Source: Lachnospiraceae bacterium (GTDB taxonomy: Bacteria > Bacillota > Clostridia > Lachnospirales > Lachnospiraceae). From it: a DNA stretch of 43,133 nt. Made by a program: the position numbers and the translations under genes. The stretch is taken from assembly GCA_020860645.1 (NCBI GenBank), contig JAJBTX010000120.1, positions 14,767 through 57,899 on the forward strand. Direction: 5' to 3'. This document shows, one piece after another, positions 1-43,133 of this stretch (position 1 is its first letter; each line of letters opens with the position of its first letter). Under the pieces are notes generated by a model. That model was given only the letters and a program-made list of their open reading frames with translations. It was not told the DNA's origin and searched no databases.

Positions 1-731
1 CCCGCAGGCGGATACAGCTCTCTCGCCCGGAGAAAGGATTCCCGCAGCAAAAGGGGAATGTCCCCGGGACTGTCCTCCCCCGCGAAGACCGCCGCCAGCG
101 TGAGCCTGTGAAGGCAGGAGCGGTCGAAGGCCGCGTAGGCCAGGATTGTACCGCCGCGCACAAGAGCGGTCGAAAGCCGCCGCTCCACGCCGGGAGCGGC
201 CAGCCCTCCTTCCGGCAGCGGCGCGCCGCACTGCATGGCCCTGCGGCCGGCGATGCGGAGCGTGAGCCCGTCCAGCGTCTCGAAGCTCCGGAGTCTTGCG
301 TCCGTCCTGGCTTCCCCGAAGAAGGGAAGCTCCGCCAGCCGGGACAGCGTAGTCATATAGAGGTTCTGTTCGCCTTCCGTCTCGTCCGCAAAACCCATGG
401 CGCCAAGGAACGCGCAGAGCTCCTCATGCTCCCTTTCGGTGACGGTAAAGCGGATCACCAGTCCCGCGCAGGTATCCGGCAGCAGCGTTTCCAGCGTCTC
501 AAGGAGCAGGCGGGCAGCTCCCCTGCGCCGATACTGCGGGGCGACGTAGAGGGACTGTATCCGGAACCATTCATCCTCCAGATATCCCGCCAGCGCCCCG
601 ATCGCCACATCCCCTTCCGTCGCCGCGAGGGCTGTGAGAGGCGCGCCCGCCGTGAGCGCCTGCGCCGCGTCCGCAAGGAGCAGCGGGCAGAAAACTCCCG
701 GATCTCCGGGCGGCAGCACTCCGATCTTCAT
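1..731 (-). CDS. Tandem GNAT-family N-acetyltransferase (partial, runs off left edge)
   Basis: The reading frame stays open from an ATG at 731 to the window edge (243 codons plus 2 bases), so the C-terminus is missing. Residues about 30-130 form a GNAT domain: the stretch IQSLYVAPQYRRRGAARLL is the beta4 strand plus the acetyl-CoA pyrophosphate loop (Q-x-x-x-R-G-A). Residues after about 140 look like a second, weaker GNAT-like half, as in two-domain GNATs. GNATs transfer an acyl group from acyl-CoA to an amine; the substrate here cannot be read. The ATG overlaps the stop of the upstream AAA+ gene as ATGA, so it is translationally coupled to the CIS operon. It could modify a CIS component, be cargo, or be a passenger gene. 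Confident in family, not in role. Confidence 0.82.
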   Translation of the reverse strand, partial: MKIGVLPPGDPGVFCPLLLADAAQALTAGAPLTALAATEGDVAIGALAGYLEDEWFRIQSLYVAPQYRRRGAARLLLETLETLLPDTCAGLVIRFTVTEREHEELCAFLGAMGFADETEGEQNLYMTTLSRLAELPFFGEARTDARLRSFETLDGLTLRIAGRRAMQCGAPLPEGGLAAPGVERRLSTALVRGGTILAYAAFDRSCLHRLTLAAVFAGEDSPGDIPLLLRESFLRARELYPPA

Positions 732-2866
732 ATCCCGCCTCCCGGCTGCTCCGATGCGCCGCGCCGCAGCTGTTCCCCGGCGCTTCTCGCATACAGCGCC
801 CCGTAGAGCTCGTTGCCGATCCCCGTCCTTCCGGTCCGCCGGTATTCCATCTCCACCGCCTTTATGAGGTCGTCGTTCGTGACCCTGCGCTGCTCCGCCG
901 CGGCGCGGAATGCCGCCGAGAGCGCGGCGGATTTTATGGAGCTGCCGGTGAGGTCCGCCACCTTCGCGTAGACCCGGAAATCGACGTCGCTCTCCAGCGG
1001 CGTCTCTTTGGGGAAGGACTTCTCCCACAGCGAGAGTCTGGACGCCTCGTCCGGCTTCTCAATCGGTATCATATAGGTCATCCTTCGCTTGAAGGCCGCG
1101 TCAAAATTCTGCATCACATTCGTCGCCAGGATCGACATGCCGGAATATTCCTCGATCTTCTGCAGAAGATAGGCCGTCTGGGAGTTGGCGAAGCGATCGT
1201 TGGAATTCGTCACATCCGTCCTCTTCGTAAAGAGCGCGTCCGCCTCGTCGAAAAACAGGATGGAGTTGGAGAATCTTGCCGCGGCGAAGATCGCGCCCAG
1301 GTTCTTCTCCGTCTCCCCGATATACTTGCTTCCGACCTGGGACAGGTCGATCCGGTAAATATCAAGACCGAGCTCCTTCGCCATCACCTGCGCCGCCATG
1401 GTCTTGCCCGTGCCGGGCGGCCCGTAGAGCACGATGGAGGTGCCACTGCCGTAGGGAAGCTTCCTCCCGAAGCCGAAATCCACATACACCCTGCTCCGGT
1501 AGCGGATGCGGTCGCAGGCCTCCTGCAGGAGCCGCCTGCTCTCGTCGGAGAGCTGCAGATCCTCCCAGGTGAAAGGACTCTCAAGCCGGGTCGCCAGCTC
1601 GCCGAAGCTCGCGGCGCAGCTGATGCGGATCTGTTCCTCCAGGAGCGCCCGGGAGACGATGCTTCCGCCCTCGCCCGCGCCCGCCCGCAGCGCGCTGCCT
1701 GTGACCACCGTGCTGATGCGGCCCGGGGACATATCGTACTTGGACACCAGCTCATCGAGGTCGACGTCCTTCCCAAAGGAGAGCTCCCGCTGGTCAGCGA
1801 ACTCCTGCCAGAACTGCCTCTGCTCCCGGTACGAGGGATGGCTGACCGGCAGCACGCTGTGCGCGCCCCGGATCCTTAAGTCGTCCGGCCAGGGAGCTTC
1901 CGTCCCGGTGAGCAGGATCTTCACTCTGGTCTGAAGGAAGGAGAGCAGCCGCTGAAACGCTATCTCCTGTCCCTCCGGAAGATCGGCGTCCTCAAGATAG
2001 ACCAGCGCGCCCTCGTAAATATGCTTTCTGGCGGCGCGGTCCAGGATTTTTGTCGCTTCCTTCACCGGAAGCTGCAAAATCTCCCGCATCCGCAGGCATA
2101 CCACGTCAAGATTTCCCAGGCTTCCCAGCCTGCGTGCCAGGAAGCGGCGCCCCGTTCCCCGGATTCCCACGAGCTCGATCACGCCCTGCTCTCCCGGCAT
2201 GGAGAGACCCACAAATATATCTGTCAGCGCCTGAAACTCGGCCTCATGGCAGAGAAACTGCGGCAAAGGCTTCCCTGTGTCCACAACCTCCAGGAAGGGT
2301 TCCGCGTCCCCCGCCGGGATCGGCGCCTCCAGAAGAGCGAGCAGGGCTTCTTTGCAGAGCACAATCGGCTGCGAGAGGCGGGAAGCGCCCCTTCGCGCTC
2401 CGGCGCTCCGGGCCACATAACGGGAAAAGAAGGAATCCTCCCGCAGCAGAATCTCCGGATCGTTCTCTTCCCCGAGGAAGAAACCGCACAGCTCGTGGAC
2501 AAGGCCGACCGTGGGCCTTGCTTCTCCCTCTCTCTGCAGCGAGGCGAACAGGCTCTCATACTTCCTGTCCCGCTCCAGGCAGGCCGCCGCGAGGAAGGCT
2601 GTCATCTCCACCGGCGTCATCCGCTCCGGGTTCAGGAAATGGCGCAGCGGGAGCCTTTGCCCCATCTCTTCTGAGCGCTGTCCCTTTTTGAGCAGGACGT
2701 CGAAGAGCGCTCTCACGCTGCGGCGATCCGGGAGCTCTTCCGCGGACGGAAAGGAGCAGAGCATGTCGAGGAAGCGGCTCCACTGCAGCCACTCATCCTC
2801 CGCGCTCCCGAAGGGCTCCTCCGTGAGCCCGGGGAAATATTGTTCTCTCCACTCCTGCGCGTCCAT
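728..2866 (-). CDS. AAA+ ATPase with degenerate N-terminal and intact C-terminal AAA domain (eCIS type)
   Basis: This 712-aa protein has two AAA-like regions. The N-terminal one is degenerate: GIRGTGRR (234-241) lacks the Walker A lysine and a LEDAD stretch (291-295) replaces a normal Walker B. The C-terminal one is complete: Walker A GPPGTGKT (482-489), Walker B ILFFDEAD (536-543), sensor-1 ATN (581-583) and an RR pair (594-595) where the arginine finger lies. AAA+ ATPases of this kind (Afp15/Pvc15-like) are hallmarks of extracellular CIS clusters, where they act in assembly or remodelling; the exact role here is inferred. The start is supported by AAGGGAAG seven bases upstream. It follows a second AAA+ gene by 24 bp, and its TGA overlaps the GNAT start. 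Confidence 0.88.
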   Translation of the reverse strand: MDAQEWREQYFPGLTEEPFGSAEDEWLQWSRFLDMLCSFPSAEELPDRRSVRALFDVLLKKGQRSEEMGQRLPLRHFLNPERMTPVEMTAFLAAACLERDRKYESLFASLQREGEARPTVGLVHELCGFFLGEENDPEILLREDSFFSRYVARSAGARRGASRLSQPIVLCKEALLALLEAPIPAGDAEPFLEVVDTGKPLPQFLCHEAEFQALTDIFVGLSMPGEQGVIELVGIRGTGRRFLARRLGSLGNLDVVCLRMREILQLPVKEATKILDRAARKHIYEGALVYLEDADLPEGQEIAFQRLLSFLQTRVKILLTGTEAPWPDDLRIRGAHSVLPVSHPSYREQRQFWQEFADQRELSFGKDVDLDELVSKYDMSPGRISTVVTGSALRAGAGEGGSIVSRALLEEQIRISCAASFGELATRLESPFTWEDLQLSDESRRLLQEACDRIRYRSRVYVDFGFGRKLPYGSGTSIVLYGPPGTGKTMAAQVMAKELGLDIYRIDLSQVGSKYIGETEKNLGAIFAAARFSNSILFFDEADALFTKRTDVTNSNDRFANSQTAYLLQKIEEYSGMSILATNVMQNFDAAFKRRMTYMIPIEKPDEASRLSLWEKSFPKETPLESDVDFRVYAKVADLTGSSIKSAALSAAFRAAAEQRRVTNDDLIKAVEMEYRRTGRTGIGNELYGALYARSAGEQLRRGASEQPGGGI

Positions 2867-2890
2867 GCTGTTTCTTCCCTTTCGTATCTT

Positions 2891-5200
2891 TTACAGTCCG
2901 ATCAGCGAGGCATACGGCTCGAAATCGGACCTAGTGAAGACCTTGCCCGTCTTCACAAACTCATAGCGGATCGCCTGCAGATAATGCTTCATGCAGACCT
3001 CCTTCCCGTCTCCGTCCGCGGCGGCCAGGAAGGCCGCGTTGAGGATACAGTTCTTGATATTACCGCCGACGAACTCGAATTTCTCCGCGAGGAAGCGGAT
3101 GTCCACGTCCTCGCCCAGCGGCGTCCCCTTCGGGATCGTGGTCTTCCAGAGCATCTCGCGCGTGTCCGCGTCCGGGAACTGGAACTCCACGATGTATTTC
3201 ATGCGCCGGAAGAAGGCCGGGTCGATGTTGTGCTTGTAGTTCGTCGCCAGCACCGAGACGCCGTCATAGGCCTCCACCTCCTGCAGCAGCAGCGCCGTCT
3301 TGTTGTTATTGGAGGACTGGTTGCTGCCGCCGTCGTCGGAGCGCTTGGCAAAGAGGGTATCGCACTCGTCGAAAAATAATACGACATTGCACTTCTTTGC
3401 CTCACGGAAGATCATTGAGATCGACTTCTCCGTCTCGCCGACATATTTATCAATCACCTTGGACAGATCCACGCGGTAGAGCTCCAGGTTCAGCTCGTGG
3501 GCGATGACCTGGGCGCACATGGATTTGCCGGTGCCGGGCGCGCCGAAGAGCAGAATCGACAGGCCGCGCCCGTAGGGGTATTTCTTCGTATAGTCCCAGT
3601 TGTCGTAGACCTGCTTGCGGAAAGTCATCTGGTCGATGGCGTGCTCGAGCGTCTCCCGCTGGTCGCGGTTCATGACGATATCCTCGAAGCCGAAATTTGC
3701 CTTGACCTTCGTCGCCTTCTGCGTCAGCTCCGAGCTCATCTGGTTGTTGCAACCGCGGAAGAGCGTCGCCCTTGGAATCTCGATGTCCTTATCCATGGTG
3801 GCGTAGCTTCTCGCCTGGTGGAGCGCCGAGCGGATCTTCCCCGGCGTAAAGAGGAATTTGGTCGCCATCTCGGAGAGGACCACGTCCCCGGCCAGCGCGT
3901 AGCCCTTCGCGTAATAGTTCCAGCAGTCCTCGCGCTCCTGGTTGGAGGGCGTCGGAAGCTCCAGCTCCGTGTACTCCTCCTTCGTCATATCCTTCATGGA
4001 GAGCTTCTCCTTGCTCAGGGCGAAGACCAGCAGGCCGTGCCGCGTAAGCTTTGAGAAGGCCAGATCCATGTAACCGAAGAACTTCTCCTTCTCCTCCTCG
4101 CGGTAGCTCAAATCATCGAGACAGCAACAGGCGCCGATCAGGATGCACTCGCGCGTGACGGCCCAGAGCGCCTTGTCCACGAAGGAAAAATCATAGTCGA
4201 AGAGCTTCTTGCAGTTGATCGAGACCGCCCGCAGGCCGTGGCGCGCGCAGAAGTGCCTGATAAAAAATTTTCTGCCGCTGCCCTCGTCCCCGTAGTAGGA
4301 GAAGATACGCACGCCCTCGTCATAGGAGATCTCCATGGCATCGAGCACGCCCTCATTGGCCATGATGGGATCGAGTTCTTCCTCCCCTGTGAGCATCTGG
4401 AAGAAGCGGACATAATTCTCATCCAGGCGCAGGGGGTGCTTGCCAAAGAGGAAGTCGATCACACGCTTGTCCGGCGAGACGACGGTCGAGAAAGGCATGC
4501 TGTCCTGTACGCGCAGATCTAAAAGAGGCAGGAGCTGCTCCAGGCAGACCGACATATCGCCGTAGGCCCCTGTGATCGAGAAGCGGTCTCCGTAGTAGAG
4601 CTTCGCCGCGGACTCAATCGTCGGCGCGGAGAGACTGCCGTTCTCATTGATCACCTGGAAGACGCCCGCATAATCGGTCTGGGTCGAGGAAAGAATACTC
4701 GCCGCCAGGCAGAAAACCGTAAAATTCTCGAACTCCAGACGGCGGCAGACATCGTGGAAGGGAAGGGAAATACCCTCTTCGACCGAACGCTCCGCACGCG
4801 CGTTTATGTACGCGATCATCTCCTCGGGAGGCTCCTCTTCTTCCCGGGACGCCGCGTCACTGCCGCTGCTCTCCGCAAAGTCCGCGAAGAGGTCGAGCAG
4901 ACCCGCATCGTCCGCCTCCCACTCCTGCGCGCCTGCTTCCTCCGGATTTTCCGGCTGCGTCTCCGTCTGCCGGTGCGCGAACTGGTCCAGCTTGTCGCGG
5001 CAGGTGTCGTGCGCGATCTCGAGATCCGGGTAGAGGACGTTCTTGTAGCCGCCCTGTCCCGTCGCGTAGACCTGTTTGAGCCGCGTCAGATAGCGGTCCA
5101 TCGCCTCGTTGACGCAGCCGAACAGATACTCCATGTATTCCTCATAGCTTTCAAACGGCTGACCCTTATCCGCTCCGCTGTACATCGTTCCTGTAGCCAT
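2891..5200 (-). CDS. AAA+ ATPase, second paralogue in the CIS operon
   Basis: This 769-aa protein has an N-terminal helical region with an acidic linker (about 80-125), a degenerate central AAA region with a P-loop-like GDEGSGRK (304-311), and an intact C-terminal AAA module: Walker A GAPGTGKS (553-560), Walker B VVLFFDECD (606-614), sensor-1 LATN (651-654) and RR (665-666). Its C-terminal half is clearly related to that of the next gene (shared PYG-x-G-x-S before the P-loop, and YRxDLS followed by KYxGETEK after it), so the two are paralogues and could form hetero-oligomers or act at different steps. The ATG lies one base after the stop of the 73-aa gene, whose last codons supply the GAGGTGAG ribosome binding site, which implies coupled translation. 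Confidence 0.88.
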   Translation of the reverse strand: MATGTMYSGADKGQPFESYEEYMEYLFGCVNEAMDRYLTRLKQVYATGQGGYKNVLYPDLEIAHDTCRDKLDQFAHRQTETQPENPEEAGAQEWEADDAGLLDLFADFAESSGSDAASREEEEPPEEMIAYINARAERSVEEGISLPFHDVCRRLEFENFTVFCLAASILSSTQTDYAGVFQVINENGSLSAPTIESAAKLYYGDRFSITGAYGDMSVCLEQLLPLLDLRVQDSMPFSTVVSPDKRVIDFLFGKHPLRLDENYVRFFQMLTGEEELDPIMANEGVLDAMEISYDEGVRIFSYYGDEGSGRKFFIRHFCARHGLRAVSINCKKLFDYDFSFVDKALWAVTRECILIGACCCLDDLSYREEEKEKFFGYMDLAFSKLTRHGLLVFALSKEKLSMKDMTKEEYTELELPTPSNQEREDCWNYYAKGYALAGDVVLSEMATKFLFTPGKIRSALHQARSYATMDKDIEIPRATLFRGCNNQMSSELTQKATKVKANFGFEDIVMNRDQRETLEHAIDQMTFRKQVYDNWDYTKKYPYGRGLSILLFGAPGTGKSMCAQVIAHELNLELYRVDLSKVIDKYVGETEKSISMIFREAKKCNVVLFFDECDTLFAKRSDDGGSNQSSNNNKTALLLQEVEAYDGVSVLATNYKHNIDPAFFRRMKYIVEFQFPDADTREMLWKTTIPKGTPLGEDVDIRFLAEKFEFVGGNIKNCILNAAFLAAADGDGKEVCMKHYLQAIRYEFVKTGKVFTRSDFEPYASLIGL

Positions 5201-5201
5201 C

Positions 5202-5423
5202 TTATCTCACCTCTTTGCCCTTCGTGTGAAAGACCGCCGTCCGGTCAAATACACTTCCTGCACTGTTGAAGCCGTCAAAGGGGGTCCGATCGAACACGCC
5301 CTTATCCTCATTCAGATACGAGCGGCGCGTGCGCTCCATATATTCGTCCATATCCTCATCCTCCGGCTCGGGCTGCCTCGCGCGCTTTTTCGCGTCCTCG
5401 ATCAGCTTGTCCGTCACCCTCAT
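5202..5423 (-). CDS. Small charged protein with duplicated VFDRT motif
   Basis: This 73-aa protein matches no family I recognise. It is hydrophilic: a basic N-terminus, an acidic patch (EPEDEDMDEYME, 20-31), then two copies of VFDRT (43-47 and 58-62) separated by a Gly/Ser/Phe spacer. It is probably mostly disordered and looks like a peptide with two identical docking motifs. It is real by context: its ATG overlaps the upstream HATPase stop (ATGA, 5420-5423), its stop is one base before the next AAA+ start, and its last codons carry that gene's ribosome binding site. It may be an adaptor for one of its neighbours, which is inference only. Confidence 0.7.
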   Translation of the reverse strand: MRVTDKLIEDAKKRARQPEPEDEDMDEYMERTRRSYLNEDKGVFDRTPFDGFNSAGSVFDRTAVFHTKGKEVR

Positions 5424-5854
5424 AGCTCCTCCTCCGGGCCGATCCCCTTCTCGATCGTCAGAATATTGCAGCCGTTCTCGTAGCGGTACTCGACGCGGTC
5501 CATCGTCTGCTTTACCATGTAAATCCCCAGGCCGCCGATGCCCCGCTCCTCCGCGGAGAGCGTGACGTCGGGATCATCCCTCTCAAGCGGATTGTATGGC
5601 ATGCCGTGATCCACGAGCGTCACCCGGCAGCAGCCCGGATCGCCGATGACGTCCATCTGCACGGCTGCCTCGCCCTTTTTATCCCCGTAAGCGTAGCTGG
5701 CGATATTGATATAGAGCTCCTCCACGGCTATCAGAATCTCCGTCTGCACGGACGCCGGACAGCCGCACTTCGTCAGATGCGCCTCTATGGCGTCCAGCAC
5801 GGTATACAGGTTGTCATTGCTGGCCTCCAGCTTCAGATCCACCATACGTTCCAT
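5420..5854 (-). CDS. RsbW/SpoIIAB-like ATP-binding protein (HATPase_c, anti-sigma / switch kinase)
   Basis: This 144-aa protein has the GHKL-fold motifs of serine kinases that act as anti-sigma factors: N-box EELYINIASYAYG, G1 box DHGMPYNP, and G2 box RGIGGLGIYMVKQ. Proteins of this family bind and phosphorylate a STAS partner or sequester a sigma factor. A STAS protein is encoded two genes upstream, but no sigma factor or PP2C phosphatase is in the window. I prefer the ATG at 5854 because GGGAG lies six bases before it; an ATG at 5893 would add 13 residues that do not look like the family. The ATG of the 73-aa gene overlaps its stop. Confidence 0.85.
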   Translation of the reverse strand: MERMVDLKLEASNDNLYTVLDAIEAHLTKCGCPASVQTEILIAVEELYINIASYAYGDKKGEAAVQMDVIGDPGCCRVTLVDHGMPYNPLERDDPDVTLSAEERGIGGLGIYMVKQTMDRVEYRYENGCNILTIEKGIGPEEEL

Positions 5855-5921
5855 ATCGTTCTCCCTTCTTCTATCCATCCAATGTCCTCGCATCCGGAGC
5901 GGGAAACGCGCCCTCTTTTGT

Positions 5922-6575
5922 TCAGCCGCCGCCCGGAGCCTCCAGATGAATCTCCCGGTATTTCAGCCCCGCCGCGTTTTCGCGGTCATGGGTAGCCGCC
6001 AGCACGGTGATCCCCTGCCGGTGAATCAGTTCAAAGAGACCCATGATCTCCCTTGACTCCGAGGGCGAGAGATTCCCCGTGGGCTCGTCGGCCAGCAGAA
6101 GCGACGGGTAATTTGCCAGCGCCCTCGCAAGGCAGACCCTCTGCCGCTCCCCGCCAGAGAGCTGAGCGGGGTAGCTCCGGTGCAAATGGCTGATGCCGAG
6201 CAGCCGGAACAGCGAGGCGAGCGCCACGCGGTTGTCCCTCTTCCTGCCTCCCGCAATCAGTCTGGCCAGTTCTACATTCTCATAAACCGTCTTCTCAGCG
6301 ATCAGCGGCGTCTCCTGGAAGACCATCCCGATCTTCCTGCGGTAGAGCGGAAGCTCCTTTGCGCTGATTTTTCCGATGTCCTGCCCTGCCATGAGGATCC
6401 GTCCCCCCGTCAGGGGCGTCTCCTTCAGGATCAGGCGCAGCAGCGTGCTTTTGCCCACGCCGCTCTCCCCGGTCAGCAGGACGAACTCGCCGGGACGAAC
6501 CGCCTCGTTAAAATCTTCAAACACCGCCGCGGGACTGCCGTCATAGCGCTTTCCCACATGCTCAAAACGGATCAT
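5922..6575 (-). CDS. FtsE/LolD-like ABC transporter ATP-binding protein without a permease
   Basis: This 217-aa protein is a complete ABC nucleotide-binding domain: Walker A GESGVGKST (36-44), Q-loop Q87, signature LSGGE (139-143), Walker B LLLADEP (159-165) and H-loop H196. The overall pattern (FEHVGKRYDG start, DEPTGNLSP) is that of the FtsE/LolD/MacB-type ATPases, which work with FtsX-like membrane partners. No FtsX or other permease is encoded nearby. The ATG overlaps the STAS stop (ATGA, 6572-6575), so it is translationally coupled to the regulatory pair it interrupts. It might energise a membrane protein of this locus or borrow the chromosomal FtsX; neither is shown by the sequence. Confidence 0.9.
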   Translation of the reverse strand: MIRFEHVGKRYDGSPAAVFEDFNEAVRPGEFVLLTGESGVGKSTLLRLILKETPLTGGRILMAGQDIGKISAKELPLYRRKIGMVFQETPLIAEKTVYENVELARLIAGGRKRDNRVALASLFRLLGISHLHRSYPAQLSGGERQRVCLARALANYPSLLLADEPTGNLSPSESREIMGLFELIHRQGITVLAATHDRENAAGLKYREIHLEAPGGG

Positions 6576-6880
6576 GGCATCAGTTCAATCGTCAGCATTT
6601 TGGAAAATCCGGTCATTTCGAAAACCTTCATGACGCCGCTGCACACGTTGATCAGCTTCATGCTGCCGCCCTTGGAATTCGCCGTCTTCTGTCCGATCAG
6701 CAGCGCGCGCAGACCCGAGCTGGATACATAGTCCACCTTCTGAAGGTCGATCACGACCTTATTCCCCTTCTGAAACGCCTGCAGAATGCTCTTCTGCAGC
6801 TGCGGGCTGGTGTTGGTGTCCACCCTGCCCTCCACGCTCAGCTGTACTATATCCGCCTGTCTTGTCTCTGTAATCGTCAT
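6572..6880 (-). CDS. STAS-domain anti-anti-sigma factor (SpoIIAA/RsbV-like)
   Basis: This 102-aa protein is a single STAS domain. It has the family's early strand (LSVEGRVDTNTS, 14-25) and the phosphorylation loop DYVSSSGLRALL (50-61), where S54 aligns with the phosphoserine of SpoIIAA/RsbV; the usual Asp just before it is replaced by Ser. Such proteins bind an RsbW-like kinase when unphosphorylated and release its target. The matching kinase is encoded at 5420-5854. The ribosome binding site is GGAGG before the ATG at 6880. It directly follows the baseplate genes, so the switch is probably co-expressed with the particle. Confidence 0.92.
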   Translation of the reverse strand: MTITETRQADIVQLSVEGRVDTNTSPQLQKSILQAFQKGNKVVIDLQKVDYVSSSGLRALLIGQKTANSKGGSMKLINVCSGVMKVFEMTGFSKMLTIELMP

Positions 6881-6909
6881 CTGCTTTGTTCCTCCTGCTC
6901 CTCTTCTGT

Positions 6910-8016
6910 CTATTCTTCCAGCCGGACGGCGCCGTCCAGCGCCTGTTTTTCGTCCAGCGTTCCTTTCTTCTGCCCGGCGATCTGCACGTCCATATCGAGG
7001 TAGGCGTAATCGTCGAGGACTCCCTCCCGCTGCACACTGATGATGTGCAGTCTCGCCCGCGCCGGCTTGAACTGATTCAGAAGAAACAGAAGCCGGGTCT
7101 TCGTGAGCTCGGGCAGCACCTCTTTCACCAGAATCGTCACGTCGTGGACGCTGTTCCCGTAGAGCCGTTCAAATTCCGCCATCTGCTCCGGCTCGATATA
7201 GTCCGCCATCACATTGCGCTCCAGCACGCGCACCTTCTCGCCGAGTACGATCTCCGACACGCGCTCGATCGCCGCCTTCGTCCCCTTCATCCGGTTCAGC
7301 GCGTAAGCCTCCTTCACCAGCGGACGCAGGATCTCCTCGCCGAGGAAATCATTTCCCACATCCACGCCCAGCCAGGAGGCATAGACGCTTAAGTACTCCG
7401 CGGGACAGGTGTCGAGATCCAGCCGTTCGGCAAGCCGGTCGATCTCGACGTCGAAGTCGTTGTACAGGCTTGAGAAGATCGAGAGCCAGCGGTGGAAGAA
7501 GCTGTCCCTCTCCTGGTAGACCGCAGGGAAGGTATTCATAAAATTGTCGCCCTGCATGTCGACGCGCAGGCCGCCGATCTCACAGCTGCCCTCCCCGACA
7601 AGCTCCAGCATCAGATAGAGGTACCTGCCCTTCAGGCTGTAGAGCAGCATATCCGTCCGGTTCACGAAGCGCAGCGCCTCGATCCTCCCGAAAAATTCCT
7701 TCTTGATGCTGCTCGTCTCCCGCGGATTGCAGAGGAAATCCTCGATCCTGGTCGGCCGCCCCTCCCGGTAAAAGGAGTCCTCATTCAGCGCCGCCACATG
7801 CACATAGCAGATCATGTCCTCGGGCCGCCGGATATCCAGGGTAAGCCTTCCCCACTCGGAGTCCCCCTTCCCGCTGTCGACCGCCTTCAGGCAGAGGCAG
7901 TGGGAGGCCGCGTTCTCACAGCCGCGCAAAGTCCCGTCGCTCTCCAGTACAAATCCGGGATGGAAGCCGCTCTCAAAGCGGTTTTTTCGTATGCTGTATA
8001 TTGTTCTGTCAGGCAT
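6910..8016 (-). CDS. Phage tail protein I-like baseplate protein
   Basis: This 368-aa protein carries the tail protein I signature in its middle: FPAVYQERDSFFHRWLSIF, then a segment in which the motif PAEYLSVYASWLGVDVGND is typical of the P2 gpI family in contractile tails. The C-terminus ends with the family's usual segment on polynucleotide-like beta structure (FKPARARLHI). These proteins join the baseplate wedge to peripheral parts such as fibres. The N-terminal 160 residues are an extra domain found in some CIS versions. The ribosome binding site GGGGAGG precedes the ATG. It is the last structural baseplate gene before the regulatory genes. Confidence 0.85.
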   Translation of the reverse strand: MPDRTIYSIRKNRFESGFHPGFVLESDGTLRGCENAASHCLCLKAVDSGKGDSEWGRLTLDIRRPEDMICYVHVAALNEDSFYREGRPTRIEDFLCNPRETSSIKKEFFGRIEALRFVNRTDMLLYSLKGRYLYLMLELVGEGSCEIGGLRVDMQGDNFMNTFPAVYQERDSFFHRWLSIFSSLYNDFDVEIDRLAERLDLDTCPAEYLSVYASWLGVDVGNDFLGEEILRPLVKEAYALNRMKGTKAAIERVSEIVLGEKVRVLERNVMADYIEPEQMAEFERLYGNSVHDVTILVKEVLPELTKTRLLFLLNQFKPARARLHIISVQREGVLDDYAYLDMDVQIAGQKKGTLDEKQALDGAVRLEE

Positions 8017-8029
8017 CGTCTTTCCTCCC

Positions 8030-10126
8030 CTATCCTATGCCGGTCAGCGTCTCGATCCGGATCTCTCCGGCGCTGCACAGGCAGTTCTGCGCCGGAATCA
8101 CGTCCGCATCCTTTAGTCTCGCGAGCGCCGGATTGCGCGGATGCAGGGACAGGTCGCTGACGTAGGCCACACAGTCCAGCTCCTCGATCCGGTGAAAGAT
8201 CTGATCGAAGCGCAGCGCCTCGCCGAAGCCTCGCTCTGAACTGACGCAGTCCACCGCCTCGCGCACGGTATCCTCGATTTCCTGCAGACTGTTCTCAAAG
8301 TGGCGCTTCACGCAGATCTTCCCCTGCACGTCCACCTGCGTGTAGACCGGTCCGACGATCTCGATGCGCGTCGTCAGGAGCCTGCGCCCCTCCAGCTGCC
8401 GCCCAATCGCCGCGCGATAATTCTCTGAAAGCTCGGGGAACTCCTCGTCGGTATCCGGTTTCACCGCGATGCGGACCAGGTTCCGGTCCTCGTCCAGAAA
8501 GGCCTTTACCTTGTGGATACACAGCTGCGGCGTCTCCTTCACGAGACGCTCATAATCGGCGGCGGTCACCGCCGTATAGGGTCTCTGCAGATCCGCGAGG
8601 AAGCGCCGCTTCACCTGCTCGAGATCTTCCCGGAAGCAGCCGCGCGTCCCCGCCCCCGGATTGTAGAAGCGCGGCGCGCCCGGGAGCTCCTCCGCGAGCA
8701 ACGTATTGCCCTCGCGGATATTGCCCTCCTCGCCGCGCGTGACAGCGAAGGCGCCCATATAGAGACTCGCGCCGACGAATGGCCCCGCGTCCTCGATGAC
8801 AATCCTCCCCGTGTCTTCGTAGAGATAATAGCTAAGGTCGTCCTCCCCGAAGCGGCTCGGGCGCACGAAATCGTAAAGCTCCTCCCCGTTCTCGTCCGTC
8901 CGCTTCGCGATGATGCAGAAGGACTCGGCCACCACGTGGCCGGCCGGAAGCCGGATCTCCTGGCGGTCCATCCCCAGGATCTCCCCCAGGGAATAGCGGC
9001 GCATGATCTCCTCACTGTAGGCCACGATCTTCACGGCGTTTTTCAGCTTCTCCGGGGCATAGCCGAAGCGCTCCTTATCGAAAATAAAGGTAAGCGTGCC
9101 GTCCGGCGCCTCCTCATAATCGAAATATCTGCCCCGGGACGCGCGCACGCCGGCGCGCGTATACTTCCGGTAGGAAGAGCCTTTCTTCTCCTTGCAGAAG
9201 ACCGTGATATAGCCCTCCTTCAGAAGCCCGCTCTTCAGGCTGACGCGCGTGGTGCGGTTCGAGGTATAGCAGATCGCCCTCGTGTCCTTCTGCCAGACCT
9301 CAAAGAGGAAGCCGCTGACGGACAGAAGGCGCGGAGCCACGTCGTACTGCGCCCGCGTGAGCACGGCGCGCAGCGCAAAGCATTTTCCCGGCGCCTCCGG
9401 GCAGGGCAGGGCGTTCTGCGCGGGGAGCCGAAGCCGAAGCTCGCCGCTCGTCAGGAGGCAGCCCGTGTCGTCGCGCGCATGCAGCGGGACAAAGCCCTCC
9501 TCCGTATAGCACTCCCAGCGAAGGTCCGCGAACATACTGCCGCCCTTCTCGGGGAAGGGGTTCCGCTTATGGCTGTCCTGAGCCTTTATGTGAAAGATCA
9601 GCTCCTCGCCCGCCTCCGGCAAGGCGTCCGCAAGGAACCACAGGCTGTCGCCCGCCTTCGGCCGCGTGCCGAACACGGCGGACGGCACCCGCACCTCGCG
9701 GTCCAGCAGATGCGAATAGTCGTACCACTGCCCGTCCCGCTGCCCATATACCGCCGTGAGATGGCAGGGCTTCCGCTGCAGGGCGCGGTTCGTCTCGAAA
9801 CACAGGTCCCCGAGGTAAAACTTCTGGTTTGCCGGAAGGGAGAGCTCCTCCCGCTGGTTTTCCGCAGCCAGCAGCACGCGGGCACAGCGCCCCTTCTGCG
9901 CGCGGAAGCCGACCAGTTCGAGCAGCTTCTGCCGCACGGCGGGCGTGATCTCATTGATATGGTTCTGCTGGAGGATCTGGAAAGCCGTCAGATTCTCCAG
10001 GGTCGTCAGCCCCGGGTCGGAGGCGTTGAAGTTCGTCCACTCCCCCGAGTAGGTGGGAATCTTTGTGAGCGCTTCCACCAGCAGCTCTTCGTATGTCCGA
10101 TCGTCCAGGTTCCGGCTGTTCAGCAT
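8030..10126 (-). CDS. Baseplate J/gp6-like protein, second copy (Afp12/Pvc12-type)
   Basis: This 698-aa protein begins with the typical 'SGEWTNFNASDPGLTTLE' segment of putative baseplate assembly proteins, followed by a Leu-rich helix and LLELVGFRAQKG, and then beta-rich domains. The C-terminal part contains the J-like region around the motif RPYTAVTAADYERLVKETP. It is similar in layout to the larger J protein upstream. In contractile tails the gp6-like proteins form the wedge ring that triggers sheath contraction. The ribosome binding site is AAGGAGG before the ATG at 10126, with 15 bp to the upstream gene. Confidence 0.85.
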   Translation of the reverse strand: MLNSRNLDDRTYEELLVEALTKIPTYSGEWTNFNASDPGLTTLENLTAFQILQQNHINEITPAVRQKLLELVGFRAQKGRCARVLLAAENQREELSLPANQKFYLGDLCFETNRALQRKPCHLTAVYGQRDGQWYDYSHLLDREVRVPSAVFGTRPKAGDSLWFLADALPEAGEELIFHIKAQDSHKRNPFPEKGGSMFADLRWECYTEEGFVPLHARDDTGCLLTSGELRLRLPAQNALPCPEAPGKCFALRAVLTRAQYDVAPRLLSVSGFLFEVWQKDTRAICYTSNRTTRVSLKSGLLKEGYITVFCKEKKGSSYRKYTRAGVRASRGRYFDYEEAPDGTLTFIFDKERFGYAPEKLKNAVKIVAYSEEIMRRYSLGEILGMDRQEIRLPAGHVVAESFCIIAKRTDENGEELYDFVRPSRFGEDDLSYYLYEDTGRIVIEDAGPFVGASLYMGAFAVTRGEEGNIREGNTLLAEELPGAPRFYNPGAGTRGCFREDLEQVKRRFLADLQRPYTAVTAADYERLVKETPQLCIHKVKAFLDEDRNLVRIAVKPDTDEEFPELSENYRAAIGRQLEGRRLLTTRIEIVGPVYTQVDVQGKICVKRHFENSLQEIEDTVREAVDCVSSERGFGEALRFDQIFHRIEELDCVAYVSDLSLHPRNPALARLKDADVIPAQNCLCSAGEIRIETLTGIG

Positions 10127-10141
10127 ACCGCTTCCTCCTTC

Positions 10142-13100
10142 CTACTGTTCATCCTGGAGCATGACGTGGATCTGGTGCTCCCCGCTCCTGCAAACGAAGA
10201 AGGGATGCTCCGGGGCGCTCTCCAGGTCGACCTCGTGGCTGCCGCGGCGGTCCTGCCAGGACACGGTCGCCGCCATCCTGCGGACGATCGCCCTGCTGCG
10301 CAACATATTCAGCCGCATGAGCAGCTGCGCGCGCTTCGGCAGCACGCCGATGCGCCAGCCGTCGCCGGATTCCCCGGTCACCGGATTGAGGTACTGCTCC
10401 AGCGTATCCCGCAGAAGATTCTGCGTCTCAAAGCTGTCGTCCATCTGCGGGACCCTCACCCAGAGGCTCACGCTGATCTTCGCGTAGATCGGCTCAGCAA
10501 GGTAGAGATCCTCCGGCGCGACCGTGATCTCGCAGGCCTCCTGCAGATGCTTTTTCAGCGGGCCGGACAGATTGTGGAACGAGTAGGAGCCGACGTTGAA
10601 ATCCTTCATCAGAAGCAGGAAGCAGAGCGCCTGCTCATCCTCCTTCCCGTCCGCATTCAGGCCGCCAATGCCCTTCACCTGCGCGATCAGGTCGGAGTAG
10701 TTCTGGATTTCCTGTATGTAGTCGTCCATGGAGACCAGACGGCGTCTGGACCGCAGGATGCCGGCTCCGCGCCGCAGCGCGCGCGACAGCGTCTCCATGC
10801 TGCTCCCGCCATAGGCCTTCGCGGGATTGCGGATCTCGCCCACATACATCAGGTTCCCCATGGAGTCGTTGATATCTCCCGCCTCCACATTTCCCGCGTA
10901 GCCCGCGCAGCGGCGGATGACGGCGCGGAAAGCGACGTCGTTCGTCACCCGCGGGAAATCCGCGTGGACGCCGTCGCCGAAGCTCAGAGAGCTGTTCATG
11001 CGGTCGAGCAGGAAGCATCTTCGAGACTCCGGGTAATCGAGCCGGTCCGCCTCCCTCCATTTCACGTAGAAGGAGCTGAACTCGCCCAGCATATCGTACT
11101 CCGCGCGCACCTCGTCCGGCTGCTCCCGCAGCATCTTCAGCATCACGGGGCGGGACAGGGTATCTTTTTCATTAACCCACAGTTCCACGTCCAGAATATG
11201 GCTGACGCCCAGGTTCACCTGCATGCCCGGCGCGGGTTCCTCGACGTAGAAATCCTCCTCGTCCATCGTCTCCACGTTGGCCGTCTCGACCGCGTTCAGG
11301 CTGATATCGCGGATGAACGGCGGTTCCCCGGGGATACGGTCCGCCTCGCCGTCAGCGGGGCTTATCTTCAGCCAGTACGCCTGCCTGCCCTCCAACGCCG
11401 TCCGGCACAGATCGGAAGGCGGCAGAAAGCGCACGATCCCCGGGCGGGACATGCCCATCGTCTGGTCGATGACCTTCATCTGCCGGAAGCCCTGCGGACT
11501 GTAATAGGAAAACTTACAGCGGATCCCCTGGAAGCGCGCGTGGTCGTCGATCTGGAACAAAAGACCCACCGGACCCTTCTCCATCTTTTTCTCAAAGCCC
11601 AGGTACAGGGCGTCGTCATCATACTCTCCGCCGGAAAAGGCCGTGAACGCCTCGCCCGCACGGACCTTTTCCGTCAGGTCGGTCCGCCTGGTGCCGCTGA
11701 TGGAGGCAAGCCGCTCCGCCTTCATCCAGTAGTTCTCATAGGAAAAGGAAATCCGCAGCTTCTCGATCCTCGGATAGTGATGGACGCAGGGTACCATGTA
11801 ACAATTGTCGGCCTTCAGAAGCCGAATGCGGATGCAGCGCCCCGCGAAGGCGCCTGTCCCGGAGCCCTCCCAGTCCGAAGGGCAGAGGAAGGAAAACTCA
11901 TAGTGCGTGTTTGTCTCCCCGGCAAACAGGTTCCGGTTCTCGGTGTCGCAGTTCAGCTTTTTCCAACCGAGCCCGTTGAAATACTCAAGGGAAATCTCCT
12001 CAGCTCTCGTATCCGCGGCCGAATCCGTCCAGTAGACCTTCGGCTTTCTCTTGACGATCCTGAGCGAGCTGTCCTCCTCCCTGGGCGCACCCAGGATACG
12101 GTGCTCGAGGAAGGAGAGGTCAAAGCTGAGCGTGACCCTGGCTCCCGCCCTGGAAAAATAGGGATCATGGCCAATGTAGCACTCCTGGAAGAGCGAGAGC
12201 GTCTCGCCGAAGGGGAGGAAATCCTCCACATCGAGATCCTCGATCCCGTTGTTCGCAAACTGCGCCGGCAGCGCCCTGCCCGCCGAGGAGACGCTGATGT
12301 CGGAGACCGTGTAAGCGTCCCGCACCGGCTCCTTCGCGAGAAGCGCGAGCAGGGCGTACTCCTCCCCGTCCAGCTCTACCTTCTTATTTTCCTTTTCCTT
12401 CCGGAGGCATACCGTCCCGCTCTCCTCCCGGATATCCATGGACTCCACAGGGAGCAGCCCGTCCTCCGTGTGATAGAAAAACGTGAACGCGCCGTCACGT
12501 ATGCCGTCCAGCAGAGCCTTATTTCCACCGAGCCGCACATAGAGCTGATCCTGCGTGACATCGAGCGCGGAGCGATGGTAGAAGACCAGCGCGTGCTGTC
12601 CGATCCCCTCCTCATCGGAGTCGAAAAGGTAGAAGGGCGTGAGCCCCGGCTCCGGGTTCTCCTCCTCCTCGTCCGCTTCCTCCACAATGCACGGCGGGGT
12701 GAAAGCTCCCTTCAACGGGACGATCCTGCCGTCCTTTTTCTGGGTCATAAACGCGTAGTCGAGGGTGGCGTTCGTGACATAGAGGTCGTGGAGCGTCTCA
12801 AAGATGAGCTGCCCGTCCTCGTCCTCCGTCTCCGCCAGAAGCTTCGTCCCCTTCGGCAGCTCCACGCCCGGGACCGTGTCCTGTGAGAGATTCACCAGCA
12901 CCGTCGCCTTCGCAGGGCGGGCAGGCAGAAGCGAGATGCCGAGAAGATTTACGAACTCCGTATGATATTTCTCGAGGACCTCCCCGCTGCGCACAATGTT
13001 CCCTGCCATCTGTTCGGCGAACAGCTTCGCCAGGACGGAGCCGATATCCGGATTCTCACTGTCAAAGCGCCATTCCGGCGCGTAGCTGGCCGCAAGCTCC

Positions 13101-13180
13101 CCGATCTGCCGCTCCAGATCCTCCTTCGAGCGCCCGTCGATCTCACATTTATTCCAATTCTTCGTACTGTTCCGGCTCAT
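10142..13180 (-). CDS. Baseplate J/gp6-like protein, large copy (Afp11/Pvc11-type)
   Basis: This 1012-aa protein has an N-terminal helical segment with a DIGSVLAKLFAEQMAG motif and LLGISLLPARPAKATV, which parallels the smaller J protein, then several beta-rich insert domains and a C-terminal J region (SMDDYIQEIQNYSDLIAQVK). Its length matches Afp11-type wedge proteins, which are longer than phage gp6. The ATG at 13180 lies inside the end of the gp25 gene (32-bp overlap), preceded only by a purine-rich GAGGAAGAAGAAG, so translation is likely coupled to gp25. Acidic runs such as EEADEEEENPEP near residue 170 are probably linkers. Confidence 0.87.
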   Translation of the reverse strand: MSRNSTKNWNKCEIDGRSKEDLERQIGELAASYAPEWRFDSENPDIGSVLAKLFAEQMAGNIVRSGEVLEKYHTEFVNLLGISLLPARPAKATVLVNLSQDTVPGVELPKGTKLLAETEDEDGQLIFETLHDLYVTNATLDYAFMTQKKDGRIVPLKGAFTPPCIVEEADEEEENPEPGLTPFYLFDSDEEGIGQHALVFYHRSALDVTQDQLYVRLGGNKALLDGIRDGAFTFFYHTEDGLLPVESMDIREESGTVCLRKEKENKKVELDGEEYALLALLAKEPVRDAYTVSDISVSSAGRALPAQFANNGIEDLDVEDFLPFGETLSLFQECYIGHDPYFSRAGARVTLSFDLSFLEHRILGAPREEDSSLRIVKRKPKVYWTDSAADTRAEEISLEYFNGLGWKKLNCDTENRNLFAGETNTHYEFSFLCPSDWEGSGTGAFAGRCIRIRLLKADNCYMVPCVHHYPRIEKLRISFSYENYWMKAERLASISGTRRTDLTEKVRAGEAFTAFSGGEYDDDALYLGFEKKMEKGPVGLLFQIDDHARFQGIRCKFSYYSPQGFRQMKVIDQTMGMSRPGIVRFLPPSDLCRTALEGRQAYWLKISPADGEADRIPGEPPFIRDISLNAVETANVETMDEEDFYVEEPAPGMQVNLGVSHILDVELWVNEKDTLSRPVMLKMLREQPDEVRAEYDMLGEFSSFYVKWREADRLDYPESRRCFLLDRMNSSLSFGDGVHADFPRVTNDVAFRAVIRRCAGYAGNVEAGDINDSMGNLMYVGEIRNPAKAYGGSSMETLSRALRRGAGILRSRRRLVSMDDYIQEIQNYSDLIAQVKGIGGLNADGKEDEQALCFLLLMKDFNVGSYSFHNLSGPLKKHLQEACEITVAPEDLYLAEPIYAKISVSLWVRVPQMDDSFETQNLLRDTLEQYLNPVTGESGDGWRIGVLPKRAQLLMRLNMLRSRAIVRRMAATVSWQDRRGSHEVDLESAPEHPFFVCRSGEHQIHVMLQDEQ

Positions 13181-13592
13181 AAGCTTCTTCTTCCTCGGCT
13201 GTCGCCTCTAAATAAAAAGGGAATACCAGGTTGTCTCTGGTGTTTTTGTCTATGATCTCGTAATCGATGTCCACCATCAGGCAGCCGTCCCGCACCTGGG
13301 AATCCGTCGTGATCTTCACATTCCGCACGCGCGGCTCCTGAAGGGAAATCTGTTCCCTGAGAGAGCGGATCATCAGATTCACATTCGTGACGTTGATATC
13401 CATGAAGGTGTAGGACATCAGACTGCTGCCAAAGTCCGGCCTGATAAAACGTTCCGACCTCTGCGTCATGAGGATCAGGTAAATGGACTCCTTCACGCTC
13501 TCCTCCTCGGACGATACGACAAACCTGCCCGTGGCTTTGTTGACCTGCGGCGGGAACTTCATGCCCGTCCCCAGAAAACTGTCCTTTGGCAC
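13149..13592 (-). CDS. gp25-like baseplate wedge protein (GPW/gp25 family)
   Basis: This 147-aa protein fits the gp25 family, including the 'ESIYLILMTQRSERFIRPDFG' type core with the ExxR-like motif (residues about 34-56; ILMTQRSERFIRPDFGSS) that joins the baseplate to the first sheath ring. Its length is normal, apart from an acidic tail (EEEEAYEPEQYEELE). The start is a GTG at 13592 with GGAGGG upstream. It follows the gp5-like spike gene and overlaps the large J gene by 32 bp, the usual CIS order spike-gp25-J. Confidence 0.9.
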   Translation of the reverse strand: MPKDSFLGTGMKFPPQVNKATGRFVVSSEEESVKESIYLILMTQRSERFIRPDFGSSLMSYTFMDINVTNVNLMIRSLREQISLQEPRVRNVKITTDSQVRDGCLMVDIDYEIIDKNTRDNLVFPFYLEATAEEEEAYEPEQYEELE

Positions 13593-13615
13593 CGGTACTC
13601 ACCCTCCTTCCTCTC

Positions 13616-14428
13616 TTAACCGATCTTAATCGGCGTCCCGGACACGGTCACGACTCCGCTGCTGGAAAGCTTGAGAGAACCCTTCGCGCTCGTCTCCAGC
13701 GTGGCGGCCTCAAGCTTCAGCGAGCTGTTCGCGCTCACGGAAAACTCGCTCTGCATCGTCTCCTCGTGCTTCGTGGCCTTCACCGTGATATTCCCGGAGC
13801 TGCCGTCGAGCTGGATCTCGACCTTGCTCCCCACCTTGATGACCAGGCTCTTCTCCACGGTCAGCTCGGTCTTCCCGTTCTTCGTGTCCATCTTGATCTG
13901 GTTCTTTTTATCCTTGTCGGTCACGAGGATGACGCTGCTCTCGTTGTCGAGCTCGATGCTGTGGAGCTCCTTCGCCGTGACCAGCCGGATCTTGTCCTTA
14001 TCCCCGCTTCCCTCCTTATTGTCCTCAAAATACAGGAGGTTCCCGTTCTTCGTCGTGATCTTTTTGTACTGATTGTCGGCGTCCACAGAATCCGTCAGGA
14101 TCTTGTCGCTGTCCTTCGGGATGCAGCCGATCACGTAGGGCTTCTCGATGTTGCCCTGCTCGAAGACCAGCAGCACCTGATCCCCGACCTCCGGCAGGAA
14201 ATACTGGCCCCAGCCGGAACCGCCGAAGGGCATGGCGACCCGCGCCCACTTCAGCTCGTTCGCGTCCTTGTCGCGCGTCGGCACCGTGACGCAGACGCGC
14301 CCCGGCATGTTCTTGTCATAATTTTTCGCCACCTGGCCAAGCACCACGCCGAAGATGCGGTTGTCGCCGGTGTCGGTCTTCATGACCTGCTTTTCCGCCA
14401 TATCGTCGATGATATCAAACAGTCCCAT
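13616..14428 (-). CDS. gp5/VgrG C-terminal-like spike protein (baseplate V, OB-fold plus beta-helix)
   Basis: This 270-aa protein starts with a short helix, then an OB-fold region with IFGVVLGQVAKNYDKN and the conserved GQYFLPEVGDQVLLVFEQGN, which is the gpV/VgrG/gp5 signature. From about residue 110 it continues as a repetitive Val/Lys/Thr-rich beta-helix (NGKTELTVEKSLVIKVGSK). It should trimerise into the membrane-piercing needle, capped by the PAAR-like protein at 23992-24378. Unlike VgrG it is not fused to the hub domain, which is the separate upstream gene. No lysozyme domain is present. The ribosome binding site AAAGGAG precedes the ATG. Confidence 0.9.
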   Translation of the reverse strand: MGLFDIIDDMAEKQVMKTDTGDNRIFGVVLGQVAKNYDKNMPGRVCVTVPTRDKDANELKWARVAMPFGGSGWGQYFLPEVGDQVLLVFEQGNIEKPYVIGCIPKDSDKILTDSVDADNQYKKITTKNGNLLYFEDNKEGSGDKDKIRLVTAKELHSIELDNESSVILVTDKDKKNQIKMDTKNGKTELTVEKSLVIKVGSKVEIQLDGSSGNITVKATKHEETMQSEFSVSANSSLKLEAATLETSAKGSLKLSSSGVVTVSGTPIKIG

Positions 14429-14439
14429 CGAAGTCTCCT

Positions 14440-15576
14440 TTACTGAATACTTGCCGCCTTGCCCGTAATTCTGGTAATGTAGCCGCGCTCGCTGTCCATG
14501 ATGTGCCGCACACTCACCACATAAAAGGTGTTGGACGCCGCCGTCCCCAGGTTCGTGATCTTAACGAAGCGGCCCGGCGTAATTTCCGGGATGCCCACGG
14601 TCTCCGCCTCGAGCGTCCCCAGGCGGTACGAGATGTCCTCCGCCAGATAGGCCGCCCGATAGCCCGCCTCGGTCACGGAGGAGACAGTCGGATCGATATA
14701 GACCTTCTCCGTCTTGCTCAGCAGCGACTTCGCCTTGCTCCCCTTGGAAATGGTGTTCTGCAGCTTCTCCGTCTTCGTGATCGCCGACGACTTCCCCGCG
14801 TCCATCCCGCGGACCTCCACAGACTCCACCAGCCCGGTGATGTCGTAACCGACCTCGAAACTCCGAAGGCCGTCCCCCGGTCCTAACTCGATCAGCACCT
14901 CCGTGTTGCTCTTGGCCTTGCGGAAGTAGACGACGCCGCCGACAGTAAAGAACTCATAGTTGAATTTTTTGGCGGCCTTCACGACGAACTCATAGTCGCT
15001 CTCGCAGACCATCTCGATGGTCCTGTCGTCCTGGGACGAAGCGCCGCTCGCGTCCGGGGTGTCGGCGATGTCAAGGCTCGTGATGATGTCGTCAGATTTC
15101 AGCTTCGTGTAGGCGGTCTTCTGCAGGATCTCCTTCACCGCGCCGGAATAGCTGGTAGCGGTCAGCTGTTTCGAATAGCTCCCGCTCATCATGATGCCCT
15201 TCACGTCCATCGCGGTCACCTCCACGCCCGGCACGCCGGTCCGAGGGTAGACAAAGCGCACGCCGGAGATAAAACCGCGGAAGACCTCCCGCGCGGTGGA
15301 GCCGTAGCCCAGGCCGATCGTGACGCTCGAACCCATGTAAATGTAGCTCTTGATATCGTCGAACTCAAACTGGCAGGCTACCTGGTCGTAGCAGTTGTAG
15401 ATCCAGAAGGTGGCGATGGACGCTTCGAAGCCGCTGCTCAGCTCCACCTCGATATCCGAAATGGCCAGATCCTCCGTATTGTCGGCAAAATCCTTCCCGC
15501 CGATCTTAACCACGGATACCGGGTAGGTGAAATTCCCGTATTTTGTTTTCAGGTCGTCATAGACAAACGATGCCAT
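14440..15576 (-). CDS. gp27/late control D-like hub protein
   Basis: This 378-aa protein has the layout of the phage late control D/gp27 family: an early ISDIEVELSSGFEAS segment, a 'VTIGLGYGSTAREVFRGFISG' type beta hairpin in which LGYGS and FRGFISG are typical, then ESDYEFVVKAAKKFNYEFF, and a C-terminal ITPGRFVKITNLG segment. The hub trimer would link the tube to the spike. It is the N-terminal half of what VgrG carries as one chain; here hub and spike are separate adjacent genes with an 11-bp gap. The ribosome binding site is GAAGGGCAG before the ATG. Confidence 0.87.
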   Translation of the reverse strand: MASFVYDDLKTKYGNFTYPVSVVKIGGKDFADNTEDLAISDIEVELSSGFEASIATFWIYNCYDQVACQFEFDDIKSYIYMGSSVTIGLGYGSTAREVFRGFISGVRFVYPRTGVPGVEVTAMDVKGIMMSGSYSKQLTATSYSGAVKEILQKTAYTKLKSDDIITSLDIADTPDASGASSQDDRTIEMVCESDYEFVVKAAKKFNYEFFTVGGVVYFRKAKSNTEVLIELGPGDGLRSFEVGYDITGLVESVEVRGMDAGKSSAITKTEKLQNTISKGSKAKSLLSKTEKVYIDPTVSSVTEAGYRAAYLAEDISYRLGTLEAETVGIPEITPGRFVKITNLGTAASNTFYVVSVRHIMDSERGYITRITGKAASIQ

Positions 15577-15590
15577 CCGCTCTGCCCTTC

Positions 15591-16430
15591 TTACAAGTTG
15601 ATATTCAAAAGGCTGCCCACCTTCTGCGTCGCGCCGGTGAGGCTCGTGTTACTCTTAAATACCTCTGCGATCGCGTCCGACCACATGATCATATTGTTCC
15701 ACTCTCTCGTATTTGCCTCCTCCTCCGGTTCGATCGACATCCTCACGCTGGAATACAGGATCATGGAAAGCCCCACCTCCGCCCGTGTAGGCTTCCCGAG
15801 CGGATCGAACATCGTATAGTTCGCGCTGACGTTTTCCAGATATCCCTCGTATTTCATGTCCCCCCAGCAGAAGATCATCTCTCTCGTCTTCGGATTGTGC
15901 AGCGCCGCCGTGAAGGCCTCCACGTCCTCCTTTACGGAATACGTGGTCGCTCCCGTCCCCGACAGGATGGCGCTCCCCACATTGGTGGCGATCGCCGTAG
16001 TCGACGTGTTCAGCTTGTCGGCCAGGAAAGACTGCGAGGGGCTGGTCCGGTCGAAGATCAGCTGGACGCTCAGCGTGATGCGGACATTGCCCTCCTCCAT
16101 CTCGACCCGCGATCTGCTGCCCGAGAAATTCGTCTTCGCCTCGCGCCCGCCTCCGCGCCCGCCGATGCGCAGGCTGCTGGGATTGAACATCACATAGTAG
16201 GTGGCCGCCCCCGTGGAGGTTCCGCTCGTCGTCGAAAATAAGGCCGAGGTCACTTTGGAGACCGCGCTGAGTATCGAGGAGAACGTGGAACTGCCCCCCG
16301 GCGACACCGGCTCCTCCATGCTGACGCTCCCGGAATCCGCGTCCCACTTATTCACAAGCACAATACAGGCCTTTTCAATGTTGCCGGTCATGCCGGCTGC
16401 CGTGCTGATCAGTGTTGATGCAACGCTCAT
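15591..16430 (-). CDS. CIS_tube-like baseplate protein 2 (Afp7/Pvc7 N-terminal domain type)
   Basis: This 279-aa protein contains YYVMFNPSSLRI (about residues 103-114), the hallmark 'phi-x-F/Y-NP-x-x-L' strand of the CIS_tube domain of Afp7/Pvc7 and gp53-like proteins, followed by beta strands with LSVQLIFDRTSPS. Afp7 homologues normally carry a C-terminal LysM; none is visible, and the protein ends with GSLLNINL. It is a paralogue of the neighbour at 16462-17271: both share the GNIxKAxIxV opening, the NPSSL strand, and a TMF-x-x-x-GxP segment near the end. It probably connects the baseplate hub with the tube. The ribosome binding site is AAAGGAG. Confidence 0.8.
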   Translation of the reverse strand: MSVASTLISTAAGMTGNIEKACIVLVNKWDADSGSVSMEEPVSPGGSSTFSSILSAVSKVTSALFSTTSGTSTGAATYYVMFNPSSLRIGGRGGGREAKTNFSGSRSRVEMEEGNVRITLSVQLIFDRTSPSQSFLADKLNTSTTAIATNVGSAILSGTGATTYSVKEDVEAFTAALHNPKTREMIFCWGDMKYEGYLENVSANYTMFDPLGKPTRAEVGLSMILYSSVRMSIEPEEEANTREWNNMIMWSDAIAEVFKSNTSLTGATQKVGSLLNINL

Positions 16431-16461
16431 ACGCCTTCTCCTTTTTGGGTGCCCCTGATTC

Positions 16462-17271
16462 TTACAGGCTCAGGTTCAGTAAACTGTTGTTCGTGATCTT
16501 GCTGGCCAGGCTCGTCTTCCCCAGGACGGACGTCGACTCAAATTTATCTTTGTATGCGTCCTCCCAGTAGTCCATATCGCCCGGCGAGGCCTTCTCCTGA
16601 CGGATGGTGATATCTATCGTCCCGCGGATCGGGTTGCCGCTTTTGTTGAACATGGTGTAGGTGTTGTCCACCGAGGTCAGCTCACCCCGGAAGCACATCG
16701 AACCCCACACAAACATCACCTGTCTGGTCGCGTCGCTCAGCAGAAGCGACATGATCGCGTCCATCTGCGGCTGCACGGTATAGGGATTGCTTCTCAGCGC
16801 ATTGATAAGCCGGCTTCCCGTCGAGATGACGTTACCCGGGGTCAGCGAAAAGTTTCCCTGCACGAAAGCATTCCCTATATTGGTATCGTCAAAGAGCAGC
16901 TGGCAGTGCAGCATCGAGAGCGCCTGCTCGAAGTTCTGGGTCGTACGGGCCAGCCTCACGCTGTCGCGCGCGCCATAGTCGACCATCTCGCCGGCGCCCT
17001 GCGTGCTGATCGAGAGGGACGAGGGATTGTACTGCACCTCCAGCGCCCAGTAATTGGTTCCCGCCGTCAGGTTGTTCGCCGTGATGGACGAGAAGGTCTG
17101 GCTCCCCAGGCTCAGCGCGCTGGACGTATTTTTCAGAATCTTTTCCCGCAGAGTGTCCGCGTTCTCCTGCGCCGTCTCGACGGATGTGACGGACTCGTCG
17201 CATACAAAGAGGATCGCTTTTGTAATGTTGCCGGTCAGGCTGCTGACCGCGTTTGACAATAGACTGTACAT
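16462..17271 (-). CDS. CIS_tube-like baseplate protein 1 (Afp7/Pvc7 N-terminal domain type)
   Basis: This 269-aa protein carries ALEVQYNPSSLSISTQG (about residues 76-92), the CIS_tube signature, and CQLLFDDTN further on. The last residues, NNSLLNLSL, match the end of its paralogue (SLLNINL), so the two probably arose by tandem duplication. It lacks a LysM domain, unlike typical Afp7/Pvc7. Two related subunits could form a mixed ring or occupy two layers at the tube-baseplate junction; this is inference. The ribosome binding site AAGGAGG precedes the ATG, with a 16-bp gap to the upstream gene. Confidence 0.8.
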   Translation of the reverse strand: MYSLLSNAVSSLTGNITKAILFVCDESVTSVETAQENADTLREKILKNTSSALSLGSQTFSSITANNLTAGTNYWALEVQYNPSSLSISTQGAGEMVDYGARDSVRLARTTQNFEQALSMLHCQLLFDDTNIGNAFVQGNFSLTPGNVISTGSRLINALRSNPYTVQPQMDAIMSLLLSDATRQVMFVWGSMCFRGELTSVDNTYTMFNKSGNPIRGTIDITIRQEKASPGDMDYWEDAYKDKFESTSVLGKTSLASKITNNSLLNLSL

Positions 17272-17287
17272 CCAGCACCTCCTTCAA

Positions 17288-20116
17288 TCAGTATCCGCGC
17301 CGTTTCTTCTCATTCTCCAGGCGGCGCTCCAGCTTTGTGTAAACCTGGTCGGAGAGCTGGCTCATCTGTCTCTGGAGCCCCCTCTCGATCAGCTCCTCCA
17401 GATCCTGCTGATGTGTCACGCTGCTCTGCCCGGAGCGATTCACGACCTGGGTGTTCTCCACCCGGTGGTCTTCCTCGGTCTGCTTTACCACCTCTGTGCG
17501 GCGGTTCCGGGTCCTCTCCTGCGCCAGAATCTCCTGCAGCGTCTCCTCGTCCAGCGTGCTCTCGGTCGATTTATGAACCAGGGAGAGCTCCTGATGACTC
17601 TCTTCCGTGCGGCTTCCCGGACGGGCTATCTCTCCTCTGTACTCCCGGCTCTGCTCGAGCAGCGTCCTCGATGTCTCGCTGACCTCGCGCAGACTCTCCT
17701 GCCGCTCCCGCGTCGCGGTCTCGCTCTCCCGCTCGATGAGCTGAATGTCGCGGGTGAGCAGGCTGATGTCCCGGCTCTGTTCCATCTCACCCCGCTGCCC
17801 GGCGCTTCTGCGGGACTGCTGCATCTCCTCGAGCCTCCGGTAGAGCTGCCTTGTCTCCTCCGGGAGCATCTCGAGGAAGACCTGGTCGGCCCGCGAGACT
17901 GCTTCCTCGCTTTCCCGCACCCGTTTCTGATGCTCCTCCAGCGCCTGCTGCGGGTTCTCCAGCGCGCGCAGGCTCTCCTGCCGCATCCTCTGCGGGGAAG
18001 GGCGCTCTTCGGGCTTTCTCCCGGCTTCCTGCTCCTCTATGCTCTTCAAAAGCTGCTGGTAGCGCTCGTAATTCTCGACATTCCTGCGGTCGATCTCCAG
18101 AAGATCGCGCTCCAGGCGCTCCTCCTCAGACTGGGGCCACGTCCCCGGCTCTTCCTCCGCTGCCGTCCCCGCAGCGGGCGCCGGCGTCAGTTCGGCGGCT
18201 TCCGGATAGATGTGATAGACATCCCCCTCCTCCGCCGCCCTTTGAAGGCGCTCCCGGATGAGTTCGCGCTCTGTCACGCTCTCTGAAGGTCTCTCCCCTT
18301 CGGGATAGACGAGTGTCTCCCGCCCCGGAAGCGTACGACCAGGCTGCGCTGCCTGCTCCACGGCGGTCTTCTCCTCCGGCGTCTGCCAGCGATCCAGGAC
18401 GCCGGAGGCCCCGCTCCTGCCGCCGCCCTCCGGAAGACTCTCCGCCCCGCGGCGTTCCTCCCGCTCCGCGACGGTCTCTTCCTCCGTATCCGGATGGGAC
18501 AGCTCTGCCGGGGGAAGGCTCTCCTGCGCCTGTCCGGGCAGTGAATAGAGAAGGGAGAAATACTGGTTCAGGGTCTCGGCTATCCGCGCTCCCGGCGGCT
18601 CCGCCTCCCGGCTCTCCCCCGCTTTCGGGGATGGGCTCCCCTGTGCACTTTCGCCGTCCACTCCGCTTTCCGGAAGAAGCTTCAGTTCCAGGGGCGCAGG
18701 CGCTTCCCTGCTCTCCTGCGGCGCCGCCTCCGCAGAACGCCTTCTCCCGCGGCGGCGCGGACGCTCCTGCGCTTCTTCGCGGCTCTCAGACGGCTCTTTT
18801 GCCCGCTCTTCCCTTTCGGCTTCTATCTGTTCCGTCAGACGCTCAATCGTCGTCTCGCGCGAACGCTCCTCACGCTCCAGGCGCTCTGTCCGGCTGCTGA
18901 TCCGCTCGATCGTCCGCTCGGTCCGCGTTCCGGAAGGCGTCTCGTCTTCACCCTCCTCCGCGGCCGCTTCCGCGTAGCGGATATCGGCGGGCCGCATACC
19001 CTCCTCCGGGGACATCTGACTCTCCCACGAGAGAGCCGTTCCCGCGCCCGGGATCTCCGTCCCGCGTCCTGCAAAACTGAGAAGCTCCTGCAGCGCCGTG
19101 ATCTCAAGCTCCTGCGTCCGCAGGACCTCGCTTTCTGCGCCGCGCCGCTCGCGGAAATGGACGCGCTCCATCTCGGCCCGGTAAATCATGCGCTGCAGCG
19201 TGTTTTCCGCCGTCTTATAAAGACTGTTCGTCAGATCGAGCCAGATATCCACTCCCTGCTCCCGGCGCACGGACAAGTTCTCGATGAGACTGTCCGCCAG
19301 GTTCAGGAGAACCGCCGAGGTGAGCTGCGCGTTCACCGTCTCCTCGGTCACCTGCTCCCCCTCCCGGTAGTTTTCCTCGTAGTAGTTCTCGTGCCGGTAC
19401 ACGAAGGGAACCGGCGTCCCCGTCGCCTCCGTCTCCAGCCGGTTCAGCAGAATCCGCGATACCATCCGCTGCTGCTCCGCGAAATTCAGCTCCTGCGCGC
19501 TGACATACTGCGCGCCCGTTCGGCTGGTGTAGAAATTGCTTAAGATCTGATAGACCGCGCCGGTCTGCAGGCGGTCCAGGATCTCCTCGTGGAGATGGAG
19601 CGTATTTTCCCGGCTCATGCTCTCCGTCACAGTCCGGCTCACGCCAGGCTCTCCCGCGTACTGCTCCACCGTGCTTCGCAGCTCCTCCATATGGTTCCAG
19701 TAGAGCTGCGTCAGCTCCACTGTGTTCCGGGTCTCCTGCTTCAGCTCAAAGACCTGCCGCATGAACTCTCTGACGTCCGTCACGCCCAGCCGCTGCAGCA
19801 CGTCCGTGATATAGACCCGGTCCTGATAGCTGAGCTTCACGTCCTCCGTCACGGCGATGCGGTTCAGCAGATTGTTGATCACCGTGAGCTTCGTCTCACG
19901 GACATTCTGAATGCGCGTGTCCTCCACCAGGCTGGTCATATCTCCGCCGCCGATATAGACCTCGGGCGGCGCCATGACGACATGGAGCAGATCCTCGCGC
20001 TCAATCCGGGCCGCCAGGATCTCATAATTTCCCCGGATGCGCTCCCCGAAGGCTTCCTGGGAGGAGGCCGTGATTCTGCCGCACTTGATCGCAATCGGCG
20101 CTTTGATCGTCAGCAT
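17288..20116 (-). CDS. Large highly charged coiled-coil CIS protein (possible ruler or scaffold)
   Basis: This 942-aa protein has a more ordinary N-terminal third (about 1-340, starting MLTIKAPIAIKCGRI) and then a long Glu/Arg-rich region with low-complexity, Pro/Ala/Gly-rich linkers and predicted coiled coil. The C-terminus (QLSDQVYTKLERRLENEKKR) resembles, from memory, a short motif ending other CIS-locus hypothetical proteins. No membrane helices are visible, unlike many phage tape measures. Its size and place between the tubes and the baseplate make it the only candidate in the locus for a tape-measure or length-setting protein, but this is inference. The ribosome binding site is AAAGGAGG before the ATG. 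Confidence 0.6.
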   Translation of the reverse strand: MLTIKAPIAIKCGRITASSQEAFGERIRGNYEILAARIEREDLLHVVMAPPEVYIGGGDMTSLVEDTRIQNVRETKLTVINNLLNRIAVTEDVKLSYQDRVYITDVLQRLGVTDVREFMRQVFELKQETRNTVELTQLYWNHMEELRSTVEQYAGEPGVSRTVTESMSRENTLHLHEEILDRLQTGAVYQILSNFYTSRTGAQYVSAQELNFAEQQRMVSRILLNRLETEATGTPVPFVYRHENYYEENYREGEQVTEETVNAQLTSAVLLNLADSLIENLSVRREQGVDIWLDLTNSLYKTAENTLQRMIYRAEMERVHFRERRGAESEVLRTQELEITALQELLSFAGRGTEIPGAGTALSWESQMSPEEGMRPADIRYAEAAAEEGEDETPSGTRTERTIERISSRTERLEREERSRETTIERLTEQIEAEREERAKEPSESREEAQERPRRRGRRRSAEAAPQESREAPAPLELKLLPESGVDGESAQGSPSPKAGESREAEPPGARIAETLNQYFSLLYSLPGQAQESLPPAELSHPDTEEETVAEREERRGAESLPEGGGRSGASGVLDRWQTPEEKTAVEQAAQPGRTLPGRETLVYPEGERPSESVTERELIRERLQRAAEEGDVYHIYPEAAELTPAPAAGTAAEEEPGTWPQSEEERLERDLLEIDRRNVENYERYQQLLKSIEEQEAGRKPEERPSPQRMRQESLRALENPQQALEEHQKRVRESEEAVSRADQVFLEMLPEETRQLYRRLEEMQQSRRSAGQRGEMEQSRDISLLTRDIQLIERESETATRERQESLREVSETSRTLLEQSREYRGEIARPGSRTEESHQELSLVHKSTESTLDEETLQEILAQERTRNRRTEVVKQTEEDHRVENTQVVNRSGQSSVTHQQDLEELIERGLQRQMSQLSDQVYTKLERRLENEKKRRGY

Positions 20117-20163
20117 AGCTCTCCTCCTTTCCTGTTATAGGCTCGCTGATGTCCTGTTTATAC

Positions 20164-21015
20164 TCACTGCGGGGACGGATACGAAACCGCGCTCTTCGTC
20201 GGCGGCCACTTTCGGCCTGTCGGTTCCGTCGCGGAGGTCAGATACGCGTCCGTTCCCACCGCGCTCTGCGTCGGCGGCCATTTACGACCCGCCGGCTTCG
20301 CCGTGGAGCTCAGATACGAGGCGATGTCCGCCGCGCTCTTCGTCGGCGGCCACTTCCTTCCGAGCTTCTTCATCTCCGCCTTGTCAAGCTCGCCCTTCGG
20401 ATTCGGAGCGGCGGACTGTACGCCGTTTCCCTTCTTATCCGTCTCTTTAAATTTCCAAAGTACCGCGTTTTTCTCAAAGTCCGCCTTGCTGGCCTCTCCC
20501 GCGACGTGTTTGGCGGACTGCTTCCCCTTGCCAGCCTTCGTCGTCTTGTCAAATTCCCAGGTGCCGGCCGAACCGCCCACACTCGGGAAATCCAGACAGA
20601 ACAGCTCCCGATAGGAGATCGTAGTCGTCTCCGTCAACAGGCCGCTGCGCTCCGAGTCCAACTCCCCGTAGTCCTTGGAAATCACGGTGCAGCCGGTGAA
20701 CAGATAATAGCGCACCGTCTGCGAGTCCCCATACATCCGGTTCACCATCAGGACAACCGGCAGCACCAGCTCCGTGCCGAGCGTCAGCGGGTCCAGCAGC
20801 TGCACGCCCACGTAGCGCTCCACCTGGAAGGTGAAGGGCTGCGAGATCGGCTTGCGCAACATATGTACATAGTCGTTCAGGCCGCCCTCCTGCACGTATT
20901 CAAACTCGTTCGCCCGGGTAAAGGCCTTGACTGATTTGCAGGGCAGGTCGTAAAGAGCCTCCACACGGAGCACAAAATTAAAATTTACCAGCGGATTTTT
21001 CGCATAGTCTGCCAT
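20164..21015 (-). CDS. Second tube-like protein (gp19 family) with Trp-containing repeat tail
   Basis: Residues 1-145 of this 283-aa protein look like a tail tube protein: opening NPLVNFNFVLRVEAL, a FTRANEFEYVQEGG segment and ISQPFTFQVERYVG, as in Afp5-type tube paralogues. The rest is an unusual tail of about 135 residues: two copies of a W-x-F-x-x-T...QSA unit (from W153 and W187), then three copies of GRKWPPT(K/Q)SA at 219, 243 and 267 with an exact 24-residue period. The tail is rich in Lys, Gly and Pro and probably flexible. The tube part may form the first ring above the baseplate; the tail's job is unknown. The ribosome binding site is weak (AAAGGCGGGA). Confidence 0.75.
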   Translation of the reverse strand: MADYAKNPLVNFNFVLRVEALYDLPCKSVKAFTRANEFEYVQEGGLNDYVHMLRKPISQPFTFQVERYVGVQLLDPLTLGTELVLPVVLMVNRMYGDSQTVRYYLFTGCTVISKDYGELDSERSGLLTETTTISYRELFCLDFPSVGGSAGTWEFDKTTKAGKGKQSAKHVAGEASKADFEKNAVLWKFKETDKKGNGVQSAAPNPKGELDKAEMKKLGRKWPPTKSAADIASYLSSTAKPAGRKWPPTQSAVGTDAYLTSATEPTGRKWPPTKSAVSYPSPQ

Positions 21016-21030
21016 ATCGGTCCCGCCTTT

Positions 21031-21228
21031 CTAACGCGTCGGTTTCATGTCGAGAATACTCTTCTCCTTGTTCTTTTTGGAGGGATTCAGGCTCTCGTTG
21101 ATGCGGGAGATCTCGCCGCACCATTTTCGCCTGGTCACATGGTCGAGTCCCATCACATCCGAGCTGCCCCAGTGGAAGTAATAGGAAATGAAAGCCATCT
21201 CCTTATACAGCTCCTCTTCCGGGTACAG
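21031..21228 (-). CDS. DUF6760-like small tail protein, probable CTG start
   Basis: From CTG at 21228 this gives 65 residues beginning LYPEEELYKEMAFISYYFHW. In this family (DUF6760, named from memory) an aromatic-rich FHW is followed by a DHVTRRKW-like basic segment, both seen here. The next in-frame conventional start is a GTG at 21288, which would overlap the upstream gene by 58 bp and add residues unlike the family. CTG has GGAGGG exactly six bases upstream and begins two bases after the upstream TAA, so coupled or CTG initiation is more likely. In contractile tails this gene usually sits just after a tail-assembly-type gene; its function is not established. Confidence 0.7.
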   Translation of the reverse strand: MYPEEELYKEMAFISYYFHWGSSDVMGLDHVTRRKWCGEISRINESLNPSKKNKEKSILDMKPTR

Positions 21229-21230
21229 CC

Positions 21231-21593
21231 TTATCCCTCCACGGTAAAATTTAAAGGCACCCGGAAAATCTTTCCGCAGTCCGGACACACGGCCTCCATC
21301 GTGGGCGGCTCGATGTCGTTGATCCGCTGGTACATGTCCTGCAGGAAAGCCAGATCCGCGGTGAACAGCTTCTCGATCACGTTCGCGCTCACCATCTCCA
21401 GCCCCTCCAGCTCCGTCACGACCCTTCCGAGGATCACGATCGTCAGATAGGACGGATTGCTGAGTACGCGCGGGTCCCGCGTCGCCCCGATCTCGTCGGC
21501 GGCGGTCGCCAGGCGCATCTTCCCCTTTCGGTGCAGCTGCCCGCTGCCGTCCAGGTAGCCCTTCGGCAGTGTAAAATCAAATACGGTTTCCAT
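21231..21593 (-). CDS. Tail assembly-type CIS protein with C-terminal CPDCG
   Basis: The 120-residue product starts METVFDFTLPKGYLDG and includes ATAADEIGATRDPRV and SYLTIVILGRVVTEL, the pattern of small proteins encoded just after tube genes in CIS and contractile phages and often annotated as tail assembly proteins. It ends with a CPDCGKIFRVPL half zinc ribbon. The ATG at 21593 has AAGGAGAG upstream; an upstream frame extension reaches 21731 but runs through a structured noncoding stretch, so I do not use it. The gene ends in TAA immediately before the DUF6760-like gene. It may act as an assembly chaperone. Confidence 0.78.
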   Translation of the reverse strand: METVFDFTLPKGYLDGSGQLHRKGKMRLATAADEIGATRDPRVLSNPSYLTIVILGRVVTELEGLEMVSANVIEKLFTADLAFLQDMYQRINDIEPPTMEAVCPDCGKIFRVPLNFTVEG

Positions 21594-21731
21594 AACTTCT
21601 CTCCTTTGTCGCCTTGCTGATCGGTATCCGGATACGGACCAGAAGCGGGGCGTCCCCGCGCCTCGTCCCTGTACGGATGTCTGCCGCCCCCTGCGGGGCG
21701 GGTGGCTGCCCCGCAGCCACCCGTTTATCAC
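21594..21731 (-). promoter_or_regulatory. Structured GC-rich leader between tube and tail-assembly genes with two competing hairpins
   Basis: This 138-bp gap is the largest within the particle genes and holds several inverted repeats. Arm pair A is CGGGTGGCTG/CAGCCACCCG (10 bp, loop 5; 21699-21723). Arm pair B is CTGCGGGGC/GCCCCGCAG (9 bp, loop 8; 21691-21716). They share bases, so only one can form. A third hairpin, GCGGGG/CCCCGC, lies at 21645-21659, and a 12-bp palindrome GTATCCGGATAC at 21624-21635. None has a U-run on the minus strand, so it is not a standard terminator. It may stabilise the sheath-tube end of the mRNA or modulate read-through. Confidence 0.6.
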
Positions 21732-22226
21732 TTAGTTCGGAATCACCAGTTCCTCGTACGCGATCTCGACGCTCTCAATCGCCACGTCACTGGTCTTCGC
21801 GTCCAGGTCGGGCGCGTTGTACTTCGTCACCCATGCGTTTGTCAGGATCCAGACCCTCGTTCCGCTCACTGCCGTCGCGATGGTCTGCGGCGCGCCGCCG
21901 GTGATGTCGATCATCTCGATCTGCACATTGTTCCGCGGAATCTCGCCGCGGACCTCGCTGACGCACTCCTGCACCCAGGTCTTGAACGCGCTGTCCAGGG
22001 TGTAACCGAATTTCAGCGTCACATTTCCGTGTTTCACGAGGCCCGGGATCTTGACCGGCGCCAGGCTGTTCGCGTTACCCTGGCGGAACTCAATCACGTC
22101 CACGCTCGCTTCGATACCGGTCACCTCACTGAAGGCCGCCGTTCCCGACACGCCGTCCACTGTGACCAGAAAATTCATCTTTGTCAAAGGATAGGAAAGT
22201 CCTTTACTGTTTTCATATGTCGCCAT
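21732..22226 (-). CDS. Tail tube protein (gp19/Hcp-like)
   Basis: The 164-residue product has the usual length of gp19-type tube subunits and the family pattern: NFLVTVDGVSGTAAFSEVTG near the start, EFRQGNANSLAPVKIPGLVK with HGNVTLKFGY, then W-V and beta strands to EIAYEELVIPN. Subunits form hexameric rings that stack into the inner tube propelled by the sheath. The ATG has AAAGGAGA upstream and follows the sheath gene by 39 bp. This is likely the major tube protein, because it is short, has no extension, and directly follows the sheath gene. Confidence 0.93.
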   Translation of the reverse strand: MATYENSKGLSYPLTKMNFLVTVDGVSGTAAFSEVTGIEASVDVIEFRQGNANSLAPVKIPGLVKHGNVTLKFGYTLDSAFKTWVQECVSEVRGEIPRNNVQIEMIDITGGAPQTIATAVSGTRVWILTNAWVTKYNAPDLDAKTSDVAIESVEIAYEELVIPN

Positions 22227-22265
22227 CTTTTATATCTCCTTTCTGTTCACTGACGCGTCTGCCGA

Positions 22266-23963
22266 TTATTCCTCTCCTCCGCCGGACTCAGCCGTATGCT
22301 GCGTCACGCGGAAGATCACGAACTCGGCCGGACGGGACGGCGCGATACCGATGTTGCAGATCAGTCTTCCGTTCATGATGTCGTCCCTGCTCATCGTGGA
22401 CGAGCCGATCTCTACGAAATAGCCCTCCGCCGGCGTGGAGCCTGCCAGCATGCCCTGTCTCCACATACTGTCGAGGAAGGAGGAAATCGTCATGTTGACT
22501 CTCTGCCACAGCGTCGCGTCGTTTGGCTCAAAGACGACCCAGTTGGTGTTCGCCTTGATGCTCTCCTCCACATAGATGAACAGACGCCGCACATTGATAT
22601 ACTTGAAGGCCGAATTGCTGCTGGCCGTCCTCGCGCCCCACACGCGGATGCCCTGTCCGGGAATCGCGCGGATCAGGTTGATGCCCTCCGGATTCAGGAT
22701 GTCCTGCTCTGCCTTGGTGTAATTCACCTTCAGGCCGGTGCAGAAGACGATCTCGTTCGCCGGGGCCTTGTGCACGCCGCGGTTGATGTCGGTACGGGAG
22801 TAGACGCCCATGACCGCGCCCGAGGGCGGGATGAAATCGCTGCGGTTCGAGGAGCGGTCGAAGACCTGGATCCACGGATGGTACATCGCGGCGTAGGTCG
22901 AATCGATGATGCCGCGGTATTCGATCAGATCCTTCGTCTTGTACGCGTCCTTCGGCATATCAAAGACCGCCACGCGGCTCTTCAGATTCTCGCAGTGCGC
23001 TACAAGCGCGACCGTCACCTCCGGATCCGTCACGCCGGGGATCGCCAGCATGCTGACCGTGCTGTTCTCGACGAAGGACTGGATGCCCGTGCGCTTGCCG
23101 GGACCGCCGTCCACGCCAATGAAGGTCGCCGCCGTCACCGAGTCAATGCTGCCATCGGAGCCGCCCTCCAGACTCAGCATGCCGCTGGTATTGCCCTCGC
23201 CGAAGATCGCCTCAACCGGATTGCCGATCTTCTCCGGCTGGCCGATGGAGACCTTCACCAGCTCGCTTAATGCCAGGCGGGAGCCGATGTAGTTCGACGC
23301 TTTCACGTTGAAGCTCAGCTCGCCGTAGCTCTCGACCTCATCGTTGTAGCGGACATTCACGTCCACGCTCACGAGATAGAGAACGGTCTGCGGGATAATG
23401 CTGGTGTCCACCACCTCGCCGGTGAAGGGCTGCTCAAAGGTCACAGTATTGTCATAGATGGCGGCGATGCGGTTGTACTCCCCGTTCGCGTCGACCAGGT
23501 CGCCCTCGCGGAAGCCGTCCACGGACTTCGCGATATAGCCGGTGCCGGACTGGGCGATGAGCTGCATCTTCTTCTTCTCGACCGTATTGAAGGAAATCTG
23601 GATGCGGTTGCCCCATTTTCCTTCATTCGCCGCCTCCACGGAGAGGATGCCCATCTCCTTCGACGCGGACTTCGCACCCTCCGGAATCACGCGGGACACA
23701 TAGCATCTGGTTCCGCCGTTGACGAAAAACTGCTCGACGCTGTTCGCCAGATAGCGATAATCGCCGTGGGTGAATTCACTGAGGAACCCGCCGAACTGCG
23801 CGGTGAAGCTCTTGAAGTTTGTGACCAGAGAGGGCGCGCCGATCGTCGGTCCCTTCTCCGCAAAGCCGATAAAACCGGCCGTACTGGTCCCTACACCTTC
23901 GATGCTCCGCGGAGAATTGTCATATTCTTCCACATAGACTCCTGGTGTAAAATATTCTGCCAT
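22266..23963 (-). CDS. Contractile tail sheath protein
   Basis: The 565-residue protein starts with MAEYFTPGVYVEEYDNSPR, the classical sheath N-terminus that forms the linker arm to neighbouring subunits, and ends with the sheath C-terminal domain (IPGQGIRVWGARTASSN, then KANTNWVVFEPNDATLW, and EFVIFRVTQ). Length is typical for CIS and phage sheaths. The sheath contracts to drive the tube into the target. A single sheath gene is present, unlike Afp/PVC systems with two or three. A strong ribosome binding site (AAAGGAGA) precedes the ATG, and the tube gene follows. Confidence 0.96.
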   Translation of the reverse strand: MAEYFTPGVYVEEYDNSPRSIEGVGTSTAGFIGFAEKGPTIGAPSLVTNFKSFTAQFGGFLSEFTHGDYRYLANSVEQFFVNGGTRCYVSRVIPEGAKSASKEMGILSVEAANEGKWGNRIQISFNTVEKKKMQLIAQSGTGYIAKSVDGFREGDLVDANGEYNRIAAIYDNTVTFEQPFTGEVVDTSIIPQTVLYLVSVDVNVRYNDEVESYGELSFNVKASNYIGSRLALSELVKVSIGQPEKIGNPVEAIFGEGNTSGMLSLEGGSDGSIDSVTAATFIGVDGGPGKRTGIQSFVENSTVSMLAIPGVTDPEVTVALVAHCENLKSRVAVFDMPKDAYKTKDLIEYRGIIDSTYAAMYHPWIQVFDRSSNRSDFIPPSGAVMGVYSRTDINRGVHKAPANEIVFCTGLKVNYTKAEQDILNPEGINLIRAIPGQGIRVWGARTASSNSAFKYINVRRLFIYVEESIKANTNWVVFEPNDATLWQRVNMTISSFLDSMWRQGMLAGSTPAEGYFVEIGSSTMSRDDIMNGRLICNIGIAPSRPAEFVIFRVTQHTAESGGGEE

Positions 23964-23991
23964 AATAGTTGTTCTCCTTTCGTATTGTTAA

Positions 23992-24378
23992 TCATGTGAC
24001 AGTGACCATCGTCTGCCCCGGCGACACGATGCTGATGGAACCGCCGTAGGCGCACATCAGCTTGCAGTCGTTGGTCAGACAGGGCTTTCCGCCGATCAGC
24101 ACTGTCGGTTTTGTCGGTATCCAGGTCCCCGCGGCTACCAGCGTGCAGGGCATCGGCGTCAGCACGCCGAAAGCCGCCGCCGTGGCCGAGGCCACCGCAG
24201 GATTTGCCAGGGAAGAGCACATGCCGAAGGGAGTGATATTCGCAATCTGGCAGTCCTGGATCGTCGCCGCCGGCATTCCTCCGGCCATACACATCGTCTG
24301 GGAGGTCACATTGATCGTCCCCGGCGCAACGCCGAAGGTACACATGGCGCTCCCGCCTGTCACTACGAGTAATCCCAT
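23992..24378 (-). CDS. PAAR-like spike tip protein (DUF4280)
   Basis: The 128-residue product has the DUF4280 pattern: VVTGGSAMCTFGVAPG at the start, NITPFGMCSSLANPAV in the middle, and LIGGKPCLTNDCKLMCAYGG near the end, with several conserved cysteines that could bind a metal ion at the tip. PAAR-like proteins sharpen the gp5/VgrG spike and can carry effectors. It has no extension, so it is not itself an effector fusion. The ATG at 24378 lies 16 bp inside the preceding gene, with an AGGAGG site, which suggests coupled translation. The sheath gene follows. Confidence 0.92.
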   Translation of the reverse strand: MGLLVVTGGSAMCTFGVAPGTINVTSQTMCMAGGMPAATIQDCQIANITPFGMCSSLANPAVASATAAAFGVLTPMPCTLVAAGTWIPTKPTVLIGGKPCLTNDCKLMCAYGGSISIVSPGQTMVTVT

Positions 24379-25130
24379 ACACTGTCCTCCTGTTCCAGTT
24401 TCATTTCCCCGGCGCGATGGAAATCCACCGTCCGGAACGCTGCTTTGCCCTCCGCCACATAGCGGACCAGATAGACGAGGTTTTCCGCGTCGTCCCGGAC
24501 ACGCAGCAGGTAACTGCCATCCGGATCCACGCTCCCGAACACGATCCGGGAGACGGGCGCGTTCACCGTGAAAGGTTCCTCCAGAGGTCGGCTGATCTTC
24601 ACCGAGCCGTCCAGCAGCTCCTTCACCACCTCAAAGGGTTCGTAAGTCTGCTGCTGGGGATGAACCAGACCGTAGAAAATGTCGTCCATGCCCATCCTGT
24701 GGGTTTTGAAGAGCTTCATGATCCGCTTGCGCTCGTCAAAGCCGCTGATACAGCACCCGGCGCTGCCGGGGCTTACCGCCTGGATCTCCGTGATACCCGG
24801 AAGTTTCCCTGAGAAGCTGATAACCGGCTCTCCCCCCGGCACGTTCTCCGACGGTATCAGGAACGCTTCCTTTATCGGCATCCGGCTGTCCAGCTCCCCG
24901 TAACGGATCGCCACCCTGCACGGCTCATAGCCGTACACGCTGACATCGAGATCGCCGTCCTCCCTTCCGCAGTTCAGGAATACGTAATTTCCGCTTCCCC
25001 TGGGAATGGGCCGCACCGGCCGATCGTCTCTCCAGAACCGGACGTTCCGCTCCTCGACCTCGAGACCTGTGGTCGTATCGATCAGTCTGACCAGCAGATC
25101 CAGGCTGTAACGAATCTCAGATGCATCCAC
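24363..25130 (-). CDS. Unknown 255-aa CIS-locus protein
   Basis: I do not recognise this protein. It starts at a GTG (25130) with AAGGATAACAG before it, right after the Pvc16-like gene. Its sequence is beta-rich with many charged residues. The N-terminus (YSLDLLVRLIDTTTGLEV) reads like a beta-sandwich or Ig-like domain, and a middle segment (MDDIFYGLVHPQQQTYEPFE) is not typical of any family I know. It has no signal peptide or membrane helix. It overlaps the PAAR-like gene by 16 bp, a tight coupling that suggests a role at the particle's cap or tip, or as a chaperone for the PAAR protein; this is inference from position. Confidence 0.55.
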   Translation of the reverse strand: MDASEIRYSLDLLVRLIDTTTGLEVEERNVRFWRDDRPVRPIPRGSGNYVFLNCGREDGDLDVSVYGYEPCRVAIRYGELDSRMPIKEAFLIPSENVPGGEPVISFSGKLPGITEIQAVSPGSAGCCISGFDERKRIMKLFKTHRMGMDDIFYGLVHPQQQTYEPFEVVKELLDGSVKISRPLEEPFTVNAPVSRIVFGSVDPDGSYLLRVRDDAENLVYLVRYVAEGKAAFRTVDFHRAGEMKLEQEDSVWDYS

Positions 25131-25133
25131 CTG

Positions 25134-25730
25134 TTATCCTTCTCCTCCTTCCTCCCCGGTAATATGCAGTCCAAATGTCGCGTCCGTGACACGGGGGGTG
25201 TCAATGACCACTTCGCTGGATAAAAATACGGGCGCCGCCTTGTAGAACAGGCTGATCTGATAGGGCTTGTTGATCGCCTGCCACACCCTCACCTTCTCCT
25301 CCAGGCTTATCTTCGCCTGAGACAGCACAATCGGAGGTTCCTGGGTATCCAGCCAGGACTGCAGCTCATTCGGGCGGACGGAGCTGTTGTCATTGACAAT
25401 CTGCGCCACCCTTCCGATGATTTTTTGTATATCCGGCGCCTTGAGTCCCATCTGGGAGGAGCCGTTGATAAAGACCATATAGTAGAGACCATAGGGCCTT
25501 GGCGGTTTTTTTAACTGGACCCGACCCTTCTGAATGTAGGGCTGCTGGGTCACGTCGCTCTCCTCGCGGATATCGTAGAGATACAGCCCGAGGATATAGT
25601 CCACGTCCTGGTCCGCGGGGGAGGAAACCTCAATATTATTCGGAGACGGTATCGGCTCCGGACACATCTTGCTGCGGAGCGTCCGCACAATATACGCGCT
25701 CACATCGGAAATAATCGGATAATCTGCCAT
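25134..25730 (-). CDS. Pvc16/Afp16-like cap protein (DUF4255)
   Basis: The 198-residue product starts MADYPIISDVSAYIVRTLRS and contains PADQDVDYILGLYLYDIRE and RPYGLYYMVFINGSS, which is the Pvc16 N-terminal domain. Afp16-type proteins cap the distal tube end and help end its growth. A long upstream frame extension exists but overlaps the preceding gene in another frame; the ATG at 25730 has a perfect AAGGAGG 5 bp upstream and is the right start. It begins 13 bp after the TolC-like gene and is the first recognised particle gene of the operon. Confidence 0.88.
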   Translation of the reverse strand: MADYPIISDVSAYIVRTLRSKMCPEPIPSPNNIEVSSPADQDVDYILGLYLYDIREESDVTQQPYIQKGRVQLKKPPRPYGLYYMVFINGSSQMGLKAPDIQKIIGRVAQIVNDNSSVRPNELQSWLDTQEPPIVLSQAKISLEEKVRVWQAINKPYQISLFYKAAPVFLSSEVVIDTPRVTDATFGLHITGEEGGEG

Positions 25731-25743
25731 TATATCCTCCTTC

Positions 25744-27600
25744 TTAAGTCCCTGTCGTACTCGTCTGCTCCGCATAGGGCGCTGTCGTGACGATGCCGAT
25801 CGGCTCTGTCGGGTCAAAGGCACATGTTCCAAGAAGTATGCCGTCCGCGTCGTAGAAGCGGACCTCCACATCGGACATTCTCCAGGCGAGCAGACGCCAG
25901 TGGCGGATCTCCTGTGAGGTCGCCGTCCGCTCCCCGACCTGCAGCTCGCCGCACCAGAGCTCATAGTAGGCGATCTCCTCGGAATAAGCTCCGGGGACCG
26001 ACACGCCGAAGGAAAACTCCTCCTCGGCCGAGTGCGATTTGATGTAGTAGACGACTTCCGCCTCCTCCGCATCAGCGGAGCCTGTCGTCGCCGATGCCGT
26101 GTCAGACACCCCTTCCGAATCGGTATCCGCCAGGCCTCCTGAGCTGACATAGCTGCTCTCTGTTTCCTTGCCGACAAGCCGGGCCGGATCGCTCTCGATC
26201 TCCTCCACCAGCTCCTGAAGATAACCTCCGGTGGCACTGTCAAGGGCGTAATACGCTTTGAAATACTCGCTCCTGGCGTCGAGCAGCTCCATCTCAAGAT
26301 CTTCGTATTCCCCGGTCAACGCATCGTACTCATCCTTTGACAGCTCGCCGATGCGGTAGCGCACCCGGTAAGTCTTCTGCTTCTTTTCGAGGGCTTCGAT
26401 CTCTTCTTCCAGATCCGCGATCTGCTCCTTCCGGTCCAGCAGATTGTCATAGCTTTCCTCCACACTCTCGCTCAGCGATTCCTCAAGGTCGGCGAGGTCG
26501 ATCTGCAGATTCTGGTATTTCAGCACGTCGTCGTACAGTGAGTACGCGCCGTCGTCGTCCTCGATCGACTGTCCAAGCCCCGCGGCTCTCGCCTCCGCAT
26601 AGGCGTCATACTCCGTCTGGAATTCCTCCGTATCGATCGCCCATCCGGCGACCGCCTGCAGCATGTACTGCAGAATATTGTCCGGCACCTGATAATTCTC
26701 GGAGCGCGCCGTATATTCCTTCCAGAAGGCCCACAGCATATTCTGTGCGCTCGCGTAGGACGCGAGATACGAACTGCTGTTTTCGAGGGTTCCCACAGTC
26801 AGCTCCTCGAGCCTGCCCTCCCAGAGTTCACTTTCCACTTCCAGCTCCGCAAAGCTGACGTTTTCGGAGAGCTCCACTCCCATGGCTTCGGAGAGCGCCG
26901 TCTTCGCTTCCTCGAGTTCCTCCTGCCTTTCATCAAGGCTCTCCTCGCGCGATTCCACTGCCTCTTCCTGCGCGTCCACGTCGCCCTGCGTGGCCTGTCC
27001 GGTTCTGAGCAGCGCCCTGATCTTCGTCAGGGAGGTTTTCTCCTCCGCGAGCCACTCCTCCTCCAGCTCGATCTTCTGCTGCAACGTGACGATATCCGCG
27101 TACAGCCCGGCGATCTCCTCCTGCACCGACAGCCGCGCTTTCTCCAGCGCCGCCTCGGCAGTCCTGACGTCCATCTGCGCCAGCAGCGGCGCGATCAGGA
27201 TACTGTAGAGCTCCGAGAGACTCTGTCCCTCCGAAGGCACCGCCTCCATAAAAGGCGACCATAGATATGGCTCCTCCTCGGTCTCTTCTTCCGTCTCGTC
27301 CGCCGTGCCATCCTCCACTGTCGTCTCTTCCGCGGAAGTTTCCTCCGCGTCCGTCTCTTCCTCAGAATCCTCACCGGAAAGGGATCGGTTGGCGATCAGG
27401 ACGGCCTGCGCCAGATCGACCTTCTTCATGGAAAGTTCATTGTTCAGCTCCGTGTAGTCATCGCTGTTCGCAAAGGCCTGCGTCACCGCACTCGCAAACT
27501 TCAGGGTGCTGCTCCCTGCTGCCAGCGTCGGAAAACCTGTCCCCTCGAGGAGCAGTACCGCCGCGAGAAGGGCTGCGATGCCATTTCTTTTCTTTTTCAT
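25744..27600 (-). CDS. Secreted TolC-like coiled-coil protein
   Basis: The 618-residue protein has a signal peptide (KKKRNG, a hydrophobic stretch LLAAVLLLEG, then TLAA around residue 28). An acidic low-complexity segment (77-110) follows. Two similar coiled-coil units come next, residues about 154-241 (ALLRTGQATQGDVDAQEEAV...ALSEAMG) and 363-458 (RYRIGELSKDEYDALTGEYE...ALDSATG). Both read as A-x-Y/L-x-x-G-x-x-[ST]...L-x-x-A-x-x-x-L-x-x-x-x-G, the alternating helix pattern of outer membrane efflux (TolC) proteins, which are also internally duplicated. A Gram-positive host has no outer membrane, so the role is unclear; a wall-spanning conduit or clamp is possible. A beta-rich C-terminal domain ends the protein. 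AAGGAG precedes the ATG. Confidence 0.65.
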   Translation of the reverse strand: MKKKRNGIAALLAAVLLLEGTGFPTLAAGSSTLKFASAVTQAFANSDDYTELNNELSMKKVDLAQAVLIANRSLSGEDSEEETDAEETSAEETTVEDGTADETEEETEEEPYLWSPFMEAVPSEGQSLSELYSILIAPLLAQMDVRTAEAALEKARLSVQEEIAGLYADIVTLQQKIELEEEWLAEEKTSLTKIRALLRTGQATQGDVDAQEEAVESREESLDERQEELEEAKTALSEAMGVELSENVSFAELEVESELWEGRLEELTVGTLENSSSYLASYASAQNMLWAFWKEYTARSENYQVPDNILQYMLQAVAGWAIDTEEFQTEYDAYAEARAAGLGQSIEDDDGAYSLYDDVLKYQNLQIDLADLEESLSESVEESYDNLLDRKEQIADLEEEIEALEKKQKTYRVRYRIGELSKDEYDALTGEYEDLEMELLDARSEYFKAYYALDSATGGYLQELVEEIESDPARLVGKETESSYVSSGGLADTDSEGVSDTASATTGSADAEEAEVVYYIKSHSAEEEFSFGVSVPGAYSEEIAYYELWCGELQVGERTATSQEIRHWRLLAWRMSDVEVRFYDADGILLGTCAFDPTEPIGIVTTAPYAEQTSTTGT

Positions 27601-27704
27601 CTTTTCGCCTCTCCTTCGGAACTATCAGAGAATCAATCCTTGCATCTGACTTGTCTGAATCCTCCTATACTTCATCACATACCAGGCTCATTCATGGCAG
27701 CTCC

Positions 27705-28904
27705 TTACTCCTCATACTGAATGATGTAGAAGGAAAACGTCCCGTCTGTCCCGGAGGATATGAAGGTGTAGCTCAGCCCGTCCCGGGTCCCCGTAAACAT
27801 CCGCGCGCTGCCTCCGTATTCCTCCACGGTATAGTAATCGTCATATTCTTGCGTCAGCACAAGCTGTGCATCTTCCGGATCGACGTAAGACAAAGCCACC
27901 GTCTCTGCAAGGCTCAGCGTCTCCGTCTGCGTCATCAGCTCCGTCCCAAAGTAGCTTTCCAGCTCCTCCTTCGTGCTGAGGGCCGAGCTGCCCACGGGAA
28001 ATTCGTCGCTCAGCACAATCAGCTGCCCGATCGTGATCTCCTCGTCCAGCGTCGCGCTCTCCCCGGTGTCGGCATAGATCACACCAATATCGTCCAGCAC
28101 CACCGCATAGCTGTCGTCCTGTTCATAGACCGTGCGGACGCCGGAATAGATCTCTGCCGCCTCAGAAGCCTTCATCCCCAGAAGCTCACTGTAGACGATC
28201 ACATCCCTACTGAAGCTCCCCTCGTAGACCAGCGTTCCGCTCACGTCATAGAGCTTGCCGGAGCCGTCCTTCATGCCGAGCGAAAAATCTCCCTCGTACT
28301 CGAGAGTTCCGTTCTCGCGGTACAGCTTCCCTGTCCCGCTGAACTCATTGGACTCAAATTCCCCTGTGTACATCATGGTCCCGTCGTCGTAGTAGCGCGT
28401 GCCGGTTCCCTGATATTCGTTATTTTCAAAATTTCCCTGATAGACGACAGCCCCGTCGGAGTTATACAGAGTGCCGTAGCCGTTGACCGCTCCGGAGGAG
28501 ACCTCCCCCTCGTAGGCAACATATCCGTCCTTCGCCGTGATCTGCACCGTGTCGCTCGTAAAGCGCAGCAGCAGAGAATTGTAGGCGTAGGACTTGACCG
28601 TATCCGTACTCGAGCTCGGCAGGACGCTACGCACGCAGAACAGGTAATAGATGCTGAGCACCCCCGCGACGACCACCAGCGCGATCGCCAGCCGACGACT
28701 CACGAGCCAGCCGAAAACCTCGTAATAGTCCTTCTTGTGCCTGGGCTTGATATTCAGGATATTCGAGAAGAAGTCCCGGATAGCGGAGATCACCTTTGTG
28801 CGGATGAAGCTCCAGCTGGTCCAGTTCTTGAACTTCGTGACCAGCGGCGTAATCTTTGACTTGATCGTCGTGATCAGCGTACTGAACAGACTACCCATAT
28901 TCAC
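27705..28904 (-). CDS. Membrane-anchored MORN-repeat protein
   Basis: The 399-residue product has an N-terminal region of about 70 residues that should be cytoplasmic (many Lys and Arg), one membrane helix (about 72-91), and then four or five MORN-type repeats (131-232) of the form Y-x-G-x-F...G-x-G-x-L-Y...G-T, each 23-24 residues. The rest is a domain I do not recognise. MORN repeats form long beta-sheets that bind proteins or lipids. The start could be the GTG at 28904 or the ATG six bases on; AGGAG lies before both. Its neighbours are the cyclase-like membrane protein and the TolC-like protein, so it could be a structural part of an envelope complex. Confidence 0.75.
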   Translation of the reverse strand: MNMGSLFSTLITTIKSKITPLVTKFKNWTSWSFIRTKVISAIRDFFSNILNIKPRHKKDYYEVFGWLVSRRLAIALVVVAGVLSIYYLFCVRSVLPSSSTDTVKSYAYNSLLLRFTSDTVQITAKDGYVAYEGEVSSGAVNGYGTLYNSDGAVVYQGNFENNEYQGTGTRYYDDGTMMYTGEFESNEFSGTGKLYRENGTLEYEGDFSLGMKDGSGKLYDVSGTLVYEGSFSRDVIVYSELLGMKASEAAEIYSGVRTVYEQDDSYAVVLDDIGVIYADTGESATLDEEITIGQLIVLSDEFPVGSSALSTKEELESYFGTELMTQTETLSLAETVALSYVDPEDAQLVLTQEYDDYYTVEEYGGSARMFTGTRDGLSYTFISSGTDGTFSFYIIQYEE

Positions 28905-28944
28905 GCCTCTCCTTTCTCACCCCATTCCGGCTGTTCCCGCGGCG

Positions 28945-31197
28945 TCAGCCGTCGCAGCGCAGCCTGCAGATATCCCCATCGCCGTTTGACAGATTCAGAT
29001 ACTTCTCACAGGTAAACAGATACCATCTGGCCATGCGATCCATCGGATTGACCTTGAGCACATCCGAAAAGGCGTTCCTCGCCAGATAAAAATCATTCTG
29101 ATAAAACAGCTCCAGTGCCTTTTCGAAGCGATCCAGCGTCTCGATCTTCGGCTTCCGCTCCGGCTGAGGATACGCCTCCAGCATTTCATAGAGGTCGAGC
29201 CGCTGCCCGGACTGTCCGAGGCAGATATAGCCGATAAAACGAACCGCGCCCTGCGGTTTCTCCCGCTCACGCACCCCGGCGGTGACGACCAGCCTCAGAT
29301 CCATGCTGCGGAACCAGTCCGCAAAGCGCTCGAGCTCCGCCTTATCCTCCGACAGAAGGAAGGGGAAGCTCTGCCGCTCGTCCCCGGCCACCCCGTAGAG
29401 GAACTCCGAATCATGCAGCAGTATCCCTGCTTTCAGGCTCACAAGATCAGGCTGCGCATAAACTTCCCGCAGGAAGGAAACACCAAAATCCACGCCCCGC
29501 CCCTCCGACTCCAGGAAAAGAAGCTTCAGACTTGTCAGGTCCGCATTTCCGGACACAAAATATCCTTCGCTCTCTTCCATGTGGCGCTCCAGTAGCGTGA
29601 CGAACTGATTTATCTGCTGCGCGGAGCCCTCCGACGCGCCCTGCGGCTCCGTCGTCGTGACAAAGGCCACCATCCCGTGCAGCCGGACCGTATCTCCGCC
29701 CGCGACCTCCGTGATCGAGTCGCGTCCGAAAATCTTCTCAATATTCTTCGGCGCAAAACGGTAGCAGGACTCAAAAATCCGGTAGCGCGTGTAGTTGATG
29801 CGCCCGATCTTCTTCTGCAGCTCCATAAGACTGTTCCACATCACAGCCACATCCCGGCTGCGGGCGGCCCTGCCCATGGGCACCTCCTGTCCCGCCGAGA
29901 CCTGCAGCATGGCGGCCGAGAACCTTCTGAGCTCCGACCCGCGGATCAGCAGCAATGCCATACACACCGCGCTCGCGGCCAGGAAAAGGATGACTGCAAA
30001 GACCAGATAACCGCGGCTTTCCGCCTCCGCGAACAGACTTACCGCAGTATCGCCGCGAACCGCCGCCAGCGTGTATACTGTCTCCCCGTCCGGCGTGAAA
30101 TCCGCCTCCAGAAGCTCCGCGTCCTGCCCGTAAACAGTGGAAAGCAGCGCTCCGTTCTTTCCGCTGGCGCTCAGCAGGATACATCCATCCTCCGGCCTCA
30201 GAATGCAGAGATCCGTAAAGACGTCCCCTGTGCCCTCATCGGAAATAAATCCGGACAGGAGGCTGAAAACCTCCTCGTAGGTATCGCTCTGATAGAAGCC
30301 CTCCGTCTCAAAGTCATCCATCGGCTGCAGCGCCTTCATCTCCACGAGCAGCGCGCTCAGATAATAGCGGCTGTAGCGCTCCGTCTCCGACTCCGTCGTG
30401 TTCCGGCTGCTCAGCGTCGCCAGCGCCACGCCGGTCACCGTGATGATGAGCAGCAGCAGCTCGACGAGTATCACGGCATAGACCGTATAGCTGCGGTTTT
30501 TCAGGAACCGCACGACGAGGAACAGCAAAAGCCAGCCAGCGAACAGAAGCACAAGATGGCAGATCGTGTTGAACTGCCGGATATTCGCCTCCTGCCCCAT
30601 GTCCATGAGCAGCTGCTCACAGTCGGCCTCGTCGGCCGCGGCCTGCTCATAATACTCTGCCCCCGTCCCGTCGTCCTTCCAGGTGAGGAGCAGTCCTTCC
30701 TCGTAAGCAGCCCAGTTAATCTGACGCCCTTCTCCGGCTTCCGCGCTGCTCACAAGCGCAAGAGAGAGCGGCTCAGGCGTCTCCTCCGCCGTCAGGTTCT
30801 CCTCGGACAAATTTTCACTCTCCACAAAATAGACGCCGGCGCGCTCTCCCCCGTCCAGGATCACGGCGAGATAAAAGCCGTCTCTCGCCACGCTGAGGGC
30901 ACTGACACTCCCTCCGCTCTCCAGCTCCAGGACCGGGGTGACAGCGGAGGCCTCGCCGGTCTCGCTCAGGGAGACAATCCGCCGCCCCTCCCCGTCCTCA
31001 GATGAGGAAGGCGTCAGCACCGCGTACAGCCCATCCGAATAACACAGAGCTTCAAATTCACTCCCCTTTTCCAGAGAATCGCTCAGATACACCGAGCGCG
31101 GCGGCTCCCCGGGCCAGTCTCCTCCCGTCACGACAGCCATGACGGCTACGGCAATCATCCAGAGAAAGCCGATCAGAACAGGTATTCTCCTCCTCAT
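28945..31197 (-). CDS. Four-helix membrane protein with degenerate class III cyclase domain and TPR-like tail
   Basis: The 750-residue product has membrane helices at about 5-25, 211-231, 238-262 and 396-418, leaving two extracellular regions (26-210 and 263-395). The cytosolic part starts with a HAMP-like linker, then a domain whose opening, CYRFAPKNIEKIFGRDSITE (478-497), matches the lead-in of class III adenylate/guanylate cyclases. The first metal-binding motif, usually FSDIRGFT, is AFVTTTEP (511-518), and the second Asp site is also not present, so it should be catalytically inactive. A TPR-like helical pair (687-735) ends the protein. It probably senses an outside signal and scaffolds cytoplasmic partners. 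GGGAGGAAG precedes the ATG. Confidence 0.75.
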   Translation of the reverse strand: MRRRIPVLIGFLWMIAVAVMAVVTGGDWPGEPPRSVYLSDSLEKGSEFEALCYSDGLYAVLTPSSSEDGEGRRIVSLSETGEASAVTPVLELESGGSVSALSVARDGFYLAVILDGGERAGVYFVESENLSEENLTAEETPEPLSLALVSSAEAGEGRQINWAAYEEGLLLTWKDDGTGAEYYEQAAADEADCEQLLMDMGQEANIRQFNTICHLVLLFAGWLLLFLVVRFLKNRSYTVYAVILVELLLLIITVTGVALATLSSRNTTESETERYSRYYLSALLVEMKALQPMDDFETEGFYQSDTYEEVFSLLSGFISDEGTGDVFTDLCILRPEDGCILLSASGKNGALLSTVYGQDAELLEADFTPDGETVYTLAAVRGDTAVSLFAEAESRGYLVFAVILFLAASAVCMALLLIRGSELRRFSAAMLQVSAGQEVPMGRAARSRDVAVMWNSLMELQKKIGRINYTRYRIFESCYRFAPKNIEKIFGRDSITEVAGGDTVRLHGMVAFVTTTEPQGASEGSAQQINQFVTLLERHMEESEGYFVSGNADLTSLKLLFLESEGRGVDFGVSFLREVYAQPDLVSLKAGILLHDSEFLYGVAGDERQSFPFLLSEDKAELERFADWFRSMDLRLVVTAGVREREKPQGAVRFIGYICLGQSGQRLDLYEMLEAYPQPERKPKIETLDRFEKALELFYQNDFYLARNAFSDVLKVNPMDRMARWYLFTCEKYLNLSNGDGDICRLRCDG

Positions 31198-31213
31198 AAG
31201 TAACTTCCTCCCT

Positions 31214-32065
31214 CTATCCGGTCAGCGATTCCGTGCCGATCGTTTTAAATCCATTAAATAAAAGTCGCAGCCACGGTACATCCCCGAAAATCAGCTGGCA
31301 CAGCAGGGACGCCAGCACAATCACCACCAGTATCGTACAGACGACCAGGAGGATGCGGAAGATCGTATCCTGCTGGCGCGTAAGCCAGGCCATCAGCCGC
31401 TTCTGGATCCCGCGCCTTTTTTCCGGCGCCGCCGCGATCTGGATATCCTTGTACAGCTCGGTGAAAGAGTCGTAGCTCTTTCTGCCGATCTTTTTCTCCA
31501 GGAGGCGGTAGCTGTATGCCTTCTGCGCCGCCTTCGCACTCAGAAGTTCCCTTAAGATCTGCGCGCATTCCACCGCGCAGTCGCGCTCTGTCCTGTTAAG
31601 ATCCAGCCCGCTTAAGTCGATCTGCCAGCCCAGATAGACCGTATGGTCCTTGGCCAGGTTCAGCTGCCCCTGCCGCAGGGCCAGATAGAGCAGAGGATAT
31701 GGCAGACCGGCTGTCATACAGGCGATGATCACGCTACTGCAGATCGTCTCGCACTCATTCAGGGAGTAGAATCCGCCTGTATAGAAATCTTTCAGCGGCC
31801 GCTCCTGCTTGTACGCGAACACCATGCAGAACATACCCTGGTCGGAAAAGCTGTCCACGCAGGCCCTCTCCCCGGCATTGCCGGCGCTGCGGAATGCCTC
31901 CAGACAGCTCCTCACCACAGCGTGATCCTTGATGACCAGCACAGTATACAGAGCTCCCGCGGAGGAATAAAGGTCGCGGCAGACCAGGATGTCATTAACA
32001 CTATTCGATTTTACAGTCCGAACGCAGGCGAGTCTCATCCGCTGCGACTGATAAATCTTATCCAA
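31214..32065 (-). CDS. Pseudokinase-like protein with C-terminal membrane helix
   Basis: The 283-residue product is soluble up to about residue 230, then has one clear membrane helix (236-258) and a short C-terminus outside. The soluble part reads like a kinase fold without catalytic residues: VLVIKDH (43-49) resembles the beta3 strand with Lys, and the stretch around NLAKDHTVYLGWQIDLSG (136-153) sits where HRD and DFG would be, but neither motif is present. This arrangement recalls EssB/YukC, the membrane pseudokinase of type VIIb secretion, although sequence identity is not obvious. The start is a TTG at 32065, three bases past the upstream stop, with GGAGG farther upstream; the ATG ten codons in is an alternative. 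Confidence 0.55.
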   Translation of the reverse strand: MDKIYQSQRMRLACVRTVKSNSVNDILVCRDLYSSAGALYTVLVIKDHAVVRSCLEAFRSAGNAGERACVDSFSDQGMFCMVFAYKQERPLKDFYTGGFYSLNECETICSSVIIACMTAGLPYPLLYLALRQGQLNLAKDHTVYLGWQIDLSGLDLNRTERDCAVECAQILRELLSAKAAQKAYSYRLLEKKIGRKSYDSFTELYKDIQIAAAPEKRRGIQKRLMAWLTRQQDTIFRILLVVCTILVVIVLASLLCQLIFGDVPWLRLLFNGFKTIGTESLTG

Positions 32066-32068
32066 AGG

Positions 32069-33880
32069 TTATTTTTCCTCCGTCTCAGCTCCCGCTTTCT
32101 TCACAATCGCATAGGCATAGGTACAGATCACCGGCATGTCCACACAGTAGACGCGAATCTCGTAGACGCCCTCCTTCGACGGCGAGGTGTAGACGCCGTC
32201 CGAGGTAATCTCGCCGCTCCCCGGCTCCGTCAGCTCATAGGCAATGCTGCAGGGCTCCATATTGTTGTAACGCACATGGAAATAGTAGTTCTCCCGCGTG
32301 CCCATCACCACGGTCGGCGTGTCCATGGAAATGCTCCTGTCGCTGTAATCCTCCGCCTGATCCAGATCGTTTCCGGCCGGGAAACGGGTCGCGACCCAGC
32401 GATAAGTAAGTACAAGATAATTCACATTTTCCAGAAGCTTCGCCGCCACGATAAAGCTTCCCTTGTCGTTCATGACCTTCACAGCCGTCTCCACGTCCAC
32501 CGCGGTCAGCTGCTCATCGCGGAACAGCTTCGGGTTCCCGTAGATCGTATTGCGGGAAGTAACGCCGAGCGCCGGATCCTCCGCAATGTATTCGTAGCCG
32601 ATCTCCACATGCACATTTCCCTTTCCGAGCCCGTGCATGATCTCGCCTGAGTAGCGGACGTCCCCTCTTCTGGCGTTTTCCCCGAGCGGGATCTCCAGGA
32701 CGCCGGATGCGGTTTCCACCGCCCTGCCCTGCCAGGCAGCCGCCCCGGCCTCAGCCGCCGCAGGATGCTTCGGTTCGCCTCCGCGGAAAATGTCCGGATC
32801 CTTGGAAAAATACTCCATGTACTGGCTGCGCAGCCTGCTCTGGGATGGCGCCATGATATAATTTTTGACGCCCTTCTCCAGGACTTCTTCTATAATATAG
32901 GCATTCTCCGTGCGCACCAGCTTCAGATCCGCAAGGCAGACATAATCCTTCGTGCCGCCCATGCTCTTCATCTCGAGGCTGATACGCCCGAGCTCCTGAC
33001 TGACCAGATCGCCCGGCTTCATGTCCGTGAGCACGATATTCAGGGCGCAGCCGGAAGGAGCTTCCTTCGCCACGCCACCCACCTGGGCGTGAGCGGAACC
33101 GCTCTCCACCAGGATGCTGGTCTCAAGCACCGGCGTCTCCTGCGTGTGCAGCCAGTAATCCTTTTTCAGCGTCTCGCCCTCCGCGAGCGAAGCCTCCCGG
33201 ATCTCCACCTGCAGTTCATGCGTCCCATCCGCCGTGAGGAATACAGGCGTCTGCAGGAGTGCCCGGTAAGAGAATTTCCGGTTCTGCGCGGAGAGCTTCT
33301 GCACCGTCAGCTCCAGCCGGACATTCTTCCCGCGGCAGACCGTGGCCGGCATGGACAGCTTCACGGAGAAATCCTCATCCTCATAGAGGGTAAGGCTCGT
33401 GAAAAACTCACTCTCCATCTCGTACTCCGCCGTCTCATCCTCACGATCCATCAGGAAGAGCTGATAGGACTCACTGATGCGGTTGTATTCGTACTCCTCG
33501 CTGCCGTCCCCGCGGCTCCCCTGGTTGACCGTGTAGACCGTGTGGATCGGCTCCTCCCGATAGCGCAGGCAGAGGCATGCCTCGTCCGTGCGCAGGTTCT
33601 CAAAGCCCTCGATCGCTGAGAGCTTCTTCACGACGGAGGACTCCACGACGATCTCGCGCCCCAGCCCGTCGATCGCGACGCCGCTCTCCACCAGGATCGA
33701 CAGGTCGTCGAGGCTGAACACGCCGCAGCCGCAGACCACGCCCGCACCGTACATCAGATTGTTGACGAAGCGGCGCTTGTTGTTGAAATAAGTCTGCTCG
33801 GCCTGGAAGTCCGCGGAAGTGAGCATCTTCCCCGCGTAGTAGCGGTTCCTCTCAAAAGGATACAGTTTCGTATTGTTCAT
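32069..33880 (-). CDS. CIS-associated protein with NRYYAGKMLTSADF motif and Ig-like C-terminus
   Basis: The 603-residue product starts with NRYYAGKMLTSADFQAEQTY followed by FNNKRRFVNNLMYGAG (residues 12-47) and VVCGCGVFSL, a combined motif I recall at the N-terminus of many CIS-locus proteins of unknown function. The middle is beta-rich with several domains. The C-terminus (about 505-595, with EPGSGEITSDGVYTSPSKEG) looks like an Ig-like domain often found in surface proteins and fibres. There is no signal peptide. It could be a fibre- or surface-type component of the particle. AGGAGGGGAG precedes the ATG, and the histidine kinase gene ends 31 bp upstream. Confidence 0.65.
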   Translation of the reverse strand: MNNTKLYPFERNRYYAGKMLTSADFQAEQTYFNNKRRFVNNLMYGAGVVCGCGVFSLDDLSILVESGVAIDGLGREIVVESSVVKKLSAIEGFENLRTDEACLCLRYREEPIHTVYTVNQGSRGDGSEEYEYNRISESYQLFLMDREDETAEYEMESEFFTSLTLYEDEDFSVKLSMPATVCRGKNVRLELTVQKLSAQNRKFSYRALLQTPVFLTADGTHELQVEIREASLAEGETLKKDYWLHTQETPVLETSILVESGSAHAQVGGVAKEAPSGCALNIVLTDMKPGDLVSQELGRISLEMKSMGGTKDYVCLADLKLVRTENAYIIEEVLEKGVKNYIMAPSQSRLRSQYMEYFSKDPDIFRGGEPKHPAAAEAGAAAWQGRAVETASGVLEIPLGENARRGDVRYSGEIMHGLGKGNVHVEIGYEYIAEDPALGVTSRNTIYGNPKLFRDEQLTAVDVETAVKVMNDKGSFIVAAKLLENVNYLVLTYRWVATRFPAGNDLDQAEDYSDRSISMDTPTVVMGTRENYYFHVRYNNMEPCSIAYELTEPGSGEITSDGVYTSPSKEGVYEIRVYCVDMPVICTYAYAIVKKAGAETEEK

Positions 33881-33911
33881 GGTATGGTCTCCCCTCCTGT
33901 TTTTGCCTTCT

Positions 33912-35285
33912 CTATAGGATCTCCGGATGCAGATTCATCCGTATTCTGCTCGTAAAGGTCTTCGTCTCCTCGTCAAAGCGGAACCCTGCGTCCCCGCCGT
34001 ATTTCTGCGCGGTCAGCGTGATGCTGCGCAGCCCGTAGCCGCCCCCGAGCTTCCCGCTCAGGAAAGCTTCCGCCGGGAGAAATCCTTCTCCCAACTGGCA
34101 GCGGCCAGACGGATATACCTTCGCGCAGGCGTTGTCCGCCTGGATCACCAGGGAACCTCCGATCTGCCCGATCTGCACGCGGATCCAGCCGCCCGTCTTC
34201 ACAGCCCTGCAGGCGTGCAGCGCGTTCTCCAGTGTATTTCCCAGAAGAACGGTCAGATCCGTCGCCTGGATCGGCAGCTCGCCGCAGTCGGCCTGCGCCT
34301 CCCAGCGGATATCTCCGTCGTGGGCGAGCCCCGCGTAATACTGCAGAAGTCCGTTGATCGTCTGGTTCTCGCAGTAGAACTCATTGTCCCGGTGGTCGAC
34401 CCTCTCGATGATATTTGACAGGTATTCCTTCATCCCGTCTGTCTCACCCTTCTCCAGCATCTCGTGCAGCCCCAGCAGATAGTGCCGCGCGTCGTGGCGC
34501 GTCCTGCTGGCGTTCTCCATCTCCCTCGTGATATTCTGATACTGGAGCCGCTGAATCTCCAGCGTCCGCTGATACTCGCTCTCCTTTCTCTTATGTATGG
34601 ACTCCTGAAACAGGAACCAGTAGAAGATCCCAAGCACTACCAGCGTAAAGAGGAAGGTCGGCATCAGATGCCACCAGTAGAGCTGATAATCCAGGGGCGT
34701 AATGGAGCTGTAGACCATCAGCATCACAAAATACAGCAGCGAAAGCAGGATCGTCGCCCCAAATTCTCTGCGGATATTCTGGAAATCAATCTCACCCAGA
34801 TAGTTGCGAATGACCTTCCACATGAGGAGCACCATCAGCGGGAACATGACGAGCGTCGTCACCACATACAGCGTGAAATCCATCGGCGAGTAGATCTCCG
34901 CGCTGACCCGTCCGCCCAGGATCGCCTGGAAGAGATTGGCCAGCACATACTGCGTCATCGCGTAGAGCAGCGTCAGAAATACCACAAACAGCTTCTTCTC
35001 CGCGGAATCTCTGACAATCCAGAAGAACGCCGCCACTAAGATCAGGAGCATCAGGAGCATATACAGATTCGCCAGCAGGCTCAGGGACAGAAGCTTCGTA
35101 TCCGCCGGATAGAACAGAACCACCGGGAACAGCGCCGAGGCCGCCGCGCAGAATACCGCGCATCCGATCATCGCCAGCCGTTTACGGCAGACGAACATCC
35201 ACTCCGCAAAGGGGATCAGGCAGAGCTCAATGCAGGGAGTCAGCTGAAGAAAAAAGCCAAGGCTGTGCCGCAAATATAGTCCCAC
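33912..35285 (-). CDS. GHKL-type sensor histidine kinase (AgrC-like, LytTR partner)
   Basis: The 457-residue product has about six to seven membrane helices (1-226), then a coiled-coil and DHp region with RHDARHYLLGLHEML, where H264 is the likely phosphate acceptor, and a GHKL ATPase domain: N-box GNTLENALHAC (349-359) and G-box GGGYGLRS (414-421). This layout is that of AgrC/VirS-type kinases, which often sense peptides. It starts at a GTG (35285), four bases after the response regulator's stop, with GGAGG six bases upstream. It probably phosphorylates the regulator encoded just before it and so links an outside signal to CIS expression. The signal is unknown. Confidence 0.92.
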   Translation of the reverse strand: MGLYLRHSLGFFLQLTPCIELCLIPFAEWMFVCRKRLAMIGCAVFCAAASALFPVVLFYPADTKLLSLSLLANLYMLLMLLILVAAFFWIVRDSAEKKLFVVFLTLLYAMTQYVLANLFQAILGGRVSAEIYSPMDFTLYVVTTLVMFPLMVLLMWKVIRNYLGEIDFQNIRREFGATILLSLLYFVMLMVYSSITPLDYQLYWWHLMPTFLFTLVVLGIFYWFLFQESIHKRKESEYQRTLEIQRLQYQNITREMENASRTRHDARHYLLGLHEMLEKGETDGMKEYLSNIIERVDHRDNEFYCENQTINGLLQYYAGLAHDGDIRWEAQADCGELPIQATDLTVLLGNTLENALHACRAVKTGGWIRVQIGQIGGSLVIQADNACAKVYPSGRCQLGEGFLPAEAFLSGKLGGGYGLRSITLTAQKYGGDAGFRFDEETKTFTSRIRMNLHPEIL

Positions 35286-35288
35286 GCT

Positions 35289-36020
35289 TCACCTCCTGCC
35301 CTGCTCCCGTCTCCTCGCCAGACGGGAAAATACATAATTGTCATAGGCTCTCCGGATAGAAGCCTTTCCGCTCCGGCTGAGCAAAAGCCTGGTGCCGTCT
35401 CGCAGGATGCAGGAATCCGTGCCCATCTGCTCGATGTAGTCCATATTTACAATCATACCCCGCTGTACCTTGAGGAAATCCTCGTTCAGCTGGGCTTCCA
35501 GCTCTCCCATAGGCTGCCAGACCCGATAGAGCCGCCCGTCTGTCATGACAATCTCCGTTGCGTGGTTCGCGCTCTGGATATAGCGGATCTCATCCGTATA
35601 GAGAGAATAATTGTCGCGGCCCACGCAGATGTGCAGCACGGGGCGCTCTCTGCGGCTCATCCGCGACAGGGTCAGGCGCCGGAAGGATTCACGGATCCCG
35701 TCGGTCGTGACCGGTTTGACCAGGTAGTGAAGCGCATGGGCCGAAAAAGCCGCGACCGCGTGCTCTGTGCTGTTCGTGACAAACACGATGCCCGTCTCCG
35801 GGGAGAGCTCCCTGAGCCTATTCGCAATGTCCACGCCGTTCTCTGTCGGCATGTAGATATCAAGGAACGCAATGTCAAAAGGCGGGGAAACGGAGGCCGC
35901 GTCAAGAAGGGTCCTTCCCTCTGCGAAGATCTCCGGCATCCTGTCCGGATCCCATTCGTGCAGCGCAAGGAGGAACTCTTCCTGTTCCCGTCTGTCGTCA
36001 TCACAGAGTGCTATACGCAT
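35289..36020 (-). CDS. LytTR-family response regulator (AgrA/LytR-like)
   Basis: The 243-residue product has a receiver domain (1-120): acidic pocket DDD (7-9), phosphate acceptor D54 in FLDIYMP, and K102 in the LVKPV switch segment. A LytTR DNA-binding domain follows (about 125-235; YIQSANHATEIVMTDG and FLKVQRGMIVNMDYIEQM). It is the first gene of the run, with the promoter at 36038-36067 and GGGAGG before the ATG. It likely controls its own operon, but I see no clear LytTR direct repeats upstream. Confidence 0.93.
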   Translation of the reverse strand: MRIALCDDDRREQEEFLLALHEWDPDRMPEIFAEGRTLLDAASVSPPFDIAFLDIYMPTENGVDIANRLRELSPETGIVFVTNSTEHAVAAFSAHALHYLVKPVTTDGIRESFRRLTLSRMSRRERPVLHICVGRDNYSLYTDEIRYIQSANHATEIVMTDGRLYRVWQPMGELEAQLNEDFLKVQRGMIVNMDYIEQMGTDSCILRDGTRLLLSRSGKASIRRAYDNYVFSRLARRREQGRR

Positions 36021-36037
36021 TCTATCCCTCCCCAGAA

Positions 36038-36067
36038 ATCATACTCGCCGACGCGATCGGTCTTCAA
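36038..36067 (-). promoter_or_regulatory. Putative sigma-A-type promoter of the CIS operon
   Basis: On the minus strand, TTGAAG (36062-36067) and TATGAT (36038-36043) are separated by 18 bp. The -10 matches the consensus at five of six positions, the -35 at four of six. The start site would be only about 10-15 bases before the Shine-Dalgarno sequence of the response regulator, which makes the leader very short. The spacer holds a small inverted repeat (CCGA-TCGCG-TCGG), a possible operator. It is the only convincing promoter I see for the long run of genes below it. Confidence 0.55.
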
Positions 36068-36142
36068 TCCTTCTTTCACAGCTATGAAACCATTTTACCA
36101 TGATTTCCCGCAAAAAAATCTTTCCACTCACGCGCTCTGCGG

Positions 36143-36483
36143 CTACCTTTCGGGTAATGTTTTCTCTGTACGCAGACTCTTACCTGCCCACAGCCGCTTC
36201 TCATGGCGGCAGACCCCATCAGCGTATGCGGAGCCGCCGGTGTGTAAAACCTGCAGGATCCACAGTCGATGCAACGTTCCGGTTCGTCCCACTCGCAGTA
36301 TGGACAGGCGTCCTCTACACTGATCATGACGGGATGGCCGTCCCGCGTTCATACGGGATTCTCGACAAAATCCGGATACTCCTCTATATACATATCAGCC
36401 AGACTGTCATAACGCAGAGGAATATCCAGGACGACTCCCTCAAACTCATAGCGCCTTGATTTCTTCTCCATCTTCTTCTCCAT
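36143..36483 (-). pseudogene. Broken cysteine-rich mobile-element gene (in-frame TGA plus frameshift)
   Basis: From the ATG at 36483 the frame reads MEKKMEKKSRRYEFEGVVLD and on to EEYPDFVENPV, then hits TGA. The same frame continues after the stop as TRDGHPVMISVEDACPYC, CIDCGSCRFYT and TLMG, and then, one base out of frame, as VCRHEKRLWAGKSLRTEKT to a TAG at 36143. The loss of one G from a G-run (ATGGGGTC) explains the shift. Intact versions of this cysteine-rich protein (CPxC...CxDCGSCRFY...GVCxHEKR) are familiar from Lachnospiraceae mobile elements, with no known function. The start carries a 12-bp tandem repeat (three copies coding EKK). Both lesions show decay. Confidence 0.7.
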
Positions 36484-36495
36484 CTTCTTCTCCAC
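36460..36495 (-). repeat. 12-bp tandem repeat, three copies
   Basis: The units are GTGGAGAAGAAG, ATGGAGAAGAAG and ATGGAGAAGAAA on the minus strand. They code for [V/M]EKK and provide three alternative start codons at the beginning of the cysteine-rich pseudogene. They could have arisen by slippage. Confidence 0.8.
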
Positions 36496-36692
36496 CTCTC
36501 CCGCGACATCATGCCGAACGTAATTCCACCTGTATAATTTTAACAGTTATTCCAAAATTCGACGTCTCCCACTTGCGTCCAAAAAGACGCCTTCTCCGTG
36601 GAAATTACAAATACGACGCTTCCTTATTTTCATCTTGTTTCACGCCCTCTTTTTCTGTTTTGCCTTTCTTGCCTTCCGTATTTGAAAACAAG

Positions 36693-36741
36693 AAAAGGTG
36701 TATCCCGCCCATGGAGGCTCCACGGGCGAAATACACCTTTT
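36693..36741. terminator. 49-bp nearly perfect palindrome, possible bidirectional terminator
   Basis: The arms are AAAAGGTGTAT/ATACACCTTTT (11 bp), CGCCC/GGGCG (5 bp) and TGGAG/CTCCA (5 bp) around a single G, separated only by 1-2 nt bulges on each side. In the minus-strand transcript the hairpin ends in CCTTTTCTTGTTTTC, a T-rich tail, which fits a terminator for the mobile-element operon. On the plus strand it ends in CCTTTTAG. A small palindromic mobile or REP-like element is the main alternative. Confidence 0.6.
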
Positions 36742-36786
36742 AGAATGATCCGCATCTTCTGAGTATGGCAAATAAAGACGGTATTA

Positions 36787-36806
36787 CTGTCTGTCTGTCT
36801 GTCTGT
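36787..36806. repeat. CTGT tetranucleotide tandem repeat (5 copies)
   Basis: Five exact copies of CTGT lie in tandem, between genes. No reading frame or promoter seems to depend on it, so I see no phase-variation role, but it could vary in copy number between strains. Confidence 0.85.
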
Positions 36807-37119
36807 TAAAATTGTGGATGCTAATCTCATTTTTTCAACTCTGAATTCTTTGCACAGATTTCGTCTTTCGCGTTATTGCTGCCGATCAATAAATATATTT
36901 TTTATTATGGGTAAAGAACTTTTATTTGTCAAGAAGCAAAACTGATGGTGTTTTTAAGGCGTATTTCATCGTAAATCTATCATTTGGGGTACAGACTCGA
37001 TAAGAACCGCTCGCTGTACCTTCCACTCGCCTCTTAGACATCTGTATATTTTTCTTTCTGTCATATATTTTTGTTAAAGTGTTCCCTTCCCTGCATACGT
37101 CACCATGACATATCCCATA

Positions 37120-37154
37120 CGTCGCCAGAAGGACAAACTTCTTCCCTGGCGGCG
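37120..37154 (-). terminator. Imperfect hairpin downstream of the winged-helix gene
   Basis: CGTCGCCAG and CTGGCGGCG pair over 9 bp with one G-U or mismatch position, around a 17-nt loop. It lies 11 bp after the stop codon of the helix-turn-helix gene. No clear U-run follows on the minus strand, so it is only a weak terminator candidate or an mRNA 3' end stabiliser. Confidence 0.4.
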
Positions 37155-37164
37155 TCTCTGATTT

Positions 37165-37425
37165 TCAGAAATCTGTCAGCGTATAGAGCAGACTGCTCCG
37201 GCCGCCATTCTCCCGCCACCGCTGCTCCTTAATGATGAGTCCCGCACTCACCAGATCTGCAATCGCGCGCTCCACTGTCCGCCGCGACAGCTTCAGCTCC
37301 CTGGCAATGGTTCCAATAGACGGATAGCATTGTCCCTGCGCGTTGCTGCGATCCCGCAGATACATATAAACGGCTTTCGCACGGTGTGGAAGATCCTTCT
37401 CGTAGATGATTGCAAAATACCCCAC
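37165..37425 (-). CDS. Small winged-helix DNA-binding protein of the mobile module
   Basis: The 86-residue product contains a clear winged helix-turn-helix: SIGTIARELKLSRRTVERAI (about 36-55) followed by ADLVSAGLIIKEQRWRENGG, which forms the wing. It is of the type common in Clostridia mobile elements (replication-initiator-like or transcriptional regulator). It starts at a GTG (37425), 17 bp after the coupling-protein gene, with AGGGAG upstream. It likely regulates the element or its replication. No ligand-binding domain is present. Confidence 0.8.
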   Translation of the reverse strand: MGYFAIIYEKDLPHRAKAVYMYLRDRSNAQGQCYPSIGTIARELKLSRRTVERAIADLVSAGLIIKEQRWRENGGRSSLLYTLTDF

Positions 37426-37442
37426 AGAAGCGCGCTCCCTGT

Positions 37443-39260
37443 TTAGTCCGTCCGCAGAGGCATACGGCGGGACGGCATACTCTGTCTTTTATGATCAGAT
37501 GCAGGCATCTGGAACTGTCCACCGGATGAGCCAGTCGATGCCGCTGCATAAAAATCTTCCAGATCATCAAGGCCGTCATCATCGTCCCTGCAGCGGACGA
37601 TCTCCCGCTCCAGTTCAAATCGGTCGGCATAAAATACTTTTCTCGCCGCCCGTTCCGGGACTTCATACGGATCTTCAAACGCAATCTTCCACTTCAGGAA
37701 CAGCGGAAGCTGAGTCTGCATCGGACAGCAGCCGGTCTTTGCAAGAATAAAGTGTCCTTTCGTCAGCGTTTTCAGTTCGTCCGGTGACATGAGCGGGCGG
37801 CTGATCATCTGCAGGCTCTGGCCTGGGTCATTCTTTCCTCTGGAAATGGAACCGGACAGTACCGTGCGGCTTCCCAGTGCTTTGGACAGGATCTCCGCGC
37901 TCTCTGAATTGGGTGCAAAGCCACCAAACAATATATCCTGACAGTTATCAATGATGATGCTGGATCCTTCCTTTCCATAGTTTTTCTCCAGCTGGGCAAA
38001 GCTCTGTATGATCGGTATCATGGAAATACGCCTGGAACGCCCTGCAGAGAACATCATCTCCATGGATTCTATCTTCGGGATCGTCCCGATCTCGTCCGCA
38101 AAGATCATTACCCGGTTCGGCAGCTTCCCGCCATGCTCATCCGCAATCGTCAGCATCTCCCGGTAGAGCTGCTGCAGGAACAGAGACACCATGAAATACT
38201 TGGTGTTGTCCTCCTCCGGCAATACGATAAAGATAGCAGATTTCTCAGTGCAAAAGGTTTCCGTATCCAATGTGCTGTCAAAACAGAGGATCTGTTCCAT
38301 CTCACTGTCCAGGAACGCATTCAGACGGCTCATCGTCGTGGACAACACGGAAGCCATCGCCTGATCTGCGGAGTTGAGCGCTGCTCCGGCGAACCACCTC
38401 GCCTTGTGCTCTGGGGGCAGCTTGTCCATCAAAAGCTGGAACAGGCTTCGATTCTTTATCGGTGATGGAGCCAGCAGATCCTGTATCAGCTTAAACACGG
38501 AAATGATATGGCGTTTCTCTGGTGGGCAGTATTCCGCGATCAACAGGATGACCGACGCCAGCAATCCCTCTGCCGCGTCATAAAAGAACGCATTCTGTCC
38601 ATAGCTGCCGGCCTGCGCCCCATCCGAATAAATGATAGTCTTGGCCGTGATCTTTGCGTATTTCTCCGCTCTGGCCTTTGCGGATAAATTTTCCGGTTCC
38701 GCCAGATATTCGTCCATATATTTATTGACCAGTGTGAGGATGTTGTTCCCGTCCGACCGGGTCGGATTGCGCAGGTCAAGGACAGAAATCCGATAACCGT
38801 AATGCTCCTTTGCAATCCCCGCATAGTTGCGGAACAGATCGCCCTTGGTATCCGTCGTGAGAAAGCTCATCCCGGATGCGCAGGCGTACTCGATATTGGG
38901 ATATAAAAAGTTGGCCGTCTTTCCGACACCCGCGGCTCCGATCATCAGGCAGTGGATGTCCCCGCTGTCCACCAGCGCCGTGATGGACTCTCCTCGCTTT
39001 TTATACCCTACTACCAGCCCCTGCACTTCCGGCAATGCTTCTTGCCTCCTCCACCGCTCCGGCTCATAGGGAACATGCGCATAGGTTTCCCGAATCTCCT
39101 TCTCCGTGGCAAACCGTGCTGTCCCATGCTGCCCGTCGCCAACCGTTCTGGATTTGATCCCGTTCAATGTGTAATAGTTGGAAAATAAAGAGATCCCTCC
39201 GATAACCGCAAACATCCCCAGACCAATACACACGAGCAGAATGATCTGCTGTGACTGCAT
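37443..39260 (-). CDS. VirD4/TraG-like type IV coupling protein (CD1115 type)
   Basis: The 605-residue product has one clear N-terminal membrane helix (about 5-27), the HGTARFAT segment typical of TraG/VirD4 proteins, Walker A GAAGVGKT (108-115), a TTDTKGDLFRNYAG segment, and Walker B VMIFADE (384-390). Coupling proteins bring the relaxase-DNA complex to a type IV secretion channel. Only one helix is visible, where many family members have two. No other type IV secretion genes are in the window, so the element would be mobilisable, or the rest lies elsewhere. GGGAGGAG precedes the ATG. Confidence 0.93.
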   Translation of the reverse strand: MQSQQIILLVCIGLGMFAVIGGISLFSNYYTLNGIKSRTVGDGQHGTARFATEKEIRETYAHVPYEPERWRRQEALPEVQGLVVGYKKRGESITALVDSGDIHCLMIGAAGVGKTANFLYPNIEYACASGMSFLTTDTKGDLFRNYAGIAKEHYGYRISVLDLRNPTRSDGNNILTLVNKYMDEYLAEPENLSAKARAEKYAKITAKTIIYSDGAQAGSYGQNAFFYDAAEGLLASVILLIAEYCPPEKRHIISVFKLIQDLLAPSPIKNRSLFQLLMDKLPPEHKARWFAGAALNSADQAMASVLSTTMSRLNAFLDSEMEQILCFDSTLDTETFCTEKSAIFIVLPEEDNTKYFMVSLFLQQLYREMLTIADEHGGKLPNRVMIFADEIGTIPKIESMEMMFSAGRSRRISMIPIIQSFAQLEKNYGKEGSSIIIDNCQDILFGGFAPNSESAEILSKALGSRTVLSGSISRGKNDPGQSLQMISRPLMSPDELKTLTKGHFILAKTGCCPMQTQLPLFLKWKIAFEDPYEVPERAARKVFYADRFELEREIVRCRDDDDGLDDLEDFYAAASTGSSGGQFQMPASDHKRQSMPSRRMPLRTD

Positions 39261-39300
39261 TCCACTCCTCCCTTCCTGCTATTCTTCTACGACCGCTGCT

Positions 39301-40245
39301 TTATGCCATCTGCATCTTCGGCGCACGATCATTCGACATTGACAACCCTAAGCTACTCTGTTCTGTCAGATCTTCATTCCAATCCTTTTTCTCCGGCAAC
39401 AGGGAGAATACTTCTTTCTCCTGATAGCACCGTCCTTTCAAAATTTCTCCCAGCCGTTCCCGCGCTTTCATGCCCGCCTCGTCATTGTCCAGGCACAGCG
39501 CGATCCTGTTGATCTGCGGACAGTCCTTCATCATCTGGAGCATCGCATGCTCCGACACGCCGCAGAGCGCCACATAGCTGTGGTTCTGCCAGTCTTTCTG
39601 GTACAGCGTGATAAACGACAGCATATCAATCGGCGCTTCAAATACATACAGCGTGTCGCTCACCCCTGTAAAATGAAAACTATAGCGCGGATCACAGCCC
39701 TCCACATTTCCTTTGAACGCATCCCCTTTTGTGTACGTCCCCCGTTTGTGTGCATGGCGGGCTACTCCCTGCCGATCGTACCCGACGAACACGACGTTAT
39801 GATACTTGGCGTCCTCGTTGAGCATTTTCTTTTCTGCGAATGCAGACACCACATTTCTGTCAATGCAGCGGGTTCTCGTAAGATATGCAAACGCCCTGCG
39901 CATATCGGAATGAACCGGAGGAAGGACAAATGGCTTTGCCGTTTCTTCCCTGACAGACTCGCTGCACGGATACGCCTGCCCCTGCTCCCCACCGAGCAGC
40001 ATCGTCACCGCGTCCGGGAAGCTCTGCCCATAAAACTTCTGTACAAAGTCAATAGCGCATCCACCTTTCCCCTCCGCGTGATCATACCAGCGATTGCCGC
40101 GCACGGTGATGCTGTGGTCGCTTGCCAGCCGCTTCTCCCTGCCAGACCGCAGGAGCCGCTCTCCCTGTCCAGACAGGAAAATCTCCAGATTCACCGCATT
40201 GGCACGCTGCTTCTGTTCTTCCGTAAAATGCACATACCCCGACAT
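39301..40245 (-). CDS. DUF3991/TOPRIM-domain protein (primase-like) of the mobile module
   Basis: The 314-residue product has an N-terminal DUF3991-like region (RGNRWYDHAEGKGGCAIDFV is a CHC2-primase-like element without the zinc cysteines), then a TOPRIM domain: FEAPIDMLSFITLY carries the first acidic residue, and RIALCLDNDEAGMKARERL carries the DxD motif. Such proteins sit beside relaxases in Clostridia mobile elements and may prime or process transferred DNA. AGGAGGG precedes the ATG. It begins 17 bp after the detached Sel1 fragment and ends 40 bp before the coupling-protein gene. Confidence 0.85.
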   Translation of the reverse strand: MSGYVHFTEEQKQRANAVNLEIFLSGQGERLLRSGREKRLASDHSITVRGNRWYDHAEGKGGCAIDFVQKFYGQSFPDAVTMLLGGEQGQAYPCSESVREETAKPFVLPPVHSDMRRAFAYLTRTRCIDRNVVSAFAEKKMLNEDAKYHNVVFVGYDRQGVARHAHKRGTYTKGDAFKGNVEGCDPRYSFHFTGVSDTLYVFEAPIDMLSFITLYQKDWQNHSYVALCGVSEHAMLQMMKDCPQINRIALCLDNDEAGMKARERLGEILKGRCYQEKEVFSLLPEKKDWNEDLTEQSSLGLSMSNDRAPKMQMA

Positions 40246-40262
40246 CGCTTTCCCTCCTGATG

Positions 40263-40739
40263 CTATTTATAAAATTGCAGAACTGATTCCTGGTCGTTCT
40301 GCCTGTGTCCCTGCGCCTGCTTTTTCTCGGACAGCTTCCTTCTGCGTTTTCGGTCGATATGATATATCCCGCTTCCTTCCGCGTTTCGGTAATCCTCCCG
40401 GAACAGCTTTTCCAATCCGCGCAGCAGCCGGGTCGCCGCGAGGAACGCAGAAGGATTCCGAACGTCATCCATATGCTCCAGCAAGAACTCCGCATAAGGA
40501 TTGCCCTGCGCAGCAGACATCTGCAAAAACAATACTGCCTTTTCCTTATCCTGCGGGACTTCCTCTCCCCGAAGATACAACTTTCCCAGCGTATATTGCG
40601 CATACTGGTTGCCCATCTTTGCAGCAGCTGTGAGATACTCTACCGCTTTCCCGGCATCTTTCTCCTGAAATTCTTCGGACAGATACAGCTTTCCCAGCTG
40701 ATAGAGCGCCAGCTCATTGTTCTGATCCGCGGATCGCAC
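40263..40739 (-). pseudogene. Detached C-terminal Sel1-repeat part of the relaxase
   Basis: This frame is the same as the relaxase frame after its TGA. It encodes about two more Sel1 repeats (LALYQLGKLYLSEEF and KMGNQYAQYTLGKLYLRGEE) and a basic C-terminus with YHIDRKRRRKL. The first usable start is a GTG at 40739, with no good ribosome binding site. Reading across the stop gives ...RARK-[TGA]-FVRSADQ, which restores a normal Sel1 repeat if TGA replaced a TGG (Trp) codon. It is best read as the tail of a gene broken by a nonsense mutation, although it could be translated by coupling. Confidence 0.75.
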
Positions 40740-40742
40740 AAA

Positions 40743-42869
40743 TCACTTTCTCGCCCGTTTCAGATCCTGCGGTACATATTCGTCATCACAGTATATGCGG
40801 CCGAGTGTGTACTGCGCCGCTGCATTTCCTGCCGCTGCGGACTTCTCAATCCATGCAACCGCCTGCCGGATGTCCCCTGTCCGGTTTTCCAGCCAGAGTT
40901 TTCCAAGGGCATATTGTGCATTCTGGTTTCCAAGTCCTGCTGCTTTTCTCCAATAGTTCTCTGCAGCACTGTCATCTCTCGTTGTCCCTGTTCCGGTATG
41001 GAACATCTGCCCAAGACGGTACTGTAGTTTATCCTCGTGACTCTGCTCTTCCATTTTCAGGAAGCCTTCAAAAGCGGCGCGGAAATGCTGCTCCGCCTTT
41101 ACACTCTCTTTTTCTGTGCCAATCCCGCGCTGATACATTTTCGCCAGCTCATAATCTGCATAGGGATTCCTTTGTCTGGCGGACAACTGATAAAGTTCAA
41201 GTGCCTTTGTGTAATCCTGCTTTGTTCCCCTCCCCTGATAGTAAAGACCGGCAAGTGAATACTGCGCATACTTGTGTCCGGCCTCTGCCGCACCGGAAAG
41301 CCATTCCAGAGCCTTTCCATCATCCTGCTTTGTCCCGATTCCTGCCGCATACATTTTCCCAATGCGATATTGAAGATACGGACGTTCTCTTTTCTTTGCA
41401 GCCTGCTCCGAAGCTTCCAATGCGCCGAGCGCCTTTTTATACCATTCCTGCGATGCTTTCAGATCGGCTTCACAGCCCAGTCCATCCGCGCACATCCGCC
41501 CTAGATCATACATGGCCAGAGCGTTTCCGGATTCCGCTTCCGCAAGCAGGAGCCGGAATGCTTTCTGTAAATCCTGTCTTGTCAGAAGGTCTCCATAGAA
41601 ATATTTGCGCGCTTCTTTGTAGGCAGTATTCCATGCGGCATAAAAGAAATGCTCCCCTTCCAGAAAGTCGACCCGTTCATTGACTTCCGATTCTCCGGAC
41701 GCTTCATATTCTCTGCCCGCGTCCGCTTCTGTTTCATCCTCAAACGTAAAATGATGACCACCGAGCTTTAATGCTTCAGCGATCACCATATTCTTAATAC
41801 TTTTGAATTGTTTCTGCCGGGAAAGCGGAGGGAGTGGCTGCGCTTCCTTGCGGTAGGTCAGGTGAATCTCATCCTGCCATTTCCCCCACTCTCTGTAAAG
41901 TGCTGACACCCGGCTGTCCTTCTGCAGTTCATCCACGATCTGGTCAATGAGATTTTTCACGTCCCGTTTCAGATAACCGTACACCTTTTTCCCGCTGGTA
42001 TTCTGAAGACGTTCTGACAATTGCAGCATCATCTGTTCGATCTTCGGATTGACCAGCGTCCCGTCTCTTAACGTATCCATCATCTCCTGCATGGTATCCG
42101 CCGCTCCTCGTTTCAGTTCGGCGCGCGCCTGATTCTGCTCCTGATAAATCTGCGCAAAATCCTGCCGGAAAATATCGTGCGCCAGCTCCGAGCGCATGGC
42201 TTCGATGGATTTCTCCGTCAGGTAGCCATCGTTGTCCTTTGCAGAATATACCAGCAGATGCACATGTGGGTGATGAGATTCGTTGTGGAACGCCGCGTAC
42301 CACCGCAGGTTTGCGCTATCGATCTTCATATGTTTGCTGAGCATGGCTCTTTTGGAACGGAGCAGCGCCATCCATTGTTCTGCATGATCATAACCAAGCC
42401 GCGCGGCATCCTCACGCCGCAGGGAGATCACATGCGTCCAGACTACACCTTTATGTTCCACGACCTCCTTTTGCACTTGTGAAAGCACCACCGGCTGTCC
42501 TGCGTCGGTGAATAATCCATGTTCACCCACTCGCTCCACGCGCGGACGGTTCGCAATATAATCCACATAATTCTCTCTTTCCGTCATCGTCTCAAGATTC
42601 TGATCCAGCGCGCAGGAAATAAACTCTGAGGCGTTTCCTACCGTTGGCCGCAAAAGAAAATCCGTGTATTCCAGCATATCTTTCGCTGCGGGAATATCAC
42701 GGATCAGCTGATGAATAAAACTTTTCTGGTTTTCGGTCGCGGGCCGAAGACGTTTGCTCTCGTCAATCTTTTCGACGCCCTCACGGGTACCGATATAACG
42801 GACATAATTTTCCAGTTGCGCGGACGGTGCATTCTGAAGATACCGGGAAGTAAAAATCAGTTTTGGCAT
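40743..42869 (-). CDS. MobP3-type relaxase with Sel1 repeats, truncated by an in-frame TGA
   Basis: The 708-residue product starts MPKLIFTSRYLQ and has NYVRYIGTREGVEKI (21-35), which carries the likely catalytic tyrosine (Y22 or Y25), then a histidine motif HNESHHPHVHLLV (195-207), which binds metal. Relaxases nick the transfer origin and lead DNA into the recipient. The C-terminal half (from about 440) holds Sel1 repeats (for example NALAMYDLGRMCADGLG and YAQYSLAGLYYQGRG). The frame ends at TGA where a Trp is expected and continues open afterwards (40263-40739). The nuclease domain is intact, so nicking may persist. GGAG precedes the ATG, and a strong promoter lies at 43072-43100. Confidence 0.88.
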   Translation of the reverse strand: MPKLIFTSRYLQNAPSAQLENYVRYIGTREGVEKIDESKRLRPATENQKSFIHQLIRDIPAAKDMLEYTDFLLRPTVGNASEFISCALDQNLETMTERENYVDYIANRPRVERVGEHGLFTDAGQPVVLSQVQKEVVEHKGVVWTHVISLRREDAARLGYDHAEQWMALLRSKRAMLSKHMKIDSANLRWYAAFHNESHHPHVHLLVYSAKDNDGYLTEKSIEAMRSELAHDIFRQDFAQIYQEQNQARAELKRGAADTMQEMMDTLRDGTLVNPKIEQMMLQLSERLQNTSGKKVYGYLKRDVKNLIDQIVDELQKDSRVSALYREWGKWQDEIHLTYRKEAQPLPPLSRQKQFKSIKNMVIAEALKLGGHHFTFEDETEADAGREYEASGESEVNERVDFLEGEHFFYAAWNTAYKEARKYFYGDLLTRQDLQKAFRLLLAEAESGNALAMYDLGRMCADGLGCEADLKASQEWYKKALGALEASEQAAKKRERPYLQYRIGKMYAAGIGTKQDDGKALEWLSGAAEAGHKYAQYSLAGLYYQGRGTKQDYTKALELYQLSARQRNPYADYELAKMYQRGIGTEKESVKAEQHFRAAFEGFLKMEEQSHEDKLQYRLGQMFHTGTGTTRDDSAAENYWRKAAGLGNQNAQYALGKLWLENRTGDIRQAVAWIEKSAAAGNAAAQYTLGRIYCDDEYVPQDLKRARK

Positions 42870-42895
42870 GGCATCTCCATTTTACCAATAAAATA

Positions 42896-42915
42896 AGTGA
42901 CCGTTTCCAGTCACT
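42896..42915. repeat. 6-bp inverted repeat in the relaxase leader
   Basis: AGTGAC and GTCACT are perfect arms around an 8-bp loop, ending 27 bp before the relaxase start. It could be an operator, or part of an origin of transfer, which often lies beside relaxase genes. Confidence 0.4.
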
Positions 42916-43002
42916 CCATTCTCTTGTCAAATCATATTGTTCTGGTTTTTCAAAAGAAAATAAGAGATTATCCGGCAGGCGTGGCATTCCCCTGCATCTC
43001 TT

Positions 43003-43041
43003 TTGACCACTAGGGTGTGTGGTTGCCACGAAATTGACCAC
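43003..43041. other. Candidate origin of transfer or operator: direct repeats around a short inverted repeat
   Basis: TTGACCAC occurs twice with a 31-bp period (43003-43010 and 43034-43041). Between the copies lies the inverted repeat GTGG-TTG-CCAC (43019-43029). This pattern, just upstream of a relaxase gene and just downstream of its promoter, fits an oriT or an autoregulatory operator. I recognise no nic consensus, so this remains a suggestion. Confidence 0.3.
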
Positions 43042-43071
43042 CTCGAATAACCTCTTAATTATCTTACTCTG

Positions 43072-43100
43072 ATTATAATGTGATTATTCTTTCTTGTAAA
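43072..43100 (-). promoter_or_regulatory. Strong sigma-A-type promoter for the relaxase operon
   Basis: On the minus strand, TTTACA (43095-43100) and TATAAT (43072-43077) are separated by exactly 17 bp. The -10 is a perfect match and the -35 matches at five of six positions. The leader to the relaxase ATG is about 200 bp and contains the repeats described here. Confidence 0.75.
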
Positions 43101-43133
43101 GAATTTTTTGGGTTCTCAGATAACGGTTCCATC

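Follow-up and report, generated by a model that had tools for sequence, protein, structure and literature searches.

Conserved membrane and secreted proteins within a contractile injection system operon of Lachnospiraceae and other Clostridia

Introduction

How the contractile particles of monoderm bacteria meet the membrane and the wall is poorly known, and one worked bacterial example is CisA in Streptomyces. CisA is required for firing of the Streptomyces coelicolor contractile injection system (CIS), and the available text of that report describes a bitopic protein of monoderm CIS clusters with a cytosolic, largely unstructured N-terminal part and a folded domain outside (PMC12237407). In the thylakoid CIS of Anabaena, according to the accessible sections of the paper, the N-terminal domain of Cis13 binds the baseplate and its own C-terminal helix enters the membrane (PMC8894136). 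Similarly, an archaeal CIS of the T6SS mode is linked to Hbor_38620, a multi-helix membrane protein to which the available account gives six helices, a cytoplasmic domain of about 150 residues and a proposed role as anchor (PMC11566945). CisA and Hbor_38620 are precedents for lineage-specific CIS membrane proteins, and together they show that CIS lineages recruit different membrane proteins. In the available part of one survey, no Pfam domain was characteristic of a single taxonomic group such as the Gram-positives (PMC8213781).

Two further systems serve for comparison. In type VI secretion, the TssJLM complex is the membrane platform of a contractile particle inside the cell. In type VII secretion, EssB/YukC joins a cytoplasmic pseudokinase to one membrane helix; the outside domain of EssB is large, and its gene neighbours are different. 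In the open-access papers searched (a scope apart from preprints and most subscription papers), contractile injection systems never appeared alongside pseudokinase or MORN, and appeared together with Lachnospiraceae only through a reference list. TolC and eCIS were mentioned jointly only on Pseudomonas tailocins, by listing, and contractile injection system, Clostridia, gene cluster and transmembrane only on archaea, also by listing. It is possible that the block analysed here has been described elsewhere.

A preliminary description of the present locus had proposed that four consecutive genes, here called A to D, encode proteins spanning cytoplasm, membrane and outside, which could form a docking or gating complex equal in role, although not in ancestry, to TssJLM.

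Organisation of the locus

The window, meaning the whole stretch of 43,133 nucleotides that was analysed, comes from a host genome of 2.5 Mb in 133 contigs (98% complete). The closest titled loci belong to Lachnospiraceae MAGs (L050-L052). A CIS operon occupies the minus strand from about 33.9 to 6.9 kb, in the order CIS13, A, B, C, D, cap (Pvc16_N), g255, DUF4280/PAAR, sheath, tubes and CIS_tube, followed by spike and baseplate genes, STAS, an ABC ATPase, HATPase_c_2 and two AAA ATPases (Table 1). The four genes are thus truly consecutive and form one block of this operon, with gaps from CIS13 through A, B, C and D to the cap gene of 3, 16, 40, 104 and 13 nt in turn. The system is of the Afp/PVC kind, as sheath, gp19-type tube, CIS_tube, spike and J- and I-type baseplate proteins lie in one cluster together with the Pvc16_N cap, DUF4280/PAAR and an AAA ATPase (Pfam, NCBIfam).

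A scan for promoters and terminators gave counts close to those of shuffled sequence (6 and 6, with shuffled means of 3.4 and 5.7), and family scans of the 30 window proteins found no lysis family. The relaxase, TraG, Toprim and Sel1 genes at 37443-42869 were considered as members of the block and set aside, being unmatched in the other contig stretches compared.

Table 1. Coordinates of the CIS operon, its envelope block and neighbouring signalling genes in the window.
Feature	Position	Strand	Remarks
CIS13	32069..33880	-	N-terminal CIS13 domain; directly upstream of A
Gene A	31214..32065	-	Membrane pseudokinase, 283 aa, TTG start
A, kinase-like part	31418..32065	-	Residues 1-216; Hanks-kinase fold without catalytic Asp
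A, membrane helix	31298..31354	-	Residues 238-256; hydropathy 3.29
A, tail predicted outside	31217..31285	-	Residues 261-283; IGT motif
Gene B	28945..31197	-	750 aa; four helices, HAMP region, pseudo-cyclase, TPR-like end
B, cyclase-like domain (class III)	29134..29763	-	Residues about 479-688; without catalytic residues
B, TPR-like end	29017..29124	-	Residues 692-727; Pfam TPR_16 E 0.0028, below its cut-off
Gene C	27705..28904	-	399 aa; one helix region (67-95); MORN, Pfam E 1.9e-13
Gene D	25744..27600	-	618 aa; secreted-looking TolC-fold protein
D, first OEP (TolC-type) stretch	26878..27180	-	PF02321, profile 87-187
D, second OEP stretch	26227..26520	-	PF02321, profile 90-187
Cap gene (Pvc16_N)	25134..25730	-	PF14065 E 6.2e-29; next gene after D
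Particle genes g255, DUF4280/PAAR, sheath, tubes, CIS_tube, spike, baseplate	6910..25130	-	Pfam, NCBIfam
STAS, ABC ATPase, HATPase_c_2 genes (partner-switching type)	5420..6880	-	Bear on a signalling role
STAS	6572-6880		
HATPase_c_2	5420-5893		
GHKL kinase and LytTR regulator (two-component pair)	33912-36020		

CIS13 and protein A

The CIS13 protein matches NCBIfam NF053767 (E 2.3e-26, residues 8-153) at 93 bits, below the family cut-off of 370, and the match spans positions 3-144 of 392, which is only the N-terminal part of the family model. In this it resembles Anabaena Cis13, the protein whose own C-terminal membrane helix is described in the accessible sections (PMC8894136); in contrast, 36 of 38 CIS13 homologues of the present kind have no hydrophobic helix past residue 150, and A follows. 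In the A-found loci where both genes occur, A is the next matched gene after CIS13 (38/38), with an open-frame gap of -72 to 289 nt. The same holds in nine of nine further loci, giving 47/47, and the order is kept even where B stands elsewhere. CIS13 and A are the steadiest pair of the block. Two loci with CIS13 and C (L111, L112) show no A near CIS13 (E<=10, 20 kb).

The structure model gives A a Hanks-type kinase fold. The catalytic Asp of HRD and the metal Asp of DFG, at columns placed from the strands of the model, are kept in none of 35 aligned rows. The positive side of the single helix is N-terminal in 38/39 homologues, and a predicted outside tail of 23-37 residues follows it, again in 38/39. 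Gly277 of this tail is found in 35/35 rows and Ile276 in 30/35. Helix and tail are lacking in the A of two of nine further loci (L092, L113). No family in Pfam (E<=0.1), NCBIfam or PHROGs matches A, an apparent difference from EssB/YukC as regards Pfam, and EssB-like folds were not among the 50 fold matches listed for it, which says nothing against such a fold in A. A alone found no PDB sequence match, and the family profile matched kinases weakly (best E 0.0054). When compared by description only, A also differs from CisA, as the available text presents it, in its folded kinase-like N-terminal part and its short tail, and it is not classed as a CisA (PMC12237407).

The preliminary description had held that nothing similar is part of the classical Afp set. 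A found no match in 72,556 plasmid records (E<=0.01), which agrees with that view, but the search is a weak test for so short a protein, as the cap, of similar size, matched only 9 of the same records and none from Serratia, compared with 171 for the sheath (E<=1e-5), 32 of them Serratia.

Protein B, a putative former receptor cyclase

The helices of B lie at residues 5-23, 211-229, 241-259 and 400-418, and four hydrophobic helices recur in 27/37 homologues. All three diverged B proteins that were scanned (L079, L044, L032) have a Pfam HAMP domain; the window's own B has none at E<=0.1. Two paralogues that share the layout of B (L031, L034) match Guanylate_cyc at E 4.1e-16 and 5.9e-12 and keep all four catalytic residues, and in the stretches read they are not beside CIS genes. 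The CIS-linked B of L032 reaches only E 0.013 against the same family. Of 45 CIS-linked B proteins, 0 keep the first metal Asp, 4 the second, 3 the Asn and 6 the Arg. An earlier alignment of 34 gave 0, 1, 1 and 6 for the same columns, and since the two differ, the second Asp column is to be read as alignment-dependent. Judged from its sequence, B looks like a receptor cyclase that has lost catalysis. The TPR-like end is conserved in the alignment of homologues, with a weak Pfam match, and B of L091, L109 and L110 has only 307-325 aa, without the receptor half. No match to B was found in 50,697 phage records.

Like Hbor_38620, B is a CIS-linked multi-helix membrane protein with a cytoplasmic domain. 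By description only, and within what the available account of the archaeal protein gives (PMC11566945), the two differ, as the helices of B number four and its HAMP-cyclase-TPR part is larger.

Proteins C and D

The N terminus of C is basic, and the Asp59-Tyr60 before its helix is kept in 27/27 homologues. The helix is single in 34/35, with the positive side toward the N terminus in 31 (a tie in 3, opposite in 1). From this charge distribution, the MORN repeats are probably outside.

D had been called a secreted coiled-coil protein, and only the first part of that description remains likely. Its start is signal-peptide-like, but a plain coiled coil is ruled out by the Pfam OEP match in two stretches (E 6e-15), by the TolC-type PDB entries that the D family profile matches (best E 9.2e-5) and by Foldseek, in which 37 of 43 matches at E<=0.001 are titled TolC-type or efflux channels. 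The other six (chains of 5azo, 5azp and 5azs) are titled only as Pseudomonas membrane protein. With two OEP stretches and a TolC-like fold, D resembles TolC/outer membrane factor proteins in sequence and fold. In the model (pLDDT 77.5) it has long hairpins, with C-terminal strands at residues 514-606; where the barrel would be expected no strands are seen, but residues 81-118 score below pLDDT 50. In the host genome (98% complete), D is the sole OEP match, and Omp85 has no match. A TolC fold is unexpected in a cell that seemingly has no outer membrane, although some Clostridia have proteins annotated as OEP-type.

The remaining parts of the preliminary picture were borne out: A is a kinase fold with one C-terminal helix and no catalytic Asp, B has the helices and a cyclase domain without its metal ligands (and a weak TPR), C is a one-helix MORN protein, and the predicted topology covers cytoplasm, membrane and outside.

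Distribution and co-occurrence

A search with A over genome contigs gave 39 loci, of which 38 are from taxa taken as Clostridia by their titles; L062 is titled only bacterium. The counts over these loci are 38 for CIS13, 37 for B, 35 for C, 28 for D, 22 for a fifth gene, X, 31 for cap and 30 for g255, all of them on the strand of A. A chance cluster of the four genes is rejected by these loci. Every missing CIS13, B, C or cap falls at an end of the available sequence. Five of the eleven missing D genes also do, and D is truly absent from six uncut loci (L083-L088). In these six, very large surface-type proteins precede CIS13, and the one that was scanned (L083) has Fn3_assoc and CHB_HEX repeats. 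The one X scanned has a sub-threshold Cu-amine-oxidase-N match (E 0.00025).

Searches from other proteins lead to the same neighbourhood. B matched in 13 of 61 related genomes, and in 12 of the 13 it lies in CIS loci; the B of G041 stands outside one, and in G006 a second copy also lies outside. The C profile, run against 398 genomes sampled from the phylum, matched 44. The match reaches the part before the MORN repeats in nine, and all nine are CIS loci (G000 and G146 included), seven of them with A and seven with B. Five MORN-only genomes that were read have no CIS structural gene in 20 kb, and the other 30 of the 44 were left unread. Co-occurrence across genomes had been named beforehand as a check, and it was found in both directions, in the 39 loci reached from A and in nine of nine genomes reached from the N-terminal part of C.

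Of 391 genomes sampled from the class, at least 6 gave a match to A, a lower bound as the search missed very diverged A proteins (that of G322 was found only by reading its locus), and 15 gave a match to cap. The Fisher p of 2.4e-7 rests on raw counts that include G071. Parts of the module occur in 8 of the 15 cap-bearing genomes (G000, G052, G146, G260, G281, G322, G377 and G394). The other seven have none of A-D within about 10 kb on each side of the cap, or a shorter stretch in G257 and G351, where contigs end, which indicates that a CIS can do without A-D. Two A matches of this sample were rejected as module members, namely that of G071, a pseudokinase-like protein with LysM-like repeats by eye on a 4.5-kb contig, and a second match of G260 with HRD-like and DFG motifs intact.

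The arrangement itself is variable. Four loci (L095, L108, L109, L110) have the order CIS13-A-C-cap-g255-(PAAR)-B, and in L111, L112 and G394 C does not share the strand of CIS13 or B. No A was found in the 40 kb of G394 that hold B, C, D and cap, and with L111 and L112 also lacking a recognisable A, A is not universal. The notion of four genes as the unit therefore does not hold, given the six uncut loci without D, the 22 loci with X and the variable parts of A or B. The usual core is CIS13, A, B and C, and D is optional.

The distances of A, B and C increase in parallel (r 0.91-0.97) across the 31 loci in which all five genes are present. With CIS13 included the correlations are 0.86-0.97, and pairs with cap give 0.68-0.91. 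Plain co-inheritance also yields high distance correlations.

Discussion

The reading that we prefer, tentatively and at a little short of an even chance, is that CIS13, A, B and C, with D where present, form an envelope complex that docks and triggers an intracellular particle at the monoderm membrane. Contacts between these proteins, docking and triggering are what we infer from the co-occurrence seen from both A and C, the CIS13-A order, the parallel divergence of A, B and C and the absence of lysis families from the window. In such a complex CIS13 would sit on the baseplate, like Cis13 of the thylakoid CIS. As CIS13 lacks a late helix in nearly all loci, and Anabaena Cis13 is anchored by its own, A could supply the anchor: its pseudokinase domain would bind CIS13 from the cytosol and its helix would tie CIS13 to the membrane. 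B would be a receptor cyclase turned relay, which reads the outside and uses its pseudo-cyclase and TPR-like end to hand a change on to A or CIS13. The outer half would consist of the MORN part of C, the TolC-like D and the tail of A. The loss of catalytic residues from both former enzymes fits scaffolds or relays. The docking proposal is weakened by CIS13 without A in L111 and L112, the lack of A in G394, the optional D, the helix-less A, the short B, the seven of 15 cap-bearing genomes with none of A-D in the stretch read, and the partner-switching and two-component genes within or next to the operon.

These last genes lend weight to the main rival, a signalling role, in which A-D would be an envelope sensor governing production or release of an ordinary extracellular CIS and would not hold the particle. 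The sensor would act by way of the two-component pair and of the partner-switching genes, namely STAS, HATPase_c_2 and SpoIIE. STAS, HATPase_c_2 and the GHKL-LytTR pair are present in the window, a SpoIIE with a sub-threshold HAMP is found at L045:2786-4450, and B is akin to HAMP receptor cyclases. In L109 a 310-aa B shares one gene row with a HAMP-SpoIIE gene, and this phosphatase, downstream of B with two genes between, favours signalling. We nevertheless consider a pure sensor less likely than docking, as A follows CIS13 in every locus with both, the block lies between particle genes, A and B lack the catalytic residues that a classical signalling chain would use, and D and C look structural.

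D and C might instead provide a path or stalk for passage of the particle or its effectors through the wall, or for surface display, with A and B serving only assembly. D being the sole OEP match in a genome without Omp85, the addition of X with its amine-oxidase-like match, and the very large surface-type proteins before CIS13 in the clade without D are consistent with such a device. It is improbable, however, because D and X are optional and the window neighbours of D (C and cap) are no transporters; moreover, a TolC channel is far narrower than a CIS tube. A shield of the producer against its own or sister particles would agree with the parts predicted to face outside and with the linkage to the CIS, but is very improbable, as a cytoplasmic pseudokinase, a pseudo-cyclase and the CIS13-A pairing fit no shield and A-D are absent from the stretches read in 7 of 15 cap-bearing genomes. 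Least probable of all is that the proteins are cargo of the particle, for although Streptomyces CIS effectors include one-transmembrane-domain proteins in the available part of the report (PMC10066040), the kept order, the parallel divergence, the four helices of B and the signal-peptide-like start of D speak against it.

If docking is the role, the likeness to TssJLM would lie in giving an intracellular contractile particle a platform at the membrane. The parts are unlike, being a pseudokinase, a pseudo-cyclase, MORN and TolC-like proteins in a genome with no Omp85 match, and the separate ancestry that had been proposed is in keeping with the absence of TssJ, TssL and TssM domains among the 30 window proteins (E<=0.1). 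A wider proposal, which we regard as possible but doubtful, is that many Bacillota CIS have an independently evolved trans-envelope docking and firing complex of dead enzymes, and are cell-anchored, T6SS-like weapons on a platform unrelated to TssJLM. If true, a pseudokinase would tie CIS13 to the membrane, a pseudo-cyclase receptor would relay an outside signal, and MORN and a barrel-less TolC protein would form the outer part in a monoderm wall.

The block comprises four or five named proteins, with CIS13-A as the first pair and a small IGT-tail motif, and three of its loci are titled as isolates and not as MAGs (Lachnoclostridium sp. An196, Anaeromassilibacillus sp. An200 and Pseudoflavonifractor phocaeensis An507). 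Two enzyme families appear, from their residues, to have been turned into non-catalytic parts beside one nanomachine, and relatives of B that keep the catalytic residues occur in the same genus and order for comparison. Clostridia with a phage-tail-like injection machine often keep conserved membrane and secreted proteins beside it, and this set may serve to keep the machine at the cell envelope or to trigger it there.

Genes accompanying the membrane module

Between the gene for the TolC-fold protein (D) and that for the cap, 22 of the 39 loci found with the membrane pseudokinase (A) carry an extra gene, X, which is absent from this interval in the window. Uncut copies mostly encode about 780-1,450 aa, and in one member (from locus L079) a sub-threshold match to Cu-amine-oxidase-N was found. 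In the clade without D (L083-L088), two very large surface-type open frames lie upstream of the baseplate-type gene CIS13, some of them cut by the locus end; the sole frame scanned, from L083, contains Fn3_assoc and CHB_HEX repeats. In the A-related protein of genome G071, a hydrophobic helix accompanies the part related to A, and two LysM-like repeats can be picked out by eye.

Features accompanying the CIS and A-related loci (L, locus)
Feature	Position	Remark
X, example	L071:16996-19797	one of 22 loci
X, further example	L090:4284-7691	by eye
A-related protein, 659 aa	L097 (G071 contig 395), 1189-3165	4.5-kb contig
Open frame of pair	L111:8137-9363	809-aa open frame adjoins
Open frame of pair	L112:15376-16626	809-aa open frame adjoins
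Single protein combining an NHL repeat and a Cache-like part with a complete MFS transporter domain	L109:15033-18146	adjoins CIS genes
Open frame resembling the L109 protein	L091:1541-4585	by eye
STAS and HATPase_c_2 genes	window 5420-6880	within operon
SpoIIE phosphatase gene	L045:2786-4450	downstream on contig
MobL relaxase, Toprim, Sel1 and TraG genes	window 37443-42869	upstream of operon

The MobL relaxase, Toprim, Sel1 and TraG genes, which have no match in the other compared contig stretches, suggest that a mobile element adjoins the window's CIS copy. The STAS, HATPase_c_2 and SpoIIE genes are a partner-switching set and bear on the rival reading of A-D as an envelope sensor controlling CIS production or release.

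Two CIS loci with no recognisable A (L111 and L112) share an open-frame pair downstream of CIS13, and this pair may form an alternative membrane set. At L031 (G041) and L034 (G006 contig 20), with no adjoining CIS genes in the stretches read, lie receptor cyclases that are laid out like the four-helix protein B and retain their catalytic residues; they may represent the ancestral kind of B.
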